Under the pieces are notes generated by a model. The model had not been told where the DNA came from and did not search any database. It saw only the letters and a program-made list of their open reading frames with translations. A stretch of DNA of 64,000 bases from Arthrobacter rhizosphaerae (lineage in GTDB: Bacteria; Actinomycetota; Actinomycetes; Actinomycetales; Micrococcaceae): positions 186,001-250,000 of the forward strand of contig NZ_JALLAN010000001.1 in NCBI RefSeq assembly GCF_023062595.1. Direction: 5' to 3'. Both the position numbers and the translations under genes were made by a program. Shown here piece after piece: positions 1 through 64,000 of this stretch. The stretch's first letter is position 1, and each line of letters starts with the position of its first letter.

Positions 1-337
1 CGAGGACCTCGAACTGTGTGAACTTCGAGCCCGGAGTACTCAGCGCCGCGCGGCCGAACGTGCGCAGGTCCGAGTGCCCGACCAGGGGAGTGGTGAATGA
101 GGCTGCGAGGTGATTGTAGAAGTCATCCTCGACGACGATCCTGAGGGCATCAGCATCAGCCTCGGGTACCTTCGGCGTGGCGCGTGAGGTGCTCACCACC
201 GCAGAGGGCAGATCGATTGCGTCGAAGACCTCCTTGCCGTTCACTTCGCCGCGGATGACGCCCTTGACGTAGCCGTTACCGACATCGATGCCGCCGGTGA
301 GCTCAATGGTTTTCTCGGTGGTGCTGTTGCTGCTCAT
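1..337 (-). CDS. parM: ParM/StbA-type actin-like partition ATPase, N-terminal part, runs off the window
   Basis: From an ATG at 337-335 the minus-strand frame stays open to the window edge, giving 112 residues. Residues 13-25 read LTGGIDVGNGYVK, the phosphate-1 loop (DxGNGxxK) typical of ParM, StbA and Alp actin-like proteins. AGAAGGA lies just upstream of the start. In this family the protein polymerises with ATP and pushes sister plasmids apart, with ParR tying the filament to the centromere. The ParR-like gene lies 48 bp upstream on the same strand, as in parMRC operons. The phosphate-2 and adenosine motifs are outside the window, so catalytic integrity cannot be judged. Assignment rests on the N-terminal motif plus context. 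Confidence 0.75.
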   Translation of the reverse strand, partial: MSSNSTTEKTIELTGGIDVGNGYVKGVIRGEVNGKEVFDAIDLPSAVVSTSRATPKVPEADADALRIVVEDDFYNHLAASFTTPLVGHSDLRTFGRAALSTPGSKFTQFEVL

Positions 338-385
338 GGTCTGTGTCCTTCTCGTTCAGGTGTTCGTTGTCTCAGGAAGTACGGA

Positions 386-820
386 TCAGTGGGTGAGGAA
401 GGCATCCAACCCGGATGGGGCGGCCTTCACGACTGGCGGCTCGGGGCGCTGCGCGGGTGTCTCGATGAATGGTTCTTCATCAACCTCGGCCGGCTCGGTG
501 CCGACCTGCGCTGCCTCCTCGGTCACAGCCTGCACCTCGGCTTGAGCAGGAACTGGAACCCCGGTGTTGGCTGTGCCTGCTTCGGGTTCAGCGCCAGTGC
601 CCTGGAACTCGGACTCGCTCTGCGGCGGGCGGCCCCGGCGGGGCAGCTGCTCGATGGGCCTGTTCACGACGTCGATGTAGCCGTCCCGCTGAATGGACTC
701 GCGGATCAGCAGCTGCAGGGATTGCGAGATGTCGTTCTGCGTATCCAGCCACTGGTTCGTCGACACGTCCACGCGCGGGACGCTCCAGCGCAGGCGGCGC
801 GGCTCAGCAGGCTTCGTCAT
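386..820 (-). CDS. ParR-like ribbon-helix-helix centromere-binding protein
   Basis: A 144-residue protein encoded directly upstream of the ParM-like gene. Residues ~10-47 (RLRWSVPRVDVS... then NDISQSLQLLIRESIQRDG) look like a short beta-strand followed by two helices, the ribbon-helix-helix pattern of ParR/AlfB proteins. A short basic PRRGRPP patch follows, and then a long Pro/Glu/Ala-rich linker with no predicted fold. The conserved-looking C-terminal end (LDAFLTH) could be the piece that contacts the actin filament, as in ParR. The start is preceded by AGGGGGTG. Upstream DNA carries the repeats that would be its target. The family call is inference from fold pattern and operon position; it could also be another RHH regulator. 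Confidence 0.6.
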   Translation of the reverse strand: MTKPAEPRRLRWSVPRVDVSTNQWLDTQNDISQSLQLLIRESIQRDGYIDVVNRPIEQLPRRGRPPQSESEFQGTGAEPEAGTANTGVPVPAQAEVQAVTEEAAQVGTEPAEVDEEPFIETPAQRPEPPVVKAAPSGLDAFLTH

Positions 821-948
821 GATTCACACCCCCTGGCGCAGTCGTGCTGGTGGCCTTGCTTGCAGTCATCACGGACCCCTCTCGTGCGTGGTCCGCGATG
901 AATATCACCATTCGCGGCCCTTTCGACTCATCTATCAGTTATTAGTCT

Positions 949-990
949 ATGGTCTTTCAATGGTCTCTACAAGGACCAGTGAAAGACCAT
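949..990. repeat. Perfect 11-bp inverted repeat upstream of the ParR-like gene
   Basis: ATGGTCTTTCA (949-959) and TGAAAGACCAT (980-990) are perfect inverted arms around 20 bp. It lies about 130 bp upstream of the ParR-like start, where an autoregulatory operator or the promoter-proximal end of a centromere would be expected. Confidence 0.6.
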
Positions 991-1069
991 CGTGAGTCCA
1001 TGGCTGAATGCGGCAGAAATCGAGGCATCGGAGCACTGGGCTGGCCTTGGTTCCGACAGCGCCACCGGC

Positions 1070-1392
1070 AGGACCCGAATAAGTCCAGTGCCGGGCCAGC
1101 GCCTTCGGGCGCGCTGGCCCGGCCGAGGTCTCACCCGGGACCGGCACTCGGTCCCATACAGGCCGCCCCAAGACCCCGATCAGTCCACGGTCTGACACAG
1201 GTCCGGCAGGCGTCTTGATGCGGTGCCGCCGCGCCCATGAAAAGACCCCGATCAGTCCACTCTTGAAATGCAGTCCGCTGAAGACCTTCAAGAGACCAGC
1301 ACAGGACCACCAGTGCACCGACGCGAGCCCCGAGGAGCGCCTAGGGCCACTCAATAGGTTGTGAATGGTCTGTCTGGACTTATGCGGGTCCT
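1070..1392. repeat. Four copies of a 19-bp repeat, candidate parC centromere
   Basis: Copies read AGGACCCGAATAAGTCCAG (1070-1088), AAGACCCCGATCAGTCCAC (1170-1188 and, identical, 1242-1260), and an inverted copy at 1374-1392 whose complement differs from the first at one position. Most copies carry GGAC...GTCC inverted ends, a common form for ribbon-helix-helix sites. A strong stem (1091-1100 with 1113-1122 and beyond) lies between copies one and two. The position just upstream of parR-parM fits a centromere. Confidence 0.6.
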
Positions 1393-2122
1393 GACTGCGT
1401 CTTTGTCGCGTCACGGTGCAGCCACGACAAGACATGATCTGTCCGCGCCGAGGCCACGCTCAGTCTTGCTGTTTCGTCGCAATCGGGGCGATGAGCTGTG
1501 TGCAGGAGCCCGCCGGCGACCCCTCGAGGCACTGCTTGGAACGCCGGCGGAGAGAGCCTGGTCAGATATCGGTGCAGGGCTGCTGCGCAAGCGTTACAGA
1601 TGGCGTCACCGACTCGTCGTGGGGCCCGCAGGGAGAGCAGAGGGAAAGGCGTGAAGGGGTGTAGGCCCCCGCAGGCAACGAGAGGGTGAGGACTCCCGTT
1701 CCTGGAGCGACGTCATCCGGCTCACGCCTGGAACCGATGGAGGGACGCCGCTCCAGGAACGTACTCCTCGTGGAAGCCCCAGACGACTCGGCGACGCTGG
1801 AGGAAGCAATGCTGAAAGGAACTAGGGCAGTTGCTCGTATCCAGGAAGGATCTCTCTTTCTGATGCGTCCACGAGGCAGCGGCCTGGCGGCGCTCGTCGA
1901 GGACTCGCGCAAGCGCTCGTCAGTGGGCGCGGGCGCGGCAGGGGAGTGAGAGCCGGGCCGGAACGTGCACCGACGAGGGAGCGTGGGGAGCCCGCCTCGG
2001 ACGCGGTGCGACATGTGCTGGCACGACGCTGAAACACAGCCGGACCAGCACGGTGCAACCACGATACAGAGCAGTGCGACAAGTGCATCAACCTGTCGAT
2101 GCAGTGCTGTGACCACAGGGTT

Positions 2123-2717
2123 ATCCACAGCCTGACGCGACGGGGTCGCGGTGTGGGAAGACCGCTGCGCGCCATGTCTGATGCGCCTGCGGCAGCACAG
2201 TGTGACAGTGCAGTGACCGGGCTGCGCCCGTCGTCGCTGGCGCTCCGTGTGAGGACCCGTACGGGTAGCGGCTCGTACCTCGCCATGGAGCTGAAGAAGC
2301 ACCCGTACGGCGTTGCCACGGTCGGCAAAAGGGCTGTACAGCCAAAAGCAGCTATATCCAAGGGAAACGACATGACCCGTACACCCGCTGCGCGGATGAG
2401 AGGGGGTGTACGGGTCAAGGGTGTACGGGTCGTTTCCCCTGATGTTCCAGGCTTCCGCTAAAGCTCCAGCCGTGGAACAGCGAGACGAACGGCAAGAAGG
2501 AAAAAGGGCATAAGGGAACCTGGCAACAGCGGTCCTGCGGACCCTCCGCTTCGCTCCGGTCTCTTGCTGCGCTTCGAGACGCTGTTGGTCGGCATAGCCG
2601 ACGGGTTCCACCGCTCGCTTCGCTCGTTGGCCCGTCAGTCGCTGCGCTCCCTCCGGCTATGCCCAGCGCTGCGCTTGAGTGGTGGATGCCCACCGCCGCC
2701 CGCTGCAGTTGTCCACA
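2123..2717. other. Candidate replication origin with two DnaA boxes
   Basis: TTATCCACA at 2123-2131 is the classical DnaA box and TTGTCCACA at 2709-2717 is the form preferred in high-GC actinobacteria. Between them lie the ACCCGTAC repeats (2255-2430) and part of a hairpin-rich tract. Two boxes alone would be weak evidence; combined with iteron-like repeats, absence of genes and closeness to the partition locus an origin role is plausible. Confidence 0.45.
2255..2430. repeat. ACCCGTAC / GTACGGGT iteron-like cluster
   Basis: The octamer occurs as a perfect 12-bp palindrome ACCCGTACGGGT (2255-2266), then at 2301-2308, 2375-2382 (forward), 2408-2415 and 2423-2430 (reverse). The last copies form a large inverted repeat: GGGAAACGA...CCCGTACACCC (2362-2386) against GGGTGTACGGGTCGTTTCCC (2419-2438), the left arm carrying a 5-bp insertion. 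Suits a dimeric initiator or repressor. Confidence 0.6.
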
Positions 2718-2850
2718 GGTGGACCCCGCAGCAAAAGGAGGCGACGGCGGTGGATCGCCTGGCGCTGCGCGCCAGGCTCATCCGAGAAGGACGGCCCATC
2801 GGCCGGGTCGCTGCGCGACCCAATCGGATCAGATCCCTGGAAGAGGGATC
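2591..2850. repeat. Run of stem-loops in the origin region
   Basis: Perfect stems: GGCATAGCCG (2591-2600) with CGGCTATGCC (2654-2663); GCCTGGCGC (2757-2765) with GCGCCAGGC (2769-2777); GGGTCG (2805-2810) with CGACCC (2816-2821); GATCCCT (2832-2838) with AGGGATC (2844-2850). None has a T-tract, so they are not ordinary terminators. Single-strand initiation or replication-related structure is possible. Confidence 0.5.
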
Positions 2851-3434
2851 AATGGGCCGTCAGGCCAGCAGAGCTGGCACGGGAGCTGTGCCGAACATCG
2901 AGTCCCCGCGGGTCCCACAGGGCCCCGCGTCGATGCCCGACACCTGCATCCCAATGACAGAAGAGGCATCGCCGTAAGCGGGATCATCACGAAGCCAAAC
3001 ATCTGCGACAGGGTCAGAAGGGGAGCCGATCAGCCAAGCCGATGTCAGCCAACAGCTCACCGACAGGCTCGGCCGCGCGATTGATCCCAGTGCCGTCGCG
3101 AGGATGTGGAGCCTTGAATGTACCGTGCGCCTCGGACAAGACGTCGGAGATCACAGTCCTGCCCGGAGTGCAGTTGGGCACCACTCTCTCAGAGTTGGAT
3201 GGCATCGACAGGAGCATTTGCAGCCCTGGAAGAGAACGTCGATAAAAGGGGATCAACCGCGCACTTGGCGAAACGCGCCACTCGCACAGGGCACAAACGT
3301 GCCGATCAACAGCGAGTGCGACCCAATGCTTTCGAAGCTTTCCAAGTCGACCAGGCCTGATGCCTGACCACTCGAATCATTCCGCGAATCATTTCTCTAA
3401 TGTCACCTGACGCCATAACGCGAGGAGCCCCAAC

Positions 3435-3734
3435 ATGACCTCACTAACTCCTTATGACACCGGCGATCGTTGCAAGGCCAGACCCTGGGTCCCCTCCGGG
3501 ACAAAGGTCTCCGAAGCGATCCCGGCCGATAGTTTCGGCAAGGTTGACTTCGACAACGATGAAGGCAGCACTGTCTGCGTCGTGCATGTAGAGCGCCGAA
3601 AGGACGGCCGTCACATCGTCCACATCCAACCCTTGTGTGACGATACCGAGCTCGATGTAGTCGTTGACGTCGATCGAGCAAACGCACAGGGAACCAATGT
3701 CGATGCAACGACCAGCAGAGGCGACCGCCCATGA
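3435..3734 (+). CDS. Small acidic protein of unknown function
   Basis: A 99-residue product with no recognised domain. Its start is well supported by GAGGAG at 3422-3427, eight bases before the ATG. The middle (CVVHVERRKDGRHIVHIQP) looks like paired beta-strands, and the C-terminus is polar and probably disordered. There is no signal peptide, membrane segment or metal-binding cysteine pattern. The stop codon overlaps the start of the SLOG-domain gene by four bases (ATGA), so the two are translationally coupled and likely work together or are at least made in fixed ratio. It is the first gene after the origin-like region, transcribed away from it. Confidence 0.6.
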   Translation: MTSLTPYDTGDRCKARPWVPSGTKVSEAIPADSFGKVDFDNDEGSTVCVVHVERRKDGRHIVHIQPLCDDTELDVVVDVDRANAQGTNVDATTSRGDRP

Positions 3735-4225
3735 GTTCAACGTTCTCCCATACCCTGCTGATCACCGGCGCGCGCACCTGGAGCGACGAGCTTGCTATGC
3801 GAGCCGCTTTCAACGAGGCCTGGTGCATCTGGGGAATCTCTAAGGTCGCCCGGCCACTGCTGATCTCTGGGCACTGCCCAAAAGGGGCCGATGCCATGGC
3901 CGAGCGGCTGTGGCGCACCGCAGGTTTCGATGTACTTGAGGTCCCTGCCGACTGGGACGCCCACGGTGGAGGGGCAGGATTCAAGCGCAACAGCGGGATG
4001 GTGAGGATCGCGCGATCGCTGCGAGAGCAGGGGAGCGAGGTGCTGTGCGCGGCGTTCCTCGACGTGTGCACCAAGCAGAACTGCCCGCAGCTCCGACGTC
4101 AGCAGCTTGCACCGATGGTTGCCGGCCATTTCTCGCACGGCACCACGCACTGTAGATCAGAGGCCCGATCTGCCGGGATTCGCACGATCGACGTCCTGCC
4201 AGCGGCGCAGCGGCCCGCAAGCTGA
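3731..4225 (+). CDS. SLOG-domain protein (DUF2493 type)
   Basis: A 164-residue protein. It opens with a beta-strand and LLITGARTW, followed by LLISGHCPKGADAMAERLW at ~45-63 and a FKRNSGMV motif at ~88-95. These are the nucleotide-binding signatures of the Rossmann-like SLOG superfamily (DUF2493/YAcAr branch), seen in DprA-like proteins and in predicted nucleotide-sensing systems of phages and plasmids. The last ~40 residues are less conserved in appearance. It is coupled to the small upstream gene by a 4-base overlap and ends at a bidirectional terminator. The ligand is unknown; the fold call is confident, the role is not. Confidence 0.75.
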   Translation: MSSTFSHTLLITGARTWSDELAMRAAFNEAWCIWGISKVARPLLISGHCPKGADAMAERLWRTAGFDVLEVPADWDAHGGGAGFKRNSGMVRIARSLREQGSEVLCAAFLDVCTKQNCPQLRRQQLAPMVAGHFSHGTTHCRSEARSAGIRTIDVLPAAQRPAS

Positions 4226-4236
4226 CTCCGGATGCG

Positions 4237-4272
4237 CGAAGAGCCCTGCAGCAGATACTGCAGGGCTCTTCG
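4237..4272. terminator. Bidirectional terminator between convergent genes
   Basis: A 15-bp stem (arms 4237-4251 and 4258-4272, core GAGCCCTGCAG/CTGCAGGGCTC) between the SLOG gene and the Lsr2 gene that converge on it. Confidence 0.75.
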
Positions 4273-4339
4273 TCGATGAATGATTGGTGCCCAAACGCCT
4301 TTCGGGAAGATGGCCGAAGATGTTGGGAATTCGAACTGA

Positions 4340-4675
4340 CTACTTGGACCGTTCGATGTTGTGTGCCTCGTCATAGGCCTTCTGGACCATCTTCGGAATG
4401 CGCCCGTAAGGCGGTACTTCGAAGTTGTTTTGGCGGCCCCATTCGCGGATCTGCTCCCGTTCCTCGGGCGTGGTCTCGGGCACGAGTCGTTTCTTCTCAC
4501 CCTTACCTGTGGCCTTTCTGCCCTTGGTGGCATAGCGCTCAAGTGTCTTCTCGAGTTCCTCCCTCTCTTCATCGGTCAGGTCTATCTCAAACCAGGTGTC
4601 CTTCAGTCCGAAGGTCACCGTGGCTGCGCCTGCCTTACCACTGATATCTGACTCAATTACTTTTCGCATCGCCAT
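4340..4675 (-). CDS. lsr2: Lsr2 family nucleoid-associated / xenogeneic silencing protein
   Basis: A 111-residue protein with both Lsr2 parts. The N-terminal oligomerisation region is FGLKDTWFEIDLTDEEREEL at ~22-42, and the C-terminal DNA-binding region is EREQIREWGRQNNFEVPPYGRIP at ~72-95. Chromosomal Lsr2 carries RGR in the AT-hook-like loop that enters the minor groove of AT-rich DNA. Here the first arginine is replaced, giving YGR, so affinity or sequence preference may differ. Lsr2 is the actinobacterial H-NS analogue, and plasmid-borne copies often act as stealth proteins that moderate expression of the incoming DNA. It is transcribed divergently from the RecJ-like gene across a 206-bp gap. 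Confidence 0.88.
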   Translation of the reverse strand: MAMRKVIESDISGKAGAATVTFGLKDTWFEIDLTDEEREELEKTLERYATKGRKATGKGEKKRLVPETTPEEREQIREWGRQNNFEVPPYGRIPKMVQKAYDEAHNIERSK

Positions 4676-4881
4676 ACTTCGCAGGATAAACCATCCACAC
4701 CCCTATAGAGAAGCCTTTCGGCCTGAGTACCCGATACGCCTGTCGAATGGCCTCGTTATGGCCATAAAACGCTGCTATACGAGCATGAACAACATGCCGC
4801 ACTGCTAAAATCACACTGCCAGCGGGAGCCACTTTCACCACCGCTGAACCATCACCATCGAACCAATCGAGAGGCCCCGCA

Positions 4882-6807
4882 ATGACCACACTCCAGACCG
4901 TCGATGACTACCCCCTGTCTCAGGAAGACGTTGATCTTTTCGCCCTGATGTGCCAGCGCCGCGGTTGGTCCGATGAATACCTCCGCGAGATCGAATCCGC
5001 CGAACACGACGAACTCCTGGGCCTGGCCGAAATGGTCGAGGCGCTGGAGGACGCGCGCGCCGCAGGCAGGAAGATCACGATCGCCCCCGACTTCGACATG
5101 GACGGCATCTCCTCCGGAGTACTCGGCTATGCCGGTCTCTCCGAACTCGGTTTCGATGTCGAGCTGCACGTGCCGGACTACCGCCGCGGCCACGACCTCG
5201 CCCCGGAGGACATCGCCGAGATCGCCGCGAAATGGCCGGATACCAGTGTCCTGCTCACCTGCGACGGCGGAGTGAACTCCCATCGCGGGATCGCGGCGGC
5301 CCGGGACCTGGGTTGGACGACCCTGGTGACCGACCATCATGAGGAGCTCGCGCCCGGGTCGACCGCCGACATCACCGTTGACCCGTGTCGGATCGATGAG
5401 ACCTACGCCCACACCGGTATCTGCGGAGCACACGTGCTCTACCAGGTGATCGAGGCCTACGCACGCGTCCATCAGCCAGAAAAGCTTTGGGAAGTCCGCT
5501 TGCTGCGCCTCTTCGCCGGCTTGGGTACCGTCTCCGACGTCATGCCTGTCCTATATGAGAACCGACAACTGGTGCGCGACTCACTCTCAATCGCACGCCT
5601 GTTGTACGCGCCCGCGCCGCGGACGATCCCCACTCCCTGGGGCTTCGACCCGGACCCTGAAGCAATCGACGTCGAGCAGGCCACGCTGATGCAGCTGCTT
5701 CGCATCGACCAGCACCACCCGGTCTTCATCCGGGCCTTCCAGGGTTTCGCGGTCCTCCTGAAAGCTTTCGGACGGGCTGGCAAGGTCCGCGACGTCGACA
5801 GCCTCGACGAGGGCTTCTACGGGTTCTACGTCGCGCCGGCGATGAACTGCCCCCGTCGGACAGGTGATCCTCTCGAACCCTGCTTCGAAGTTTTCACCGC
5901 GCCCGACCAGAACTCCATGCTGGAGGCTGCGCACAAGGTCATCGCAACCAACGAGAAGCGCAAGCAGCTTGTCGAAGTCCACCTGCAGGAGCTCGCGGGC
6001 GATGACCAGCCGCTGGCTCCCTGGGTGTACTTCTCGGAAGCCTATCCGGGCATGTATGGCCTGCTGGCAAATCAAATGATGGAACGCCAGGGCCATCCGG
6101 TCGTCGTGCTCAACCGTCCTTCCGGACCGGACGACTTCGTCAGCGGCTCCGGCCGGGCCCCGTTCTGGTTCAACATCATTGACACCCTGGAACCGCAGAA
6201 CGGCATGCGCGCCATTGGCCACCAGCAGGCGTGCGGCGTCAAGGTCGACCGGGCCGAATTGCTCGATGAGCTCGTCGACACGCTTCAGGCAGCCACGCAG
6301 GTAGCTCTGCTGGCAGTCGACCCGAACGAGCGACGCGCCGACCTTGTGCTCGGCCCCGACGCCGACTGCGACGCAGGCCTCGACGACCTTGAACCGTTGG
6401 TGGGCTTTGTCCGCCGGATTGAGACTCTGCGGCCCTTCGGCCAGGGATTCGTCGAGCCGGTTGTTGAGATCGCGATCGAGCCTCTGGGTCTGCGCGTGGA
6501 TCGCATCGGCTCAGACGCCGACTGCGAACACGATCGTGTTGACGCCAACATGATGATGAACGCCCGCGGATACCGTGTGTGCCGACTGTGCAAGAAGCAC
6601 TTGCGGTTGGTCACCCGCTCGGGACTGTCCTGCCTGTGGTGGAACGTCGCCGAGGAGAAGGAGCCGGAGCTCGTACAGCTGACGAAATCCGCCAGCCGCA
6701 CGGAGATCGGGACGCTGCGCTTCATCGCGAAGCTGCAACTGAACACCTTCCGTGGCGAGACACGGGTCCAGGCCATCATCGACCAGCAGATCACCGAGTC
6801 TGCCTGA
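4882..6807 (+). CDS. RecJ-like DHH-family single-strand exonuclease with a zinc-finger-like insert
   Basis: A 641-residue protein. DHH phosphoesterase motifs are in order: DFDMDG at ~71-76, TCDGG at ~127-131, TDHHE at ~151-155 and GTVSDVMPV at ~215-223. A DHHA1-like region follows, with ACGVK near 453. This is the RecJ arrangement: a Mn-dependent 5'-3' single-strand exonuclease used in recombination, mismatch repair and clearing stalled forks. Unusual is a segment near 548-575 (DCEH ... CRLCKKHL) with four metal-ligand-like residues, inside what should be the C-terminal region. A RecJ on a plasmid suggests self-sufficiency in replication and repair. The start is chosen at the ATG; an upstream SD is not strong. 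Confidence 0.85.
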   Translation: MTTLQTVDDYPLSQEDVDLFALMCQRRGWSDEYLREIESAEHDELLGLAEMVEALEDARAAGRKITIAPDFDMDGISSGVLGYAGLSELGFDVELHVPDYRRGHDLAPEDIAEIAAKWPDTSVLLTCDGGVNSHRGIAAARDLGWTTLVTDHHEELAPGSTADITVDPCRIDETYAHTGICGAHVLYQVIEAYARVHQPEKLWEVRLLRLFAGLGTVSDVMPVLYENRQLVRDSLSIARLLYAPAPRTIPTPWGFDPDPEAIDVEQATLMQLLRIDQHHPVFIRAFQGFAVLLKAFGRAGKVRDVDSLDEGFYGFYVAPAMNCPRRTGDPLEPCFEVFTAPDQNSMLEAAHKVIATNEKRKQLVEVHLQELAGDDQPLAPWVYFSEAYPGMYGLLANQMMERQGHPVVVLNRPSGPDDFVSGSGRAPFWFNIIDTLEPQNGMRAIGHQQACGVKVDRAELLDELVDTLQAATQVALLAVDPNERRADLVLGPDADCDAGLDDLEPLVGFVRRIETLRPFGQGFVEPVVEIAIEPLGLRVDRIGSDADCEHDRVDANMMMNARGYRVCRLCKKHLRLVTRSGLSCLWWNVAEEKEPELVQLTKSASRTEIGTLRFIAKLQLNTFRGETRVQAIIDQQITESA

Positions 6808-6826
6808 ACCAAGAAAGGAGGCGGGT

Positions 6827-7651
6827 ATGGCCGCTCCATCAACCAAGTCCCGGCTCCTCGCTGTCGTGTGGTGCTTCCTCATGCCTCTTGGTGTGATCGG
6901 CGGATATCTGGGCGTGGGCTTCGCGGTGGTCGCCGCAGTGGGCGAGCCGATCCTCGGGACCATAGTGCTCGGAGGTGTCGTGTTCCTGCTCGTCGGCGCA
7001 GCCAGGTTGCTGCGTCCCGGGTGGCTCGCTTACGAGCCGGCCGCCCGGCCGCTGCCCGAGACGCCGCGCTTGACCAGGATGGTACTCGGGGGTCTCGCCC
7101 TGGCATTCCTCGCCGGTCAGTCACTGGCACTGTGGCTCTACTCCCTGGGAGGGTCGACGGGTTTCGACCAGTCAGTCCAGGCCCGTCAGGACGCCGGAGT
7201 TATCGCCGCCCTGCTGCTTGCCCTGGTCGCTGCGCCATTGGCCGAAGAAATGCTCTTCCGCGGTCTGCTCTACCCGCTGCTGAGACGACGGATCGGCATC
7301 ATCGGCTCGGTTCTCGTCACAACCACAGTGTTCGGCCTGGTGCACGGAAACGTCGTTCAGTTCGCCTCGACTCTGCCGTTGGCTGTCCTGCTGGCGCTGG
7401 TCTACGAACGCACACGCGTACTCTGGCCATGCGTGCTCATGCACCTGGGTTTCAACCTCGTGGCCACGTTCGTCCCGCCTGTACTGGTCACGCCATTGGC
7501 AAACCCGGTCTCCGCGCTCCTGCTGATCACAGCTTTCCTCGGATGTGCACTCATGCTCTACCGGAAGATTGCGACTCCGACTGTGCTCCTCGCCGACGAA
7601 CCTGCCATGGACATGGGAGACGGTAAGGAAGGCGATCCCAGGACCGTCTAA
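6827..7651 (+). CDS. CPBP-family intramembrane metalloprotease
   Basis: Start at 6827 is supported by AAAGGAGGCG just upstream; an earlier in-frame ATG at 6752 lies inside the RecJ-like gene. The 274-residue protein is mostly membrane segments. It has the CPBP (Abi/Rce1) motifs: EEMLFRG around residues 140-146, GLVHG around 170, and a later HLGFN. These glutamate, arginine and histidine residues form the intramembrane metal site. Family members process prenylated proteins or peptides, and in bacteria they are often linked to bacteriocin immunity or signalling. It follows the RecJ-like gene by 19 bp, so it is probably in the same transcript. Substrate unknown. Confidence 0.85.
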   Translation: MAAPSTKSRLLAVVWCFLMPLGVIGGYLGVGFAVVAAVGEPILGTIVLGGVVFLLVGAARLLRPGWLAYEPAARPLPETPRLTRMVLGGLALAFLAGQSLALWLYSLGGSTGFDQSVQARQDAGVIAALLLALVAAPLAEEMLFRGLLYPLLRRRIGIIGSVLVTTTVFGLVHGNVVQFASTLPLAVLLALVYERTRVLWPCVLMHLGFNLVATFVPPVLVTPLANPVSALLLITAFLGCALMLYRKIATPTVLLADEPAMDMGDGKEGDPRTV

Positions 7652-7686
7652 GCGGCCGGGCTCATCATCCAAGGAACGACGTTGGT

Positions 7687-7801
7687 GCCCTCCGGGCGCT
7701 ACCTCTCGACCTCTCGGTCGAGGGTGCGCACCGGAGGGCTGTTCTCGGGTGACCGGGGTGATCCGGTCACCGGGGGATTGGCTGAAAGAATTTCTTCAGC
7801 C
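7687..7801 (+). promoter_or_regulatory. Three consecutive stem-loops in the leader of the 7828 gene
   Basis: Stem 1 pairs GCCCTCCGG (7687-7695) with CCGGAGGGC (7731-7739) and continues inward through GCGC/GCGC, ACC/GGT and CTCGACC (7705-7711)/GGTCGAG (7716-7722). Stem 2 pairs GGTGACCGG (7748-7756) with CCGGTCACC (7763-7771). Stem 3 pairs GGCTGAA (7780-7786) with TTCAGCC (7795-7801). The next ATG follows 26 bp later. Could be an attenuator, a structured leader RNA or a processed terminator. Confidence 0.5.
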
Positions 7802-7827
7802 AAGCTCTTGAGAGAGGGGGATCCACC

Positions 7828-8238
7828 ATGACTGTCGTCAGCACTTGCGTCTACGACGCCCAGGGCCGACTCGTTCGCCCGTCTGACAGCGATGTTCGCC
7901 GCGCACGGTTTGCGCTCGACTTCGACACCGGTGAGAGGCCGACCTTTGATCGAGGGTCTGTGCACTTCTACACCATGACCACCAGCGGTCTGACGGCCGG
8001 GCACGCGCGTCAGCGTGCCAAGGAAATGCTCGCTCGCTTCTTTGAGCGCGCCGAATCCGTCGACGGCTACCGCAAAATCGAGATGAGCAAGACGCAGGGG
8101 ATCATCCACTGCAACCGCAACGTCTCGATCACCTACGAGATCCTTTACGCCGTCGAGGACGGCGGCAGGGGCCGTATCCACATTCCCGAGTCCCCCTATG
8201 CGGGATACCGGCGAGGCCGGAGCTCCGTCGCCCACTAG
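7828..8238 (+). CDS. Unknown 136-residue protein behind a structured leader
   Basis: Not recognised. The start has a good ribosome site (AGAGGGGG at 7813-7820). The sequence looks globular alpha/beta: an N-terminal strand pair (STCVYDAQGRLVRP), a helix at ~50-75 (TAGHARQRAKEMLARFFERA), then strands, and a basic C-terminal tail (YRRGRSS). There is no cysteine pair, signal peptide or membrane segment. The gene stands alone between a leader with three stem-loops and a strong terminator, so it is probably an independently controlled transcript, unlike the tightly packed genes elsewhere. Function cannot be inferred from what is visible. Confidence 0.65.
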   Translation: MTVVSTCVYDAQGRLVRPSDSDVRRARFALDFDTGERPTFDRGSVHFYTMTTSGLTAGHARQRAKEMLARFFERAESVDGYRKIEMSKTQGIIHCNRNVSITYEILYAVEDGGRGRIHIPESPYAGYRRGRSSVAH

Positions 8239-8282
8239 GCGAGTAGTGCTCCATCCGCGTCTCGCACCAGCGCAACGCGCAG

Positions 8283-8328
8283 AAAGGCCGGAGAGCTCCC
8301 TTCCCACGGGGAGGTCTCTCCGGCCTTT
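8283..8328 (+). terminator. Strong intrinsic terminator
   Basis: AAAGGCCGGAGAG (8283-8295) pairs with CTCTCCGGCCTTT (8316-8328) and is followed by CTGTTTTTC. It ends the 7828 transcript. Confidence 0.9.
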
Positions 8329-8404
8329 CTGTTTTTCACGTTCCTGTGACAACTACACCTGGTGACGGTCATCGCCTACACCTTCTCCCCTACAGTATCA
8401 GTGC

Positions 8405-8415
8405 CGAGTCATAAT
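8405..8415 (+). promoter_or_regulatory. CGAGTCATAAT promoter-like element
   Basis: The same 11-mer occurs at 15329-15339 upstream of the 15391 gene. CATAAT resembles a -10 hexamer. Here it would fire into the GTACCAC array, perhaps for an origin transcript. Confidence 0.35.
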
Positions 8416-8597
8416 GCGCAATGGATCGCAATCGTCTATCAAGCGGCTCTCTACGTGAGTCCCGGGTCAGTCACATGGGAGGATGACATTCTGTCGAGTC
8501 ACTCCAGAGAGGCTCGTCAGAGCCTCCATCGCCGGGAACGTCCGGAAGTAGGGTCCTGGTTGCAAGGTGGCGTGGCAGGCTAATGACCAATCAAGGC

Positions 8598-9049
8598 GTA
8601 CCACTTGTAGTGGTACACCTCCGGATCCCAGCTCTGACAAGGGAAGACATCGATCCACCGAGTTCATCCGGCGGGGTGCGTACCACGTGGCAGCAGGGAC
8701 GTGGTACGCCGTTTTGACTGATAAACCAACGCTTTTGACAGATGTACCACGTGTACCACCTCAGCACAGGACTTTTCATGCGCACATATGCGCATACGCG
8801 TGATACCAAAATGGCTTGGTCGCCGCAAGGGGCTAGGTTGAGGGGTTCCGGCGGGTGGCTCTCCACCCCAAAAACCCATATATCTAGTCTTTTTTAAGTG
8901 GTACAAGTGGTACAGGGGGTATGTAAAGCCCGCCAACTCAAGGTAAAAGCCTGTACCACGTGCAAATCTCCACGTGGTACACCCAGTCATTACACTTCCC
9001 AGAATCCTTGCCTGACCTGGGGAAACAGTTGTACCACGTCAAGTGGTAC
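8598..9049. repeat. Mirror-symmetric array of twelve GTACCAC sites, candidate origin
   Basis: GTACCAC (forward) or GTGGTAC (reverse) occurs at 8598f, 8610r, 8680f, 8701r, 8744f, 8753f, 8898r, 8907r, 8953f, 8974r, 9031f and 9043r. They fall in six pairs with start-to-start spacings 12, 21, 9 | 9, 21, 12, and pair orientations mirror each other, so the whole 452-bp array is a symmetric interrupted palindrome centred near 8825. The central 138 bp holds ATGCGCA repeats (8778, 8788) and the A/T-rich stretch 8869-8897, which could be the unwinding site. The SF3 replicative helicase gene starts 450 bp downstream. Origin use is inference; a partition site or operator array is possible. Confidence 0.8.
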
Positions 9050-9210
9050 ACCTCCCGGTAACCCGTGTGGGTATTCCGTACGAATGCTGAAGCATCAACC
9101 CCTGCCTCTCTTGGGGATTCCAGGCCGGCCGGCCGGAAGAACTCCCCGGGCCCCGACCAGAAGGCCGGGCGGCTTACGCCGCCCGCGGGTGGGTGATCGA
9201 GCACGAGAAG

Positions 9211-9249
9211 ACAGTGGCTCCGTGGGGCATTCGCCCCCGGAGCCACTGT
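9211..9249 (+). terminator. Hairpin with terminator character before the helicase gene
   Basis: ACAGTGGCTCCG (9211-9222) pairs with CGGAGCCACTGT (9238-9249) and is followed by TTCTCATTTC. It would insulate the helicase gene from transcription across the array. Confidence 0.6.
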
Positions 9250-9499
9250 TTCTCATTTCAGACCCATGCTCTCGACGTGTGCGCCGCTGGACCTCCGGGT
9301 CTCGCGCGCGACCCCTCCGAGACCTGTCCATGCATCAGTCGGGAACTCTATCGATGAATCAGTCGATACGTTGGAGACTCGTTGCGAAAGACCACCCGAA
9401 TGGAATAGAGTCGAGTTCACGTTCCTATTCGATTACGAGACCAATCGGCTTCCCACTCAACTGCCGGCAGGTGCTCGTGCCATCGAGAAAGACAGCAAC

Positions 9500-11344
9500 A
9501 TGACGACTCCTGACGACCCCACGCCCGTCTTCGAGGACGACTTCGACGTCCCATCAACCAACCCTGTGGCCGACGCCTTTACCAGCGTCATGGACCACTT
9601 CTCCGGCGAATCCGACATCGCCCCGCAGAACGAGATTGTCACCCGCGCCACTGCGGTGTACCTCGATCTGATCGACCCGTCCGACCCGCCGTCGCCACGT
9701 CTGATCGAGAAGCAGCTGCTCGCGATCGTCAACGGAGTCTGTAAGGCCGAGAACGCCAAGACCAAGCTCGCCACCGAGAAGCTGCTGCTGATGCGGACGC
9801 TGACGTACTGGCAGGTGGCGCAGATTCTGTTGAACCTGCACCACGTGATCCGCATCGCCCCAAGCGCCAAGGACACCGACCGGGAGTACGACCTGCTGGC
9901 GATGTACCAGGCGACCGGCCCAAGCCGCGGTACCTACACAACCAGTGAGGATGACATCCGGACCGCGGCTCGCAAATACAACACGCAGCTGACGCTGAAG
10001 GAGTTCGCCGAGGTCCTCGCTGTCCTCCGGGAGGACGGTCCGCGCCGACACCAATGCACCCATAGGGATCTCATTGCAGTGAACAATGGTGTGTTCCACT
10101 ACGGACAGACAGCCCGCGACATCTCTGTCGGCGGCAAGGATTTCCATCTCGAACCGAAGACCCTCGTACCGTTCGACCCGGCCCTGGTCTTCCTGGCCAA
10201 GTGCCACATTGACTACGTTGAGAACCCGGACAACCCGGTAATCGCGCATCCGACGGATGGTACAACCTGGGATATTGAGTCCTGGGTCAGCGAGCTCTCG
10301 GATGATGAGGGAATTCCCGAGCTGCTCTGGGAAATCATCGGCGCGATCATCCGCCCCCACGTGAGCTGGGGTAAGACCGCCTGGTTCTACTCCGAGCAGG
10401 GCAACAACGGCAAGGGAACGCTGTGCGCGCTCATGCGTAACTTGTGCGGGCCCCGTTCGCACACCTCGATCCCGCTGAGCGACTTCGGCAAAGACTTCGC
10501 ACTCGAGCCACTGGTGCGCGCCAACGCGATCATCGTCGACGAAAACGACGTGGGTACCTTCATCGACAAGGCGGCCAACCTGAAGGCGATCGTTACCAAT
10601 GACGTCATCCAGATCAACCGCAAATACAGAATGCCGATCGCCTACCAGTTCTTCGGCTTCATGGTCCAGTGCCTCAACGAGTTCCCACGGGTGAAGGACA
10701 AGTCAGACAGCTTCTATCGCAGGCAGCTGTTCGTGCCGTTCCTGAAGAGTTTCGAAGGTGTGGAGCGCAAGTACATCAAACAGGACTACCTCCAGCGCCG
10801 TGAAGTCCTGGAATATGCCCTCTGGTATGTGCTCAACCGCGCCGGAGCTTCTGACCCGGGTAACTACTACCAGCTCTCGGAGCCGGTGGCGACCAAAGAG
10901 GTCCTGGCCGAATACAAAGAATCCAACGATCCGGTCCGGGCCTTCTGGCAGGAGTTCCGTGAGCGGCTGGTGTGGGACCTCCTGCCCTTCACGTTCCTGT
11001 ACGACCTCTACAAGGCCTGGTTTGCCGATGTCTCGCCCTCGGGGTCGCCGGTGTCGAACAAGCAGTTCATCACCGACCTCGTGGCGATCGTGCGGCCTGA
11101 CCCGTTGTGGCACTGCCCGGACAAGAACAAGAAGATTCGTCCCGGTCAGATGATGACCCTCTCCGAGACCACCATCGCCGAATACGAGCTCACCAAGTGG
11201 CTGAACCCCAGTTACAAGGGCAGTGACCGCGACAAGCGTTCGAAGCCGCTCATCCAGGCCAACTACCGGGGCATCCTCCGTCACACCGGCCCCGTCGCGG
11301 GTGCTGATCCCGCAGGCACCGACCACCACGAAGAACAGGACTGA
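9500..11344 (+). CDS. SF3 (D5-like) replicative DNA helicase
   Basis: Start taken at ATG 9500 (MTTPDDPTP), giving 614 residues; the frame extends 78 codons upstream but through DNA that looks non-coding and carries the promoter. Superfamily 3 helicase motifs are clear: Walker A EQGNNGKGT at ~299-307, Walker B AIIVDEND at ~342-349, and motif C around QCLNEFPRV at ~389-397, followed by RRQLFVPF. The ~290 residues before it show no primase motifs; in P4-type proteins a primase sits there. The primase of this element seems to be encoded separately at 41.4 kb. These helicases are hexameric and open DNA at plasmid and phage origins, so this is the likely initiator helicase for the adjacent GTACCAC array. 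Confidence 0.85.
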   Translation: MTTPDDPTPVFEDDFDVPSTNPVADAFTSVMDHFSGESDIAPQNEIVTRATAVYLDLIDPSDPPSPRLIEKQLLAIVNGVCKAENAKTKLATEKLLLMRTLTYWQVAQILLNLHHVIRIAPSAKDTDREYDLLAMYQATGPSRGTYTTSEDDIRTAARKYNTQLTLKEFAEVLAVLREDGPRRHQCTHRDLIAVNNGVFHYGQTARDISVGGKDFHLEPKTLVPFDPALVFLAKCHIDYVENPDNPVIAHPTDGTTWDIESWVSELSDDEGIPELLWEIIGAIIRPHVSWGKTAWFYSEQGNNGKGTLCALMRNLCGPRSHTSIPLSDFGKDFALEPLVRANAIIVDENDVGTFIDKAANLKAIVTNDVIQINRKYRMPIAYQFFGFMVQCLNEFPRVKDKSDSFYRRQLFVPFLKSFEGVERKYIKQDYLQRREVLEYALWYVLNRAGASDPGNYYQLSEPVATKEVLAEYKESNDPVRAFWQEFRERLVWDLLPFTFLYDLYKAWFADVSPSGSPVSNKQFITDLVAIVRPDPLWHCPDKNKKIRPGQMMTLSETTIAEYELTKWLNPSYKGSDRDKRSKPLIQANYRGILRHTGPVAGADPAGTDHHEEQD

Positions 11345-11350
11345 CCTGAT

Positions 11351-11584
11351 ATGTCGAAAATAGCCTCGGCCATCGCCCAACTCACTCAAGCCGTCATCGA
11401 CCTCGTCCAGCAGCAAAGCCGCACGAGCACTGCGCTGACCGATGTCGCACGTGAGCAGAGGATCACCAACCTGATCGTCCGTTCGCAGATTTCCACCGAC
11501 GGCGAGGAGAAGCAGCGGCTGATGGCCGAGGCCACCCGACGCATGGATCAGCCCCGCCGGCGATCGCCTCATGACCAGCTCTGA
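11351..11584 (+). CDS. Small helical protein between helicase and polymerase genes
   Basis: A 77-residue product starting six bases after the helicase stop. It is strongly helical (SAIAQLTQAVIDLVQQQS; EEKQRLMAEATRRM), with heptad-like spacing compatible with a short coiled coil, and it ends in a basic tail. There is no known domain. Its place in the helicase-polymerase operon suggests a replication accessory role such as a loader or bridging subunit, but that is only context. There is no strong ribosome site, so translation is probably coupled to the helicase gene. Confidence 0.5.
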   Translation: MSKIASAIAQLTQAVIDLVQQQSRTSTALTDVAREQRITNLIVRSQISTDGEEKQRLMAEATRRMDQPRRRSPHDQL

Positions 11585-11644
11585 CCACACGACGCCACAT
11601 CAGTTCAACACCTGGGCCAAGACGCCCAAGGACGGATCACGACC

Positions 11645-11794
11645 ATGACCAAACATCAGAACGGCGAACCCAACTGGCAAGAAGGGTGTGCAGGAGACGG
11701 AGTCAAGCCCGGTAAAGAATGCCGTGACTGCCTCTTCCAGCGCGGGCACTTCGGCTATGCCCTCGTCAATGGCCAATGGTCGACCACGCCCTGA
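11645..11794 (+). CDS. Possible 49-residue cysteine-containing peptide
   Basis: A short frame of 49 codons starting at ATG 11645 with AAGGACGG upstream. The product has cysteines at 15, 26 and 29, the last two as CRDC, with a histidine at 35 (RGHFGYAL), compatible with a tiny zinc-binding fold. It fills the gap between the 77-residue gene and the polymerase. Other genes of this element also encode small zinc-ribbon-like proteins, which makes it more credible. Too short for certainty. Confidence 0.4.
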   Translation: MTKHQNGEPNWQEGCAGDGVKPGKECRDCLFQRGHFGYALVNGQWSTTP

Positions 11795-11888
11795 TCACGA
11801 TCTCCCTATCTCTGTCACAGGAGTTGGGAACCAAACCTGGATAACTGCAATCCGGCCCGTGACGGCTGGCCGACCAGAGGAGACCCTC

Positions 11889-14800
11889 ATGACAAACCAG
11901 CGCATACCCGTCACGGCCGACACAGCGCTCTTCACCTACTACGACATCGAGTCACTGGCCAATGTCTTCAGCCTTGTTGCCTACACGCCGCGGCCCAACG
12001 GCATCGGTGCTCTCGAAGTCTTCTACCTCGTCGACGATGCCGCTGATGGCACCAATCTCTCTGACGCCGTCGATTTCAAGGCACTGGGAGACGCCATCTT
12101 CCAGAGCAACCCGGGTCTGCCTGCATTCCCGCAAACCCAGCTGCGGTTTTGGGACCTGCGTCTGCTTGAAAGCAACACCTGGCTCGCGCAGATCATAGGC
12201 CTCTCCGACGCCGAGCATGTCTGCCACCGCAATGCCCCCTCGGCCTACCCGGCCGCCCTGCGCCCGGTTTGCGACACAGACCCCGATTACGACCCCACAG
12301 TGCACCCGTTCCTTGTCGGCTACAACTCGATGAACTACGACACAACGATGCTCGCGCTCTACCTCTACGAAACGTTCGGTTCCTACATCGATTTCGAGGA
12401 GCGTCTCGGACAGGCGCGCGCCATGATCAGCAAGCTCACCGCCCTGCATGCCCGAACCCGGAGCGAAAACGTCGCGCGCGAGCTCGCCGACTGGCAAGCC
12501 AGGCTCGATGCTGAACAAATGGCGGGCCGCGGTTTCCGCAAAAGCAGCGCGGCGAAGCTGCGCGAACAGAACGACCAGCTGTTCTCTGACGAGCACATCA
12601 ACTACATGCCCGGATACCTCGGCTGGGACAAACCCGCCGCAAAGATCCGCCGTGCCATGCTGCATTCCGGCCGGCACATTGATATGTCCCGTCTCAATGA
12701 ACTGCAGGCCAAGGTCAGCCTCAAACGCCTGCTCGGAATGCTCGGTCGCCAGATCAAAGAATCCGAGAAGCTCAGCCACGACACCACGATCACGGCAGTC
12801 GAAGACCTCTACGAGCTGCTGGCCTACAACGTTTCCGACTGCCTGGGCCTGGGCCAGCTGTCCAAGCACCCGGTGTACTCAAACAACTTCGACCTGAAGG
12901 CCGGCTTGCTCGCGCAGTACTCCGAGACAGTCTTCGATAAGAACGGTGCGGTGCGCCGGGACCGCCTGGCCATTGACTCGTCCTCGGCGAAGTTCGTGGG
13001 TCGGATCCTCGCGCCGTATACGGCTTTGGATGACATCGAGGCTGTGTCGTTCATGTACCCGGACCCCGAAGTCGCCAAGGAGAGAGGAATCGAGCCGGTC
13101 AACGTGCTCGACGAGTGCGTGCGGTTCTTCGAGGAAAGCGTCGCGCCCGACCCCGCCAAAGATGCATCCGCGACGCCGGCGCAGCGGGAGGCGCATCGTC
13201 AGTTCATGCAGATCGTGGAGTACTACCGCTCCATCGAGGGGCAGAACTTCAATGAATCCGAGGAGTATCGCGAGAAATTCAACCTTCCGGCGAAGTCGCT
13301 GCGTGACATACCCAAGACGCCGAACAATGTTCCGTACTTCGGTGCCGACGCCTCACCGTCGTCCTGCTTCGCCACATTCAGCACCGGCGGCATCCACGGA
13401 GCCGAGGCTGATTTGTCAGTCTTCACCTCAGAGCGGATCGAGCATGTCGAACAGGACATGATGCTCACCCGCGCGAAGCTGGTCTTCCCCGATGCAAAGG
13501 ACTTCGTTTCCGAGGCCAAGCGCCAGCATTCGGCGCTCCGGCTGCCCGACGGCACATTCGTTGACAAACGGCTGGTACTGCTGGGCTCGGACCCTTTGAA
13601 GGTGAAGTACAGGAAGCCGAAGAAGGATGACCCGGAGCAGGCCGCGCAGCTCGCCCGCGCTCAAACCCAGGTGCCCGATCCGGCGGATCTGCTCGTAACC
13701 CAGCGCCCGGATGCCCAGGCGCTGAACGTCGCCCTGCCCGACGGCACCGTCCTGGAAGGCAAAGTCGTGCTGGCAAGTACCACGGCAACCAAGGCCAGCT
13801 ACCGCGATGAACCGCCCAAGAAGGCACCGACCCTGTTCACCCTGAAGGAGGACGGATCCGACAAACTGCACCCGAAATTCGCGCGCACTTCAGCGGGCCT
13901 GGTAATCCACGAGGATTTCACTTCGTACTATCCAAACCTGCTGCGCAACATGCGCGCGTTCTACAACCCCGAACTCGGTGAGGACCGCTACGCGAAGATC
14001 TTCTTCGACAAGGAGCGCTACGGACAGGAGATGAAGCGCCCCGGCATCACGCCGGAAGAGAAAACCCGGCTGAACACGCTCAGGAACGGCACCAAGCTGA
14101 TCCTCAACTCTGCATCGGGTGCGGGGGATGCAGGCCATAAAACCCCGATCCGAATGAACAACCGCATCATCTCGATGCGTATTCTTGGCCAGCTCTTCAG
14201 CTGGCGGATCGGGCAGGCCCAGACACTGGCAGGTGCCCGGATTATCTCGACCAACACGGACGGCCTCTACTCGGTCGTCGGCGGTGGAAACGGCTTCGAC
14301 GAAGCGACCAACAACCGTGTTCTCGCAGAGCAGCAGGAAGCCATCGGCGTCGACATCGAGCCCGAACTGATGTTTCTCATCAGCAAGGACTCGAACAACC
14401 GCCTGGAGATCGAAGCCCCCGAGCAGGGGCGCTCGGTCGCTGACAGCCCGATCATCGCCGCCGGCGGCGGAACCCTCGCATGCCACGCGGGGCCGACCCC
14501 GACGAAGTCGTTGGCCCACTCGGCCGTCATAGACTTCGCTCTGGCCAGGTACCTGCAGATCACTGCCAGCAGGGGAGAGGCTGCACTCTCCGAGCCCTTC
14601 GACCCCCAGCTGGGCCGGAAGGTGATCGAAGAAGCAGTCCTGGAAGACGACCCGATCCGGTCGCTGATGCTGTTCCAGAACGTCATCGCTGCCTCGCGGG
14701 GTTCGATCACCTATCCCTTCGCCGCCGCCCCGGTCAGTGCCGAGGGCGAGAGCGAGGATGCCGAGACTGATGCACAGCTCCTCGATCCCCGCCCGCTGCA

Positions 14801-15215
14801 GATGGTCAACCGGGTCTTCATCGTCCGCGAAGGCACCCCTGACGCCGTCTCGCTGCATAACGCCGGTGCCTGGAAGATCAACCCTGCCAGCCAGGCCAAA
14901 CGCCGTGAAAGCGGGGCCGCTGGCGTTCGTCGCGATCCGATTGCGCTCGAGATCCTGCGCCATCACGGCTGGGCGAAGTCACGCGCCGAGGCCAGTAGCT
15001 CAGACGGGCTCGCGGTATTGCCCGATGACCAGGATGTTGTCATCCGACGAATCAATAGTATCGACCCGACCTGGTCAATGGCCGTCGTCAACGACGACCT
15101 GCACGAGTTGCCCGCGGAGCGGATCCAGCAGCTCATCGCAGCGCTCGACCTCGACATCTACACCTGGATGCTGGCCGAGACGTTCACCAAGAACTGGATG
15201 AACGCCGCCGTCTGA
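11889..15215 (+). CDS. Family-B DNA polymerase with 3'-5' exonuclease domain
   Basis: Start taken at ATG 11889, with AGAGGAG upstream; 1108 residues. The proofreading domain shows Exo I (YYDIES, ~17-22), Exo II (GYNSMNYDTTML, ~143-154) and Exo III (YNVSDCLGL, ~312-320). Polymerase motif A is DFTSYYPNLL (~676-685), motif B is KLILNSASGAG (~735-745) and motif C is STNTDGLYS (~787-795). Motif C departs from the usual DTDS by having NTDG, keeping the second aspartate. It is long for the family, with insertions between exonuclease and palm (e.g. 540-660). No TPR/terminal-protein features are obvious. In the same operon as the SF3 helicase, it is the likely replicative polymerase of the element. 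Confidence 0.88.
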   Translation: MTNQRIPVTADTALFTYYDIESLANVFSLVAYTPRPNGIGALEVFYLVDDAADGTNLSDAVDFKALGDAIFQSNPGLPAFPQTQLRFWDLRLLESNTWLAQIIGLSDAEHVCHRNAPSAYPAALRPVCDTDPDYDPTVHPFLVGYNSMNYDTTMLALYLYETFGSYIDFEERLGQARAMISKLTALHARTRSENVARELADWQARLDAEQMAGRGFRKSSAAKLREQNDQLFSDEHINYMPGYLGWDKPAAKIRRAMLHSGRHIDMSRLNELQAKVSLKRLLGMLGRQIKESEKLSHDTTITAVEDLYELLAYNVSDCLGLGQLSKHPVYSNNFDLKAGLLAQYSETVFDKNGAVRRDRLAIDSSSAKFVGRILAPYTALDDIEAVSFMYPDPEVAKERGIEPVNVLDECVRFFEESVAPDPAKDASATPAQREAHRQFMQIVEYYRSIEGQNFNESEEYREKFNLPAKSLRDIPKTPNNVPYFGADASPSSCFATFSTGGIHGAEADLSVFTSERIEHVEQDMMLTRAKLVFPDAKDFVSEAKRQHSALRLPDGTFVDKRLVLLGSDPLKVKYRKPKKDDPEQAAQLARAQTQVPDPADLLVTQRPDAQALNVALPDGTVLEGKVVLASTTATKASYRDEPPKKAPTLFTLKEDGSDKLHPKFARTSAGLVIHEDFTSYYPNLLRNMRAFYNPELGEDRYAKIFFDKERYGQEMKRPGITPEEKTRLNTLRNGTKLILNSASGAGDAGHKTPIRMNNRIISMRILGQLFSWRIGQAQTLAGARIISTNTDGLYSVVGGGNGFDEATNNRVLAEQQEAIGVDIEPELMFLISKDSNNRLEIEAPEQGRSVADSPIIAAGGGTLACHAGPTPTKSLAHSAVIDFALARYLQITASRGEAALSEPFDPQLGRKVIEEAVLEDDPIRSLMLFQNVIAASRGSITYPFAAAPVSAEGESEDAETDAQLLDPRPLQMVNRVFIVREGTPDAVSLHNAGAWKINPASQAKRRESGAAGVRRDPIALEILRHHGWAKSRAEASSSDGLAVLPDDQDVVIRRINSIDPTWSMAVVNDDLHELPAERIQQLIAALDLDIYTWMLAETFTKNWMNAAV

Positions 15216-15235
15216 GCAATGCCAACTCCTCATCC

Positions 15236-15285
15236 GCCGGCGGGGTGCCGAGCGACAACACAATGTCGTGCGGCACCCCGCTGGC
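15236..15285 (+). terminator. Terminator after the DNA polymerase gene
   Basis: GCCGGCGGGGTGCCG (15236-15250) pairs with CGGCACCCCGCTGGC (15271-15285, one mismatch), followed by TTTCC. Confidence 0.75.
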
Positions 15286-15328
15286 TTTCCAAACCTCAAT
15301 CGAGTGATGCCTTATAGATCAATCGATT

Positions 15329-15339
15329 CGAGTCATAAT
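15329..15339 (+). promoter_or_regulatory. Promoter-like element of the 15.4-kb operon
   Basis: CGAGTCATAAT, identical to 8405-8415; 51 bp upstream of the ATG at 15391 and just after a terminator, so a promoter is required here. Nearby GAGTC and CGAG repeats (15340-15365) could be operator half-sites. Confidence 0.45.
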
Positions 15340-15390
15340 TGAGTCCGAATGCGAGTTTACTCGCTCATGTCAAACCATTAAGAGGCAATC

Positions 15391-15822
15391 ATGACCCAGT
15401 CAACACTCCCCGTCCGCTCCAGTGATCCGGACACCTCCTACGCAGCCGCCCTCGGAGCCTCCCGCGTCCGTCCTGTCGTCCTCGACATCGTCCGCGACCA
15501 CGGGCCACTCACCCACGACGAGATCATCAGGGCCTACCACAATAAGGTCGTCATGGAACCTGAGACCCCACGCTCCTCGGAGTCCGGAATCCGCACCCGC
15601 CTCAAGGAACTCGCCCATGAGGGGCTCGTGGCCGTTGACGACGAAGAGGGCGTCTCCAACTTCGGCAATGCGGCCAAGAAATGGATCGCTGTCAACCCCG
15701 ACGATCCGAGCTTTGTCTTTGATCCCGATGCGATGGCCGCTTATTTCGAGGAAGAGGACATCGTCCCCTTCACGGCCGCCGACCTGGAGGACGACGCAGC
15801 GTCGGTGCTCAAAGAGGACTGA
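15391..15822 (+). CDS. Winged-helix-like protein
   Basis: A 143-residue protein. Residues ~25-90 (VLDIVRDHGPLTHDEIIRAY ... GIRTRLKELAHEGLVAVDDEEG) have the layout of a winged helix-turn-helix: helix, turn, recognition helix with TRLKEL, then a beta hairpin. Similar domains in phage and plasmid proteins begin with a DPDTSYAAA stretch, as here. The C-terminal third is very acidic. AGAGGCAATC precedes the start. It heads an operon with a VRR-NUC nuclease, a nucleotide pyrophosphohydrolase and an SNF2 helicase, so it may be its regulator or a DNA-binding replication accessory. Confidence 0.65.
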   Translation: MTQSTLPVRSSDPDTSYAAALGASRVRPVVLDIVRDHGPLTHDEIIRAYHNKVVMEPETPRSSESGIRTRLKELAHEGLVAVDDEEGVSNFGNAAKKWIAVNPDDPSFVFDPDAMAAYFEEEDIVPFTAADLEDDAASVLKED

Positions 15823-15826
15823 TCTC

Positions 15827-15970
15827 ATGTCGACCAAGCCGGATCCCAAGACGTTGTCGCAGGCCGAACTGGACGAGCTGCTCGACGAGCTTGTCCAGTC
15901 CGGCCGCGACGATTCCCCGGAGTTCCACGCAGCTTACGCCGAATGGGAGCGGAGAGAGGAGCAATCTTGA
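15827..15970 (+). CDS. 47-residue acidic peptide
   Basis: A short frame from ATG 15827 to 15970, beginning four bases after the previous stop. The product (MSTKPDPKTLSQAELDELL...) is helical and acidic, with no known domain. Its stop codon overlaps the TTG start of the nuclease gene, which supports it as a real, coupled gene. It could be a small regulator or a partner of the nuclease. Confidence 0.5.
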   Translation: MSTKPDPKTLSQAELDELLDELVQSGRDDSPEFHAAYAEWERREEQS

Positions 15971-16302
15971 CAACCCTCGGACGAAAACCCCGCGAGAACG
16001 TGATCGAGCAATACTTCCTTAGCCAGTGCCGCCAACACGGATTCCTCTGTCTGAAATTCACCTCTCCGTCCCGGGGTGCCGTCCCTGACCGGATCGTCAT
16101 CGCGCCGGCCGCGACTGTCTTCGTCGAGCTCAAAAGACCGGGCGAAAGTGTGAATAAGCGGCAACTGATCACCCACGCCAAAATGCGCCGCTTCGGGGCA
16201 GAGGTCCACGTGATCGACGACAGGTCCGCTGTGGACAAGTTCATCTCCGACATGCTCCGCCGGGGCCGGGAAAACCAGGACCAGCAGAGAGAAGCATCAT
16301 AA
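15967..16302 (+). CDS. VRR-NUC domain nuclease
   Basis: Start chosen at TTG 15967, which overlaps the previous stop (TTGA) and follows a fine ribosome site (GGAGAGAGGAG); an in-frame ATG at 15943 is an alternative. The 111-residue protein is a minimal VRR-NUC domain: helix with ENVIEQYFL, then GAVPDR (catalytic Asp), FVELKRPG (catalytic Glu and Lys), then the NKRQ..H region. These stand-alone PD-(D/E)XK nucleases are typical of phages and plasmids and cleave branched or flap DNA. In phages they are often next to SNF2-type helicases, as here (16905). Confidence 0.85.
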   Translation: MTTLGRKPRENVIEQYFLSQCRQHGFLCLKFTSPSRGAVPDRIVIAPAATVFVELKRPGESVNKRQLITHAKMRRFGAEVHVIDDRSAVDKFISDMLRRGRENQDQQREAS

Positions 16303-16304
16303 CA

Positions 16305-16706
16305 ATGACAGCCACCGAAACGATCCCGCGAGGATACGAGACCAAGGACTCGGGATCACGCATTCACACCGAGTCCGGCATGCAGCGCGAACCTAAAAAC
16401 GGCCAGCCCCGCTTCGACCTCCTGATACCGCTCAAGGTGCCCTACCACGAGCAACTGCTCACACGGGCGGCGGCCCTTGTGGAGCGAGGAGCTCAAAAGT
16501 ACGACTCCCGCGACTGGGAGCAGGCAAGCACCCCCGCCGAAGCCGAGGAGTTCCGCGCCAGCGCCTTCCGCCACTTCATGCAGTGGATGTGCGGCGAAAA
16601 CGACGAGGACCATGCCGCGGCAATCGTATTCAACGTTCTAGCCGCTGAAAGCACCGCCTACATGATCGCCCACCGCACCGCTGACTCAGACGGGCAGACC
16701 GGATGA
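16305..16706 (+). CDS. dATP/dGTP diphosphohydrolase-like protein (MazZ / DUF5664 type)
   Basis: A 133-residue all-helical protein. Signature segments: SGMQREPKNGQPRFDLLIPL at ~24-43, VERGAQKYDSRDWEQ at ~58-72, and RHFMQWMCGENDEDHAAAIVFN at ~88-109. The EDHAAA.VFN segment provides metal ligands. Relatives include the MazG-superfamily dATP/dGTP diphosphohydrolases of phages, among them MazZ from the 2-aminoadenine phage S-2L. Here the likely job is shaping the dNTP pool during replication. PurZ, needed for 2-aminoadenine DNA, is not in the window. It lies three bases after the nuclease gene. Confidence 0.75.
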   Translation: MTATETIPRGYETKDSGSRIHTESGMQREPKNGQPRFDLLIPLKVPYHEQLLTRAAALVERGAQKYDSRDWEQASTPAEAEEFRASAFRHFMQWMCGENDEDHAAAIVFNVLAAESTAYMIAHRTADSDGQTG

Positions 16707-16904
16707 GGAACAGAGCCGTCAAAACCAACAGCCAGAGTTCGACGATGTTCCGCAACCTCATTCGGGCCGATCTCATCACGTTCCCCTGACCAAAAGACGA
16801 AGCGTGCCGACAAGACACCGACCCGGCTCGGGCTTATCCAGGAGGCCTTCCATGCCTGACCGCATACTGCACGATCGACAACCCAGGAAAGGAAGGCAGG
16901 TGTC

Positions 16905-18770
16905 ATGACCACAACCATCGCACCCCGACAGCAATCACCCGGGCCCGTCGTGCTCAAGCCTTATCAGCAGCAGATCCACGATTTTCTCGTCCGCAAGCCC
17001 TACGCCGGGGCCTGGCTCGGTGTTGGTGCAGGAAAGACGCTCAGCACGCTCAGTGTCCTGCAGACGGTCCGGCCGATAGGCCACATCCTCGTCGTCGCTC
17101 CTGTAGCCATCGCACGGTCGACGTGGCTCGACGAGATCGACAAGTGGGGATTTCCCATCCGAACGAAATCACTCATCGTCAACGAGAACGACAAGAAGCT
17201 GCCGAAGGCCAAGCGCCTCGAGCGCTACCGGGAGGTCTTCTCCGACCCGCCGACGATGTATTTCGTCAACCAGGAGCTACTCACCCAACCCTCCCAGGGC
17301 ATCAAGCTGATTGAGCCGGTGCCCGGGGCTGCGGCTTCACCTGCCCTGGGGCTGGTTTCTCCGCCGGCCCGTGACGTGTTCGGCTCCCTCATGGCCTCCG
17401 GACCCGTCTCCCAGGAAGAGCTTGTCGAGGGTTACCGTGCCGCGGTGATTTCGTCGGGTCAAGCCGCCCCCGCCAAATCAAGGATCGGCTCCTGGATTCA
17501 GGAACTGACCAAGGCTGGTCTCGTCACACGAGAGCAGCATGATTGCCGGTCATGTCAGGGCGAGGGCTGCAAAGAGTGCCGCTTCGGACTTGTCGACCAG
17601 ATGCCCATTCAGAACATCAACGGCCAGGACACCCTCATTTGGCCGTTCCAGACAGTGATCATCGACGAGTCCCAAGGCTTCAAATCGCATTCGTCCGAGC
17701 GATTCAAGGCCCTCAAGATCGTCCGCCCGGCGATTACGCGGCTCATCGAACTGACCGGCACTCCAAGCCCGAACGGACTGCACGATCTGTGGAGCCAGAT
17801 CTACCTGCTTGACCAGGGAGAAGCGCTCGGGAAGAACATCACCGAGTTCCGCAGCCGGTGGTTCATCCCGAAGATGGTGCCCGGCACCACCACACCATCG
17901 AAGTGGATCCCCAACCCAAACGCCGAGGCAGAGATCCACGGGTCCATCAAGCATCTGGTGATGAGCGCGCAGAACACCAACCTGAACCTGCCCGGGCTCA
18001 CAATCCAGAACGAGAATGTCACACTGCCCCCGGACCTCATGCAGGCCTACAAGGAGTTCAAGCGCGATCTCGTCCTCGACGTGGTCAAGTCCTATATTGA
18101 CGAGAACGGGAAGCTCACGCAGAGCATCGCGTCAATCGTGGCCGAGAACCAGGCAGTGCTCACCAGCAAGCTCATGCAGTTCGCCTCGGGCACGCTCTAC
18201 ACGGCCGACCCTGACGACCCGAGCACCAAGGGCCAGTACGAGGTCATTCACGACAAGAAGATCGAGATGGCCGAGTACCTGGTGCGCAACAGCGGCGGCG
18301 ACCCGGTCTTGATCGCCTACCACTTCCGATCGGACCTGGAGCAGCTGCTCCTGCGCTTCAAGAAGTCGGGCATCGATGCGCAGGCCTTCGACGGCTCGCG
18401 CGAAATGGTCCGCCGGTGGAACGACAAGCGGATCCCGGTGATGCTGCTGCACCCCGCGGCGGCCGGTCACGGCCTGAACCTTCAGGACGGCGGCTCGACG
18501 ATGATCTGGTACACGCTGCCGTTCTCACTTGAGCACTATCTTCAGACCAACGGCCGGCTCTACCGCACTGGCCAGACGAAGCCGGTGACCATCCATCGGT
18601 TGATCGCCAAAGGTACGCAGGACGAGCGCATGCCCGGCGTGCTTGCTGACAAGCAGCAGATCCAGGACGACCTCATCGAGGCCGTCTCCGGCGAGGACCG
18701 CATCCTTGCTGCCCTGGAGGAGGAGATTCAGGACGACTTGAACGACCTCTGGGTCTCCGAACGCGTCTGA
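16905..18770 (+). CDS. SNF2-family DNA helicase/translocase with zinc-binding insert
   Basis: A 621-residue SF2 protein starting at ATG 16905 with AGGCAGGTGTC upstream. Motifs: LGVGAGKTLS (Walker A, ~38-47), VIIDESQ (motif II, ~252-258), LTGTPSPNG (motif III, ~283-291), and GHGLNLQ ... NGRLYRTGQT ... VTIHRL (motifs V/VI and SNF2 end, ~523-565). An insert near 212-230 has the pattern CRSCQGEGCKECRFG, a probable zinc knuckle, preceded by a winged-helix-like stretch. SNF2/VRR-NUC neighbours in phages are thought to act on recombination or branched DNA. It probably assists replication fork or recombination processing. Confidence 0.85.
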   Translation: MTTTIAPRQQSPGPVVLKPYQQQIHDFLVRKPYAGAWLGVGAGKTLSTLSVLQTVRPIGHILVVAPVAIARSTWLDEIDKWGFPIRTKSLIVNENDKKLPKAKRLERYREVFSDPPTMYFVNQELLTQPSQGIKLIEPVPGAAASPALGLVSPPARDVFGSLMASGPVSQEELVEGYRAAVISSGQAAPAKSRIGSWIQELTKAGLVTREQHDCRSCQGEGCKECRFGLVDQMPIQNINGQDTLIWPFQTVIIDESQGFKSHSSERFKALKIVRPAITRLIELTGTPSPNGLHDLWSQIYLLDQGEALGKNITEFRSRWFIPKMVPGTTTPSKWIPNPNAEAEIHGSIKHLVMSAQNTNLNLPGLTIQNENVTLPPDLMQAYKEFKRDLVLDVVKSYIDENGKLTQSIASIVAENQAVLTSKLMQFASGTLYTADPDDPSTKGQYEVIHDKKIEMAEYLVRNSGGDPVLIAYHFRSDLEQLLLRFKKSGIDAQAFDGSREMVRRWNDKRIPVMLLHPAAAGHGLNLQDGGSTMIWYTLPFSLEHYLQTNGRLYRTGQTKPVTIHRLIAKGTQDERMPGVLADKQQIQDDLIEAVSGEDRILAALEEEIQDDLNDLWVSERV

Positions 18771-18790
18771 GCTCCAACTCTCGGCGCTAT

Positions 18791-18830
18791 ATCGACGGCG
18801 CAGTCGCCATTGGGTGGCTGCGCCGTCGAT
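18791..18830 (+). terminator. Hairpin after the SNF2 gene
   Basis: ATCGACGGCGCAG (18791-18803) pairs with CTGCGCCGTCGAT (18818-18830). No T-tract, so termination may be partial. Confidence 0.55.
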
Positions 18831-18880
18831 AGAGAGTCCGCTCCCACAGCCAAGAACAACTTCCCGAAAGGAGCGCACCC

Positions 18881-19564
18881 ATGGCCAGATACCACAACAT
18901 CGTGAAGCTCCTGGAGGCCAACACAGGAGCCCGGCGGCTAGCGAACATCTTCGACGACTTCGTCCAAATGAGTGCACTCTCGTTCCGAAATTCCGTCGAC
19001 CCTCACGATCACGCCGAACGTGAAAAGCAGTACCTCTTCACGGCCGGTAGCTACACGCCTAAGCAGCTTGAGCGCTTTACCGAAGCCCTTTCCCTCGTGG
19101 TGATGGCAATGGAGGAAGAACCCGGCGACGTGCTCGGACGGCTCTATATGGAGCTGGATCTGGGTAACGAACGGCTCGGTCAGTTCTACACGCCCTATGA
19201 CGTCGCCTCTCTCCTGGCAGGCATGACGGTCGATACCGTGTCTGGCCAGATCGCCGAACAAGGCTTCGCCCGGGTCTACGAGCCGACGTGCGGCGCGGGT
19301 GCGTTCCTTGTCGCCATAACCCAGGCTATGCGCCGCGCCGGACTCGACTACCAGCGCCAGCTGCACGTCACAGCTGAAGACATCTCCGCCCAAGCCGTGC
19401 ACATGGCCTATATCCACCTGACTCTTCTGCACGTCCCGGCGATTGTCTACCGCCGCAACACCCTCACCCAGGAAACGTTCGACGCCTGGCCTACACCGGC
19501 CCATGTGCTCGGCTGCTGGGATTCAAAACTGCTGCAAACCGCCACCACGACCGAAGGAAGCTGA
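18881..19564 (+). CDS. N6-adenine-methylase-like protein without a visible catalytic motif
   Basis: A 227-residue protein starting behind GAAAGGAG. It has the front end of an HsdM-type methylase domain: GQFYTPYDVASLLA at ~102-115 and the SAM loop EPTCGAGAFLVA at ~131-142, then AEDISAQAVHMAYIHL at ~165-180. The catalytic (N/D)PP(Y/F) motif that should follow ~60 residues later is absent; the protein ends soon after YRRNTL. It could bind SAM without methylating, or act as a Dam-like regulator. Neighbouring genes are nucleotide and DNA-processing genes; there is no restriction subunit nearby. Confidence 0.7.
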   Translation: MARYHNIVKLLEANTGARRLANIFDDFVQMSALSFRNSVDPHDHAEREKQYLFTAGSYTPKQLERFTEALSLVVMAMEEEPGDVLGRLYMELDLGNERLGQFYTPYDVASLLAGMTVDTVSGQIAEQGFARVYEPTCGAGAFLVAITQAMRRAGLDYQRQLHVTAEDISAQAVHMAYIHLTLLHVPAIVYRRNTLTQETFDAWPTPAHVLGCWDSKLLQTATTTEGS

Positions 19565-19565
19565 C

Positions 19566-20249
19566 ATGTCACATCCGGAGTACCTCCACCCTATGCAGCG
19601 TGATGTCGCACTGTTCCACCGCGCCTTCGGGTTGCCCGATCTGATCGGGAACCCCGGGGCGCTGCCGAAGGAACGCATCGAACTGCGCGTCTCCCTCATT
19701 CACGAAGAAGGCATCGTCGAGCTCCGCGAGGCAGTCGACGTGCTTGTCGCCGGAGCCAACGACTCCCCGGTACCCGCCATCGACGCGTTGATCGACACGA
19801 TGTACGTGTCCCTCGGCGGGCTCGTAGAGATGGGATGCAACGTGATGGACCAGCCCGAAGCGATGCTCACGTTGCCGCCGCGCCCTGGACTCGTGATCTG
19901 CAGGGCCGCTGTCGCGGCGACGTACGCCATCGAGAAAAATCTCGAGGCGCTTGAGAGCACGCTGCACGTCGGGGATCGCGAAGAGTCGGTGCGGCTCTTC
20001 TCAGCGATCTTCAACGACGCCCGTACGGCGCTGCTCTGGGCCGGGTTCGATCCCATGCCGTTCTTTGCCGAGGTCCAGCGCGCCAACATGTCCAAGCTCG
20101 GAAGCGATGGCAAGCCGGTGCACTCCCGCGGCCTGGCGCTAGATGGCTACCCAGAAGGCAAAGTTCTGAAGGGACCCAACTACACCGCACCTGACCTGGA
20201 GAAGGTTTACCGCGCCTTCATCGCAGCCAAGCCGCTGCAGAGGGTGTGA
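19566..20249 (+). CDS. MazG/PRA-PH-like nucleotide pyrophosphohydrolase
   Basis: Start at ATG 19566, directly after the methylase-like stop. The 227-residue all-alpha protein has the phage-type MazG-like layout: an N-terminal QRDVALFHRAFGLP, then LRVSLIHEEGIVELREAVD (the metal-binding ExxE helix, ~39-57) and IDALIDTMYVSLGG (~68-81). The C-terminal part contains EVQRANMSKLG and KGPNYTAPDL, also seen in phage relatives. These enzymes hydrolyse nucleoside triphosphates to monophosphates and clean or bias nucleotide pools. Together with the MazZ-like gene at 16.3 kb it gives two pool-editing enzymes. Confidence 0.8.
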   Translation: MSHPEYLHPMQRDVALFHRAFGLPDLIGNPGALPKERIELRVSLIHEEGIVELREAVDVLVAGANDSPVPAIDALIDTMYVSLGGLVEMGCNVMDQPEAMLTLPPRPGLVICRAAVAATYAIEKNLEALESTLHVGDREESVRLFSAIFNDARTALLWAGFDPMPFFAEVQRANMSKLGSDGKPVHSRGLALDGYPEGKVLKGPNYTAPDLEKVYRAFIAAKPLQRV

Positions 20250-20253
20250 ACCC

Positions 20254-20580
20254 ATGGCAATTCCCGTGCTCTCGCGCACCGATCGTGAGTTCCTCCAACA
20301 CCTGGCTTTCCGCCAGGCAGGCCCCGCGGATGAGCCCTGCTGGGTCCACCGGAAGCCCCGCAACCGCTGGCATCTCATCGTCTGGACCATGATGCGCAGC
20401 TACGAAAGGTCGCCCTTCGTCAAGAACGGGAAAACACTCGCCCGGCTTGAAGCCACTGAACTCATCGAATACGGGCCGGAGATGAATTTGCCTGAACCCT
20501 ATGCCCGGGAGCACGGTTCCACCATCATGCTCACCACCGCCGGCTACGCAGCGATTGGGAGCACCGCCGGGCTGAGGTGA
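20254..20580 (+). CDS. Unknown 108-residue protein, possibly winged helix
   Basis: Not recognised with certainty. The order of helices and the ending STIMLTTAGYAAIG resemble the wing region of small winged-helix proteins. The start lies four bases after the MazG-like stop and the end overlaps the next start by four bases (GTGA), so it belongs to a coupled operon. The middle carries many aromatic and basic residues (HRKPRNRWHLIVWTMMRSY). No metal site or membrane segment is visible. Confidence 0.55.
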   Translation: MAIPVLSRTDREFLQHLAFRQAGPADEPCWVHRKPRNRWHLIVWTMMRSYERSPFVKNGKTLARLEATELIEYGPEMNLPEPYAREHGSTIMLTTAGYAAIGSTAGLR

Positions 20581-20756
20581 AAGCGGCCGACTCCCGGATA
20601 CTGCTCGACGAGCGTGCGGCGCTCATGGGCGACCCCGCAGGGGACTGGCAGGTCGACGGTGAGCCGTTCGGTGTCCGGATCGAGGCCTGGCCGCCGGCCA
20701 GCGCCCGCGAGGAATACCTGCGTCGTTTCGCTGAACTGGCGGAAAAGAAACCATGA
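20577..20756 (+). CDS. 59-residue unknown protein, coupled on both sides
   Basis: A frame that starts at GTG 20577 inside the previous stop (GTGA) and ends inside the next start (ATGA). The product (VKAADSRILL ... REEYLRRFAELAEKKP) ends in an amphipathic helix. No domain is recognised. The double 4-base overlap is the main evidence that it is expressed. Confidence 0.5.
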   Translation: MKAADSRILLDERAALMGDPAGDWQVDGEPFGVRIEAWPPASAREEYLRRFAELAEKKP

Positions 20757-20959
20757 GCTTCGTCGCACAATTCGGTGGGCGCTGTGCCGCCCCCAGCTGT
20801 GACCGTCCCATCCGATCCGGGGACGAGGTTGTTTACGTCGACCAGGATCTCGTTCACGACGAATGCGGGCTGGACACGGGCCTTCCGGGACCGGCAACCA
20901 GACCAATCTGCCCCAAATGCTTCACGGAAATGTCAGTCAGCGGCGCATGTGTCTGCTGA
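20753..20959 (+). CDS. Small zinc-binding protein
   Basis: A 68-residue protein with cysteine clusters CAAPSC near the start, HDEC in the middle and CPKC followed by CVC at the end, compatible with one or two zinc sites. It begins within the previous stop codon (ATGA overlap). The N-terminal part (FGGRCAAPSCDRPIRSGDEVVYVD) resembles treble-clef or PARP-finger-like modules that sit on DNA or protein partners. Function unknown. It is one of a series of small cysteine-rich proteins in 20.7-28.2 kb. Confidence 0.6.
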   Translation: MSFVAQFGGRCAAPSCDRPIRSGDEVVYVDQDLVHDECGLDTGLPGPATRPICPKCFTEMSVSGACVC

Positions 20960-20991
20960 CCTGAACCGTCACCAGGAAGAAGAAAACAACC

Positions 20992-21462
20992 GTGACTGAC
21001 CTCAGTAAATACCGACCGCCGGTCGCGGAGCGATGGAGCGAGGGTATGCGTACCGACCCTGTACAAATCGAAGTGCACACGAAGTGGCTTTACAGCGAGT
21101 ACGACCCGAACGTGCTCGTCCCTGAGGGCCGCACCCGCCACCCCTTCTCCCGGGGAGGAGAAGTTACCCGCGCGGATCTGCCCACCGGATATGAGCACAT
21201 GCAGAGCCTGAACGATCACATCAACTCTGCCGTGGCCGCCTTCGGCGACGACAAGGACCTGGTGATCGAGGTGCGTCTCGCAAGACCCGCGCCGTTGCCC
21301 TCGGGGCTATGCGGCAACAAGGCAGACCACCAGCCGCACGACCACCTGAGTGCATCCCTTGGTGCGTTCCGGTGCTCTGCGGACCAGGAAACCCGTCTGC
21401 CCTGGGCAGCTGAACGCCTGCAGTCCGAAACCGACAACGAAAGAGAACAATCCCATGACTAA
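20992..21462 (+). CDS. Unknown 156-residue protein
   Basis: Starts at GTG 20992 with AGGAAGAAG upstream. N-terminal part (KYRPPVAERW ... QIEVHTKWLY) is mixed alpha/beta. The C-terminal part contains GLCGNKADHQPHDH and FRCSADQE, where two cysteines and several histidines could bind a metal. The stop codon overlaps the next gene's start by eight bases. No known family is recognised. Confidence 0.55.
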   Translation: MTDLSKYRPPVAERWSEGMRTDPVQIEVHTKWLYSEYDPNVLVPEGRTRHPFSRGGEVTRADLPTGYEHMQSLNDHINSAVAAFGDDKDLVIEVRLARPAPLPSGLCGNKADHQPHDHLSASLGAFRCSADQETRLPWAAERLQSETDNEREQSHD

Positions 21463-21997
21463 GACCGAGTTGTCTGAGTTCGAGCGTGGAGCCGGGGCCG
21501 CCGCAGAAGCGATGCGACTTTACCTCGTCGACGAGAACGAAGCACCGATGTACGAGATGAGTGTGTCTGAACTCGATAGCTTCGAAGCCGGTGCCGTCGC
21601 CGATGCACTGGCCGACGAACGCCGCCGCGTCGAGCACGAGGGGGAGGAGAAGAACGGACCTGTGGTCGTCCCCTCTGTTCACCGCGTACTGCCCACCGGC
21701 TACGCCGGCTCCGGGCTCGTCGACAAACACTATTTCGAGGTGACCGTCGAATGGCGGGGCACTGATCCCGAAACGCAGCTGGACCGCTGGGCAGTCATGC
21801 ACATGGGTCACTGCCTCTCGGTGGACGGTGTGTGGGAGTACGAACCATTGCCCTCCTCGCGGGACGAGGAATTCAAGCGCCGCTTCCGGTTCTCTTTCGA
21901 GGACGCCCTGCGGCTGGCAACATCTGCCGTCGACAGCGTGACGATCAACGGCCGCACGTTCACCCAGTGCGAGGAGCGCATCGCTGCTGGTTCGTGA
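21455..21997 (+). CDS. Unknown 180-residue protein of phage/plasmid type
   Basis: Start at ATG 21455, with GAAAGAGAAC upstream and an 8-base overlap with the preceding stop. The first 60 residues are helical and acidic. The rest looks like a beta-rich domain (HYFEVTVEWRGTDPE; RWAVMHMGHCLSVDGVWEYE) ending in a helix and INGRTFTQCEERI. I have the impression of a conserved phage-type domain but cannot name it. No catalytic motif is visible. Confidence 0.55.
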   Translation: MTKTELSEFERGAGAAAEAMRLYLVDENEAPMYEMSVSELDSFEAGAVADALADERRRVEHEGEEKNGPVVVPSVHRVLPTGYAGSGLVDKHYFEVTVEWRGTDPETQLDRWAVMHMGHCLSVDGVWEYEPLPSSRDEEFKRRFRFSFEDALRLATSAVDSVTINGRTFTQCEERIAAGS

Positions 21998-22038
21998 CCA
22001 CTCGGCTGCGGGCCCTGCGGGCACTGGCCTCGAAGTCA

Positions 22039-22103
22039 GGGTCGGCGGGGCCGACCCGGGTGTCGGGACAGTGATGTCGGGGGTCGGGCACGTGCCCGAC
22101 CCC
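22039..22103 (+). terminator. Two adjacent GC-rich hairpins
   Basis: GGGTCGG (22039-22045) with CCGACCC (22051-22057), then a perfect 24-bp palindrome at 22080-22103 (core GGGCACGTGCCC), followed by TCTCATCTTCC. The first hairpin is nearly identical to one at 29495-29511. Confidence 0.6.
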
Positions 22104-22176
22104 TCTCATCTTCCTGGTCCGATCGACAGCGAAGCACAAGCGGCTGGAAACAGCCACTGACATAGGAGACCGAGTC

Positions 22177-22569
22177 ATGAGTCACCACCACATCAGCGAC
22201 AAGGGTGAGAACAGTATCTGTGTCGCGCCAGATGACGTCCAGATTGAAGACGGGAGCCCAGTGGTGCAGGCCTACAGCAACCAGACCGGGAAGACCTACG
22301 AATCCTGGGAAGCGCTAATGAACGCCGAGGCCAACGGTCACGTCGTCGTGAGCATCCTGCAGCGCGTTCACCCGAAGACCAGGAAGACCACCGTGTTCGC
22401 CCGCACGACCGGGCCGTTCGCCGACAAGCAGGCGGCGCAGCGCAAGGCAGCTACGCTGCGTCGGCACTGGAAACGCGCGTTGGTAAGGGCACTCGAGGGC
22501 ACCTCGCTCATCGGCGTCCGGGTCGAGCCCCTGTGGATCGACCTGATGATCGATCAGCACCACGGCTGA
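22177..22569 (+). CDS. Unknown 130-residue basic protein
   Basis: Start at ATG 22177 with ATAGGAGACC upstream. N-terminal third is polar; residues ~75-110 (RTTGPFADKQAAQRKAATLRRHWKRALVRALEG) form a long, strongly basic helix that could bind nucleic acid. The end is hydrophobic (VEPLWIDLMI). It follows a probable terminator, so it starts a new transcription unit. No family recognised. Confidence 0.55.
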   Translation: MSHHHISDKGENSICVAPDDVQIEDGSPVVQAYSNQTGKTYESWEALMNAEANGHVVVSILQRVHPKTRKTTVFARTTGPFADKQAAQRKAATLRRHWKRALVRALEGTSLIGVRVEPLWIDLMIDQHHG

Positions 22570-22573
22570 AGTC

Positions 22574-23212
22574 ATGAGCCGAGACGACCGCAACCAGCGC
22601 GGCAGGCATGCCGCCGCGAAAAGAGGCAAAGCGGTTTGCCAACGGCTGACGCCCCCCATCACCAATGCCCCAGCTACCTCCCCGAGGATGACCGATATGA
22701 CCCTGACCATTGCCGCCCGCCCCGCGCCTCCTCGCATTCAGGATCCTCTTGACGCCGTCATGCGCAGCTGCCTGCGTGACGAGGGCGTCTGGAACGAGAT
22801 CATCAGCACTCACGCCGGACTGAACCAGGCCGAGCACTGGTTGAAGACCACGACATCGAACATCGACCAGCAGCTCTCCTTCCGTCAGGCCGAAGCGGAA
22901 ATTCTACGGTTCACTCCGGTGGAGAACCGCGACTCGCTCATCGAGCACCTTGAATGGCGGAAAGGTGCGCTGTACCTCAAAAGCCTCTGCGAGAAGCGCC
23001 TCATTGACCTCAAACTGCTGCACGCTGCGGACCAGAGCCGAAGCGACGCGATGAAGGCCTTGCTCGTGCGTCTTGCCGACGGCGTCCTCGGCCACGAGGG
23101 CGAACGAATCGACGATCACGAGCTCTACGACGCTCTTGACGAGATCACTCTGCCGGGCAAAGACGGTCCAACCCTGCGCGAATACCTCAACCTCCGCGGA
23201 TCCGCCCGCTGA
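22574..23212 (+). CDS. Unknown 212-residue helical protein
   Basis: The first ~40 residues are basic and poorly ordered; a later ATG at 22688 or 22697 (MTLTIAARP) may be the true start, since the upstream one lacks a ribosome site. The remaining part is a helical domain (WNEIISTHAGLNQAEHWL; SLIEHLEWRKGALYLKSLCEKR). The C-terminal segment DDHELYDALDEITLPG looks like a short interaction motif. No recognised function. Confidence 0.5.
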   Translation: MSRDDRNQRGRHAAAKRGKAVCQRLTPPITNAPATSPRMTDMTLTIAARPAPPRIQDPLDAVMRSCLRDEGVWNEIISTHAGLNQAEHWLKTTTSNIDQQLSFRQAEAEILRFTPVENRDSLIEHLEWRKGALYLKSLCEKRLIDLKLLHAADQSRSDAMKALLVRLADGVLGHEGERIDDHELYDALDEITLPGKDGPTLREYLNLRGSAR

Positions 23213-23307
23213 GTCCGGCCCTTCAATACCACCCATCCCAGCACTGCCCCTCACCGCGAAGGGCAGTACGTTATCCGATGCCCTAGTGGCTCGGTGGAAA
23301 GTCCTGC

Positions 23308-23745
23308 ATGTCCACCACCAAGAACCCAGCCCCCATCGCAGCCGAGGACCTCGTCGAGGAGATTGAGCACACCCTGCTCAACCACCGGAACCAGCGGGAG
23401 CACCACCTGCGCCTGAAAGCCCGGACCAACACAGCCCCCGACATCTCAGACCCACACGAGATCACGGTGATGCTCGACGTCACCCTCGCGCTACTGATCA
23501 GGCACCGGCTTCCCATCGACGCCGACCGCGCCGCGAAGGCCGTCAGGACAGCCCGGACCTCCGACGCCCGGGCCTGGGCTGGAGCTTGTGCCGAACACCT
23601 CGCCTCAATCGCTCGGGAGAGGAAATCCATAAACCGAGATCGATCCTGGCACCGCCACCGTGGCGATCGCCCTGCCGCCCCGGCGCACAGCAAGAGAGAG
23701 GAGGCTCTACATGGGCAAGCGCAAACACCAGAGGAAGTCACGTGA
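23308..23745 (+). CDS. Unknown 145-residue helical protein
   Basis: Starts at ATG 23308 after GGTGGAAAG. Residues 1-105 are helical (AAEDLVEEIEHTLLNHRNQ; VTLALLIRHRLPIDADRA). The last 35 residues are basic and overlap the start of the next gene, so they may be an extension without a fold. There is no cysteine cluster or membrane segment. Function unknown. Confidence 0.5.
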   Translation: MSTTKNPAPIAAEDLVEEIEHTLLNHRNQREHHLRLKARTNTAPDISDPHEITVMLDVTLALLIRHRLPIDADRAAKAVRTARTSDARAWAGACAEHLASIARERKSINRDRSWHRHRGDRPAAPAHSKREEALHGQAQTPEEVT

Positions 23746-23914
23746 GTCCGTCGAAGGCTTCCGCGGCACCCAAAATCCCGAGCTCGCACGCTGGATGCAC
23801 CTGCTGCGGAGCTCTTCCGCCGCACAGCGGCACACACCCACGCCCCGCAAGGGCACCCGGCGGGAACGGGAGCGCCAGGCAATCCGCGACCAGCAAAGAA
23901 TCCAGGAGCGCTGA
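23711..23914 (+). CDS. Very basic 67-residue protein
   Basis: Start at ATG 23711, chosen for the strong ribosome site GAGAGAGGAGG; it overlaps the end of the previous gene by 35 bp in another frame. The product (MGKRKHQRKSRES ... GTRREREREQ-like tail) has a very high share of Lys and Arg, so a nucleic-acid-binding or packaging-like role is possible. No domain. Confidence 0.5.
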   Translation: MGKRKHQRKSRESVEGFRGTQNPELARWMHLLRSSSAAQRHTPTPRKGTRRERERQAIRDQQRIQER

Positions 23915-23916
23915 CC

Positions 23917-24714
23917 GTGAACACCACTGCACCAAATGGCTACGACCAGAAGCTCTGGGACTCCATCCCTTCGGTTCGCGCAAAAAAGCACCCTGGCAAA
24001 CACGACACCTACGTCTTCGGCCAGTCCAGTGCCGACGGCACCGCCTGCATCGGCTGTTCCTGGCAGACCCATCGCGTTCTAATCGGCCCCGGTGCCATCA
24101 CACAGCATGACCGCGACATGGGACTGACCCACGACCACGAAACATGGGTACCCCTTGCATCCGGGGCCGAGCAAGGAAACTGCCCTTGTCGAAGCCAGAG
24201 CAGAGATTGCATCGAGGCCGGCCCACCAAAGAAACAGGAGATCGCCATGCCATCACGCCCGGACACTGCAAGCATGTCGGGCGACCCCGTGCATGACGAA
24301 GCGTGCCCACGTTGCCGCCACGTCGGCACCATTGTGTACAACGGCAACTACTGGTGCACGCGATGCCCTTGGGTGATGGCCGAAGGCGGTCGCCCGAAGC
24401 GAATCATCGCGGCTTACCTTCGCCAGGAAAGGGCTAAATACCTGGACCGTGGCGATGCAGAGAACGCCGGACGCATGGAGTTCCATCTCAAGGAGCTCGG
24501 CGTTGCAGTCCACGAAGTGCCCGAAACGCCAAAGAAGCAATCAACGTTCAGCCCTGAGAACATCCGGCAACTGCAAAAGCTGGTTGCCGGGCCTATCGAG
24601 ACCTCCCGAGAAGGGTATGAGGGTGAGCTTGAAGTGACTGCGGTCATGGTTCCGATAAAGGACCTGCAACGAGCGCAAGAGATTGTCACCCGGATCGCAT
24701 CAGCTGTGGAGTGA
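23917..24714 (+). CDS. Zinc-ribbon protein of unknown function
   Basis: A 265-residue protein starting at GTG 23917, two bases after the previous stop. The N-terminal part has KHDTYVFGQS and a CIGC pair. The middle has a classic zinc ribbon, CPRCRHVGTIVY ... WCTRCPW, near residues 130-151. The C-terminal ~80 residues are a helical domain with VMVPIKDLQRAQEIVTRI. The architecture suggests a nucleic-acid or complex-bound adaptor. No catalytic motif is visible. It might be two fused modules, because an internal ATG near 24247 (MPSRPDTAS) could start the second half separately. Confidence 0.5.
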   Translation: MNTTAPNGYDQKLWDSIPSVRAKKHPGKHDTYVFGQSSADGTACIGCSWQTHRVLIGPGAITQHDRDMGLTHDHETWVPLASGAEQGNCPCRSQSRDCIEAGPPKKQEIAMPSRPDTASMSGDPVHDEACPRCRHVGTIVYNGNYWCTRCPWVMAEGGRPKRIIAAYLRQERAKYLDRGDAENAGRMEFHLKELGVAVHEVPETPKKQSTFSPENIRQLQKLVAGPIETSREGYEGELEVTAVMVPIKDLQRAQEIVTRIASAVE

Positions 24715-24774
24715 TATGCCGAACTACTGCCAGCCGGCCGCTATGGTCACCGACATCTGCCGTGAAGGACAGCC

Positions 24775-25050
24775 ATGAAACAACTCAGTGAAGACGAATT
24801 CGACGAACAATTCACCGTGATCCCTGATGCCCAGGGTGACACGGTAAGACCCAGCGCCGACGGTATCGACCCAGACTCCAGGTACCTCTGGACCATCGTC
24901 GACGCAGACGGGTCTTTGTATGCCGTCTCCGGCTGGCATTTCGTGAACCGCTTAGGCTACATCCTCACCGAAGAAGCCTGGGAGGAAGAAACCGAAGCCG
25001 TCTGGTGCGAGCTCGACGACGAAGACGAAAACGAAGCCAGACGTGGCTGA
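24775..25050 (+). CDS. Small acidic protein of phage type
   Basis: A 91-residue product with GAAGGACAGCC upstream of ATG 24775. The middle (RYLWTIVDADGSLYAVSGWHFVNRLGY) is a pattern I associate with short hypothetical proteins in actinobacterial phages and plasmids: an aromatic strand, then VNR.GY. The tail is highly acidic (EEAWEEETEAVWCELDDEDE). The stop overlaps the following GTG start. Function unknown. Confidence 0.55.
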   Translation: MKQLSEDEFDEQFTVIPDAQGDTVRPSADGIDPDSRYLWTIVDADGSLYAVSGWHFVNRLGYILTEEAWEEETEAVWCELDDEDENEARRG

Positions 25051-25306
25051 ACCCAGGAGCACAACAGCATGCCCTTCGTGCGGTGTTTGGGAGTGCCCGG
25101 ATTGCGGAGCACGGGTCAATCGTCGGAACAGGTATTACCCAGGCAAGCACGACTGCCCAAAATGCAAGAGTCTCCGCGGGCGCATGCTCCCCACCCATCA
25201 CCGGCTGGGTATTCATGAGGACCACGTCTCTGAACTGGACCCCCAGGCTACGTGCTTTTACCCGCTCGATGTAGATCAGCCCAAAGGAGACCCTAAAAAT
25301 GCGTGA
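25043..25306 (+). CDS. Small zinc-finger protein
   Basis: An 87-residue protein from GTG 25043, overlapping the previous stop by eight bases. Cysteines are arranged as CPSCGVWECPDCG near the N-terminus and CPKC at ~38-41, which suggests a zinc ribbon. The rest has several histidines (THHRLGIHEDH). The coupling on both sides (its end overlaps the next start) places it in a run of small cysteine-rich proteins. Role unknown. Confidence 0.55.
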   Translation: MAEPRSTTACPSCGVWECPDCGARVNRRNRYYPGKHDCPKCKSLRGRMLPTHHRLGIHEDHVSELDPQATCFYPLDVDQPKGDPKNA

Positions 25307-25889
25307 AATCATAACCGGCCGCGACATCGGCACCACTGTCGATTTCCGTAGTCAGGGCAGCTACGAAGCGCAGCACCCCTGGCCTGCTGAGACCACTGTC
25401 AGTGCAGGAACCGGGGTCGTCTTCATACGCAACGCGAAGCCCGGAGAAGCCCGTTCCTACGGAACGCTGTTCATGGAGGTCTATCCTCCGGGTGCATCTT
25501 TCATCCGTGGTGAAGGAGAAACTCCACAGGCATGTGAAGACGCCGCATGGGCCAAGTACCAGCTGGCATTGCAATGTTCGGATCAAAGCGGAACCCATGA
25601 CTGGGAACCCCGCGATTACCGCAACGGCGCTGGCTTCTGCACCAAATGCAACACTTTCCGCTCCAAGATCTTTACCGGCGAGCAACTTGGCCAGTTCTGC
25701 AGAATCTGCGGCGTCGGCACCACATACGACTGGCATACGAACGAGAGCACCGGTGCCCAGGAATTCCTCTGCGAAGAGCACTACGCAGATAACAAGCCAA
25801 CGGAGAGTACTGACAGCAACCACCCGCTCGTGCAGCTGCTCGACGCCCTCCTCAATGAGAACGGCGACGATGAAGAGGGCCAACGATGA
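25299..25889 (+). CDS. Unknown 196-residue protein with cysteine pairs
   Basis: N-terminal ~100 residues are beta-rich (TTVSAGTGVVFIRN; YGTLFMEVYPPGASFIRGEG) and end with a helix that carries CEDAAWAKY. The second half has three cysteine pairs: FCTKCNTF, FCRICGVG and LCEEHY, probably two zinc sites. CEDAAWAKY followed by HDWEPR.Y.NGAG.C is a recurring theme of phage-type proteins. It overlaps the neighbours at both ends (8 and 4 bases). Function unknown. Confidence 0.6.
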   Translation: MREIITGRDIGTTVDFRSQGSYEAQHPWPAETTVSAGTGVVFIRNAKPGEARSYGTLFMEVYPPGASFIRGEGETPQACEDAAWAKYQLALQCSDQSGTHDWEPRDYRNGAGFCTKCNTFRSKIFTGEQLGQFCRICGVGTTYDWHTNESTGAQEFLCEEHYADNKPTESTDSNHPLVQLLDALLNENGDDEEGQR

Positions 25890-26167
25890 ACCAGGACCTG
25901 CCCGGCACAGTGTGCAGCAAGCGTGTGCCCACCGAGTACGACGTCGAGCGCCGGTCGGTGATCTTCTATCTGCCGAGCCTCATTCCTTCGCTGCCTGACT
26001 TGCCTGTGCTGCGCCTGCCGGGCGTGGTCCTCAGCGACGACCGCAGCCGTCGGTTCTTCGGCTTCACGCTGAACAGTGCATTCCGCAGGGCCGAACGGGC
26101 CCAGGACCCTGCCGATCCAATTCACCACCCGCCGTACCCGAATCCCAAAGAGGTACCTTCGCCATGA
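25886..26167 (+). CDS. Unknown 93-residue protein
   Basis: Starts within the previous stop (ATGA). Sequence is mostly beta-like and proline-rich (FYLPSLIPSLPDLPVLRLPGVVLS), with a Pro-rich C-terminus. No cysteine motif and no transmembrane segment long enough to be sure. It ends overlapping the next ATG by four bases. Kept because of the coupling, not because of any recognised family. Confidence 0.45.
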   Translation: MNQDLPGTVCSKRVPTEYDVERRSVIFYLPSLIPSLPDLPVLRLPGVVLSDDRSRRFFGFTLNSAFRRAERAQDPADPIHHPPYPNPKEVPSP

Positions 26168-26565
26168 AAACTCCCCAGGAAATTGCTTTTGACCACGCCC
26201 ACGGCGTCGATGCCTACGAAGACAGTGCCGAAGAAGTCGGGCACCCTGACGGGCAGCCAATCATTGAGACGTTCCCCCAGTTGGCCAAGCTCATCGAGAA
26301 TGCCATAGAGGTAGATCGCGCCCAGGTCCGTGAAGCCCTCGCACAGCCGCATGCGGTGCCTGGGTTCCGACCGTTCCAACCAGCCACTGTCGACGCGCTG
26401 ATCGACTCCTACGAAGCCTTTGACGGCGACGACCTATCGGTGTTCATTGACGCATGGAACGACTACACCGCAGGGATCGATTTCCCGTGTCCGGGAACTC
26501 CCTCCGGCATTCACCAGGTGTCCGACGGGTCCTGCGACCTGTGCGGCGACAAAAACAGGAGCTGA
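26164..26565 (+). CDS. Unknown 133-residue acidic protein with C-terminal cysteines
   Basis: Start overlaps the previous stop by four bases (ATGA). The body is helical (ETFPQLAKLIENAIEVDR; VDALIDSYEAFDGDDLSVFIDAW). The end has FPCPGTPSGIHQVSDGSCDLCG, a C...C-x2-C set with a histidine that could bind zinc. No known family. Confidence 0.5.
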   Translation: MKTPQEIAFDHAHGVDAYEDSAEEVGHPDGQPIIETFPQLAKLIENAIEVDRAQVREALAQPHAVPGFRPFQPATVDALIDSYEAFDGDDLSVFIDAWNDYTAGIDFPCPGTPSGIHQVSDGSCDLCGDKNRS

Positions 26566-26567
26566 CC

Positions 26568-27137
26568 ATGGTCCAACCCGTTGACCTCCGCTCGCGCCTG
26601 CTTGCTGCCATCGCCGACAAGTCCTACCGGGCGATCACCTTTCGGAATCTGGAGGATGTTCCCATCGGCTCTGTCGGCTATCTGTCACCCAGTGGACACA
26701 GCGTTATGCGCGACGCTGTGGGATGGCTCTTCGACGGCAGGCGCATCCAGCCCCAGCCGGGGATTGATGTGTTCACCTCCCACAGCGGCCCCGCCAATGA
26801 TGAGCGGCTGGCAGAACTGCTCGAGGCTGTCCTCGTGCCCGAGCGGCGAGTCCTCGTCACCTTCGAGGCGGTCACCGGCTCCGAATCCGACTGGGAGCTC
26901 GGATACCAGGCCACATACACAGACCTTGCTCGGCCTGAAATCCTCGGCCACCGGCTGGATGATCAGGATCTTGCCCACCTCTACTTCCAGATCGAAGCTG
27001 TCGGCGGACTGGGGGAGTCCGACGCTTACGGTGATCTGGACAAGCTCATCCAGCAGCTCGGCGAAGGCCCTGCCGAAGCACTGCGAGCCCAGGCAGACAC
27101 CGCTCATCCTGCACTCTTCCAGCTCGACGCAGACTAA
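26568..27137 (+). CDS. Unknown 189-residue protein
   Basis: Start at ATG 26568, two bases after the previous stop. N-terminal half (LRSRLLAAIADKSYRAITFRNLED ... DGRRIQP) and the second half (RVLVTFEAVTGSESDWELGY) look like mixed alpha/beta domains. The remainder is acidic and helical. It ends at a terminator, so it is the last gene of the coupled run that begins near 23.3 kb or 24.8 kb. No recognised function. Confidence 0.5.
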   Translation: MVQPVDLRSRLLAAIADKSYRAITFRNLEDVPIGSVGYLSPSGHSVMRDAVGWLFDGRRIQPQPGIDVFTSHSGPANDERLAELLEAVLVPERRVLVTFEAVTGSESDWELGYQATYTDLARPEILGHRLDDQDLAHLYFQIEAVGGLGESDAYGDLDKLIQQLGEGPAEALRAQADTAHPALFQLDAD

Positions 27138-27149
27138 GACCTCATTCAA

Positions 27150-27181
27150 GAAGTGCCCTCGCCTGACCGCGGGGGCACTTC
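27150..27181 (+). terminator. Intrinsic terminator
   Basis: GAAGTGCCC (27150-27158) pairs with GGGCACTTC (27173-27181), followed by GTCGTTTTC. Confidence 0.8.
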
Positions 27182-27212
27182 GTCGTTTTCACTCCGCTGA
27201 AGGACCTGAACC

Positions 27213-28004
27213 ATGACTCTTACCCACATACCCGCACACACCTCCCACCATCCCGACCGGTATATCGACGTGAAAATCGGCCTCGGCTACTCCGTCTGCC
27301 AGGACGCCGGAGCCGAGGATCCGCGACAGCGCATCGGCGATGAGCACGCTGCTCTTTTCACCTACCGCGGTCCCCGCGGTGACGCTGATGCTGTTCCCGA
27401 CAACGTCGCCGCGCAGGCCTTCGACCGTTACTGGCAGAAGACCAACGACGAGGACAAAGCTCTCAACCTGACCCGCCGTTATCTGGCTCTCTTCCACCCC
27501 GAAAAGAAGATCGCCGTGACGATCAGCACCATCCGGGGCTACTCCCAAGGAGACTGGCGTGAAGTCTTCGTCGCCGTCTCAGACGGTTACGGTAAGCCGG
27601 AGAACCACGTCGAAGAGTTCAGCATGTGGGCATTCGGCGATGTGTGGATCGTCATCCCCGACGGTAAGGCAGGCATCTCCGGCATTTACGCCGAAGACGC
27701 CGAAGCAGCTCTGACATACTTCCGCGAAAACTTCGAAGACGACACACCGCTGGATACAGAGAGCAGTAATGCGCTCAGCCCGCTCACGACCGGTGGCCCA
27801 TACCAGGTGAGTTGGTCAATTGACGGAGATGAAGACTTCTCGCCGGCACAGGTCGCGTTACATGCCTGGCAACAGAACTTCCGCCGCGGCGCACACCAGC
27901 CAAGCCCCGACGAAGCCTGCGTCTTCACTGTCCTGGACCAGACCACGGGCCGGAGCGTCGACATCGATTTGAGCGACGCCCGGTTCGCGCACCTGTTCCG
28001 CTGA
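27213..28004 (+). CDS. Two-domain protein of unknown function
   Basis: A 263-residue product from ATG 27213. The N-terminal ~170 residues form one alpha/beta domain (RYIDVKIGLGYSV; KIAVTISTIRGYSQGDWREVFVAV). The C-terminal ~70 residues (PYQVSWSIDGDEDFSPAQVALHAWQQNF ... ACVFTVLDQTTGRSVDIDL) match a small alpha/beta module that is common in actinobacterial plasmid and phage proteins and is normally found alone. The linker between them is polar. So this looks like a fusion. No catalytic residues are evident. Confidence 0.55.
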   Translation: MTLTHIPAHTSHHPDRYIDVKIGLGYSVCQDAGAEDPRQRIGDEHAALFTYRGPRGDADAVPDNVAAQAFDRYWQKTNDEDKALNLTRRYLALFHPEKKIAVTISTIRGYSQGDWREVFVAVSDGYGKPENHVEEFSMWAFGDVWIVIPDGKAGISGIYAEDAEAALTYFRENFEDDTPLDTESSNALSPLTTGGPYQVSWSIDGDEDFSPAQVALHAWQQNFRRGAHQPSPDEACVFTVLDQTTGRSVDIDLSDARFAHLFR

Positions 28005-28012
28005 CCCTTGAT

Positions 28013-28038
28013 CCGGACTTCGCCATGGCGAAGTCCGG
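28013..28038. repeat. Perfect 26-bp palindrome between genes
   Basis: CCGGACTTCGC (28013-28023) and GCGAAGTCCGG (28028-28038) around CATG. No T-tract; could be a processing site, weak terminator or operator for the downstream zinc-protein/WhiB genes. Confidence 0.6.
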
Positions 28039-28061
28039 GCTCCACCACCGAAGGAACCACC

Positions 28062-28220
28062 ATGTCGCGCATCGATTGCCGCACAGTCCCAAGGATCGAG
28101 CAGGGAAAGCAATACATCCATCCAAACGCCACCGATGCCGGGACTTGCTCAGATGGCTGCTGCGACAAGTACGTCTGCCCTGACTGCAATACCCGCTTCA
28201 CGGTGGAAGCACCGCAATGA
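28062..28220 (+). CDS. 52-residue zinc-binding peptide
   Basis: Start at ATG 28062 with GAAGGAACCACC upstream. The peptide has CSDGCC and CPDC, a plausible four-cysteine zinc site, and ends soon after. It sits just upstream of the WhiB gene, 26 bp apart. Possibly an RNA-polymerase- or nucleic-acid-associated mini-ribbon; no evidence beyond the cysteines. Confidence 0.5.
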   Translation: MSRIDCRTVPRIEQGKQYIHPNATDAGTCSDGCCDKYVCPDCNTRFTVEAPQ

Positions 28221-28246
28221 CCGGCCCCTGACAGGAGGAGGCTCTG

Positions 28247-28687
28247 ATGCCTGACACCGAAACACCCCTCCAAATTGCGCTGAGTGCCGACGGAGCCAAG
28301 GACCTCTCCTGGCAAGCGAACGCGCTGTGCACACAGATCGACCCTGAGCTCTTCTTCCCGGAAAAAGGCCAGTCCCCACGCGACGCCAGGAAAATCTGCG
28401 CCAGCTGTGAAGTCCGCGAGCAGTGCCTCCAATGGGCTTTGGCGACCAACCAGCGCCACGGTGTCTGGGGCGGTCTGACCAGCCACGAACGGAGCATGCT
28501 TGCCCGGGCCGGCAACAAGACCAGGAGGCTCCGCACCGCGAAGAAAGCCATGCGCGAAGACACGATCGTCCAGCTGCACAAGGCCAGCGTTCCGGTCACC
28601 GAAATCGCCCAGCGCTTCGAAATTACCGAACGATCCGTGCATCGCATCGTCAAGAAGGCCAGGGAACTCCAGAAACAGTCTGCATAA
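28247..28687 (+). CDS. WhiB-family iron-sulfur regulator with C-terminal helix-turn-helix
   Basis: A 146-residue protein behind ACAGGAGGAGG. The four cluster cysteines are C28, C51, C54 and C60 (CASCEVREQC), followed by the signature GVWGGLTSHER at ~72-82. WhiB proteins bind a 4Fe-4S cluster and sigma-factor region 4 of the vegetative RNA polymerase, and they control gene expression in actinobacteria and their phages. Unlike short phage WhiBs, this one continues with a basic segment and EIAQRFEITERSVHRIVKKA, a convincing helix-turn-helix that could give its own DNA specificity. Relevant here because the element also encodes an RNA-polymerase-like subunit. Confidence 0.9.
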   Translation: MPDTETPLQIALSADGAKDLSWQANALCTQIDPELFFPEKGQSPRDARKICASCEVREQCLQWALATNQRHGVWGGLTSHERSMLARAGNKTRRLRTAKKAMREDTIVQLHKASVPVTEIAQRFEITERSVHRIVKKARELQKQSA

Positions 28688-28793
28688 AGGGCCGGCTTTT
28701 GAACCAGCGGAGCCATTCGCTCAGGCCTGCCCTGCCAACACACCCGCTATACACACACGTCCCCGAGCAGGGGAGAAAAGGAACTCCGATCCC

Positions 28794-29138
28794 ATGACAC
28801 CCACCACGATGGGCGACCTGCCCAGAACCACACGTGTCGCACCAAAGATCACCGTCTACGGCCCGCCCGAGTGCCCCAATTGCGACAAGGCTATGAAACT
28901 GTTTGACCGCAAGGGCATCACCGCCACGAAAATCAGTGTGAGCGAGGGCGATGCAAACCATGTCTACATCAAGAAGACTCTCGGCTACGAGACTGCGCCG
29001 GTGGTCATCGTCGAGCTTGAGAATGGACGTACCGTGCACTGGGGCGGCCACCGTCAGGACATGCTCACGGCGCTGGTGCGGCTGTCCACCACAGGCCTGA
29101 AGGCCGAGCAGTATGAAGAGGAAGCGACCGCCTCCTGA
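28794..29138 (+). CDS. Glutaredoxin / NrdH-like thioredoxin-fold protein
   Basis: Start at ATG 28794 behind GAGAAAAGGAA; 114 residues. The thioredoxin-like fold opens with ITVYGPPECPNCDKAMKLFD, with active site CPNC at 27-30. Later come APVVIV (the cis-proline, ~67) and WGGHRQDML near the C-terminus, as in NrdH-type redoxins. NrdH reduces class Ib ribonucleotide reductase; phages and plasmids carry such proteins to boost dNTP synthesis. CPNC is unusual relative to the CVQC/CPYC common forms. It lies just after the WhiB gene, and both are redox-related. Confidence 0.8.
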   Translation: MTPTTMGDLPRTTRVAPKITVYGPPECPNCDKAMKLFDRKGITATKISVSEGDANHVYIKKTLGYETAPVVIVELENGRTVHWGGHRQDMLTALVRLSTTGLKAEQYEEEATAS

Positions 29139-29461
29139 TGGCCGGGACTGAAAAGCGCATGAGCGTCGAGATCACAGCCCGGCAGGCCAACTTTCTCCTC
29201 GACGCGCTCTACGACAAAACAGCCGAGACCGATCATTACGTGATCGGTTACCGCAACGACGAAAATCCAGGCCCACTGGACACCTGCTGCGACGCACATC
29301 TTGCTCGTTTCAAAGACCGCGCACGCCAGCGCGAGGCCCTCGTCGAACGGAAAACACAGCTTCAGGGCGTCATCACCCTGATCGAAGCCCTGGAGCCGAT
29401 GACCGAGACCTCTGGCGAGCCTGAGCATGACCCGGAGAAATCAGGCCTCTCCGACGAATAA
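29138..29461 (+). CDS. Unknown 107-residue helical protein
   Basis: ATG 29138 shares a base with the previous stop (TGATG), so it is translationally coupled to the glutaredoxin-like gene. It contains ITARQANFLLDALYDKTAE, a CC pair followed by HLARF at ~50-56, and a helical second half (QREALVERKTQLQGVITLIEAL) that looks like a short coiled coil. The tail is acidic. No family recognised. Confidence 0.5.
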   Translation: MAGTEKRMSVEITARQANFLLDALYDKTAETDHYVIGYRNDENPGPLDTCCDAHLARFKDRARQREALVERKTQLQGVITLIEALEPMTETSGEPEHDPEKSGLSDE

Positions 29462-29494
29462 CAAGAATCTGCGCCACGCCGAAGTCAGAGCAAC

Positions 29495-29552
29495 GGTCGG
29501 CGGAGCCGACCCGAGTCAAAAGGTGAGAGACCTCCGGAGCTGGTCCCGGAGG
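29495..29552 (+). repeat. Two hairpins in an intergenic gap
   Basis: GGTCGG (29495-29500) with CCGACC (29506-29511), then CCTCCGG (29531-29537) with CCGGAGG (29546-29552). The first, with its flanks, matches the hairpin at 22040 at 20 of 22 positions. Confidence 0.55.
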
Positions 29553-29598
29553 CCTCGGCCCCATCACTGATAACAACACCGACCGGAAGGACTAGATC

Positions 29599-29952
29599 TT
29601 GAACATCGTCCAACGAGAGTCGAAGCCTCCCACAAACCTTCTGCCCGACGATGCCTACCCGCGCGATCCCGCCACAGGGGCTCCAATGCCAGCCGAAAAG
29701 CGTGCGAAAGTCGATCGCCGGCTCCACGAGCTGCAGCACACCGTCCCGACCGAACCGGGGGAGTATCTCGACGGTAAAGGCGACCGCTGGATCCTCGACG
29801 CCGAGGGCGGCTGGACCGATCACCAAGGTGTCCGCCGCGATGCGCGGTATGCGCCGATACTCGCGTTGTTCGTCGACAAGAGCGGCCCATTCGTACCTGT
29901 CGACGTACTCTTCGGCGACTTGTACCCCCAGACCCGGGACCCTGCCGAATGA
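29599..29952 (+). CDS. Unknown 117-residue protein
   Basis: Starts at TTG 29599 with CCGGAAGGACTAG upstream. It has RRLHELQHTVPTEPGEYLDGKGDRWILDAEGGWTDHQG-type content: a short helix then a glycine-rich beta segment. The C-terminus (YAPILALFVDKSGPFVPVDVLFGD) is hydrophobic strand-like. No known domain. A polar first 25 residues may be disordered. Confidence 0.5.
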   Translation: MNIVQRESKPPTNLLPDDAYPRDPATGAPMPAEKRAKVDRRLHELQHTVPTEPGEYLDGKGDRWILDAEGGWTDHQGVRRDARYAPILALFVDKSGPFVPVDVLFGDLYPQTRDPAE

Positions 29953-29963
29953 AGGAGCACCCC

Positions 29964-30416
29964 ATGCACCCCCGTATCGAAGACGACCACCTCGACGTCG
30001 GACTCCTACCAACGGTCGAGGTCGCCACGCGCACCGAGGCGCATCTGGTCGAGCCCGTCCTCCGAGCGATCCAGGCGGCCGTCGCCGACTGCAGCGTCAC
30101 TGCTGTCCAGACCTTCGCCGGCCGGATCTACGACCGCAAAGGCGTCGAGAACTGCGTCACCGCGTTCGGCAACGAGCCGAATTCGCGATACAGCTCCGAG
30201 CGCGATGATTTCTACCTGCAGATCGGCGTCCGTGTGCCCTATCACGCCAACGCCTCGGTGCTCCAGGAAATCCGAGCCGTCGAGACGCAATCGAATGAAC
30301 AGATGCTCCAGGAGGCCCGTGTCCTGCTCGCCGAGGCGAAAAAGCGCACGGCTGATGCGCAGGACGCCGAAGCCAAAATCCAGACCAGAATCGACCGGCT
30401 TACGAAAGAGGAATAG
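29964..30416 (+). CDS. Unknown 150-residue protein with C-terminal coiled coil
   Basis: Start at ATG 29964 behind GAAGGAG; an in-frame ATG at 29949 is less well placed. The first ~90 residues are mixed alpha/beta, with VEPVLRAIQAAVADCSV and a beta segment DFYLQIGVRVPY. The last ~60 residues (MLQEARVLLAEAKKRTADAQDAEAK) form a probable coiled coil. It lies three bases ahead of rarA, so they are co-transcribed. Role unknown. Confidence 0.5.
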   Translation: MHPRIEDDHLDVGLLPTVEVATRTEAHLVEPVLRAIQAAVADCSVTAVQTFAGRIYDRKGVENCVTAFGNEPNSRYSSERDDFYLQIGVRVPYHANASVLQEIRAVETQSNEQMLQEARVLLAEAKKRTADAQDAEAKIQTRIDRLTKEE

Positions 30417-30419
30417 CCC

Positions 30420-31706
30420 ATGAGTGGTAATCAACCCCTGGCCGCCCGCATGCGACCTATCTCTCTCGACCAGATCGTAGGCCAGGACCACCTGATCTTC
30501 CCTGGCTCACCGCTCGAGCTGCTCGCCGACGGTAAAGGTGCGACCTCGGTGTTGCTCTGGGGTCCTCCCGGCGTCGGAAAAACCACCATTGCCTCCGTCG
30601 TCGCTCACCGGACCAGCCGGCGCTTCGTCGAGGTCTCGGCTACATCCGCCGGTGTTGCTGATGTTCGCAAGACACTAGCCGCGGCCCACAAGGCGCTCGA
30701 GAAGGGTGAGCAGACCCTGGTGTTCATCGACGAGATCCACCGCTTCTCCAAAGCCCAGCAGGACGTCCTGCTGCCCGCCGTCGAATCCGGCCTGATCTCC
30801 CTGATCGGAGCGACCACGGAGAACCCCAGCTTCTCCGTCAACTCCGCACTCGTCTCCCGTTCGATCCTGCTGGTCCTGCGTCCCGTCGAGAACAGCGACG
30901 TTGTCATCCTGCTCTCACGGGCGCTGAAGGAAGATCCGGTGCTCTCAACGACCGGCATCGGCTTCGAAGATTCGGCTCTCGACATCATCGCCGATCTCTC
31001 CAGCGGAGATGTGCGCCAGGCCCTGAACCGTCTCGAAACAGCCATGGCCACTGCACAAGCGGCAGGGAAGCACATCATCGACCGCGAGGTCCTTGAGCAG
31101 GTCACCGGGTCCGCGCTTCAGCGCTACGACCGTGACGGCGACCAGCACTACGACATCATTTCGGCGTTCATCAAGTCGCTGCGCGGCAGTGACCCGGACG
31201 CGGCGCTGCACTGGCTGGCCCGGATGATCGAGTCGGGGGAAGACCCGCGGTTCATCGCCCGTCGGCTTGTCGTGCACGCCTCTGAAGACGTAGGCATGGC
31301 TGATCCTTCGGTATTGGGAATTGCCGTGGCAGCCGCTCAGGCTGTCCAGCTGATCGGCCTGCCCGAAGCAAGAATCAATCTTGCCCAGGCCACCATTGCC
31401 ATCGCCACGGCCCCGAAGTCGAATGCGGCATACCGCGGCATCGATGCGGCACTGGCCGATGTCCGATCCGGACGCACCGGCGAAGTGCCCAGGCATTTGC
31501 GCGACTCGCACTACCCCGGAGCCAAAGCCCTCGGCCACGGAAAAGGCTATCTCTACCCGCACGACTTCGAGCACGGAGTCGCCGTGCAGCAATACCTGCC
31601 CGATGCCGTCGCCGGCACGCAGTACTACCGACCCACGGTCAACGGCTTCGAGCAGACAGTCACCAACAGGCTTGCCTCCATCGCGGCCATGACCAGAAAG
31701 GAATGA
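30420..31706 (+). CDS. rarA: RarA/MgsA AAA+ replication-recombination ATPase
   Basis: A full-length 428-residue RarA. Walker A is GPPGVGKTT at ~42-50, Walker B FIDEIHRFSKAQQD at ~102-115, sensor 1 GATTENPSFSVN at ~130-141 and the lid SSGDVRQALNRLE around 197-209. The C-terminal half has the tetramerisation region with RFIARRLVVHASEDVGMADP and GYLYPHD. RarA (MgsA, WRNIP1 family) acts at stalled forks and on the clamp loader, and removes single-strand gaps. A plasmid-encoded copy supports the idea of a self-sufficient replication machinery. It lies within a chain of tightly packed unknown genes. Confidence 0.92.
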   Translation: MSGNQPLAARMRPISLDQIVGQDHLIFPGSPLELLADGKGATSVLLWGPPGVGKTTIASVVAHRTSRRFVEVSATSAGVADVRKTLAAAHKALEKGEQTLVFIDEIHRFSKAQQDVLLPAVESGLISLIGATTENPSFSVNSALVSRSILLVLRPVENSDVVILLSRALKEDPVLSTTGIGFEDSALDIIADLSSGDVRQALNRLETAMATAQAAGKHIIDREVLEQVTGSALQRYDRDGDQHYDIISAFIKSLRGSDPDAALHWLARMIESGEDPRFIARRLVVHASEDVGMADPSVLGIAVAAAQAVQLIGLPEARINLAQATIAIATAPKSNAAYRGIDAALADVRSGRTGEVPRHLRDSHYPGAKALGHGKGYLYPHDFEHGVAVQQYLPDAVAGTQYYRPTVNGFEQTVTNRLASIAAMTRKE

Positions 31707-31709
31707 CCC

Positions 31710-32042
31710 ATGTCAGAGAAGCCCGCACGATCATTCGACCAAGCCCTTGCTGAAGATCTCGGCATCGAGATCGACATCGGGCTCGTCGAACTAAAACTGG
31801 GCTTCGCACTGGACCATCAGCGGATCAAGCGCGGCGAACAACATCTGATGGGCTATGTGCTCCTTGATTGTGAGCACCACCCCAACGCCGCCATCGTCTT
31901 TGCCACACCCGAGGAAGCCCGCCGGTCCCTGGACGGCCACCCGCTGATCGAGAACCTCCGCGAAGAAGATTGTATCGACGCCCGGGTACCAGACCAGCTG
32001 ACTCTCTCCGACCTCGCCTCCCGCGAGGTCATCCTGCCCTGA
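31710..32042 (+). CDS. Unknown 110-residue protein downstream of rarA
   Basis: Begins three bases after the rarA stop with AAAGGAATG upstream. A strand-rich core (HLMGYVLLDCEHHPNAAIVFATPEEARRSL) flanked by helices; acidic overall. It could be a RarA partner by position. No recognised family and no metal or catalytic motif. Confidence 0.5.
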   Translation: MSEKPARSFDQALAEDLGIEIDIGLVELKLGFALDHQRIKRGEQHLMGYVLLDCEHHPNAAIVFATPEEARRSLDGHPLIENLREEDCIDARVPDQLTLSDLASREVILP

Positions 32043-32070
32043 TCGCACCTCACCGCGAAGGAATTGAATC

Positions 32071-32646
32071 ATGACCAGCACCGGCATCTTCACCCAATCA
32101 GCAGCATCAATCCTGCAGGACGTCGAGGAGTTCTACTTCGGCGGCACGCTGCCGTGGTACCACGGCAGCAAGCTGACCGAGGACGGCTCGCGTGTGCTGG
32201 TCACCCTGGACGACCCGGAAAGTGACGACGAGTCCCGGACCAAGGACTACGAACTTTCGGCTGCTCAAATCAGGGCGGCCTTCCGCGAGGCCAAGCAGAA
32301 GGGATACAACCTCTGCTGCGCCGCAGACATCGAGTCCGAGCAACTGGGATTCGGTTGCGCCCAGGACCTCGACATCATCCTGCAGACAGCAGGCTACGGC
32401 GAGCTGGTCTTCGGCTGGCGGCCCGCACGCCTTGACTTCCCTAGTGGAACTACTTCCACTAGGGTGAAATATCGGAGCTGCCCTGTTGGGCATGAGTCCG
32501 CTCACAGCAGTCCTTGCTCTTCCTCGAAGCCCAGCCTGCTCCCCTTCTTCGCACCCACCTCGATCGATAGGTTCCGATTACATGAACGACCAGGAAGTGC
32601 GCCGCGGCGCTGGTATCTACAGCAAACCTGTTCTTGGATTTTATGA
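32071..32646 (+). CDS. Unknown protein with a probably altered C-terminus
   Basis: The first ~120 residues look like a compact conserved domain (VEEFYFGGTLPWYHGSK; SRVLVTLDDPE; DYELSAAQIRAAFREA; LGFGCAQDLDIILQTAGYGELVFG). Similar stretches occur in plasmid and phage hypothetical proteins and end near this point. Afterwards the sequence becomes a Ser/Pro/Arg-rich tail that reads through an operator palindrome (32439-32464) and overlaps the methyltransferase start by 65 bp. The simplest reading is that foreign DNA joined the gene near 32430 and replaced its stop codon. GCGAAGGAATTG precedes the start. Confidence 0.55.
   Translation: MTSTGIFTQSAASILQDVEEFYFGGTLPWYHGSKLTEDGSRVLVTLDDPESDDESRTKDYELSAAQIRAAFREAKQKGYNLCCAADIESEQLGFGCAQDLDIILQTAGYGELVFGWRPARLDFPSGTTSTRVKYRSCPVGHESAHSSPCSSSKPSLLPFFAPTSIDRFRLHERPGSAPRRWYLQQTCSWIL
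32439..32464. promoter_or_regulatory. Palindromic operator, copy 1 (AGTGGAA-N4-TTCCACT)
   Basis: CCCTAGTGGAA (32439-32449) and TTCCACTAGGG (32454-32464) around CTAC, perfect 11-bp arms. It shares AGTGGAA-N4-TTCCACT with 37404-37421 and, nearly, 37986-38003. It lies 118 bp upstream of the methyltransferase start. Confidence 0.7.
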
Positions 32647-33262
32647 CCTGCTAGTCGTGAAATTCTCCAACTCGTTGGCCTGGCGATGCCCCAGTCGGCT
32701 CATGTTGGATCAATACAACCGTTGCATCCGATCCCGACATCTCGACGTCGGACCTGGCACCGGATGGTACCTCGCCAAGGCCGACCTTCCCGATTCTGCT
32801 GAAATCACACTCATGGACCTCAACAAAAACAGCGTGGAACACGCCGCATCCAGGCTCACACACACGGAGGCAAGTCTCAGCAGTGTGACTGCGAATGTCC
32901 TCGAACCAATCCCCGAGGCACTCGGCCAATTCAATTCCATCGCGGCGAACTACGTCTTTCACTGCGTCCCCGGCTCCTGGGAAGACAAAGGCGTGGCGTT
33001 CGAACACCTGGGGGAGCGGCTCACGGATGACGGTGTGCTGTTCGGCAGCACCATCCTCGGCGATGGCGTGAACCACAACCTCGTAGGCCGTGGCTTCATG
33101 GCCCTGTACAACCGCATGGGCATCTTCCACAACCGGAAAGACGACGCTGCAGGCCTTGAGACCTCACTCCGACGTAGCTTCGGTCAGGTGAATGTCGACA
33201 TCGTTGGCACCGTGGCAGTGTTCAGTGCGCGGGAGCCGTTGCGAAACGTCGAAGCTGGATAG
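32582..33262 (+). CDS. Class I SAM-dependent methyltransferase
   Basis: Start taken at ATG 32582, giving 226 residues; the frame is open further upstream across the operator. Motif I is HLDVGPGTGWYL near residues 52-63, then ITLMDLNKNSVEHAA (acidic loop, ~76-90) and IAANYVFHCVPGSW (motif IV region, ~120-133). This is the Methyltransf_11/25 fold used on small molecules. It is the first gene of the island, placed behind an operator that also sits upstream of the EspR-like regulator gene. Small-molecule signal synthesis or modification is a reasonable guess; the substrate is not inferable. Confidence 0.8.
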   Translation: MNDQEVRRGAGIYSKPVLGFYDLLVVKFSNSLAWRCPSRLMLDQYNRCIRSRHLDVGPGTGWYLAKADLPDSAEITLMDLNKNSVEHAASRLTHTEASLSSVTANVLEPIPEALGQFNSIAANYVFHCVPGSWEDKGVAFEHLGERLTDDGVLFGSTILGDGVNHNLVGRGFMALYNRMGIFHNRKDDAAGLETSLRRSFGQVNVDIVGTVAVFSAREPLRNVEAG

Positions 33263-33343
33263 CAGGGCACTTTGCCTCAAATCTCCTGAGGTTCCGCCGC
33301 CAATCGCCCAAGCTGAGACACCGGCGGATGAGGGCAGACACGG

Positions 33344-34429
33344 CTAAAAATCAAGCCTGACCACTGCATCCCGCCCCTCAACACCGGATCTGACGCCGGT
33401 AGCAGTAATGCTCACATTCTGCACGGAACCGTCGACCCGGCGAAGGGCAAATTTCATTGATTGAGCGCGGACAGTATCGGTCGCTGCCGCCGCAATGAAC
33501 GCATGCAGCTCACCTGCATCATCGATAGCGAACTCTCCAAGACCACCGACGTGCCCAAAGTCTTCCCGACGCCACGATGGCGAAGTCATCAATACATCAA
33601 GGGTTGCAGCATCGATCACAGCCATCGGTTCCTTGGCCAGAGCCATCACCCCACGCAGCACGTCGTCGACACGACCTGCATTGGCGTCTTGCTCGAATGC
33701 CATGTCATGGAAGGTCTCCGGGGCATCGTAGCTGAAGCCCTGCAGGAAGATCTTGTCGTCATTCGGTTCAATCGGAGGGATTACGCCGACCAGACGCAGG
33801 TGTCGGCGTCCCTGTGAAGTCGATCCGTAGCCGGTGACGATGTTATACGTCAAGCACCGCACCTTACCTGTGACGCCCATAAGTCCGTCCTGGATCCCGT
33901 CGCGAATCAGGCTGCTCACCCTCATCTGATCAGACTGGTCAATGAGCTCGCTTGCCCATTCCCCGGCCTCCCAGTAACCCGTGCGCTGCTGGGCTACTGA
34001 CGGATCAACGTCATAGATGTGGAAGAGGTTACGGTCCCAGTATGTGCGTCGGCGAAGCGTGGGCTGCCCTTCGGAATCACGCTCAATCTCCCATTCCCAC
34101 ACTCCGACCAGGGGCGGCTCGGGCAGCGGATCACTCGCTTTAGCCACACCTGCAAGAACACCGAGCACCGTGGAGGTTCGGGGCGACAGGACGGGCCGCA
34201 GCTCAACAGCCCATTTGTCACCAGCGTGAGAGACAGTCTCCGATAGTGCGCTGCCGTTGCGCATCGCCTGAGCGATGCGGTTCTCATCAAGAAGGAGACG
34301 TCTGGGGATTGCGCGCGTGGGCTTTCGGGCAGAGACCGGCCCGCAGGGTTTGTCGTCCACCAGAACGAGCTGCCTGCCGTCGTATCCGCAAAAAAGGCCC
34401 CAGGATCCTACGTCCAGCTGGACCTGCAT
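33344..34429 (-). CDS. PAS-like sensor-type protein
   Basis: A 361-residue cytosolic protein on the minus strand. Near residues 105-145 it reads VGVWEWEIERD ... YWDRNLFHIYDVDP, the start of a PAS-like domain (W-E-W/Y-I, then W...L..IYG/D.DP). Around 260-320 a second PAS-like stretch occurs (MAVIDAATLDVLMTSPSW). No kinase, cyclase or output domain follows. It may sense a ligand and act on a partner. The start lies two bases after the stop of a decayed dehydrogenase gene, so the two were once an operon. The family name is uncertain. Confidence 0.6.
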   Translation of the reverse strand: MQVQLDVGSWGLFCGYDGRQLVLVDDKPCGPVSARKPTRAIPRRLLLDENRIAQAMRNGSALSETVSHAGDKWAVELRPVLSPRTSTVLGVLAGVAKASDPLPEPPLVGVWEWEIERDSEGQPTLRRRTYWDRNLFHIYDVDPSVAQQRTGYWEAGEWASELIDQSDQMRVSSLIRDGIQDGLMGVTGKVRCLTYNIVTGYGSTSQGRRHLRLVGVIPPIEPNDDKIFLQGFSYDAPETFHDMAFEQDANAGRVDDVLRGVMALAKEPMAVIDAATLDVLMTSPSWRREDFGHVGGLGEFAIDDAGELHAFIAAAATDTVRAQSMKFALRRVDGSVQNVSITATGVRSGVEGRDAVVRLDF

Positions 34430-34431
34430 GA

Positions 34432-34925
34432 TCAGATCCCGCCCGAGACCTGAACAATGGCCTCCGGCATGTACATGTTTTCCGCCGTGTGGCTCATTGT
34501 CGAAGCCATCGCCTCCGCCGTTCCGAACCGCCCCAGCGGGTTACCCTCGATCTTTGCCATCCGCGCCCCTCCGCAACATCAGTCATCATGTCCGTATTCG
34601 TGGCCCCGGGGGCAATCACGTTCACCCGGATGTTCTGGCTGCATTTTCCCTGGCCATTGATCGGGCAACGCTTCCAGAGCCCCTTTGAAGCAGTGTAATT
34701 GCACTGACCGACAACGCTGTACTTCACGGACATCGATGTCACGAGAACTGTTGAAACGTTGCGCTTCCTCAGTATCTGACTCAGGACTGATTTGCACACC
34801 TTCGCCCCGGCAGGCCCCGGCCGTCCGGTATCGTGGGTGAGCGGTTCCCGGACGCTTGCTGCTCCGATCCCGCGATCGCACCGATCACCGGGGCAGGTGC
34901 TCCGGTGCCTGCTTGTGTCGTTTCT
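34432..34925 (-). pseudogene. Decayed short-chain dehydrogenase/reductase (FabG-like)
   Basis: Read leftward, pieces of one SDR appear in different frames: DRGIGAA (Rossmann glycine motif, near 34870), TSMSVKYSVVGQCNYTASKG (catalytic Ser...Tyr-x3-Lys region, ~34680-34740), IRVNVIAPGATNTDMM (~34580-34625), and NPLGRFGTAEAMASTMS to VQVSGGI followed by the stop at 34434-34432. About 90 residues between the first and second pieces are missing and at least two frameshifts separate the rest, so it cannot make a working enzyme. Confidence 0.75.
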
Positions 34926-34933
34926 TGATTTTC

Positions 34934-34977
34934 CGTCATTTGTCACAGGTAAGACAAAACCTGTACCGTATGTGACG
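34934..34977. promoter_or_regulatory. Inverted repeat upstream of the ImmA/IrrE-like gene
   Basis: CGTCA (34934-34938) and ACAGGT (34945-34950) face ACCTGT (34959-34964) and TGACG (34973-34977). It differs from the AGTGGAA operator and sits 80 bp before the ATG at 35057, so it may be a separate control site. Confidence 0.45.
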
Positions 34978-35056
34978 AAGTAAAATACGGGACTGTACCC
35001 CTGCGTTGGCAAACGCCAGGCGGTGTCCGCTCTTCTCTCCACCAGAGGAAACGCTG

Positions 35057-35614
35057 ATGCCTGCCTTCAATCCACTTGCCCGCAATATCGTCAAGCTGCG
35101 GCCCTTGCGGTTCAACCGCTCACCCTTCGCCAAGCTCCGGCACGGGACCGCTGCCATCGTTGGTGCCACCAGCTGTGCCTCAGACCGCCAACTCGACACA
35201 TTCGACTGGCCCGCTGAGCCCACCCTGGAGTCCCTCGGCCAGGCCATCGCTGCAGCACGTGACCTCGAAATCTTGATCAGACCTATCCCTGAAGAGATGC
35301 GCCACCAGGAGATCAGCGGCCTCACCACCGTGATCGGACGTGTGGCACACGTGTTCTACGACCCCGAACTCTCACCTCTCAACAAGGAGCTGACGATCTT
35401 CCACGAGTACGCCCACATCCTGCACGGCGACGTCCGGGCCGACTCCGACTGCACGCATATGCGCAGCATTTTCGACGACCCCGTAGAGAAGCGGGCCGAA
35501 ACCACCGGCATGCGACTGATGGATGCTTTGCACCGCCGGCAGCGGGCATCCGAAAAGCGGAATGGGTCTGAAGCCCTCGCTTTCCTGTCTGGATCAGACG
35601 AGAACGGCCTCTGA
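35057..35614 (+). CDS. ImmA/IrrE-type metallopeptidase
   Basis: Start at ATG 35057 behind AGAGGAAACG; 185 residues. The zinc-protease motif is TIFHEYAHILHG at ~115-126 (HExxH form), with a later glutamate in KRAETTGM as likely third ligand. ImmA/IrrE peptidases cleave or inactivate XRE-type repressors to trigger regulated genes. The neighbouring EspR-like XRE regulator (37498) is the natural target candidate. The stop overlaps the next start by one base (TGATG), so it is made together with the membrane protein that follows. The N-terminal 60 residues are basic and of unknown function. Confidence 0.8.
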   Translation: MPAFNPLARNIVKLRPLRFNRSPFAKLRHGTAAIVGATSCASDRQLDTFDWPAEPTLESLGQAIAAARDLEILIRPIPEEMRHQEISGLTTVIGRVAHVFYDPELSPLNKELTIFHEYAHILHGDVRADSDCTHMRSIFDDPVEKRAETTGMRLMDALHRRQRASEKRNGSEALAFLSGSDENGL

Positions 35615-36735
35615 TGGCCGAGATCGTCATCGTCGGCATCACGATGGGCCTGATCGTGATCGTCTCCGCCCTGCACAAGGGACGTCGACGCCGGGTCAAC
35701 CTGCTGCGGATCACCTGCGTGGCTCTCTTCGTCGCCACGTTCTGCCGTGGCATGGAGCCTCCCATCGATGGACCCGCTGTTGACCTCATCAAACGCATCG
35801 CCATCCTGACCGCCCAGGCCTCGGTTGCTCTGCTCATCCTTACATTCCGCGCGACTCCGCTCTCGGAGCGCACAACCCGATTCGTCTACTTCTTCACCGG
35901 GCTCGTCGCCCTGGGGGAGACCGTGCTGGTCTGGTTCATTCCCGTCGACGCCGACGGCACTCTGTACCACCGGACCGACATCGACGATGCCCTTGCCCAA
36001 GGACGGGCCTGGGCCCTCGTCTCCTACAACTTCCTGTACCTGAGTGCATTTGCCGCAGCGACCATCGTCGTCGCAGTCGGCTGTTGGAGCACCATGACCC
36101 AGAGAAACCAACCGTTCTCTGCCCGCCTCCCTGTCGCATTCGTCTTTGCCGGAGCCATCGGCTCTGCCCTGTTCATCGGCTCATCGCTCCTGGACTTGTT
36201 TGGCCATGCGGTCCTCGGCGGATCAGAAGTAAGGACGCAACTGCTCGTCGCCGTTGTCAGCTTCTTCTTCATCGGTCTCGCCACGGGTGTCATCCGCCGC
36301 ATCAGCATCGAGGTACGGAAGAAGCTGGCGCTCCGCCTCGCGCACGAGGTCGTCGTTCCCCTGTGGCGGACGACGACGACGCTCCACCCCGACGTCAGGC
36401 TCCCGCCGGAAGACCAGCAGGAGTTTGACCAATTGATGACACTGTCGAGACTCACGATCGAGACCCACGACGCTCTCAGGCTCATTCGCGAGGACGATGA
36501 CCCCGCCCTGGAGCCGCTGCACAAGCAACACCCCGAGGATCCGGATCTGTCGGCAGGGTTGGTGCGCCACCTCAGCGGCGAGAATTCCGTGCCCCGGCTC
36601 GGATGGTTCACCGTGGCGCTGAGCCGACTGCGCACCCTTAGGCTGAAGGACGACGAAAACCTGGCCACCTCTGTACAGAGTCTTTACGAGATCAGAGTCG
36701 CGGTGAGCGCCATGAATGAACAGGACAGCCGATGA
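35614..36735 (+). CDS. Polytopic membrane protein of the MAB_1171c (DUF6545) type
   Basis: A 373-residue protein with about seven membrane segments in its first ~230 residues (e.g. IVIVGITMGLIVIVSAL, VALLILTFR, FVYFFTGLVALGETVLVWF, FVFAGAIGSALFIGSSLLDLFG, LLVAVVSFFFIGLATGV). A cytosolic C-terminal region with VVVPLWRTTTTLHPDV follows. These features match the actinobacterial MAB_1171c family, which is repeatedly encoded beside an XRE regulator and an ImmA/IrrE peptidase. It is annotated as a putative transporter but could equally be a receptor for a small signal. Coupled to both neighbours by overlap. Confidence 0.7.
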   Translation: MAEIVIVGITMGLIVIVSALHKGRRRRVNLLRITCVALFVATFCRGMEPPIDGPAVDLIKRIAILTAQASVALLILTFRATPLSERTTRFVYFFTGLVALGETVLVWFIPVDADGTLYHRTDIDDALAQGRAWALVSYNFLYLSAFAAATIVVAVGCWSTMTQRNQPFSARLPVAFVFAGAIGSALFIGSSLLDLFGHAVLGGSEVRTQLLVAVVSFFFIGLATGVIRRISIEVRKKLALRLAHEVVVPLWRTTTTLHPDVRLPPEDQQEFDQLMTLSRLTIETHDALRLIREDDDPALEPLHKQHPEDPDLSAGLVRHLSGENSVPRLGWFTVALSRLRTLRLKDDENLATSVQSLYEIRVAVSAMNEQDSR

Positions 36736-37370
36736 CGGAGAGCCCGACGAAAATCCAGGGCCCCGCGGCCGCTGATCCTGCAATCCGGTCAGCCCGGATC
36801 CTCAGCGACGTTTTCGCCCCTGCTGTTTCCGTGTTCCTCATCTGCGTCCTGTGCGGCGTCGCCGGGCACCCTCACCCCTGGGCGGGCCTCGGATGGGGCG
36901 TCCTGCTCGGAACTTTCTGCGCAGTGATTCCGATGACCGCCATCCATATCGCGGTGCGCCGTGAACACCTCACAGATCGGCACGTCACCCGGCGCGAACA
37001 ACGATGGTGGGTCTTCCTCGTCTGTGTGGGATCCGTGCTTTGCGGCATGACCACAACACTCCTGCTGAGTGCGCCCAGCGTCTTGGTCTGGATCATGCTG
37101 ACCATGGTGGCGGGCCTCGTCGTCACCGGGACGGTCACCCTTCTCGGCCCAAAAGTCTCCATGCATGCCTTCTGCATGACATGCCTGGTCATCATCGCAG
37201 CGCTGCTCATCTCACCCTGGTTGCTGCTCGCGCTCCTACCCCTCCTGCCTGCAGTGGCATTCGCCCGCCTGAAGCTCGGCCACCACACACTCGTCGAAGT
37301 CATCCTCGGCACCGGGCTCGCCTTCCTCGTGATAATAGTCGCGCAGCAGTTCCTGCCTGACCTCGGCTAG
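36732..37370 (+). CDS. PAP2-like membrane phosphatase, degenerate motifs
   Basis: A 212-residue membrane protein whose start overlaps the previous stop (ATGA). It has five to six membrane helices. Expected PAP2 signatures appear in altered form: VSMHAF where PSGHA is usual, and ARLKLGHHTLVEVILG where SRxxxxxHxxxD is usual (Asp replaced by Glu). So the histidines are kept but the first motif (KxxxxxxRP) is unclear. It might dephosphorylate a lipid-linked or isoprenoid phosphate, possibly a precursor of the signal handled by this island. Catalysis is uncertain. Confidence 0.65.
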   Translation: MTESPTKIQGPAAADPAIRSARILSDVFAPAVSVFLICVLCGVAGHPHPWAGLGWGVLLGTFCAVIPMTAIHIAVRREHLTDRHVTRREQRWWVFLVCVGSVLCGMTTTLLLSAPSVLVWIMLTMVAGLVVTGTVTLLGPKVSMHAFCMTCLVIIAALLISPWLLLALLPLLPAVAFARLKLGHHTLVEVILGTGLAFLVIIVAQQFLPDLG

Positions 37371-37403
37371 GGTTTCGACGGCCGACAAGCGGAAATGCAC
37401 CGC

Positions 37404-37421
37404 AGTGGAAGATCTTCCACT
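37404..37421 (+). promoter_or_regulatory. Palindromic operator, copy 2, before the EspR-like gene
   Basis: AGTGGAAGATCTTCCACT, a perfect 18-bp palindrome 77 bp upstream of the regulator start. TAAGATAATG right after it could hold the -10 region, so binding would block the promoter (autoregulation). Confidence 0.75.
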
Positions 37422-37497
37422 AAGATAATGAGCGGTGCTGCACTGATGCGATCGCGGCGACCGATCCATGTCAGCGTCCATGAGGAGGACCAGTTCC

Positions 37498-37905
37498 GTG
37501 AGCATTGCTCAGCGACTAGAACGCCTGTTCGCACAGACCGCCGGCCCCCACGGCCGACCCGTCACGCTGCAGGAGATCATCCACAGGATGGAGAAGCGGG
37601 GCATCTCGACGATGTCGCTGAGCTATCTGCAACAACTGCGCACCGGACAGGCCGAGAACCCCCGACTCCAGCACCTCCGGGCGCTGGCCGACGCATTCGA
37701 TGTACCTCTGTCCTACTTCCTGGATGACGACAAAGATGACTCCGCATCGACCGCCGAGGACGAACTGACTCCCGAAGAGCGCACGATCGCCCTGCGCGTC
37801 CACGGCCTGAGCAACGATGCTTTATCCAGCATCCGGGCAATTGTCGAGCTCGCCCGCAAGAGCGAACAGCTTGATGATCCGCCACAGGCCCCGCACGACA
37901 AATAA
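37498..37905 (+). CDS. EspR-like XRE-family DNA-binding regulator
   Basis: Start at GTG 37498, chosen for TGAGGAGGACC just upstream; 135 residues. The layout is that of mycobacterial EspR: an N-terminal IAQRLERLFAQT helix, then an XRE helix-turn-helix (TLQEIIHRMEKRG ... LSYLQQLRTGQAENPRLQHL), ADAFDVPLSYFLDD, and a C-terminal helical dimerisation part (RVHGLSNDALSSIRAIVEL). EspR binds many distant sites as a dimer of dimers and links them. The AGTGGAA-N4-TTCCACT palindromes, one 77 bp upstream of this gene, are the likely sites. Control by the ImmA/IrrE peptidase upstream is plausible. Confidence 0.82.
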   Translation: MSIAQRLERLFAQTAGPHGRPVTLQEIIHRMEKRGISTMSLSYLQQLRTGQAENPRLQHLRALADAFDVPLSYFLDDDKDDSASTAEDELTPEERTIALRVHGLSNDALSSIRAIVELARKSEQLDDPPQAPHDK

Positions 37906-37975
37906 AACCGGACCAACTGGCTGAACCGTCCTTCCGGGGTACAAACAGCTTGTTCTGAGGCTCGTGCCGGCGCTG

Positions 37976-38013
37976 ATGCCACATGAGTGGAAAGTTTTCC
38001 ATTCATGTGGCAT
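37976..38013. promoter_or_regulatory. Palindromic operator, copy 3, extended
   Basis: ATGCCACATGAGTGGAA (37976-37992) faces TTCCATTCATGTGGCAT (37997-38013): 17-bp arms with one mismatch around AGTT. The core matches copies 1 and 2. It lies 81 bp before the ATG at 38094. Confidence 0.7.
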
Positions 38014-38093
38014 GATCGAAATCACCGACCGGCGATGCATACCTATCGCCGGGTTGCCACACCTCATGATCACGCCTTGTGAAGGAGCACACC

Positions 38094-38633
38094 ATGAACC
38101 CCCTGCGGCCCGGAGCATCCGATTCCGACGAGTTCCGAGGATTCGAAGAGGCCCGCACGCTCATGTGGTGCTACGAGGACCGGTCCAGGACGCATGCGCG
38201 CCTGAATCAGACCGACTTCCTCACCGACGAGTCCGTCGTTGCGGTCCACGTGGAGAACACCACGCGGGCTGACCGTGTCTTCCTCTCAGCGTTCGATCGC
38301 GAGGGCCGGCTGCTGCGCGGCGACACTCTCTATGTCGACTACGCCAACCAGCGACTCGACGTCACCGCGGAGTTCGACCACGACTACACCGGCATGGCAG
38401 TCCCTGAGGGGTCCGAACTGAAGGAGGCCGTGGCACGCGAGAACGGCTGGGTCATCGACATGCACGCCCTGCGGGAGTATGACCCCCTCGAGGACAGACG
38501 GACCACCCAGAGAGCGGTGCTCCTGGCCCACCTCGGCGACATGATGGCCAACGGAGAAGCCCGCGGCTTCCTGCTCGGGAAGCACGACGCCGCCGAGGAT
38601 CCTGGCGACGCGGCTGATACAGATGCAGCGTGA
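38094..38633 (+). CDS. Unknown protein behind operator copy 3
   Basis: Start at ATG 38094 with GTGAAGGAG upstream; 179 residues. Beta-rich middle (SVVAVHVENTTRADRVFLSAFDREGRLLRGDTLYVDY) and a helical C-terminal part (AVLLAHLGDMMANGEARGFLLG), followed by a disordered acidic end. No recognised family. Its distance from operator copy 3 suggests that it is regulated by the EspR-like protein although it looks like backbone rather than island. Confidence 0.55.
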   Translation: MNPLRPGASDSDEFRGFEEARTLMWCYEDRSRTHARLNQTDFLTDESVVAVHVENTTRADRVFLSAFDREGRLLRGDTLYVDYANQRLDVTAEFDHDYTGMAVPEGSELKEAVARENGWVIDMHALREYDPLEDRRTTQRAVLLAHLGDMMANGEARGFLLGKHDAAEDPGDAADTDAA

Positions 38634-38663
38634 GAAGCAGATCCTTCCTTTTTGAATACATCC

Positions 38664-38696
38664 AGACCCCGCCCGGCATCAGCCGAGGCGGGGTCT
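38664..38696 (+). terminator. Intrinsic terminator
   Basis: AGACCCCGCC (38664-38673) pairs with GGCGGGGTCT (38687-38696), followed by TCTC. Confidence 0.8.
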
Positions 38697-38898
38697 TCTC
38701 TGTCCAGGAGCTGATGGGTAACAGCCGTGGACCGGCTCACGCCGGTCCCGGGTGTTGTTTCGTGGTGTGCGCTGCTGCGCTGCGCGCGCCGCGGACACCA
38801 TCCCCATAGGCAACGAGATCAGTAAAGGTGCGTCCAGTAACAGCAACCAGGCGACACAGGTCGTTGTCGACATCTTCGACCCGCAGGAGCAGCAACCC

Positions 38899-39192
38899 AT
38901 GACCCTCTCTCTCCGCGCATCAAACCTGCCCATTAAGTACGAGCGTCCGCGCGAGACTCATCGGTCCGGGATGACCATCTACGAGGTCTCCGGTGCAGGC
39001 CTTTACCGGGCACTGGAAATCAATTCCGGCGAGTTCACAGTCGAAACACTCACGCCGGTCGGATGGATGAACCTGAGCCAGCGCGACAAAATATCGACCG
39101 CCGTCGAAGCCATGCAGATCTGGCTCACCATCCAGACGCCAACGTCCGCTCCGGAGACTCAACAGGAAGAGGAGGCCCCTAATCATGGCTGA
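38899..39192 (+). CDS. Unknown 97-residue protein
   Basis: Start at ATG 38899 behind CGCAGGAGC. Probably a small alpha/beta fold (GMTIYEVSGAGLYRALEI; FTVETLTPVGWMNLSQRDKI) with a polar tail. The stop overlaps the start of the next gene by eight bases. No known family. Confidence 0.5.
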   Translation: MTLSLRASNLPIKYERPRETHRSGMTIYEVSGAGLYRALEINSGEFTVETLTPVGWMNLSQRDKISTAVEAMQIWLTIQTPTSAPETQQEEEAPNHG

Positions 39193-39520
39193 ACCAAGCA
39201 AAGCCGTTGAGGATGCCGCCGAAGAGGCTGCCAATGACGTCATCAGCGCCCATGGCATCTCAGTGGAGGACGACGAGAGCTGTTTCGAGGCTCTCTGCTG
39301 GGCCTTGGGCAGCGGTGTCCCCCATGAAAAGGGCTTACTCCAGTTCGCCCAGGCGGTCCTCGACAGCTTCGACCTGAAAGGGCTGATCGACGCCAAGATC
39401 GAGCTGCTCTCCGAGTACAAGCTCGACTACCCGCAGGATTACGAAACCGCGGACGTCGACCGCATGAAGGCCGAAATCGCTCGCCTTCGAACACTCCGGG
39501 AACAGCTCGAAAATTCATAG
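39185..39520 (+). CDS. Unknown 111-residue helical acidic protein
   Basis: Coupled to the previous gene by overlap and preceded by GAAGAGGAGG. Almost entirely helical (AVEDAAEEAANDVISAHG; LLQFAQAVLDSFDLKGLIDAKIELL; KAEIARLRTLREQLENS), the last segment being a likely coiled coil. Ends at a bidirectional terminator shared with the LysM gene. No recognised function. Confidence 0.55.
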   Translation: MAEPSKAVEDAAEEAANDVISAHGISVEDDESCFEALCWALGSGVPHEKGLLQFAQAVLDSFDLKGLIDAKIELLSEYKLDYPQDYETADVDRMKAEIARLRTLREQLENS

Positions 39521-39540
39521 GCTGAGCGCCCGCACAATAG

Positions 39541-39588
39541 AAAGAGGCCCGGACTTCGCTGAAAAATCAGCATCGTCCGGGCCTCTTT
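39541..39588. terminator. Bidirectional terminator between convergent genes
   Basis: AAAGAGGCCCGGAC (39541-39554) pairs with GTCCGGGCCTCTTT (39575-39588), symmetric A- and T-tracts for both strands. Confidence 0.9.
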
Positions 39589-39618
39589 CGCCATCCCCGA
39601 GGCAACAAACTCTTTCGA

Positions 39619-40149
39619 TCACCCCACCGGCGGAATCAAAAGCGACGCCCCGGCGTAAATAAGGTTCGGGTTCTGTATCTTGTTCGCCTCGACAAGGTGC
39701 CCGATAGGCACGCCTGTCTCGCCGGAGATTTTGGTGAGGGTGTCGTTCGGCTGAATGGTGTACACCACCGTCGTGAGCTTCGGGTCCGGTTCACGCGCAG
39801 GAGGCACTGCAGGCAGTGGTTCCGGCTTCGGCGGCTCAAGCTCGTCCGCAATGCCATTTCCGTCCTTGTCCGGCAGGGTCACCGTTACGGTGCCTTCTTT
39901 GCTGCCCTGGGCCTCTGCTGCGACGGCTGCCGCTTCGGGACCATTCGCTGCGCTCTCGTCGGCCGTGAGGATCTGTGTCAGGCCCCATCCTGCAAAAAGT
40001 ACCGCCCCGCCAACCATGATCCCGGCCGCGAGCACCGGGCCATTCCCGTATCCCAGGGGCCCAACGCGACCACTGCGGTCAGCAGCCGGCCGCGCCGGGG
40101 GAGCAGCCCCGGTCTCCGTGCCTTCGGGCTTGTAAATCGTATCCGTCAT
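39619..40149 (-). CDS. Membrane-anchored LysM-domain protein
   Basis: A 176-residue protein. After a ~35-residue cytosolic Pro/Ala-rich start comes one membrane helix (VLAAGIMVGGAVLFAGWGL, ~40-58). An acidic/proline linker with DKDGNGIADE (EF-hand-like, possibly Ca-binding) follows, then a C-terminal LysM domain (YTIQPNDTLTKISGETG ... QNPNLIYAGASLLIP) at ~130-175. LysM binds peptidoglycan, so the domain should sit outside the membrane. It may help in cell-wall contact or entry. It is divergent from the putative ssDNA-binding protein gene. Confidence 0.82.
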   Translation of the reverse strand: MTDTIYKPEGTETGAAPPARPAADRSGRVGPLGYGNGPVLAAGIMVGGAVLFAGWGLTQILTADESAANGPEAAAVAAEAQGSKEGTVTVTLPDKDGNGIADELEPPKPEPLPAVPPAREPDPKLTTVVYTIQPNDTLTKISGETGVPIGHLVEANKIQNPNLIYAGASLLIPPVG

Positions 40150-40202
40150 TCCTGTCGCCTCTCCTCTGTCCTCATCACCTGCGATCAGTCGAATCCATCA
40201 TT

Positions 40203-40242
40203 CCTATTCTACTCATAGCCCAGTCGATCTTGATAGAATAGG
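40203..40242. promoter_or_regulatory. Inverted repeat in the divergent LysM / SSB-like promoter region
   Basis: CCTATTCTA (40203-40211) faces TAGAATAGG (40234-40242). Promoters for both directions must lie here. AGACGAGTCA at 40264-40273 resembles the CGAGTCAT element seen upstream of other units. Confidence 0.5.
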
Positions 40243-40324
40243 AGCGGTAATAGCTAGTCGATAGACGAGTCAAACGGGCTTCCACAGACCATTGCACCAC
40301 CTCAACAGAAGGAACCTCATCACC

Positions 40325-41257
40325 ATGGCCAACTACTCCATCTCCGCCAGCCAGCTCACCGAGGGCACCAGCGTGTTCATCCGGGGCAAGCTCGCCTTCG
40401 CACGCCTCACCAGCCTCATCGAAGGCGCGGCCCTGGCAGCCAGCGACCAGCGCAAGGTGCAGAACGGCATGAGCCCCGTGGGCAAGCCGCACACCACCGC
40501 GACCGTCACCGAAGCCGAGGTCCAGTTTGCCGATCCGGCGAACCCGACGATCGAGGAGCAGTTCGTCGCCGAGCGCCGCTACGTCTCCAAGAAGAACCCG
40601 GACACGGGTGCGAACTACTCGATCGATTCCAAGGGCACCAACCTGCCGATCATCGCCATCCCTTCCGACAAGGGTGACGGCACCTTCGATCAGGACACCT
40701 CCGGCCAGGAGCTCGCCCAGGGCCTGGACGTGACGCTCGTGCTGCGCGTCTACAAGCCGAAGAACTTCGCCAACCGTGGCCTGTCGCTCGACCAGGTAAT
40801 CGTGAACGAGGCCCCGCGCTACTACAACGCCGGCGGCGTCGCCACTGGCGAGCTCGCCGCCCGCGGGATCGTGTTCAATGCCCCGCCGCGTGCGGTGCAG
40901 GCGCAGGCAGGCTCCGACTCTGCCATCGGCAACGGCGAGGAGCCTGTAGGCACCGATGTCGAGGATGGCTTGTCCTTCCCGGCCCCGGTGGCTGCTGTTG
41001 CACCTGTACAGGTGCAGGCTCCCGCGCAGGTCCAGGCGGCCCCGGTACAGACTGCCACCGTTCCCCAAGTTGCCGCTCCGGCTGTCCAGCCGCAGGCTCA
41101 GGTCGAGACCCCTGAGCAGAAGCTCGCCCGACTCGAGGCCGAGAATGCTGCGCTGAAGAACGCAGGCTCAGCCGTCGGTGCGCCTTCGGCCCAGGGCCCG
41201 TGGAACGGCTCCGGCGACGCCGGCGGCCAGCAGGCGGGGATCACCTACCAGGGTTGA
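40325..41257 (+). CDS. Putative ssDNA-binding protein
   Basis: Start at ATG 40325 with CAGAAGGAACC upstream; 310 residues. Residues 1-180 are a beta-rich domain (SVFIRGKLAFARLTSLIEG; DVTLVLRVYKPKNFANRGLSLDQVIVNEA), reminiscent of phage OB-fold SSBs of the DUF2815 kind. A long Ala/Pro/Gln/Val linker follows, then a short coiled coil (KLARLEAENAALKN) and a Gly-rich end. Domain plus flexible tail is the usual SSB layout, though the acidic SSB tip is missing. It lies upstream of the primase gene. SSB is an inference; a tail or structural protein cannot be excluded. Confidence 0.5.
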   Translation: MANYSISASQLTEGTSVFIRGKLAFARLTSLIEGAALAASDQRKVQNGMSPVGKPHTTATVTEAEVQFADPANPTIEEQFVAERRYVSKKNPDTGANYSIDSKGTNLPIIAIPSDKGDGTFDQDTSGQELAQGLDVTLVLRVYKPKNFANRGLSLDQVIVNEAPRYYNAGGVATGELAARGIVFNAPPRAVQAQAGSDSAIGNGEEPVGTDVEDGLSFPAPVAAVAPVQVQAPAQVQAAPVQTATVPQVAAPAVQPQAQVETPEQKLARLEAENAALKNAGSAVGAPSAQGPWNGSGDAGGQQAGITYQG

Positions 41258-41282
41258 TCCAAAACCGGCAACCCCAACCATC

Positions 41283-41327
41283 GACAAGACCCCCGTGCTG
41301 GCATCCGTGCAGTACGGGGGTCTTGTC
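41283..41327 (+). terminator. Intrinsic terminator after the SSB-like gene
   Basis: GACAAGACCCCCGT (41283-41296) pairs with ACGGGGGTCTTGTC (41314-41327), followed by TTTTTC. Confidence 0.9.
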
Positions 41328-41372
41328 TTTTTCAGACCCCTTCTCCCGCCGAACGAAAGCGTGCGCCCCACG

Positions 41373-42404
41373 ATGACCTCACCCGACCCACGGGCATGGT
41401 TCCCGCAGTTCTACGACAACCCCGCGATCCGCGCTCTGGCGACCGCCTGTCGATGGACCATCTCCGGTCAGCTCGGCGAGCTCGACGACGAGGACTCGGG
41501 CCGCAAGGCCCCGATCGACGTGCGCCACCTCCTCGACGGATGTAACGCCGGCTGCCGCCACGTCGGCCCGCTGCGCGGTGCGTTCGCCCTTGACTCCACC
41601 TGCCTGCTCACACTCAAGGACCTCACGGGCGCGCTGCCGAATGCGGCCAACGCCGCCTTCTACCTGCAGGCCCAAGCCGACGGCCTGATCGTGATCGACG
41701 TCGAACCGGGATGCCCGCCGGACGTGGCCGCGGACATCCTGCGGCTGCCCGGTATCCTCTACTCCGAGCTGTCCATGTCCGGCAAGGGATTCCACCTGAT
41801 CGCGTCCCTGCCCGAAAACCTCCACGACTTTCCCGTGGCCGCCGAAAAGCGCGTACTTCGTGAAGAGCACGGCTGGTACGAGATCCTCCTTGACCACTGG
41901 TGCACCTTCACGCGGTCCCCGGTCCCTGACCGCATCGTCAAGCACGTCGCGGCTCTGCCCGCTCCGTCCCGGTTCTCCACTGTTGAGGATCTCTATGCGG
42001 ATCTGGCAGCCAAGGCCCGGCCCAGCCTCAGCGTCTCGGCGACCGAGGTTGGCACCGACGGAGAAATGCCCGACATCCCATACGCCCAAGCCATCATCAA
42101 GCAGACACTGGCTGGATCCCTTGACCGCCTGAAGACCCCCGAGGACTTCGACAACGACTTCTCCCGTTGGGAGTTTTCCGTCCTCGGAGTGCTTTACACC
42201 GGGATGCAGCTTCCACTGCGCACTTATCGTTCCTTCGGGGCCGAGTTCTCCATCGGAGATCAAGCCTGGCTGTTGTACCAGACCTCGCTCAAGGTGATCA
42301 AACCCCGGCCCAAACACTCTCAGATGCGCAACGGCAGGCCATTCCTCCTTGACCGTGCCGCTGCCCTGGTGGCGGCACGTGAGGCATCCGCAGCAGCGGG
42401 GTGA
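41373..42404 (+). CDS. Archaeo-eukaryotic-type (AEP) DNA primase
   Basis: Start at ATG 41373 (a GTG at 41361 is an alternative); 343 residues. The primase active-site motifs are present: LIVIDVEPG at ~105-113 (two acidic metal ligands), SELSMSGKGFHLI at ~131-143 (the sxH nucleotide-binding motif), and DHWCTFT at ~173-179 (third region). This is the prim-pol fold usually fused to SF3 helicases in P4-like and plasmid proteins. Here it is separate, 30 kb from the SF3 helicase gene at 9.5 kb. The C-terminal ~150 residues could hold the helicase contact. It completes the minimal replisome together with polymerase and helicase. Confidence 0.75.
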   Translation: MTSPDPRAWFPQFYDNPAIRALATACRWTISGQLGELDDEDSGRKAPIDVRHLLDGCNAGCRHVGPLRGAFALDSTCLLTLKDLTGALPNAANAAFYLQAQADGLIVIDVEPGCPPDVAADILRLPGILYSELSMSGKGFHLIASLPENLHDFPVAAEKRVLREEHGWYEILLDHWCTFTRSPVPDRIVKHVAALPAPSRFSTVEDLYADLAAKARPSLSVSATEVGTDGEMPDIPYAQAIIKQTLAGSLDRLKTPEDFDNDFSRWEFSVLGVLYTGMQLPLRTYRSFGAEFSIGDQAWLLYQTSLKVIKPRPKHSQMRNGRPFLLDRAAALVAAREASAAAG

Positions 42405-42448
42405 GTCTCTGGGGAAACGCCTGTCGGCAGGTGTTGTGGGAAGTACTG

Positions 42449-42507
42449 GATCGGGCGGAGCCCGATCGGGGATGAAGTGGCGGTGTGCAGCGGGGCTCCA
42501 CCGCCAC
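42449..42507 (+). terminator. Two hairpins between primase and MoxR genes
   Basis: GATCGGGC (42449-42456) with GCCCGATC (42460-42467); GTGGCGGTG (42477-42485) with CACCGCCAC (42499-42507). No T-tract. Confidence 0.45.
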
Positions 42508-42621
42508 CTCCACCGGGCCTCGGGGCCCTGCTTCCGATCCGTGCATACGGCACCACATACCGTCCTCTCGTCTTTTTCTCCTGCTTGATCTCAGCTCGCC
42601 CACGACCAGAAAGACATCATC

Positions 42622-43863
42622 ATGAAGTTCAACGACACCCTGACGACCCTCATCCAGCAGTCCCTTGAGGTCGGCGCGACACCTGCACTCATGGGCGAGC
42701 CCGGCATCGGCAAGTCCTCCTTTGTCGAGGCCCTGGCCTACTCGATGGGCACCAAGGCCTTCGTCCTGCCCTGCAACCAGCTTGCTGACAAGGCCGACCT
42801 CACCGGCGCGCGCCTGGTTCCGTACACCAAGAACGACGGAACCGAAAGCTTCAAGCAGGTGTTCTACCCCCACCAGGTCATCCAGGAAGCCATCGATTAC
42901 GCACTGGCCAATCCGCGCGAATGGCCGATCCTGTTCCTCGACGAGATCAACCGAACCACCTCGGACGTGACCTCGGGCGCGCTGACCCTGGTGACACTGC
43001 GCCGCATGGGTCACATCGATCTGCCGAGCAACGTCCGCATTGTCGTAGCCGGCAACGACAAGGGCAACGTCACCACCCTGGACGAGGCGAGCCTCTCACG
43101 CTTCGCGATCTTCCACGTGGAGCCCGACGCCGCGACGCTCATGTCCGTCCTTGGCGACATGAACCCCTGGGTGAAAAAGGTGCTCACCCAGCACCCGGGC
43201 CTCATCTTCCAGAAGTCGACGCCGAACGCCATCGTGGCCGACGGCCGCGACGACGATGATGACAACGGCAATGTCACCATGGCCGAGCTGTTCGACGGCG
43301 GCGAAGAGATGAACCAGCTCACCACGCCACGCACCATCGACTACCTCTCGCGGTGGCTGAACCGTGTCGACCGTCAGGAACTGGCGAGCCACCTCGCGAC
43401 CCCGGTCCAGATCGACAGCCGCGACACCACTCTGCTCAACGAGGCAATCGAGGCCTTCACCGGGGACACCATGTTCACCACCCAGCTGGTGGCGACGATC
43501 GCCGAGGACCTTGCATCGAACTCGGGCGGCCCGACGCGGAACCGCGTGAACGTGCCGAGGCCGAACTGCTACGCGGGCCTCAAAACCGCAGGTACAGTCA
43601 CCGACCTCGCCGCACAGATCGCGACCCTGACCCAGAACGAGGTCTCCGGATCGCTGCTGTACGCATTGAAGGAGACCGATGACAACGCCCGGCTCATCGA
43701 GCAGCTGGCCCAGGCGGCGACGCAGATCGAACCGGAGCACACACGCACGCTCTTCGAGCTGGTGACCACCGGACTGATCGACCGTCAGAACCTGGAGTCC
43801 TTCCTCGAGATCGACACGCCGATCGTCACCGCGGTCAAGCCGTCATTGTCGGCTTTCCTCTGA
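42622..43863 (+). CDS. MoxR/CobS-like AAA+ ATPase
   Basis: A 413-residue AAA+ protein. Walker A is GEPGIGKSS at ~25-33, Walker B ILFLDEINRTT at ~102-112, sensor 1 IVVAGND at ~140-146 and the arginine region LSRFAIFHVE at ~161-170. This is the MoxR/CobS branch, whose members act as chaperones together with a VWA-domain partner; exactly such a partner is encoded next (43977). An acidic DGRDDDDDNG loop near 208-218 is peculiar. In phages, CobS/CobT-like pairs are common but their substrates are unknown. Confidence 0.85.
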   Translation: MKFNDTLTTLIQQSLEVGATPALMGEPGIGKSSFVEALAYSMGTKAFVLPCNQLADKADLTGARLVPYTKNDGTESFKQVFYPHQVIQEAIDYALANPREWPILFLDEINRTTSDVTSGALTLVTLRRMGHIDLPSNVRIVVAGNDKGNVTTLDEASLSRFAIFHVEPDAATLMSVLGDMNPWVKKVLTQHPGLIFQKSTPNAIVADGRDDDDDNGNVTMAELFDGGEEMNQLTTPRTIDYLSRWLNRVDRQELASHLATPVQIDSRDTTLLNEAIEAFTGDTMFTTQLVATIAEDLASNSGGPTRNRVNVPRPNCYAGLKTAGTVTDLAAQIATLTQNEVSGSLLYALKETDDNARLIEQLAQAATQIEPEHTRTLFELVTTGLIDRQNLESFLEIDTPIVTAVKPSLSAFL

Positions 43864-43883
43864 GCCGAACCCGGCCAAGGCCA

Positions 43884-43924
43884 GCGTGGGATGCCCCGGT
43901 GCTATCTCCCGGGGCATCCCACGC
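43884..43924 (+). terminator. Hairpin after the MoxR gene
   Basis: GCGTGGGATGCCCCGG (43884-43899) pairs with CCGGGGCATCCCACGC (43909-43924). No T-tract; could also stabilise the 3' end. Confidence 0.65.
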
Positions 43925-43976
43925 CATCACCGATGACTGACCGCAGTCGCCTCAAACAGCAGAAGGAGATCTCAAC

Positions 43977-45674
43977 ATGACGATCACCGTCACGAACCAG
44001 AAGCCGGCGGTGCTCGACGCCCTGCACACGATCTCGTGCACCGGCGACTACGACCCCATGCCGGCCGTCCAGAAAGTCCTCATCGATCCGCTGCTCGAAC
44101 CGCTGAATCCCGGTGCTCCGGCAAGCATCACCGACGGCTCCGGCAAGGACATCACCGCAGACGTCCAGGACCTCATCCTGCGCTGCCTCGGGGATTCGAT
44201 GGACCCCAACGCCGAGAAAACAGCCAAAGAGCTGCTGGGGCAGACCATGGTCAATTATGACCAGGGCACACCTCTGCCTGTGGGGGAGTTGTTTGCTGTC
44301 CAGGCCGGACAGCGGAACAAGTGGCCCGCACCCTCAGCCCGGGTCCTCTACACCGCCCAAAACGACGTCATCCCCGCAGCCAAGGGACTGCTCGCAGGCT
44401 CAGCGGACGAGAGCGCGTTCTTCGCATCTGTGGCCTACGCGTACCACCCGAACACGCTCGGATTCTGGTTCCAGTCCTCGGCGGCATTCGACGGCTTCAA
44501 GATCTGGCTGAGCCAGCAGGTTCAGAGCATGGCCGGTGCCAGCATCATGCCGCCGGACACTCTCCGACTGCTGAATGACTTTGCGAACCTTTCGCTCAAG
44601 GGTCTGACCGAGTCGCTGCTGCTGCGCAAGGACGACTCCGATGGCAATGAAGAGTTTTCATTCGCCCGCCTGGTCATCCGGATGCTCATGAACTACGTCG
44701 AACAGCAGCGCAAGCAGGCATCCACGGGCCAACTGCCTGCGGTGGTCGACACCGGAATCATGCCCTTCACCCTCGGAGAGCTGTTCTGCCCGCGGTCACT
44801 GGTCCTCGTCAACGTCGAAGCCCATGCCCGGGCCACGTCCTCGAAGGTCACCACTGAGTGGAACCTGATCAACCAGTCCCTGGCATCGCCGGTCAAGGTC
44901 GTCTCCAACGCATCGCTGTCCAAGCTCACCTCGCTTCCGCGCGCTGCAGCCAAGGCTGCAGCCATGGGCGCGAAGCAGCAGCCAGGCCAGCCGGGCTCAC
45001 GATCGGCCCAGGTAAAGTTCCGGAAGCAGCCGCCCAGCAAGCTGGATCTGTTCAAGGACATCACCCGGGTGCTGCGCCGCATGGGTAAGGTCAACAAGTC
45101 CCAGAACATTTACCGAACGACGAAGACGACCTTCCTCAAGGCCAACCGTCGCAACCCGGACGACTTCAACAAGCCCGGCCGGATCACCTCGGTGCAGTAC
45201 ATGCCCGACCTGCACATCTACATCGACACCTCCGGTTCGATCTCCGAGGAGAACTACCAGGAGGCGGTGCTGATGCTGATCAGGATCGCCAAGAAACTCA
45301 ACGTCAACCTGTACTTCAACTCGTTCAGCCACATCCTCTCGCAGGAGACGCTGCTCAAGGTGGAGAACAAATCGACCCGGCAGATCTGGCAGGAATTCCG
45401 CAAGGTACCCAAGGTCACCGGCGGGACGCAGTTCAAGCAGGTCTGGGACTACATCAACGCTTCGCCGAAGCGCAAGCGACAGCTCTCGTTGATGATCACC
45501 GACTTCGAGTGGTCGCCGCCTTCCAGGCGCGAAGAGCACCCCGCGAATCTCTACTACGCGCCGTGCTCTGCCATGGACTGGAAGTACATGGTTCGATCCG
45601 CTGAGGACTACGCCAACGCGATGCAGCACATCGACGCGAGCATTCGCCAGAAGCTGCTTGGCATGGTCATCTGA
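43977..45674 (+). CDS. VWA-domain (CobT-like) partner of the MoxR ATPase
   Basis: A 565-residue protein starting behind AGAAGGAGATC. The VWA domain lies in the last third: LHIYIDTSGSISEENYQEA at ~411-430 supplies the MIDAS metal site (DxSxS), TGGT appears near 480 and LMITDFEWSPP near 508. The N-terminal ~330 residues are helical and of unknown function, followed by a basic linker (RSAQVKFRKQPPSK). MoxR-VWA pairs typically remodel or insert cofactors into a target protein. Together with the two-domain Clp-like ATPase downstream, this makes a three-part AAA+ cassette with no visible client. Confidence 0.82.
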   Translation: MTITVTNQKPAVLDALHTISCTGDYDPMPAVQKVLIDPLLEPLNPGAPASITDGSGKDITADVQDLILRCLGDSMDPNAEKTAKELLGQTMVNYDQGTPLPVGELFAVQAGQRNKWPAPSARVLYTAQNDVIPAAKGLLAGSADESAFFASVAYAYHPNTLGFWFQSSAAFDGFKIWLSQQVQSMAGASIMPPDTLRLLNDFANLSLKGLTESLLLRKDDSDGNEEFSFARLVIRMLMNYVEQQRKQASTGQLPAVVDTGIMPFTLGELFCPRSLVLVNVEAHARATSSKVTTEWNLINQSLASPVKVVSNASLSKLTSLPRAAAKAAAMGAKQQPGQPGSRSAQVKFRKQPPSKLDLFKDITRVLRRMGKVNKSQNIYRTTKTTFLKANRRNPDDFNKPGRITSVQYMPDLHIYIDTSGSISEENYQEAVLMLIRIAKKLNVNLYFNSFSHILSQETLLKVENKSTRQIWQEFRKVPKVTGGTQFKQVWDYINASPKRKRQLSLMITDFEWSPPSRREEHPANLYYAPCSAMDWKYMVRSAEDYANAMQHIDASIRQKLLGMVI

Positions 45675-45692
45675 CCCGGCCAACAGCTGTCC

Positions 45693-45736
45693 CCGAAGAG
45701 ACGTCGATCGGCTTCATCCGGTCGGCGTCTCTTCGG
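45693..45736 (+). terminator. Terminator after the VWA gene
   Basis: CCGAAGAGACG (45693-45703) pairs with CGTCTCTTCGG (45726-45736), followed by CCTGATT. Confidence 0.7.
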
Positions 45737-45850
45737 CCTGATTCCCAACGACTCTCACCTCATACCTACCCGTACCCCTTGCCCGGGATCCTGTGATGCG
45801 CCCACCCAGCGCTTCTTCGACCCGGGCGCATACCAAAGGAGGGACCCGAG

Positions 45851-47803
45851 ATGGGCCTCAGCAACTTCACGTCGGGCTCCGACGATGACAAGAACAACAG
45901 CGGCGGCACACCTCCGGGCTTCCCGCCAATGGGTGCTCACGCTTCCAGCAACAATCAGGACGACGACGTAGCCAAGGAGCTCCTCGTCGACTACAACGAA
46001 AAGTTCAAGAACGCCGACCCGACATTGTTCCGCGATGTGCTCATCGAGCAGGTCCTCTCAGTGCTGATCAGCAAGAACAAGCCGAATGCACTGCTCAAAG
46101 GCTCCGCCGGCGTCGGCAAAACCAGGATCGTCGAGGACATCGCCCGCCGGATCGAGCTGGGCGATACCCTCATCCCCGACCAGCTCAAGGGCCACACTGT
46201 CTACGAGCTGCCGATCACGAACCTGATCGCCGGATCCGGCATCCGCGGCCAGCTCGAGGAGAAGGTCCAGGCCATCGTCGCCTTCGTCTCAGACCCCAAG
46301 AACAAGGTCATCCTGTTCATCGACGAGATCCACCAGATCACCGGCGGATCCAGCACGGGCAGCAGCCATGAGGCGCGGCTGATCTCGCAGATCCTCAAGC
46401 CTGCGCTGGCCCGCGGCGACATGCATGTCATCGGCGCAACCACCTCGAACGAGTCCCGGGCCTTCGATGATGACCCCGCTTTCGCACGACGCTTCACCCA
46501 GCTCATCGTCGATGAGCTGACCGTCGAACAGACGCTCGCTGTCCTGGGGACGGTTCGCCCAGGCCTGGTGGCCCACTACAACCACAAGATCATGGTCGCC
46601 GATGACGTCCTGACCGAAACGGTCAGGATCGCCGAAGAGAACTCCCGTGCCGGACAGCACCGCCCCGACAACGCCATCACGCTGCTTGACCGCGCGATGG
46701 CAGACCGGGTCCTGGAACAGAAGAAGCTCATCGTCCAGGCCGAGGCCGCCGGCGACACCGCCCTCGTGGCAACTCTCCGGTCGATCCCGCGGGTGCCGCT
46801 CACGGCCAAGCGTGTCCTGGACGTGGCCAAGCGGCTGATGACCGGCAACGCGCAGCGCCCGGACTTCGACGTTGCGACACTGCGCGGCACCCTGATGAAC
46901 CGCCTGCAGGGACAGGCTGACGTACTCGACAAACTCGTGGACCGTCTGGCCCGCGAAGAACTGGACCTGTTCCCGACCAAGACCCCTACGACGTGGATGC
47001 TCGCCGGAGCATCGGGGGTGGGAAAGACCGAGACGGCAAAGATCATCGCAGAGCAGATGACCGGCACCGAGCCGATCATCCTCAACATGACCGAGTTCCA
47101 CTCCGAGTGGTCGACCTCCAAGATCATCGGGTCCCCTCCGGGGTATGTCGGATCCGACTCCAACCAGGAGCTGCCTTTCGACACTCTCGAATCCAACCCG
47201 CACCGGGTGATCCTGCTTGACGAGTTCGAGAAGGCTGACAAGGCCGTGCAGCGGCTGTTCCTCTCCGCATTTGACGAGGGGTACATCCGCAACGCCCGCG
47301 GTAAGCTGCTGGACTTTTCCAAGGCCCTGGTCATCTGCACGACCAATGCCGCACGGGAGGCTCTCAGCGGCAGTCACATCGGATTCGGGTCTGCCCCGAC
47401 TGCGGTCTCTCACAAGAGCCTTACGAAGGCCTTGAGTGAGCACTTCGACGCGGAACTGCTGGGACGGTTCTCCCTGGTAGTGGGATTCAATCCCATTGAT
47501 GAGGAGACCTACCGCAACATCATGGCTGCTGACTACGTCCGCCAGCGTGAACGGATCCTGGACGTCAAGCCCCGGCTGGCGCAGGCTCTGCCCACGTCGA
47601 TGCCTGACGACGAGGTACACGCGGTCGCCGAGCGAACTTTCGTCGACTCCCAGGGTGCACGACCGGCAGGAAAAGCAGTCCGGGTCTGGATCGAGGATCG
47701 ACTTCTCGCCGCCCAGACCCGGACTGCTTCCTCGGCTGCCGCATTGGTTGCCGCCCCGGTGATCGCTCCCTCCGAGGAACCGGAAACGTCGGCCATCGAC
47801 TGA
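45851..47803 (+). CDS. ClpA/ClpB-like double AAA+ ATPase
   Basis: A 650-residue Hsp100-type protein behind CAAAGGAGGG. First AAA+ module: GSAGVGKTR at ~84-92, GSGIRGQLEEKV at ~128-139, LFIDEIHQITG at ~155-165, IGATTSNE at ~194-201. Second module: GASGVGKTETAK at ~385-396, GSPPGYVGSD at ~426-435, LLDEFEKADK at ~454-463. The usual ~150-residue Clp N-domain is missing and replaced by a short disordered start. There is no ClpP-binding IGF-type loop that I can identify, so it may work as a disaggregase-like remodeller. It forms a cassette with MoxR and VWA genes. Confidence 0.88.
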   Translation: MGLSNFTSGSDDDKNNSGGTPPGFPPMGAHASSNNQDDDVAKELLVDYNEKFKNADPTLFRDVLIEQVLSVLISKNKPNALLKGSAGVGKTRIVEDIARRIELGDTLIPDQLKGHTVYELPITNLIAGSGIRGQLEEKVQAIVAFVSDPKNKVILFIDEIHQITGGSSTGSSHEARLISQILKPALARGDMHVIGATTSNESRAFDDDPAFARRFTQLIVDELTVEQTLAVLGTVRPGLVAHYNHKIMVADDVLTETVRIAEENSRAGQHRPDNAITLLDRAMADRVLEQKKLIVQAEAAGDTALVATLRSIPRVPLTAKRVLDVAKRLMTGNAQRPDFDVATLRGTLMNRLQGQADVLDKLVDRLAREELDLFPTKTPTTWMLAGASGVGKTETAKIIAEQMTGTEPIILNMTEFHSEWSTSKIIGSPPGYVGSDSNQELPFDTLESNPHRVILLDEFEKADKAVQRLFLSAFDEGYIRNARGKLLDFSKALVICTTNAAREALSGSHIGFGSAPTAVSHKSLTKALSEHFDAELLGRFSLVVGFNPIDEETYRNIMAADYVRQRERILDVKPRLAQALPTSMPDDEVHAVAERTFVDSQGARPAGKAVRVWIEDRLLAAQTRTASSAAALVAAPVIAPSEEPETSAID

Positions 47804-47820
47804 TCCGGGCTCCGATTCCT

Positions 47821-47860
47821 CGAACGCCCCTGCTCTGGACATTCCAGGCAGGGGCGTTCG
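47821..47860 (+). terminator. Hairpin after the Clp-like gene
   Basis: CGAACGCCCCTGC (47821-47833) pairs with GCAGGGGCGTTCG (47848-47860). Confidence 0.7.
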
Positions 47861-47899
47861 TGCGTCTGCATCTCATATTGCACAGGAAGAGAAGGCCTC

Positions 47900-48136
47900 A
47901 TGACCGTCACTGTCCCCGCCTCCGGCTCGGCCCGGGAGCAATTGCTCCATAAGACCACCCAGCTCTCTGACAAGGCCCGGCTTCGGGTCGCCGCCCATTC
48001 CGCGAGTCCGGCCGACTGCCGTGAACTCGCCCTCATGCTCGGCCTGATCGAGGTCGATCCTTCCGGATCCCTCGTGAAGGCCAATCCCTGGGAGATCGAC
48101 AAGGTCGACTCCCCTCCGGGCTCGCCCAAAGAGTGA
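47900..48136 (+). CDS. Unknown 78-residue protein
   Basis: Start at ATG 47900 behind AGGAAGAGAAGG. Helical first part (SAREQLLHKTTQLSDKARLRVAAH) and a loop with DCRELALMLGLIEVDPSGSLV, ending in a Pro-rich tail. DCRELALMLGL looks like a short helix that might dock on a partner. It follows the Clp-like gene and might be an adaptor for it by position only. Confidence 0.5.
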   Translation: MTVTVPASGSAREQLLHKTTQLSDKARLRVAAHSASPADCRELALMLGLIEVDPSGSLVKANPWEIDKVDSPPGSPKE

Positions 48137-48212
48137 GCCGGTAATGGACGACCGTGCGCCTGGGTAGCGCGCGGTGTCCGGGGCTGCACGGCTGACGCCG
48201 GTGCCCCCGGAC

Positions 48213-48290
48213 TCAGGGGCCTTACGGCCCCTGACGGGTGGGTTGAGAGGAACACGGGAGGGCTCGTCGTCAGACGCGAGCCCTCCCGTG
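48213..48290 (+). terminator. Tandem terminator hairpins
   Basis: TCAGGGGCC (48213-48221) with GGCCCCTGA (48226-48234), then CACGGGAGGGCTCG (48253-48266) with CGAGCCCTCCCGTG (48277-48290), followed by TTCAAA. Confidence 0.75.
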
Positions 48291-48335
48291 TTCAAACCTG
48301 CACCCAAACGACCCAACTGCTCATCTACGAGCATT

Positions 48336-48430
48336 CGACTCATCACACGACTCTGTCACAATGGTGATACGACTCCCCAATCAAATATCTCTCGACTCAC
48401 CTATTGATCCGTCCGACGAAAGACGACACC
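48336..48430 (+). promoter_or_regulatory. Promoter region of the UvrD-like helicase gene
   Basis: After the tandem terminators a new promoter is needed. CGACTCATC (48336-48344) and further CGACTC copies (48348, 48370, 48395) recur at roughly 20-bp steps, and the tract is locally A/T-rich (48376-48415). They may be operator half-sites. Confidence 0.35.
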
Positions 48431-51223
48431 ATGCCTATCCTGCTCGATGACATCGACCTCTCCGCAGCTGCCGTCGCTGCCCAAAAGGCTGCCGACCCGA
48501 AGTTCTTCTCCTCGAAGCTGACCGGATCCGGCAAGAAGACCGGGCTGCTCAATGAGGCCCTGCGTCCGATCAACACTGCAACCAACACCGCCTACGCCAT
48601 CGCGCGGGACATTGAGGTCAAGCAGAGCTCGACCCAGCACGAGATCACGACTTCCACGGTGCCGCTGGCCCCGATCACGCGCCGCGCGCTCCTTTCGGGC
48701 GGCTCCTTTACCCTGCCGGTGCCACACGTTGACGACTGCTTCTCCGTCGATGTTTCTGCCAGCAAGATCCAGGACTGGGACGTCGTCTTCGACATGATCC
48801 CGCAGGGCCTGACCCTGTACGAAGACAAGTCCGGTGACAAGATGGCCCGCGACCTCGTCATCCAGTACCGCATGGAGCTTTACTTCTTCAAGCAGGGCCT
48901 GGTGGAGCCCGAGCGCGCGACCTCGGTTGCCCACTCGAACGGATACGGCAACCACGATGCTGCCGTGCTCCTGCAGTGGGACACCAGCCCTTCCGAGAAC
49001 GCCCGTGGGTTCATCGAAGACGTCCTCGCATCGGCAGGGCTGACCGCCTCAAACCTCGACGAACTCGCCGAGTGGATGGACGAGTACCCGATCCACGAGC
49101 GCATCACCCGCCTCGCCCAGGTCTGGGACTCCGAAGCGATTGCCGACGAGGTCTGCCAGTACGTGCTGGACATGCCGGCCAGCCCCAGTGAAGAACAGCT
49201 GAACATGCTCGCCGTGCAGCTTCGCTACCTGGAGAACTACAACGTTCCGCTGGAAGCCTACCGCCGGATCCACCAGCAGCTGGACGCCACCTTCTCCGAG
49301 CAAATCGCGGCGAAGCTGTCCAAGCAGAACCTGAGCCTGCTGATGAACCACACGCTCGACCACCTTGACCGGATGAAGAGCCAGCTGGTGACCCCGACAC
49401 AGCCGGTAACGCCTCCGGTCCTGCCGGCGCACCTGTCCAAGCAGCAGCTTGACGCACTCACCACGCATGAGCCCCTGGTGATGACCCAGGCCGGCGCGGG
49501 CACCGGCAAGTCCACGGTGATCCTCGAGCGCATCAAGTACCTCGAAGCCTGCGGCGTCCCCGCCTCGGACATCACGGTGCTGAGCTTCACGAACGCCGCG
49601 GCCGACAACATCACTGAGAAGAACCCGAACGTCGGCTCGATGACGATCGCCAAGAAGATCATCGACATCTACTCGATGAACCACCCGACCCACAAGGTCT
49701 CGGCGATCGACACGATCATCAACTCGATCGACATCTTCTACCCGAACAACCAGTTCGCAGCGACGTTCCGTCATCGCCTGCTGGAGGTCGACCAGAACAA
49801 GACCGGCGCGTTCACGGCACTGAACACCTACGTCGAGAACCACTTTGACGAGGTGATCGCGCTGCTGGACCAGATCCAGCAGACGTCCCTGGAACTGCAG
49901 ATCATCATCTGCTACCAGAAGATCGACGACATGGTCGAGCCTGCCCACGTGCAGAGCAAGTACCTGATCATCGACGAAGTCCAGGACAACTCGGTGTTCG
50001 AGTTCATCTACGTGCTGAAGTACATCACCAAGCACGCACAGTCGCTCTTCATCGTCGGCGATGCCAGCCAGACGCTGTATGAGTTCCGCTCGGCCAACCC
50101 GAGGGCGCTCAACACGCTGGAGGGCTCGGGAGTCTTCGCGACCTTCCGGCTCACGACCAACTACCGGAGCAACCAGGAGATCCTTGACTTCGCCAACGTC
50201 GTGCTCGGTGGACTGGAGACCAACCAGTTCGCCAACATCCAGCTGCAGGCGAACTCGCTCGCGGTCCCGACAGCCGATTCCTTCCAAGCGAAGGTCAAGC
50301 TCGACTACCGCGAGTTGCCTCGGATCGGCACCTTCGTTACTCAGGATCTGCAGCCAATCGTGCGCAACACGGTGATCCCGGACTACGTTCAGGGTTGCCT
50401 CGACCGCGGTGAGCAGGTGGCTTTCCTCGCTTACTCACGACGGGAGGTCGCGCTGATCCAGGAAGTGCTCGAGAAGGCATACCCGAACAAGCACGTCGCA
50501 TCGCTCGTCAGCGACCGGGTCTACGCCACGGACATCTTCTCGAAGTACATCAAGTTCTACTGGAACGACGTCCTGCAGGTCCAGCCTGCCAACGCCTCGT
50601 TCGTGGTCTCCCAGGGGATCAAGGACAACATGGGCAAGCTGACGAAGAACGCTGGCAGCCCTGCCGTGGAGAAGGCCATTCTGCTCACCATCTCGCAGTG
50701 GTGGGTAGAGAACAGCGCCACGATCAACGGCTGGGTCGCCCTGTGCAACCAGGGCACGCTGCCGCACAAGGCGTTCTTCGACCGCCTGCGAGACAACCTC
50801 CTGGGATTCGAGATCGCTCGCAACCAGCAAAAGCTGAACGTGAACAAGCAGAAAAACCAGGAGCGCAAGCGGAAGAACCTCGAGTCCAAAGCCGACCTCG
50901 TCGTCTCAACGATCCACGGTGCCAAGGGTCTCGAGTTCGACAACGTCGTCGTCCTCTACAAGGAGGACACGCAGATGAGCCAGGACACCAAGCGGATGTT
51001 CTACGTCGCCTTTACCCGCGCCATGAAGAGCCAGTACGTGCTCTCCTACGGCACGGTAAAGAACCCGCCGATTCAGAGCAGCTACGAGCAGATCGTCAAC
51101 GCTCTGACCGAGCGCGACGAGAAGAACGCCTTGCGTGCCCAGGGTATCGACCCGGACCTCATGGTCGACGACGATGCCGCTGGCTCCGTCGGTGATCAGC
51201 TGCCGGTCCCCGAGGCCGTCTGA
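48431..51223 (+). CDS. UvrD/PcrA-type SF1 helicase with large N-terminal extension
   Basis: Start at ATG 48431; 930 residues. SF1 motifs: QAGAGTGKST (Walker A, ~353-362), TVLSFTNAAADNI (Ia, ~386-398), YLIIDEVQDN (II, ~511-520), LFIVGDASQTLYEFR (III), TTNYRS (IV, ~574), STIHGAKGLEFD (V, ~826-837) and FYVAFTRAM (VI, ~857-865). About 340 residues precede the helicase core and match nothing I know; they may bring a partner or DNA-end recognition. It acts probably as a 3'-5' helicase in repair or rolling-circle-like steps. Its own promoter lies behind two terminators, so it is an independent unit. Confidence 0.88.
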   Translation: MPILLDDIDLSAAAVAAQKAADPKFFSSKLTGSGKKTGLLNEALRPINTATNTAYAIARDIEVKQSSTQHEITTSTVPLAPITRRALLSGGSFTLPVPHVDDCFSVDVSASKIQDWDVVFDMIPQGLTLYEDKSGDKMARDLVIQYRMELYFFKQGLVEPERATSVAHSNGYGNHDAAVLLQWDTSPSENARGFIEDVLASAGLTASNLDELAEWMDEYPIHERITRLAQVWDSEAIADEVCQYVLDMPASPSEEQLNMLAVQLRYLENYNVPLEAYRRIHQQLDATFSEQIAAKLSKQNLSLLMNHTLDHLDRMKSQLVTPTQPVTPPVLPAHLSKQQLDALTTHEPLVMTQAGAGTGKSTVILERIKYLEACGVPASDITVLSFTNAAADNITEKNPNVGSMTIAKKIIDIYSMNHPTHKVSAIDTIINSIDIFYPNNQFAATFRHRLLEVDQNKTGAFTALNTYVENHFDEVIALLDQIQQTSLELQIIICYQKIDDMVEPAHVQSKYLIIDEVQDNSVFEFIYVLKYITKHAQSLFIVGDASQTLYEFRSANPRALNTLEGSGVFATFRLTTNYRSNQEILDFANVVLGGLETNQFANIQLQANSLAVPTADSFQAKVKLDYRELPRIGTFVTQDLQPIVRNTVIPDYVQGCLDRGEQVAFLAYSRREVALIQEVLEKAYPNKHVASLVSDRVYATDIFSKYIKFYWNDVLQVQPANASFVVSQGIKDNMGKLTKNAGSPAVEKAILLTISQWWVENSATINGWVALCNQGTLPHKAFFDRLRDNLLGFEIARNQQKLNVNKQKNQERKRKNLESKADLVVSTIHGAKGLEFDNVVVLYKEDTQMSQDTKRMFYVAFTRAMKSQYVLSYGTVKNPPIQSSYEQIVNALTERDEKNALRAQGIDPDLMVDDDAAGSVGDQLPVPEAV

Positions 51224-51235
51224 CCGATGACCGCA

Positions 51236-51293
51236 GAAGGCGCGGACGCTCCACTTCCTCCCTGACCGGGGAGGACGGAACGTCCGCGCCTTC
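51236..51293 (+). terminator. Intrinsic terminator after the helicase gene
   Basis: GAAGGCGCGGACG (51236-51248) pairs with CGTCCGCGCCTTC (51281-51293), followed by TTCTTCG. Confidence 0.8.
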
Positions 51294-51341
51294 TTCTTCG
51301 CACACCCCTCTTGATCCACCGCAGCTTCGAAGGAGCATGCC

Positions 51342-52762
51342 ATGACCACCATTGGAACCCAGGTCGACTCCGACGAGCTCGTACCGGGCCCCGACACCAC
51401 CTACGACCTGATTATCTGTCACAACGACAGAATCATCTTTCACGACCACTACCCATCACCTGCCTTTCGGCTGCGTATGTGTGAACAGCTGCTCACAGCC
51501 TCCGACGTCGTGGCCGGCGTGGTCGATGCTTCCCGTGCGAACGAGATTCACGAGCTGTACCAGTCCCACGTATCGCAGTGGGAAACCGCCTCCGATGCCG
51601 TCGTCAATGCGATCTCCAAGCTCTGCCGCCGCTGGGGTGTGCAGATCTACATGAGCATAACGAAGAAGAAGACTGCTGCCCCCGCTGTCCTCTTCTCGGT
51701 CGTCACCCAATACGGCCCCGGACAAACCGTTGCAGAGCACTTCCCGACCCGTCAGGCCCGCCGTGCCAGCCTGATCGAGCGTGCCGAGTCGTTCTTTGAC
51801 GCTCCTGGCCACATCCCCGAACGCGTCCTGTCCGACGACCAGCGCCTCGCCGCCCTCGTTGCGACCTTCCTCATGCCGGCCACCGTCATCCTCACCACGA
51901 CGATGGTCTGTACCGCCACCTGCGCGTCCAGGCCCCCGGCACCCGCATGTGGAGCTGGGACGTCACTACGTGGCCCGGTCACCTCGCCACCAGCGGTGAC
52001 ATCGCCGACGGCCATGTCTTCACCCGAGAGCCCGACATGCTCGAGTTCTTCACGATCGCGGGCCGGAGCGAAGGATATTACTCCGATGGCGCACCAAGCA
52101 TCGACGTGCGCTACTGGGCCGAGAAGCTCTGCGGCGGACGGTCCCACGAGGTGAAAAAGTACGACCCCGACATCTTCTTGCAGCTGGTGCGCGAACACCT
52201 CGAAGAGAGTGAAGCCCTCGGCGACGAAGCTCAGACCATTCACGAAAAGCAGCTCGCGCTCGTGAAAAAGGTCCACGAGCTGCGAGGCCTCGACAACGAG
52301 GTGATGCAGACCAGCCTCAAGGCGTACTGGGCTGCACAGGAGAAGGTCAGCCATAGCGGCGCATTCGACACATATACCCTCGCTCGCTCAAGCCGTGAAG
52401 ACCTTACGAAGGCCCGGAACGAGGCCAGAAACCACCTCTGGAGCACCGAGGGCATCTCCGACGAGCAGCACGACAGGCTCATCGAAGAGTTCGACTGGTA
52501 TGAAATCGGAGACACCGAGATCGCTGAGCAGTCGCCGGCCACGCGCCGCCAGGAAATCCTCGACGACGCACGCTGGCACGCCGACAGTGAATCCGAGGCA
52601 CACAAGTGGCTGCAGGAGAACGAGGAACACGTCGGCTCCGACACCTGTGAATGGAACCTGCGGGAATACGACATCCACTTCCTGTTCACCTGCTACGCAA
52701 TTGCTCTGACAACCACGCTCTGGCGCGAACACCTCGCCAACCAGGAAGTGGATGCTGCATAG
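51342..52762 (+). CDS. Frameshifted or programmed-shift gene with a phage-type C-terminal domain
   Basis: Two long frames overlap here: 51342-52154 and one open from before 51947 to 52762. The first is convincing up to LVATFLMPATVILT (~51905) and then turns into Ser/Pro-rich shadow sequence. In the other frame the stretch HDDGLYRHLRVQAPGTRMWS starts at just that point and leads into TWPGHLATSGDIADG, a hallmark of a widespread phage/plasmid protein family. A single -1 shift near 51905 would join them into one ~473-residue protein. No classical slippery heptamer is visible, so a real 1-bp deletion, a sequence error or an unusual shift are all possible. GAAGGAGCATGCC precedes the start. Confidence 0.65.
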
Positions 52763-52818
52763 CACTGGCCAGTCGAGCCGAATCTCTTCCTTCACCCCGG
52801 AACAAAGGAACAGCTGTC

Positions 52819-53409
52819 ATGCCCCACGAGACCGTCGATACCCAGCGCTTGGACCAATTGAAGAAACGGCTCATTGCCGCCACCGGGTCTTCTGGTATGA
52901 CCTCGTTCTACGACGGGAAGATCCACATGTCTCTCGACGAGTGGGAGCGTCTTGTCAGCTCCATCGAAGGAGCCCGCCAGGAACTTCAGTCCCGCGAGCT
53001 TCACCACTTTGAGGAAGAGCAGATCTCGGCCAGGGCTCAGGCGGTGCTCGATGAAGCCCGGCGGCTTTGCGAGAGCGTCGAATACAGAGTCCCCGGCAAG
53101 CACGAGACCTGGGACGCTTACCATGAAGGCCGATCTGCTCTCTCCGACGAGATCCAGCAGATCCTCGACCGGACCAATGAACCGCACGCCGCGACACACG
53201 AACGCATCAATACCGCGTTCAACCGAGCCGCCGATGAGGTTCTCGAAATCGCCCGGGACGACGGCGACGAGCTGCTGCGCGACGCAATCAACCTCGTCGT
53301 CAACGCCGGGCTCCACTTCCTGGAGCACCCAGAGGCTTCGCTCGAGGACGCCGCCTCCGAGAATTACGACAACGACTTTGCTGAGGAGCTCCTGGACTCG
53401 CTGCGATGA
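52819..53409 (+). CDS. Unknown 196-residue helical acidic protein
   Basis: Start at ATG 52819 behind AAAGGAACAGC. It is nearly all helix (LDQLKKRLIAATGSSG; WERLVSSIEGARQELQS; ALSDEIQQILDRTNEP; FNRAADEVLEIARDDGDELL), with a short ordered C-terminus. Possible oligomerisation through coiled coils. No known family; downstream of the frameshifted gene and upstream of another unknown gene. Confidence 0.5.
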   Translation: MPHETVDTQRLDQLKKRLIAATGSSGMTSFYDGKIHMSLDEWERLVSSIEGARQELQSRELHHFEEEQISARAQAVLDEARRLCESVEYRVPGKHETWDAYHEGRSALSDEIQQILDRTNEPHAATHERINTAFNRAADEVLEIARDDGDELLRDAINLVVNAGLHFLEHPEASLEDAASENYDNDFAEELLDSLR

Positions 53410-53519
53410 CCTCGCCGAGGGCCGGGATGCTCACTCCATCGGAGTGATCGTCACACAACACATTCGCCTAAGCCGGGCTCCCGCCACGCAGCCAACCCTC
53501 TAATCCACAAGGAGACCCC

Positions 53520-54221
53520 ATGGGATCCAGCATGCTCACCGCCACCATCGCCGTTCCCGCCAACCGCGAACAGCCGCCGGCGTTCGAAGTCGGCCGCCAG
53601 ATGATCAACGAGATTATCGACGTCGAACTCTTCGCGTTCGATGACCCGGAATCACAGCTCGAAGAACTCGTTGAAGACTTCGACCCTGCGGTGCACCTGG
53701 ACGCAGACGGCTTACCTACCTTGGGAATCACCCGGAAGACCGGCCTGCAGATCATTGACGCCCTCGAAGAAGCGCTCGACTCCAGCGAAACTAACACCAT
53801 CACGATCGCCGGCTACTTACTCCACATCTCGGGCGGACTCTCCGGCGGCGACGCCCCGACCGAAGCGGCCGATGCAATCTGGAACGCGTACTACCTGCCC
53901 GAAACGGTCCTGCAGGCCATGGGCTTCATTCGGGACTACAGCAAGCCGCTGTCCCGGACCAACGGGAACCCGGGAGAGACTACAGACACTGACATCGTCG
54001 ACGCCATCGCACTCGGGCTCGGCACGAAGCCTGAGTGGTCAGGAGCGGACGAGCTGGAGTGGATCGCCAACGCCATCGGTTTTGTTCGGCCGCGCCCCGG
54101 AGACCGGGACCCGCGTGAGTACCACGAGGAATTCATCGACCAACACGATTTCGATCCGATCCAGGCCAACTTCCTCACCGGATATGTCAGCAAGTACGAC
54201 GACGAAGGCGACGAGGGATAA
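53520..54221 (+). CDS. Unknown 233-residue acidic protein
   Basis: Start at ATG 53520 preceded by CAAGGAGACCCC. Helical, with LQIIDALEEALDSSETNTITIAGYLLHISGG in the middle and a highly acidic end (KYDDEGDEG). Contains EEFIDQHDFDPIQANFLTGY near the C-terminus. DNA-mimic-like acidity is worth noting, but no family is recognised. Two bases separate it from the next gene. Confidence 0.5.
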   Translation: MGSSMLTATIAVPANREQPPAFEVGRQMINEIIDVELFAFDDPESQLEELVEDFDPAVHLDADGLPTLGITRKTGLQIIDALEEALDSSETNTITIAGYLLHISGGLSGGDAPTEAADAIWNAYYLPETVLQAMGFIRDYSKPLSRTNGNPGETTDTDIVDAIALGLGTKPEWSGADELEWIANAIGFVRPRPGDRDPREYHEEFIDQHDFDPIQANFLTGYVSKYDDEGDEG

Positions 54222-54223
54222 CC

Positions 54224-54508
54224 ATGGCCAACACGACCTTCATTCTCTGCGAATGCTGCACGCTCGTGCTGGCGAACGACGACGAGTCCGGCTGCCGGGA
54301 CTTCCACGGTCACAAGCACGCCCCGTTGGACGTACCGCCCGGCACTGCCATCTCTCAGGGTCCACACACCTGGAACGGCAGCCTGGAGCTGACCTGCCAT
54401 GGCCATGAAAAGGGACTCATCCAGCCCGGTGAGAACTTTTGGCTCGCCGAACTCCAGACCGAACAACCGGCCCGCACGTCCCCACTGGAGGGAGCAACCC
54501 ATGACTAA
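54224..54508 (+). CDS. Small metal-binding protein
   Basis: A 94-residue protein. FILCECCTLVLANDDESGCRDFHGHKH at the N-terminus offers C-x-CC, a further Cys, and H-x2-H spacing, a plausible zinc site. The remaining part contains NGSLELTCHGHEKG, with more Cys and His. It starts two bases after the previous stop and its own stop overlaps a tiny downstream frame. Unknown function. Confidence 0.55.
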   Translation: MANTTFILCECCTLVLANDDESGCRDFHGHKHAPLDVPPGTAISQGPHTWNGSLELTCHGHEKGLIQPGENFWLAELQTEQPARTSPLEGATHD

Positions 54509-54590
54509 AACAGCAAAGGTGGGAAGCCCCGTCACCAATCCGCTCTTCGGCTCCGGCATCCACCAGCTGCTGAAGAGCGGTGCGGAATGA
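54501..54590 (+). CDS. Possible 29-residue leader-like peptide
   Basis: ATG 54501 follows GGAGGGAGCAACCC, a strong ribosome site, overlaps the previous stop by eight bases, and its stop overlaps the next ATG by four. The peptide (MTKTAKVGSPVTNPLFGSGI...) has no fold. It might simply couple translation of the DUF4031 gene. Confidence 0.4.
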   Translation: MTKTAKVGSPVTNPLFGSGIHQLLKSGAE

Positions 54591-54913
54591 CCGTCTACGT
54601 TGACAATGCCTACATCCCGGCCAAGGTCCGCTCAGGTTCCCTCGTTCATGAATCCCGTTGGTGCCATATGACCGCGGACAGCACCGAGGAACTGATCACC
54701 TTCGCCGTTGCACTGGGACTGCAACCGAAGTACATCCAGCACCGGGGAACGTGGAAAGAGCACTTCGACGTCACCGAATCAAAGCGTCGATTGGCAGTGA
54801 CAAAAGGTGCCGTTGAAGTCTCCTACCGGGATCACGTAATGGCGATGGCCCAGCGGCGAACAACTGATTCCGGGACGAAGGACAAGAAATCAGTCGAACC
54901 TCAAACTCCTTAA
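54587..54913 (+). CDS. DUF4031 family protein
   Basis: A 108-residue protein starting MTVYVDNAYIPAKV, then HESRWCHMTADSTEELITFAVALGL, IQHRGTWKEHFDVTESKRRLAV and GAVEVSYRD. These blocks match the DUF4031 domain, common in actinobacteria and their phages; the conserved D, H and R residues hint at an enzyme, but its activity is unknown to me. The start overlaps the previous frame's stop (ATGA). The last 20 residues are disordered. Confidence 0.8.
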   Translation: MTVYVDNAYIPAKVRSGSLVHESRWCHMTADSTEELITFAVALGLQPKYIQHRGTWKEHFDVTESKRRLAVTKGAVEVSYRDHVMAMAQRRTTDSGTKDKKSVEPQTP

Positions 54914-54921
54914 TAACGGAG

Positions 54922-55422
54922 ATGTCCTCACCAGAAAGAATAGAGATTATGACCCCGAGCAGACCTGCTGCCGTCATCGTCGACATCGACGGGACAGTTG
55001 CTACGCACACCCTGCCCGACGGTAGCCTCATCCGGCCTCACCACGAGTACCGGCTCGTCTCCTGGGACCTTCCCAACCAGCCGGTGATCGACACGGTCCG
55101 CGCACTGCGTGATGCCGGATTCGAGATCTTGTTCTGCTCCGGGCGGCCCATCATTGAGGACCACGGTGTCAACATAGGAAATGCCACCTATGCCTGGCTC
55201 GTCGAGCACGTGGGGGACTGGACCGCCCGAGCTCCGTTGTTCATGCGCGGACAAGGCGATTCAAGGCCCGACGACATCGTCAAGACCGAGATCTACGAGA
55301 CATTCATCCGCGGCCACTACGACGTCCGGCTGGCACTTGAGGACCGCCCCAGGGTGATCCGTGCCTGGCAGGCTCTCGGCTTGCCCGTATTCGACGTAGC
55401 CCCGGAGTCAGACGAGTTCTGA
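54922..55422 (+). CDS. HAD-family polynucleotide 3'-phosphatase (PNKP phosphatase type)
   Basis: Start at ATG 54922 or, with a better-spaced upstream AGAAAGAATAG, at 54949. HAD motif I VIVDIDGTVATH (Asp nucleophile and Asp+2), motif II FCSGRP, then MRGQGDSRPDDIVKTEIY, and motif III/IV LALEDRPRVIRAWQALGLPVFDV. This arrangement, including the DxRPDxxVK block, is that of the phosphatase half of T4 Pnk. The kinase half is missing. It would remove 3'-phosphates so that ends can be sealed, and a ligase is encoded at 57.6 kb. Confidence 0.82.
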   Translation: MSSPERIEIMTPSRPAAVIVDIDGTVATHTLPDGSLIRPHHEYRLVSWDLPNQPVIDTVRALRDAGFEILFCSGRPIIEDHGVNIGNATYAWLVEHVGDWTARAPLFMRGQGDSRPDDIVKTEIYETFIRGHYDVRLALEDRPRVIRAWQALGLPVFDVAPESDEF

Positions 55423-55438
55423 CCCGCACTCTGGCTTC

Positions 55439-55478
55439 AGCCCGTGCACCGACCCCGATGGGGGTCTGTGCACGGGCT
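55439..55478 (+). terminator. Intrinsic terminator
   Basis: AGCCCGTGCAC (55439-55449) pairs with GTGCACGGGCT (55468-55478), followed by TTGCTTGTT; an inner GACCCC/GGGGTC stem extends it. Confidence 0.85.
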
Positions 55479-55532
55479 TTGCTTGTTCCTCTGAACATTC
55501 CACACCTCTCGAATTCCATTGCCGAATCACCG

Positions 55533-55568
55533 GGAATGGTCATATACGAGACACTGACAAACCATTCC
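55533..55568 (+). promoter_or_regulatory. Operator-like inverted repeat before the antitoxin gene
   Basis: GGAATGGT (55533-55540) faces ACCATTCC (55561-55568), 21 bp before the ATG. Such repeats in front of type II modules are usually bound by the antitoxin or the complex. Confidence 0.6.
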
Positions 55569-55588
55569 ACCCCGAATAGACTGGAACC

Positions 55589-55972
55589 ATGACTGACGAC
55601 AACGCCGCCACTGACCAGCCCGACACGACACTCCCGAAGTTCTCCGTAAACGTCGCTCCGACCGAAGGAATTACCGCAGCGCACCTCAGTTCGCTGATCG
55701 AGCGCTACCGCGACGGTGAGACCGAGCCATTGGTCTTCGGTGACGACAACGTCCCCGAAGCCGCGATCATCCCGTTCGCAGCCTTCGTCCGCCTGCTGAA
55801 GCGCGACCATGCAGACGCTGTCCGCGAGGAGCACGCCTTCCAGTCCGAGCTTTTGCACCGTATCCAAGATGCTGACGCGTCCCGAGACCCGGGCATAACG
55901 CTGGACGAGCTCGGCGATGAGCTGGGGGAGCCAGCCCGATCCATGCTCCGCAAGGCGCGTGACGATGACTAA
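55589..55972 (+). CDS. Antitoxin-like protein
   Basis: A 127-residue protein. HLSSLIERYRDGETEPLVFGDDNVPEAAIIPFAAFVRLLK at ~31-70 resembles the Phd/YefM-type N-terminal fold (helix, then strand with a polar loop, then IPF/Y..F..L). The C-terminal part is acidic and would wrap a toxin. Its stop overlaps the next start by eight bases, and it is preceded by an inverted repeat. Function as antitoxin is inferred from gene order and size. Confidence 0.6.
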   Translation: MTDDNAATDQPDTTLPKFSVNVAPTEGITAAHLSSLIERYRDGETEPLVFGDDNVPEAAIIPFAAFVRLLKRDHADAVREEHAFQSELLHRIQDADASRDPGITLDELGDELGEPARSMLRKARDDD

Positions 55973-56471
55973 CGGCCTGCGCATCAAGGTCCATCTCACA
56001 CCAGGGGCGCGCGGCGACATTGAGCAGCTGAACCAGCGGGCGCTCAAGCATCCGCATGGTAAGGACGAGGCCTTGCTGGAGGCCACCATCGTGATGCTGC
56101 ACCGGCTCAACGGACGCCGCCACCCGACCAAGCCGCTGGATTACAATCCCCATTTCGCAGATCTATCAGACTGCGATACAACCTACGTCGGAGCCGACGC
56201 CTACGAGAAGCCACCGCTGCGGATCGTTTCCCGGGACATCCGCCCAGAGCAACCCCATGGAATCACCCGGCGCGAAATCGTCGCCATCGGGGCGCGTCGG
56301 GACAGCGAGGTCTACAGGATCGCCGGCCAGCGACTCGGACGCCCCTTCGGCTTTACCTTGGACCAGCTGGCAGCGCAGCGTCAGCCGACCGCCGGGCAGG
56401 ACCGGACACCGCGCGCCGGCCGGGGCGTCGACCAGCCCTTGTCCACAGAGTCGGATCTTGCGTTCGACTGA
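55965..56471 (+). CDS. RelE/ParE-like toxin candidate
   Basis: A 168-residue protein. VHLTPGARGDIEQLNQRALKH at ~9-29 is like the first helix of RelE-superfamily toxins. HPTKPLDYNPHFADLSDCDTTYVGAD at ~54-79 has the KPL...DLSDC..IYV strand pattern, then PLRIVSRDIRP near 86-97. The C-terminal ~60 residues are extra and basic. RelE-like toxins cleave mRNA, and ParE types poison gyrase; the residues needed to decide are not clear. Paired with the preceding antitoxin-like gene. Confidence 0.6.
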   Translation: MTNGLRIKVHLTPGARGDIEQLNQRALKHPHGKDEALLEATIVMLHRLNGRRHPTKPLDYNPHFADLSDCDTTYVGADAYEKPPLRIVSRDIRPEQPHGITRREIVAIGARRDSEVYRIAGQRLGRPFGFTLDQLAAQRQPTAGQDRTPRAGRGVDQPLSTESDLAFD

Positions 56472-56501
56472 CCATTCAACGTCGTTTCTGTTCATTGCTG
56501 A

Positions 56502-56600
56502 GTGCTTCTCGAAGACCCGCGACGGGCCTGGGCGGCCCTCGCCGTACTCGTCATACCCCACATCGGCATGTACTACCTGCTGTTCGAAGACCGGAAGTAA
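56502..56600 (+). CDS. Possible 32-residue single-pass membrane peptide
   Basis: GTG 56502 to TAA 56600. The peptide reads VLLEDPRRAWAALAVLVIPHIGMYYLLFEDRK in two halves, acidic ends around one hydrophobic helix. A stop codon immediately precedes the GTG and no ribosome site is clear, so it is tentative. Twelve bases later a second membrane-protein gene starts. Confidence 0.3.
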   Translation: MLLEDPRRAWAALAVLVIPHIGMYYLLFEDRK

Positions 56601-56611
56601 GGAGACCCACC

Positions 56612-56854
56612 ATGTTCAAAAGCACACGGGCAATCGTAGGCCTCTGTCTGGTCGGCGGGGTATCACTGGCAACCGTCATCGGCTGGAGCACCGGATTCTT
56701 CAGCCAGGTTGCGGCCTTTGTCGGCGGCCTATGGACGGGATTCACCACCTGGCTCAGTTCGCCCTTCGGCTGGGATCACGTCATTGCCGGGGCTGGCGTG
56801 CTGCTCATCCCTGTCGCTATCCTTGTCGCGATCTTCATCGTGGTTGACAGCTGA
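56612..56854 (+). CDS. Small membrane protein
   Basis: An 80-residue protein from ATG 56612 with GTAAGGAGACCCACC upstream. Two hydrophobic segments: VGLCLVGGVSLATVIGWS (~9-26) and VIAGAGVLLIPVAILVAIFIVV (~57-78), with a short W/F-rich loop between them. No known family; phage holin-like size and topology, but no lysis genes are nearby. Confidence 0.6.
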   Translation: MFKSTRAIVGLCLVGGVSLATVIGWSTGFFSQVAAFVGGLWTGFTTWLSSPFGWDHVIAGAGVLLIPVAILVAIFIVVDS

Positions 56855-56879
56855 TCATCAACCATTCCTGCATGTTCGA

Positions 56880-57524
56880 CTAGGAGGAAGGATGGATGAG
56901 CCGGTCCGGGGGAGCAGTGGTCTTTCCCAGTTGCGGAGCTCCAGTGCTATCAATCCAGGTGACTGTGAAGGTGACGCCCTCTTCAAGACCCTTCTCCGTA
57001 ACCGCACCCTCGAACTGTCTGCCAATCGCATCAAAGGTCTCGTTAGGCCAGGCGGAGAGCTTACCGATGTTGAAGTACTCCGGATCGGCTTCAATCCGAA
57101 CATTACGGACGGGCGCTCCGTTGTTGTAGAGCCAGAACGAGCCGGGCCACTGCGTCGCCTTTACAAACCAACTGGGCCAACCAACACGGCTCCTCTGTAA
57201 CTCAATTTCCTGGGCATGATCGTCATACCCATTCTTCATCAACTTCTGCCGGTCCTCCGGGGTAGTAAGTCTTAGCCCCCAGATTCGCTTGGGGAGGCGC
57301 ACCCATACGGCTTCCCGCCAGCCCTGAACCGCGAAACTCTTTACAAAGAGGACCAGGACCAAGACAGCGCCCGCAATCCACAAACCGAGGCTGAGACTTT
57401 CTTCCCAGGTCTTTCCCTCTGCCCACTTATTCCAAAAGAAGCCGATGATCAGTACACCCACGGGTCCAAAGGTTTCGACACCCATATTTGACCAAAAGCC
57501 ACTCTTTGATTCCTTATTACTCAC
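56880..57524 (-). CDS. Membrane-anchored protein of unknown function
   Basis: A 214-residue minus-strand protein. Two membrane helices near the start (FGPVGVLIIGFFWNKWAEG at ~19-37; LGLWIAGAVLVLVLFVKSF at ~46-64) are followed by a soluble domain rich in strands (WPGSFWLYNNGAPVRNVRI; GVTFTVTWIDSTGAPQLG). Its composition is less GC-rich than the neighbours, which may signal recent acquisition. It is isolated from the ligase gene by 113 bp. No recognised family. Confidence 0.6.
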   Translation of the reverse strand: MSNKESKSGFWSNMGVETFGPVGVLIIGFFWNKWAEGKTWEESLSLGLWIAGAVLVLVLFVKSFAVQGWREAVWVRLPKRIWGLRLTTPEDRQKLMKNGYDDHAQEIELQRSRVGWPSWFVKATQWPGSFWLYNNGAPVRNVRIEADPEYFNIGKLSAWPNETFDAIGRQFEGAVTEKGLEEGVTFTVTWIDSTGAPQLGKTTAPPDRLIHPSS

Positions 57525-57637
57525 GAGTGCAGTGTAGGACCCAGACGGGATCCGGCATGGCTTGAAGTGAATGCGGGCGTGTCAGAGGACAAGCGTGATT
57601 GAACTGTAGCAAGCAAGGCATTTCCTGTCTGCGGCTA

Positions 57638-58651
57638 TTACTCCCGCTCGAAGTCTGCCGGGAAGCTGACCTCATCCGGCTGCAAATCCGGCCGGACCCG
57701 CACGAGGCGAACCGAGTGCCGAAAGGCCTGACCCGACCAGGCGACGTCGGCTGAGACCTCCGCAACCAGAGGTTCCACCAAAGTCAGGTGTATCTTGCCG
57801 CTTTCCTTGGTGAATCTATCGAGCGACCTCTCGCTGATTTCTTCCGGCCATGGATGCTTCCCCTGTGGCGGCCGAAGGTAGGGGGCCAAATCCCGTCCGG
57901 CACGAGCCGACAGGGGACCGGATCGGCCGACAATCCGCAATCGCCCATGCAACGGCAAACCCACGACCACGCCTCGCGGCTGGGTTGCCGGACCTATGAC
58001 CGCAGCAACAACAACATCTACAACTTTTCTGCTTTTGACCTTTAGCCAGATGCGCCGTGGTTCATAAGTTTGGGCCTCACCCTTGACCAGGATTCCTTCA
58101 ACACCAGTGGCCGGCATTTCTTGGAGCCAGGTCTCCGCCACCGCCCGGTCCTTGGTCACCGGCGACAGATTCAATGGCGGTACCCATTCACGCGCCAGCT
58201 CTTCCAGCAAAGTGCGTCGGTCCCGGAACGGCAATCCGCGGATATCATTCCCGGCCACTGCCAGAGCATCAAAAGCTATCAGCGAGGCCGGACTCTGATG
58301 CACAAACGCCGGAAGTGCCGCTTTGGCCGTCACCAGGCGAAGCTGTAGTGCATCGAAATCCAACCGGTCCCCGGACCACACCACCAGCTCACCATCAATG
58401 ACACAGCCCGGTGGAATCTGCTTACCCGCAGCAGCCAAAACGTCCGGAAAGTATCGGCTTAGATCCTTGCCTTGCCTCGAGTACAACCACACGTCACTCA
58501 AGCCGACAAAACATGCTGCGCGGAAGCCATCAAATTTCATCTCGAAAACGGAACCGCCGGTCAGCACATCCCCATGCGGAATCGACTCCACGGCCTTCGC
58601 CAGAGCGAGGTCTACAGGAGGGTGCAGCGCAGCAGGCACACCTTCAAACAT
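57638..58651 (-). CDS. ATP-dependent DNA ligase (LigC/LigD-type catalytic core)
   Basis: Start taken at ATG 58651 (MFEGVPAAL); the frame extends to 58711 without a ribosome site at either. Motif I is FEMKFDGFR (adenylated Lys, near 36), then VIDGELVVW (III, near 84), LIAFDALAV (IIIa), GVEGILVKG (IV, near 186) and WLKVKSR (V, near 204). An OB-fold half follows (RGVVVGLPLHGRLRIVGRSG ... FRHSVRLVRVRPD). At ~337 residues it is a compact two-domain ligase as in actinobacterial LigC. It seals nicks for replication or repair; the PNKP-type phosphatase could prepare its ends. Confidence 0.9.
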   Translation of the reverse strand: MFEGVPAALHPPVDLALAKAVESIPHGDVLTGGSVFEMKFDGFRAACFVGLSDVWLYSRQGKDLSRYFPDVLAAAGKQIPPGCVIDGELVVWSGDRLDFDALQLRLVTAKAALPAFVHQSPASLIAFDALAVAGNDIRGLPFRDRRTLLEELAREWVPPLNLSPVTKDRAVAETWLQEMPATGVEGILVKGEAQTYEPRRIWLKVKSRKVVDVVVAAVIGPATQPRGVVVGLPLHGRLRIVGRSGPLSARAGRDLAPYLRPPQGKHPWPEEISERSLDRFTKESGKIHLTLVEPLVAEVSADVAWSGQAFRHSVRLVRVRPDLQPDEVSFPADFERE

Positions 58652-58820
58652 TCTGGGCACAGCGTAAACCCATCCCGCCAAGGCCGGAAGCGGCGTACCG
58701 CAGCAAAACAATGGCCCGTGACTGTAATCCGGGATAGCAAGCTACAGAACGTCACAGCGAAGCTGTGACCGGGTCTTGCTCCGACCAGGGAAACCAACCA
58801 CGTCCGAAATGAGAGCTGTC

Positions 58821-59195
58821 ATGTCCACTGAACCTGCTCTGATCCCCATCAATACCGCCGGCACTGCCGGTGGCAAACGGTACGCCGAACCCACATCACA
58901 ACAGATCGAAGATGCAGCAGCTCTGATGTTCCTGGCGGCAACTCGGAAAATTCTAAGGACCCAGGAGCACATCCGGGATGTGCAGCTGGAGCTGGAAGTG
59001 ACCTACACGGTTCACAACCAGCGCAGCTACCGCGTGCATGCCACTACCCGTGCAGGCGAAAGCATCACTGGTACTATCGGGCATCATGTCCATCCCGCCA
59101 ATGGCACCCCTGAGACGGCCGCTTGGAGTATTGCCCGGGAAATCCGCAACGCAGCGACCAAACGCCGTCAAAAGGCAGCCATCAAGCTTGTCTGA
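58821..59195 (+). CDS. Unknown 124-residue protein
   Basis: Start at ATG 58821, with AAATGAGAGC upstream; an earlier in-frame ATG at 58776 lacks support. Helical N-terminal half (EDAAALMFLAATRKILRTQEH), then strands (VQLELEVTYTVHNQRSYRVHATTRAG) and a basic C-terminal helix (AAWSIAREIRNAATKRRQKAAIK). It could bind nucleic acid through its end. It converges on the HU-like gene across a strong terminator. No family recognised. Confidence 0.5.
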   Translation: MSTEPALIPINTAGTAGGKRYAEPTSQQIEDAAALMFLAATRKILRTQEHIRDVQLELEVTYTVHNQRSYRVHATTRAGESITGTIGHHVHPANGTPETAAWSIAREIRNAATKRRQKAAIKLV

Positions 59196-59240
59196 ATCGC
59201 GTCGATAAACCACGGCCAAGAATGGTCGTGCCAGACACAG

Positions 59241-59279
59241 AAGAACCCCGGTGATGCCTTGCGCATCACCGGGGTTCTT
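59241..59279. terminator. Bidirectional terminator
   Basis: AGAACCCCGGTGATGC (59242-59257) pairs with GCATCACCGGGGTTCT (59263-59278), followed by TCTTTTTT on the plus strand; the minus-strand HU-like gene ends 28 bp away. Confidence 0.85.
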
Positions 59280-59306
59280 CTTTTTTATCCGCCTGTTTCA
59301 CGTCGT

Positions 59307-59690
59307 CTAAGACGCAGCCTCGAGCAGGCGCTCTTCCGCCTCGTCGAACTCGTCCATCACGCCGTAGATCTCCGGATCGGTCAGGGTGGTGTTGTCATCT
59401 GAATCCAATCGGCGGTTGATACTGCGCGACGCAGAAAACTTCAGCACCGAATAGTCATCGACGTCCTTCTTGCCAAAGCGGACCTTGTGACCCTTGTGCG
59501 TTTGTCGGCAGAAGCGACCAAAACCGGTGAGCATCACAATATCTCCACGACGAACCGAGTCAGTCAGCTCTCCGATCAGGGATTCGTACACCTCACTCAC
59601 GATCCGGATTGGCTGTCCGCTGCGGCTGGCCACCTTCGAAATGAATTCACGCTTGCTGATGCGCGGATGCCCCGTCGTCTCCATGCCCAC
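59307..59690 (-). CDS. HU/IHF-family DNA-binding protein
   Basis: A 127-residue protein. The HU fold is clear: ISKREFISKVASRSG at ~11-25, VYESLIGELTDSVRRGDIVMLTGFGRF at ~34-60, then the beta-arm region QTHKGHKVRFGKK and SRSINRRL. A 30-residue acidic tail (DPEIYGVMDEFDEAEERLLEAAS) follows, which is unusual; most HU proteins stop earlier or have basic tails. HU bends DNA and helps origin opening and nucleoid structure. It is the last gene of the minus-strand run that starts with the RNA-polymerase-like gene, though a 105-bp gap with its own promoter-like palindromes precedes it. Confidence 0.88.
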   Translation of the reverse strand: MGMETTGHPRISKREFISKVASRSGQPIRIVSEVYESLIGELTDSVRRGDIVMLTGFGRFCRQTHKGHKVRFGKKDVDDYSVLKFSASRSINRRLDSDDNTTLTDPEIYGVMDEFDEAEERLLEAAS

Positions 59691-59747
59691 ACCCTGTCCT
59701 TACGTCCCTCGTGATCCGCTTCTATCTTGGATATCAGTCTATCCGAC

Positions 59748-59788
59748 ACATATGCCTATCGGAAAGCTATCGATAGGTCTATCACGAC
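59748..59788 (-). promoter_or_regulatory. CTATCG repeats upstream of the HU-like gene
   Basis: Includes CCTATCG (59754-59760) and the palindrome CTATCGATAG (59767-59776), plus GTCTATC on either side. It occupies the short gap between the HU-like gene and the 121-residue gene, a likely operator/promoter region. Confidence 0.45.
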
Positions 59789-59795
59789 CAGTTGG

Positions 59796-60161
59796 TTAGA
59801 GCTCAAAGTCTGGATCGATAGATTCCCTGGCGTCCTTGTACTCGTAGTCGACCGATTCGATAATGGACCTCGTCTTCGGGTCGTGGCGCGTATTCACGAT
59901 CTTGTCGTGCGATTCGTCGAACCGCTGCTGGTCCGCGATCCTGTGTGCCGCGTTGAGCTTTGCGTTGATGTTCTTATCGCCGAACTCCATCATTGAGCCG
60001 ACCGAGGACTTAGCGCCCTGCTTGGTCGCGTTGACGGTCGACTTGTTCTGAACACGCTGCTGCTCCCAGCGGCTCCGGTCCTCTGGCGTGATGTATCCAA
60101 ACATCTGCGCGAGTCGCGAGCCGTACCGCTCCTGTTGCCCCACCTGCTGATCGTCGCTCAT
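59796..60161 (-). CDS. Unknown 121-residue protein in the RNA-polymerase-like operon
   Basis: Preceded by AGGAAGGAATCACC, so well translated. Helical and charged: a GYITPEDRSRWEQQRVQN segment, then MEFGDKNINAKLNAAHRIADQQRFDESHD and an acidic C-terminus (YEYKDARESIDPDFEL). No known domain. It follows the 606-residue unknown by 30 bp on the same strand and is likely co-transcribed with the polymerase-like gene. It might be an assembly, sigma-like or accessory factor; none of these can be shown from sequence. Confidence 0.6.
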   Translation of the reverse strand: MSDDQQVGQQERYGSRLAQMFGYITPEDRSRWEQQRVQNKSTVNATKQGAKSSVGSMMEFGDKNINAKLNAAHRIADQQRFDESHDKIVNTRHDPKTRSIIESVDYEYKDARESIDPDFEL

Positions 60162-60191
60162 GGTGATTCCTTCCTATTATCGGTCTGCCGC

Positions 60192-62012
60192 TTACGCCGG
60201 CTGGTACTCGTCTGCCCCGCGCTGCGCCCCTGGCCCGTCACCTTCATGCTGGGCCGAAGGACCGGGACCCTGGCGGAAGGGCTTCGGCCGCATCCGCTGT
60301 TCGGCGAAGAACGCCGCCGGATGGTCAACCGCGTCGCGCATCCGGCCCTGCCAGTCCTCGCCGAGAGCCAGCCTCAATTCGTGTTCGAACTCTGGGTCCT
60401 CCTTGTTGATCTGCTCGACTGCGTCGACATACGCATTTGAATAGACCCGCTGCTGCTCCTCGTCCGGGATTCCATCGATGTCCATGCTCGCGAGCATGAT
60501 TTCGGACTGATCGAAACGCTGCTGCAGGAGAGGGTCCAGTCCGCTGGTATCAAGGCCCTGTTTCTTTGCGGCGAAGCCGACCATGTAACCCATCATGCTT
60601 CCCGCCAGCGCCTGGCGGCCGCCCTTGTTGACACCGTCAAGCATTGCGGCCTTCATGGTCTCTGCCAGCTGGACCTGATGCTCATCCGCCGTCATCGGCT
60701 GGCGCAGGGTAAACATGCCGTCTGCCGGGATCCTGCGGCCGAGGTGATCGTCAAACTCGCCGGTCCACACCTCGCGCACGCGATCCGTCCCCGCCATGCG
60801 CTCTTCGTGCGGGGGAGCCTTGACGATCCTGCCGTGGGACACGCCGTTGAACATCAGACGCAGCTCCGGTTCTGATTCCATACGCTCGCCGATGATCATC
60901 CGTGCACGCTTGACGACCTCAGCACGGTCCAATCCGTCCTCGTCCATCTGGCCGCGCAGCCGCTTACGCATCGCCTTGTAGCTGGCATGAATCTGCTTGC
61001 TGTCCTGTTCGGGATCACGCATCTTCCAAAACGCGTTCTCCATCAATGCAACCTCTGTCATTGCCGCAGAGTCAGGTGTGAACGTCTCGCGGCTGCCCCG
61101 GTCACGATGCTCCATCTTCTCCATGCGGCGCTGCCACTTCTTCGACAGGTAGTCCGTGCGGTCGTGCTTCTTGCCCTCCCGGCGTGCCAGGAAGTCCTGG
61201 TCACCGGCCAGATCCGGATTCCTGTTCAACTTCGACTCGGTGCCCAGGTCGATGACCCGGTTGTACTGCTCGGCCGAGTTCTCAGCTCCAGCCCTGACGG
61301 TCCTGGTTCGGGCGTCCATGCGCTCGTGGATCTTGTCCTTGAACGGCTGCAGGTACGACTCCATCTCGTTCTTGAAGTCCGGGGAAAGCATCCGCATTGC
61401 CATCATCATGCCTGCGGCTTGGATGATCGAGTTCGGATTCACGCCGCGCGTGAGCGGCTTGAGGCAGCTCTGCATCATCATCTGCATGTAGACCGCGTGC
61501 ATGGCGTTGAACTCGTGTTCGCGCTCTTGGTCATTGAACCCGGGCACGAGCAGCTTGGAATCCCGGAGGGTCTCCATGTACTTCTCACCAGCCAGCTTGG
61601 TTTCCGCGCGAAGCTTCAGCAGTCGTTCACGCTCGTCGAGGCCGTCGCCATCGGAGGCAGCGCGCTCCTCGTCAACTCTGCGCTGCTGCTCCCGGCCATC
61701 GGGGTTTGCCCGGGTCCTCGCTCCGAAGAACTCGCGGGCCCGGTCCCGCAAACGCTCGCGCCGGGCGTTGGCGGAACTCCGCGACTCCGTCCCGTCAACA
61801 ATCTCGGCATCGACGATGTCCTCGTCCGGCCAATCTGCCGGTGCGGCCTCCTGCGACGGCCGCACCGGCTCTGCGGGCAGAGGGCCGCCACGACGGTCCT
61901 CCACACGGTCCGCGGTGCCTGAATAGACGTTGCCGGAACTATCCACCGGCAGAGCCTTCCTGGCCCGCCTGTTACCGCTTGGGCCGTTTTCAAGTTCCTT
62001 GTCCTGTGCCAT
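60192..62012 (-). CDS. Unknown 606-residue partner of the RNA-polymerase-like gene
   Basis: Start at ATG 62012 (MAQDKELEN), one base after the stop of the polymerase-like gene and with GGGGAA upstream, so the two are co-transcribed and probably translationally coupled. The first ~120 residues are disordered and charged. The rest is mostly helical and methionine-rich (MHAVYMQMMMQSCLKPLTRG; AAGMMMAMRMLSPDFKNEMESY; ALAGSMMGYMVGF), with a short beta segment near 420-450 (VREVWTGEFDDHLGRR). It matches no sigma, NusG, beta or zinc-ribbon pattern I know. Because of the gene order it is the first candidate for a dedicated transcription factor or structural partner. Confidence 0.7.
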   Translation of the reverse strand: MAQDKELENGPSGNRRARKALPVDSSGNVYSGTADRVEDRRGGPLPAEPVRPSQEAAPADWPDEDIVDAEIVDGTESRSSANARRERLRDRAREFFGARTRANPDGREQQRRVDEERAASDGDGLDERERLLKLRAETKLAGEKYMETLRDSKLLVPGFNDQEREHEFNAMHAVYMQMMMQSCLKPLTRGVNPNSIIQAAGMMMAMRMLSPDFKNEMESYLQPFKDKIHERMDARTRTVRAGAENSAEQYNRVIDLGTESKLNRNPDLAGDQDFLARREGKKHDRTDYLSKKWQRRMEKMEHRDRGSRETFTPDSAAMTEVALMENAFWKMRDPEQDSKQIHASYKAMRKRLRGQMDEDGLDRAEVVKRARMIIGERMESEPELRLMFNGVSHGRIVKAPPHEERMAGTDRVREVWTGEFDDHLGRRIPADGMFTLRQPMTADEHQVQLAETMKAAMLDGVNKGGRQALAGSMMGYMVGFAAKKQGLDTSGLDPLLQQRFDQSEIMLASMDIDGIPDEEQQRVYSNAYVDAVEQINKEDPEFEHELRLALGEDWQGRMRDAVDHPAAFFAEQRMRPKPFRQGPGPSAQHEGDGPGAQRGADEYQPA

Positions 62013-62013
62013 C

Positions 62014-64000
62014 TCAGTTCCCCATTCCGTAGTCGTCGTCACTCTTCTCGGGTTCGGCCTCAAAGTTCGGCGTCCAGACCGGCCGACGTGCTCCGACGCC
62101 GACGGCGTGCACCGAGCGCCGTCCCGCGCCACGTGCCCTGGCAGCGCCGTCTACATCCGGGGCGATTACGTCGCGCTTGACCACCGCGGCGTCCACTGCG
62201 ATCTCAGCACTCTCCATACCGTTCAGGCCGTCCAGCCCGAGGATCTCGAACGCGTCCAGCTGCTGGGCCGCCGCCGAGCGCACTCGTCGGGTCCCTGCTG
62301 AGGCGAACTGTTCGTTCTTCGCTCCGTCGAAAATGCCTTCGCGATCCTTCGCTGCCTGCAACAGCGCCGCAAAGTCGCCACCGTAAGCCATGCGGTCCAT
62401 CACGGTGCCGGCCAGAGACGGGTCCTCCTCCAGATTGCGCACAAGCCCCGTCTTCGGGTCTTCCAAGGCACGTGCGACGCGCGCCACGTGGTCAGGATTG
62501 ACCGTGACGTTGAACCCGTCCTTGGCTTCATAGAACTCCGTGAACTGGGCCTCCCACTCCTCGGCCGTTGCCTGGACAGCCTCACCGTCGGAGAACTCGG
62601 GCCGCCACTGGCCGGGACCGACATGCTCGAGCTTGCGGCCCCTCCAGAGATCACGCCCCGGGCCCTGAAGCATCTCGTACTTGTGCCGGGCTTCTGCTGC
62701 ATCGTGTTTGGCCTGCAGGATCGACTGGGTCACCGGGTAGGTAACCTCCAGCACCGCTTTGAGGTCCGCGCCTCGCAGGGCACGCACGGCCCTCTGCGAG
62801 AAAGAGCCACCGAGTCCCGTTCCGTGGGCCTTGATTGCCGTGGCAAACATACTCGCCTCCTGGTCCTCCTGGGTGATGCCGGGCCTGCCCTGGTCGTCGC
62901 CGAGGTTGCGGGCATAATCAGCCAGCTTCTTCTCGCTGCCCTTCGCGCCGGTCTCAACGCAGACCTGGCGCACGCTCTGCAGGTGCGCCTCACGGTCGGA
63001 GAACGTCAACGCCGCACCGAATTCACCGCGCTGGGCAGAGCGATAGATACCGCTGAGCTCGTCGGTGAGTGTCTCCCGACCGGTGCCAACCTCGTAGGAG
63101 TCGTCGACGAAACGCAGCCGGTTCGCCTCCGCCAAGGAGCTGTCCAGATCCTCCACCAGGTTCGGGTTCTTCGACAGTGCGACCTGCGTGTCCAGAGAAA
63201 CCTGCATCGCCAAGGGGTGTGAGCCGTCAGGCTTCACCACTCCGGTGTCCAGCAGGTTCGAGGGCACCGAAAGCTTCTCAAGAGCCTCAGCCTTCGCTGC
63301 CTCGCTGTGCAGCTTCACCACTGCGACCGCATCGCCGTCGAAGTCGCCGTCGAAGCACTGATCCATGACCGGGTTGATCGCCGCGCCCGTGAGCCGGTCG
63401 TCGATGGCTACCCGCATGTAGCGCACGCCGGCGTCGCGCAGGACCGGATCGCGCCAAACCAGAGCGTGGTCGCCCTCGGTCAGACCCAGCTGCCCGGCCT
63501 TGACCGAGCTCAGGGCGATCTGGTCGATGTCGAGCCGCGGGTCCGCGGTCCAGACCATTGTCGCCGAGTCGGACAGGCGCGAGGACATCAAACCTGTCTT
63601 GAAGATGTTGTTCTTTCCGGTGAGTACCCGGGTCTGCACATCAGTAGTGATCGCTTCGAAGGAACGCTGGGCCCGGGACACGGACTCACTCATACCCCGC
63701 CGCACTTCCGCGCGCTTCTCCGAGGACAAGCCCTGACCGTCCAGCTGCTCGGCCATAAACCGGTAGCGGCAGGCCTCGACAAAAACGTCCTGGTAGTTGC
63801 GGGTGTAATCGTGTGTGACCGACGTGCCGTCGTCGAATTCCTGCCCGCTGCGCAGGTGCGAGGAAAGCACAGGCAGCTTCCAGGAGGACGCACTGACGGT
63901 CTCGGTCTGCTCGCCGGTCGGATACGCCAGCGGAAACGGGATCTCCATGTCGCCGCCGCGGTCACCGATCAGGTCGCCAAAGGACTTACGCATCGCTGTT
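62014..64000 (-). CDS. Divergent RNA polymerase beta-prime-like catalytic subunit, N-terminus beyond the window
   Basis: The frame is open to the window edge; counted from the first visible Met (63993) it has 659 residues. LPVLSSHLRSGQEFDDG at ~40-56 parallels the beta-prime LPVLPPDLRP...DGG segment. TGKNNIFKTGLMSSRL ... DPRLDIDQ at ~125-158 parallels the GK.GR.R.NLLG.R..YS...DP.L.L.Q segment. RDPVLRDAGV then CFDGDFDGDAVAV at ~213-225 is the double-psi beta-barrel catalytic loop, with D217, D219 and D221 matching the metal-binding aspartates of NADFDGD. The rest is far shorter than bacterial beta-prime and lacks visible zinc ribbons. The DGDFDGD form is like that of YonO, the single-chain RNA polymerase of phage SPbeta. 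A beta-like half could be upstream, outside the window. Confidence 0.85.
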   Translation of the reverse strand, partial: TAMRKSFGDLIGDRGGDMEIPFPLAYPTGEQTETVSASSWKLPVLSSHLRSGQEFDDGTSVTHDYTRNYQDVFVEACRYRFMAEQLDGQGLSSEKRAEVRRGMSESVSRAQRSFEAITTDVQTRVLTGKNNIFKTGLMSSRLSDSATMVWTADPRLDIDQIALSSVKAGQLGLTEGDHALVWRDPVLRDAGVRYMRVAIDDRLTGAAINPVMDQCFDGDFDGDAVAVVKLHSEAAKAEALEKLSVPSNLLDTGVVKPDGSHPLAMQVSLDTQVALSKNPNLVEDLDSSLAEANRLRFVDDSYEVGTGRETLTDELSGIYRSAQRGEFGAALTFSDREAHLQSVRQVCVETGAKGSEKKLADYARNLGDDQGRPGITQEDQEASMFATAIKAHGTGLGGSFSQRAVRALRGADLKAVLEVTYPVTQSILQAKHDAAEARHKYEMLQGPGRDLWRGRKLEHVGPGQWRPEFSDGEAVQATAEEWEAQFTEFYEAKDGFNVTVNPDHVARVARALEDPKTGLVRNLEEDPSLAGTVMDRMAYGGDFAALLQAAKDREGIFDGAKNEQFASAGTRRVRSAAAQQLDAFEILGLDGLNGMESAEIAVDAAVVKRDVIAPDVDGAARARGAGRRSVHAVGVGARRPVWTPNFEAEPEKSDDDYGMGN

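Follow-up and report, generated by a model that had tools for sequence, protein, structure and literature searches.

In Arthrobacter rhizosphaerae, a gene for a single-chain, two-barrel RNA polymerase of 1850 residues holds a fixed place in the conjugation module of a predicted mobile element, and we tentatively propose that the encoded chain makes RNA on the DNA of the element around the time of transfer, independently of sigma and of the host polymerase. An enzyme for transfer is the simplest reading, because the active-site residues are complete, the flap is absent, and the gene keeps its place beside that of the coupling protein.

The gene was found at the edge of the window (the whole stretch of 64,000 nucleotides that was analysed). 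A protein of about 660 residues had been described there; this holds inside the window, where the frame covers 661 residues, but the frame continues for 3566 bp beyond it, and the complete gene (C1:248014–253566; protein P0001) encodes 1850 residues. The sequence AGGAGG stands just 5' of its ATG. The window part of the gene has the following features:

62014–64000, minus strand: C-terminal third of the polymerase gene (ORF 62014–63999 of 661 residues, running off the window edge)
63850–63876, minus strand: LPVLSSHLR, aligned with VPVIPPELR of the host beta-prime subunit
63520–63618, minus strand: block from GK..IF..GLMSSRL to DPRLDIDQ, leading into the beta-prime-like barrel (DPBB-A), from the alignment with host beta-prime
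63331–63345, minus strand: DFDGD catalytic Asp triad, residues 1408–1412, the three Asp invariant in 75/75 aligned sequences
62767–62865, minus strand: predicted bridge helix with K1579-x3-T1583-G1584, from the alignment and the predicted model
62701–62736, minus strand: predicted N-terminal helix of the trigger loop, TQSILQAKHD (T1613 in 75/75, Q1614 in 74/75 and H1621 in 71/75 sequences)
62017–62037, minus strand: short tail DDYGMGN at the C-terminus, conserved and preceded by a variable segment, from a comparison of the ends of relatives

The dN/dS values of the polymerase against three relatives are 0.10, 0.17 and 0.23, and the gene is under purifying selection. Host rpoB and rpoC occupy long open frames on another contig (C34), apart from the polymerase gene, so the fragment in the window is not a decayed host gene. 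The upstream sequence, for which a degraded host-type rpoC had been considered, instead holds an intact long frame, and the 1850-residue frame, the host genes on C34 and the dN/dS of 0.10–0.23 together rule that candidate out.

At E ≤ 1 × 10−10, the polymerase is present in 1/394 genomes of the class (the query genome itself) and in 10/198 genomes of the genus (query included), a patchy distribution as expected for a mobile element. The nearest named relative, from Pseudarthrobacter sp. GA104, is 99% identical. The catalytic part yielded 676 protein matches; among the best 120 of the 676, those that a source names are nearly always called hypothetical protein. With a staphylococcal relative as the query, 69 protein matches were obtained, the weak end of which includes a few ordinary polymerase subunits, and with a Rhodococcus one 600, which were left out of the further analysis. 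Two Thermotogaceae MAG contigs (L041 and L042) contain distant matches of ~490–500 residues across both barrels (27–30% identical). A broken copy in genome G522 (L068–L070) consists of three matches split over two frames, and the polymerase frame of L040 holds 36 stops; both cases may reflect either decay or sequencing errors.

Catalytic core and comparison with known polymerases

All three beta-prime landmarks named in the original prediction (LPVLSSHLR, the GK..IF..GLMSSRL/DPRLDIDQ block and CFDGDFDGDAV) are present in the given order, and the match is beyond chance. The Pfam model PF00623 matches the window piece with 27.5 bits (cut-off, 25.3) and the whole chain, at residues 1362–1430, with 24.9 bits, slightly below the same cut-off. 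Extension of the sequence past position 64000 brought the beta-like barrel to light in the same chain (PF00562; residues 976–1056; 31.2 bits; cut-off, 23.4). A PHROGs search of the window piece gave no significant match (best E-value, 0.069), and no NCBIfam model matched the whole chain at its cut-off (best E-value, 1.7 × 10−4).

In an alignment of 75 sequences (A2), which were our own selection among the relatives found, D984, K985, N992, K993, R1039, R1372, D1408, D1410, D1412, K1579 and T1613 are invariant; L040 was omitted from this alignment and from A3 because of its stop codons. The DxDxD metal-binding triad of DPBB-A (D1408, D1410 and D1412) is therefore as complete as had been claimed, and DPBB-B carries two basic residues, K985 and K993, each in 75/75 sequences. 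The invariant K...TG and TQ......H may be read as bridge helix and trigger loop. We take K1579..T1583-G1584 to be the equivalent of K789..S793-G794 in the bridge helix of the E. coli enzyme, and the naming of TQSILQAKHD rests on its presumed likeness to TQLTMRTFH; host beta-prime carries GTQLT at 993 as the counterpart of the TQ signature.

Structure prediction gave, around the Asp triad, the fold of two-barrel (2xDPBB) RNA polymerases. The triad lies inside a stretch of the model that aligns with the largest subunits of RNA polymerases, in agreement with the earlier idea of an element-borne catalytic chain, and the predicted fold is beta-prime-like. The invariant residues, together with published tests of relatives, make it probable that the chain polymerises RNA. 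For the N-terminal 660 residues (model of the relative at locus L011; pLDDT 88.3; pTM 0.69), Foldseek found no solved-structure match at E ≤ 0.001; the N-terminal part (640 residues, confidently predicted) may tie the polymerase to the transfer machine or to DNA. At the same threshold, 46 predicted viral proteins match the fold, and those with names are mostly viral polymerase subunits, with one phage minor tail protein; a link to phages is therefore still conceivable. The 50 listed of 995 VIA matches have titles of eukaryotic polymerase entries, except for one influenza polymerase complex. With regard to a phage origin, a tblastn search of 50,697 phage records with the window piece gave nothing at E ≤ 0.01. 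One stretch picked up by a viral-contig pattern match was rejected, as it encoded no polymerase relative.

The protein had also been called unlike host beta-prime, which is correct for the chain overall, but not for the region of the three landmarks, where the family profile aligns with host beta-prime over 209 columns (hhalign E-value, 1.1 × 10−12). Host beta is matched over 132 columns (E-value, 2.7 × 10−11). All hhalign targets were single sequences, which makes the ranking an even comparison but a poor detector of distant kin. The bridge-helix and trigger-loop signatures are likewise common to the cellular subunits and the polymerase. Unlike the cellular multi-subunit enzyme, the polymerase has both barrels in one chain, and it lacks the flap as well as any match to PF04997. 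The distance from an 'NFED'-like segment (matched by eye) to GDK is 30 residues, compared to 152 in host beta, and by this measure the flap (SBHM) is missing from the beta barrel. The clamp domain PF04997 was found in the genome only at host rpoC. The flap, which binds sigma in cellular enzymes (PMC7824862), is gone and a PF04997 match is absent, so that neither usual sigma contact is seen; the polymerase probably has no conventional dependence on sigma.

The best match among sequences of solved structures is PDB 8h2n (E-value, 6 × 10−4), an entry named tape measure protein, in which the matched letters are those of gp96 of phage P23-45. The hhalign comparison with gp96 (probability, 96; E-value, 2.9 × 10−9) shows a likeness around DPBB-A that is confined to ~100 columns around this one barrel, and gp64 of the same phage is matched weakly (E-value, 0.01). 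Both gp96, a virion polymerase, and the polymerase described here are single chains; however, gp96 is clampless and forms part of a fusion with a tail tape measure protein (PMC10770324), whereas the conjugation-linked enzyme has a ~640-residue N-terminal part of no recognised fold and no tail protein. Searches of the whole chain against Pfam and NCBIfam found no tail-protein family at E ≤ 0.1, only RNA polymerase families. The authors of the P23-45 study propose that the virion polymerase transcribes phage DNA during entry (PMC10770324).

YonO, put forward in the original prediction as the closest known idea, found no support as such: against the single YonO sequence the hhalign E-value is 0.24, and the match is not at the active site, compared to the 2.9 × 10−9 for gp96 and, in the same set-up, the values of 10−11 to 10−12 given above for the host subunits. 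A structural protein of the crAss-like phage phi14:2, which we take for its virion polymerase because it is 2180 residues long and recorded as structural, gave an E-value of 0.55 against that one sequence. With no significant match, both were set aside as nearest relatives, although single-sequence targets may miss a distant kinship. Like the enzyme studied here, YonO of SPbeta has both barrels in a single chain and resides on a mobile element, and it has been shown in print to transcribe DNA; it differs in having no detectable trigger loop (PMC5467207), whereas the conjugation-linked family keeps a TQ......KHD-type signature.

The NCgl1702-like polymerases of mobile elements also have no flap in the beta barrel (PMC7824862). 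They probably belong to the same broad family as the conjugation-linked polymerase, and the available text of PMC7824862 contains no link between them and conjugation genes. Probable mobile elements with polymerase genes have been reported from Firmicutes and Cyanobacteria (PMC7598289), and single-subunit two-barrel polymerases are listed in PMC7281927; as these earlier papers describe such enzymes, a mobile-element polymerase of this kind is already known. Our literature search found no paper that connects a polymerase of this type with either a relaxase or a coupling protein, and the available part of PMC13118837 has nothing on the polymerase gene; relevant papers likely exist outside this search, and no priority is claimed.

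Conjugation module and upstream elements

Upstream of the polymerase, on the same strand, are genes for a MobL relaxase (PF18555, 334.6 bits), small genes, and genes for a ClpA-like AAA+ protein, a protein without Pfam match that looks coiled-coil-like by eye, and a VirD4-like coupling protein (PF02534, 74.9 bits; NCBIfam CD1115-type, 149.2 bits, below the cut-off of 250). The relaxase and the coupling protein are those of MobL/VirD4-like conjugation modules; the present one also carries an RNA polymerase gene, placed immediately behind that of the coupling protein. The downstream part of the module and the recurring upstream element are located as follows:

60192–62012, minus strand: gene for a 606-residue protein without a Pfam match, its ATG 1 base after the polymerase stop codon; relative downstream in 30/30 loci
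59796–60161, minus strand: gene for a 121-residue protein of the same module, with a C-terminal tail resembling that of the polymerase; relative in 29/30 loci
59770–59776, minus strand: CTATCGA element upstream of the HU gene, recurring upstream of the genes for the polymerase, the coiled-coil-like protein and the AAA+ protein
59307–59690, minus strand: gene for an HU-like DNA-binding protein (PF00216, 31.7 bits); found in 27/30 loci
40258–40264, and C1:253636, 253658, 260006, 260029, 261904 and 269311: further CTATCGA sites, upstream of several module genes

With a single base between the polymerase stop codon and the next ATG, the polymerase and the 606-residue protein are likely translated together. 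The genome scan comprised 41 loci; the neighbour counts use the 30 (L011–L040) in which the match spans P0001 completely or for the most part, and the 11 weak or partial matches (L041–L051) were left out. The polymerases of these 30 actinobacterial loci form 10 clusters at 75% identity. Relatives of the coupling protein, the coiled-coil-like protein, the AAA+ protein and the 606-residue protein are each present in 30/30 loci, and in all 30 the stop of the coupling-protein gene lies 122–264 bp before the start of the polymerase match.

Among the five plasmid records examined out of 13, a Streptomyces plasmid keeps the full gene order from MobL to HU. Gordonia and Rhodococcus plasmids keep the AAA+, coiled-coil-like, coupling protein and polymerase genes, as well as a weak (23%) relative of the 606-residue protein; MobL, 121-residue and HU relatives were not found on them by tblastn. 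In the staphylococcal plasmid, the coupling protein (PF12696, 59.5 bits) is separated from the polymerase by two genes. For the single Lactococcus plasmid examined, neither of the two neighbours tested contains a coupling-protein domain; a VirB11-like gene is annotated there, and a CHAP/lysozyme gene was found.

The upstream regions of the polymerase in 30 loci, and of five module genes in up to 13 loci, were read by eye. A loose TAnnnT pattern, counted without a shuffle control, stands upstream of the polymerase in 26/30 loci, and conserved TAnnnT together with CTATCGA/GATAG upstream of the module genes looks, by eye, like host promoters with operators. CTATCGA occurs 11 times in the window versus 4.39 expected (1/100 shuffles reaches 11) and five times in L002 versus 1.41 expected (3/200 shuffles reach 5); the elements are possible operators of a shared regulator. 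This limited reading by eye revealed no private or single-strand promoter class upstream of the polymerase or the five module genes.

The extreme C-termini of the polymerases are conserved (DYGMGY, DYEMEL, GFELEM, EIEMEV) and follow a variable stretch. The 121-residue neighbour ends similarly (DPDFEL, DEGFEF), and so does the product of a 100–103-residue gene in Rhodococcus and Gordonia (NGYEL, NGYEF); no other listed protein of the staphylococcal plasmid has such a tail. A tail pattern set post hoc was counted on 186 proteins (P0001–P0186; P0094 is omitted from the tail listing). At 70% identity, it is present in 28/54 representatives versus a shuffle mean of 3.6 (maximum 11 in 1000 shuffles); at 50% identity, in 7/26 versus a mean of 1.6, the maximum of 1000 shuffles being 7, equal to the observed count. 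As a lead only, the tail could be a transfer or docking signal.

Possible roles of the polymerase

The position of the gene in the conjugation module points at a role in transfer rather than at private transcription of part of the element, and from the gene linkage we infer that the polymerase acts in transfer. It would synthesise RNA on the element's own DNA near the moment of transfer. By analogy with phage virion polymerases, the template may be the transferred strand or the newly arrived duplex in the recipient, where synthesis would give early transcripts and possibly primers. Several observations speak against a transfer role: the upstream region of the polymerase is host-promoter-like, linkage in one operon can mean shared expression only, and the Gordonia, Rhodococcus and Lactococcus plasmids show the gaps in the module described above. 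The first reading and the second-strand synthesis of transferred plasmid DNA in the recipient are usually credited to host enzymes. With a polymerase in the transfer module of many actinobacterial genera and near the transfer genes of Staphylococcus, the recipient step would be self-supplied. In addition, the family combines nearly host-like barrels with the absence of the flap, which bears on what sigma-free initiation requires of a polymerase.

A bolder form of the transfer proposal, which we regard as unlikely though worth stating, is that the chain itself accompanies the transferred strand through the type IV channel and, once in the recipient, transcribes the incoming DNA until the host polymerase takes over, the tail shared with the small neighbour serving as a passport. 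Such an injected polymerase would be the plasmid counterpart of phage virion polymerases.

The main alternative, possible if rather doubtful, is that the enzyme is instead a private polymerase of the donor, acting on double-stranded element DNA from its own promoters for transfer or late operons. This explanation fits all structural facts equally well and has a precedent in YonO of SPbeta, a processive polymerase for phage late genes (PMC5467207). A separate regulon would also agree with the repeated CTATCGA elements and with an Lsr2 gene, which is present in the window as originally predicted (4511–4657, minus strand; C1:190511; 45.7 bits), as is the WhiB gene (28310–28501, plus strand; C1:214310; 91.4 bits). 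However, the host-like TAnnnT upstream of the module genes suggests that the host polymerase can express the module, and the limited search by eye found no separate promoter class, which makes a donor-side role less likely.

A primer-making enzyme, whose short RNAs would serve complementary-strand or vegetative replication of the element, seems improbable. Plasmid primases that enter recipients, Sog and TraC, are known and provide a precedent; the absence of a sigma-binding flap would also suit such an enzyme, and the window contains a D5-like helicase gene with no primase partner identified. Against this, the length of 1850 residues and the signatures of bridge helix and trigger loop suggest an enzyme made for long transcripts, and we know of no comparable primase family.

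An RNA-templated or regulatory polymerase is very improbable: the RNA-interference enzymes of eukaryotes, members of the same superfamily, are likewise single chains with two barrels (PMC10770324), but the profile matches DNA-dependent host subunits at 10−11 to 10−12, and the trigger-loop-like TQ......H is retained. The broken copies in G522 and L040 would fit a descendant of host rpoBC that is an inactive remnant or has a structural role, but this reading can be practically dismissed in view of the intact frame, the low dN/dS, the invariant catalytic residues and the host genes elsewhere.

Other genes of the element

The window also contains a set of replication and repair genes:

4882–6807: RecJ-like DHH gene
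9266–11344: D5-like helicase gene (DUF5906/Pox_D5)
16905–18770: SNF2-like gene
30420–31706: MgsA-like gene
48404–51223: UvrD-like gene

Besides the ClpA-like protein of the transfer module, a second two-domain AAA+ protein is encoded at 45851–47803 (PF07724, PF00004), and a frame at 57638–58711 (minus strand) resembles, by eye, an ATP-dependent DNA ligase (KFDGFR). Genes for Phage_lysozyme2/CHAP wall hydrolases occur together with that of the polymerase on its own element and on the Staphylococcus and Lactococcus plasmids (L003:5211–7727, minus strand; L008:26448–28487; L009:27399–29006). A tyrosine-integrase-like gene near the module (L003:10543–11826, minus strand; PF00589, 30.1 bits) suggests that the element is integrated. 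In four loci (L015, L016, L032 and L039), the coupling-protein frame contains, following approximately query residue 1023, a stop-free in-frame insert of ~1 kb, and the ends of this insert (from ...TPTGWTTMGEIEVGDELLTPFG... to ...DERHLYLTD) look intein-like by eye.
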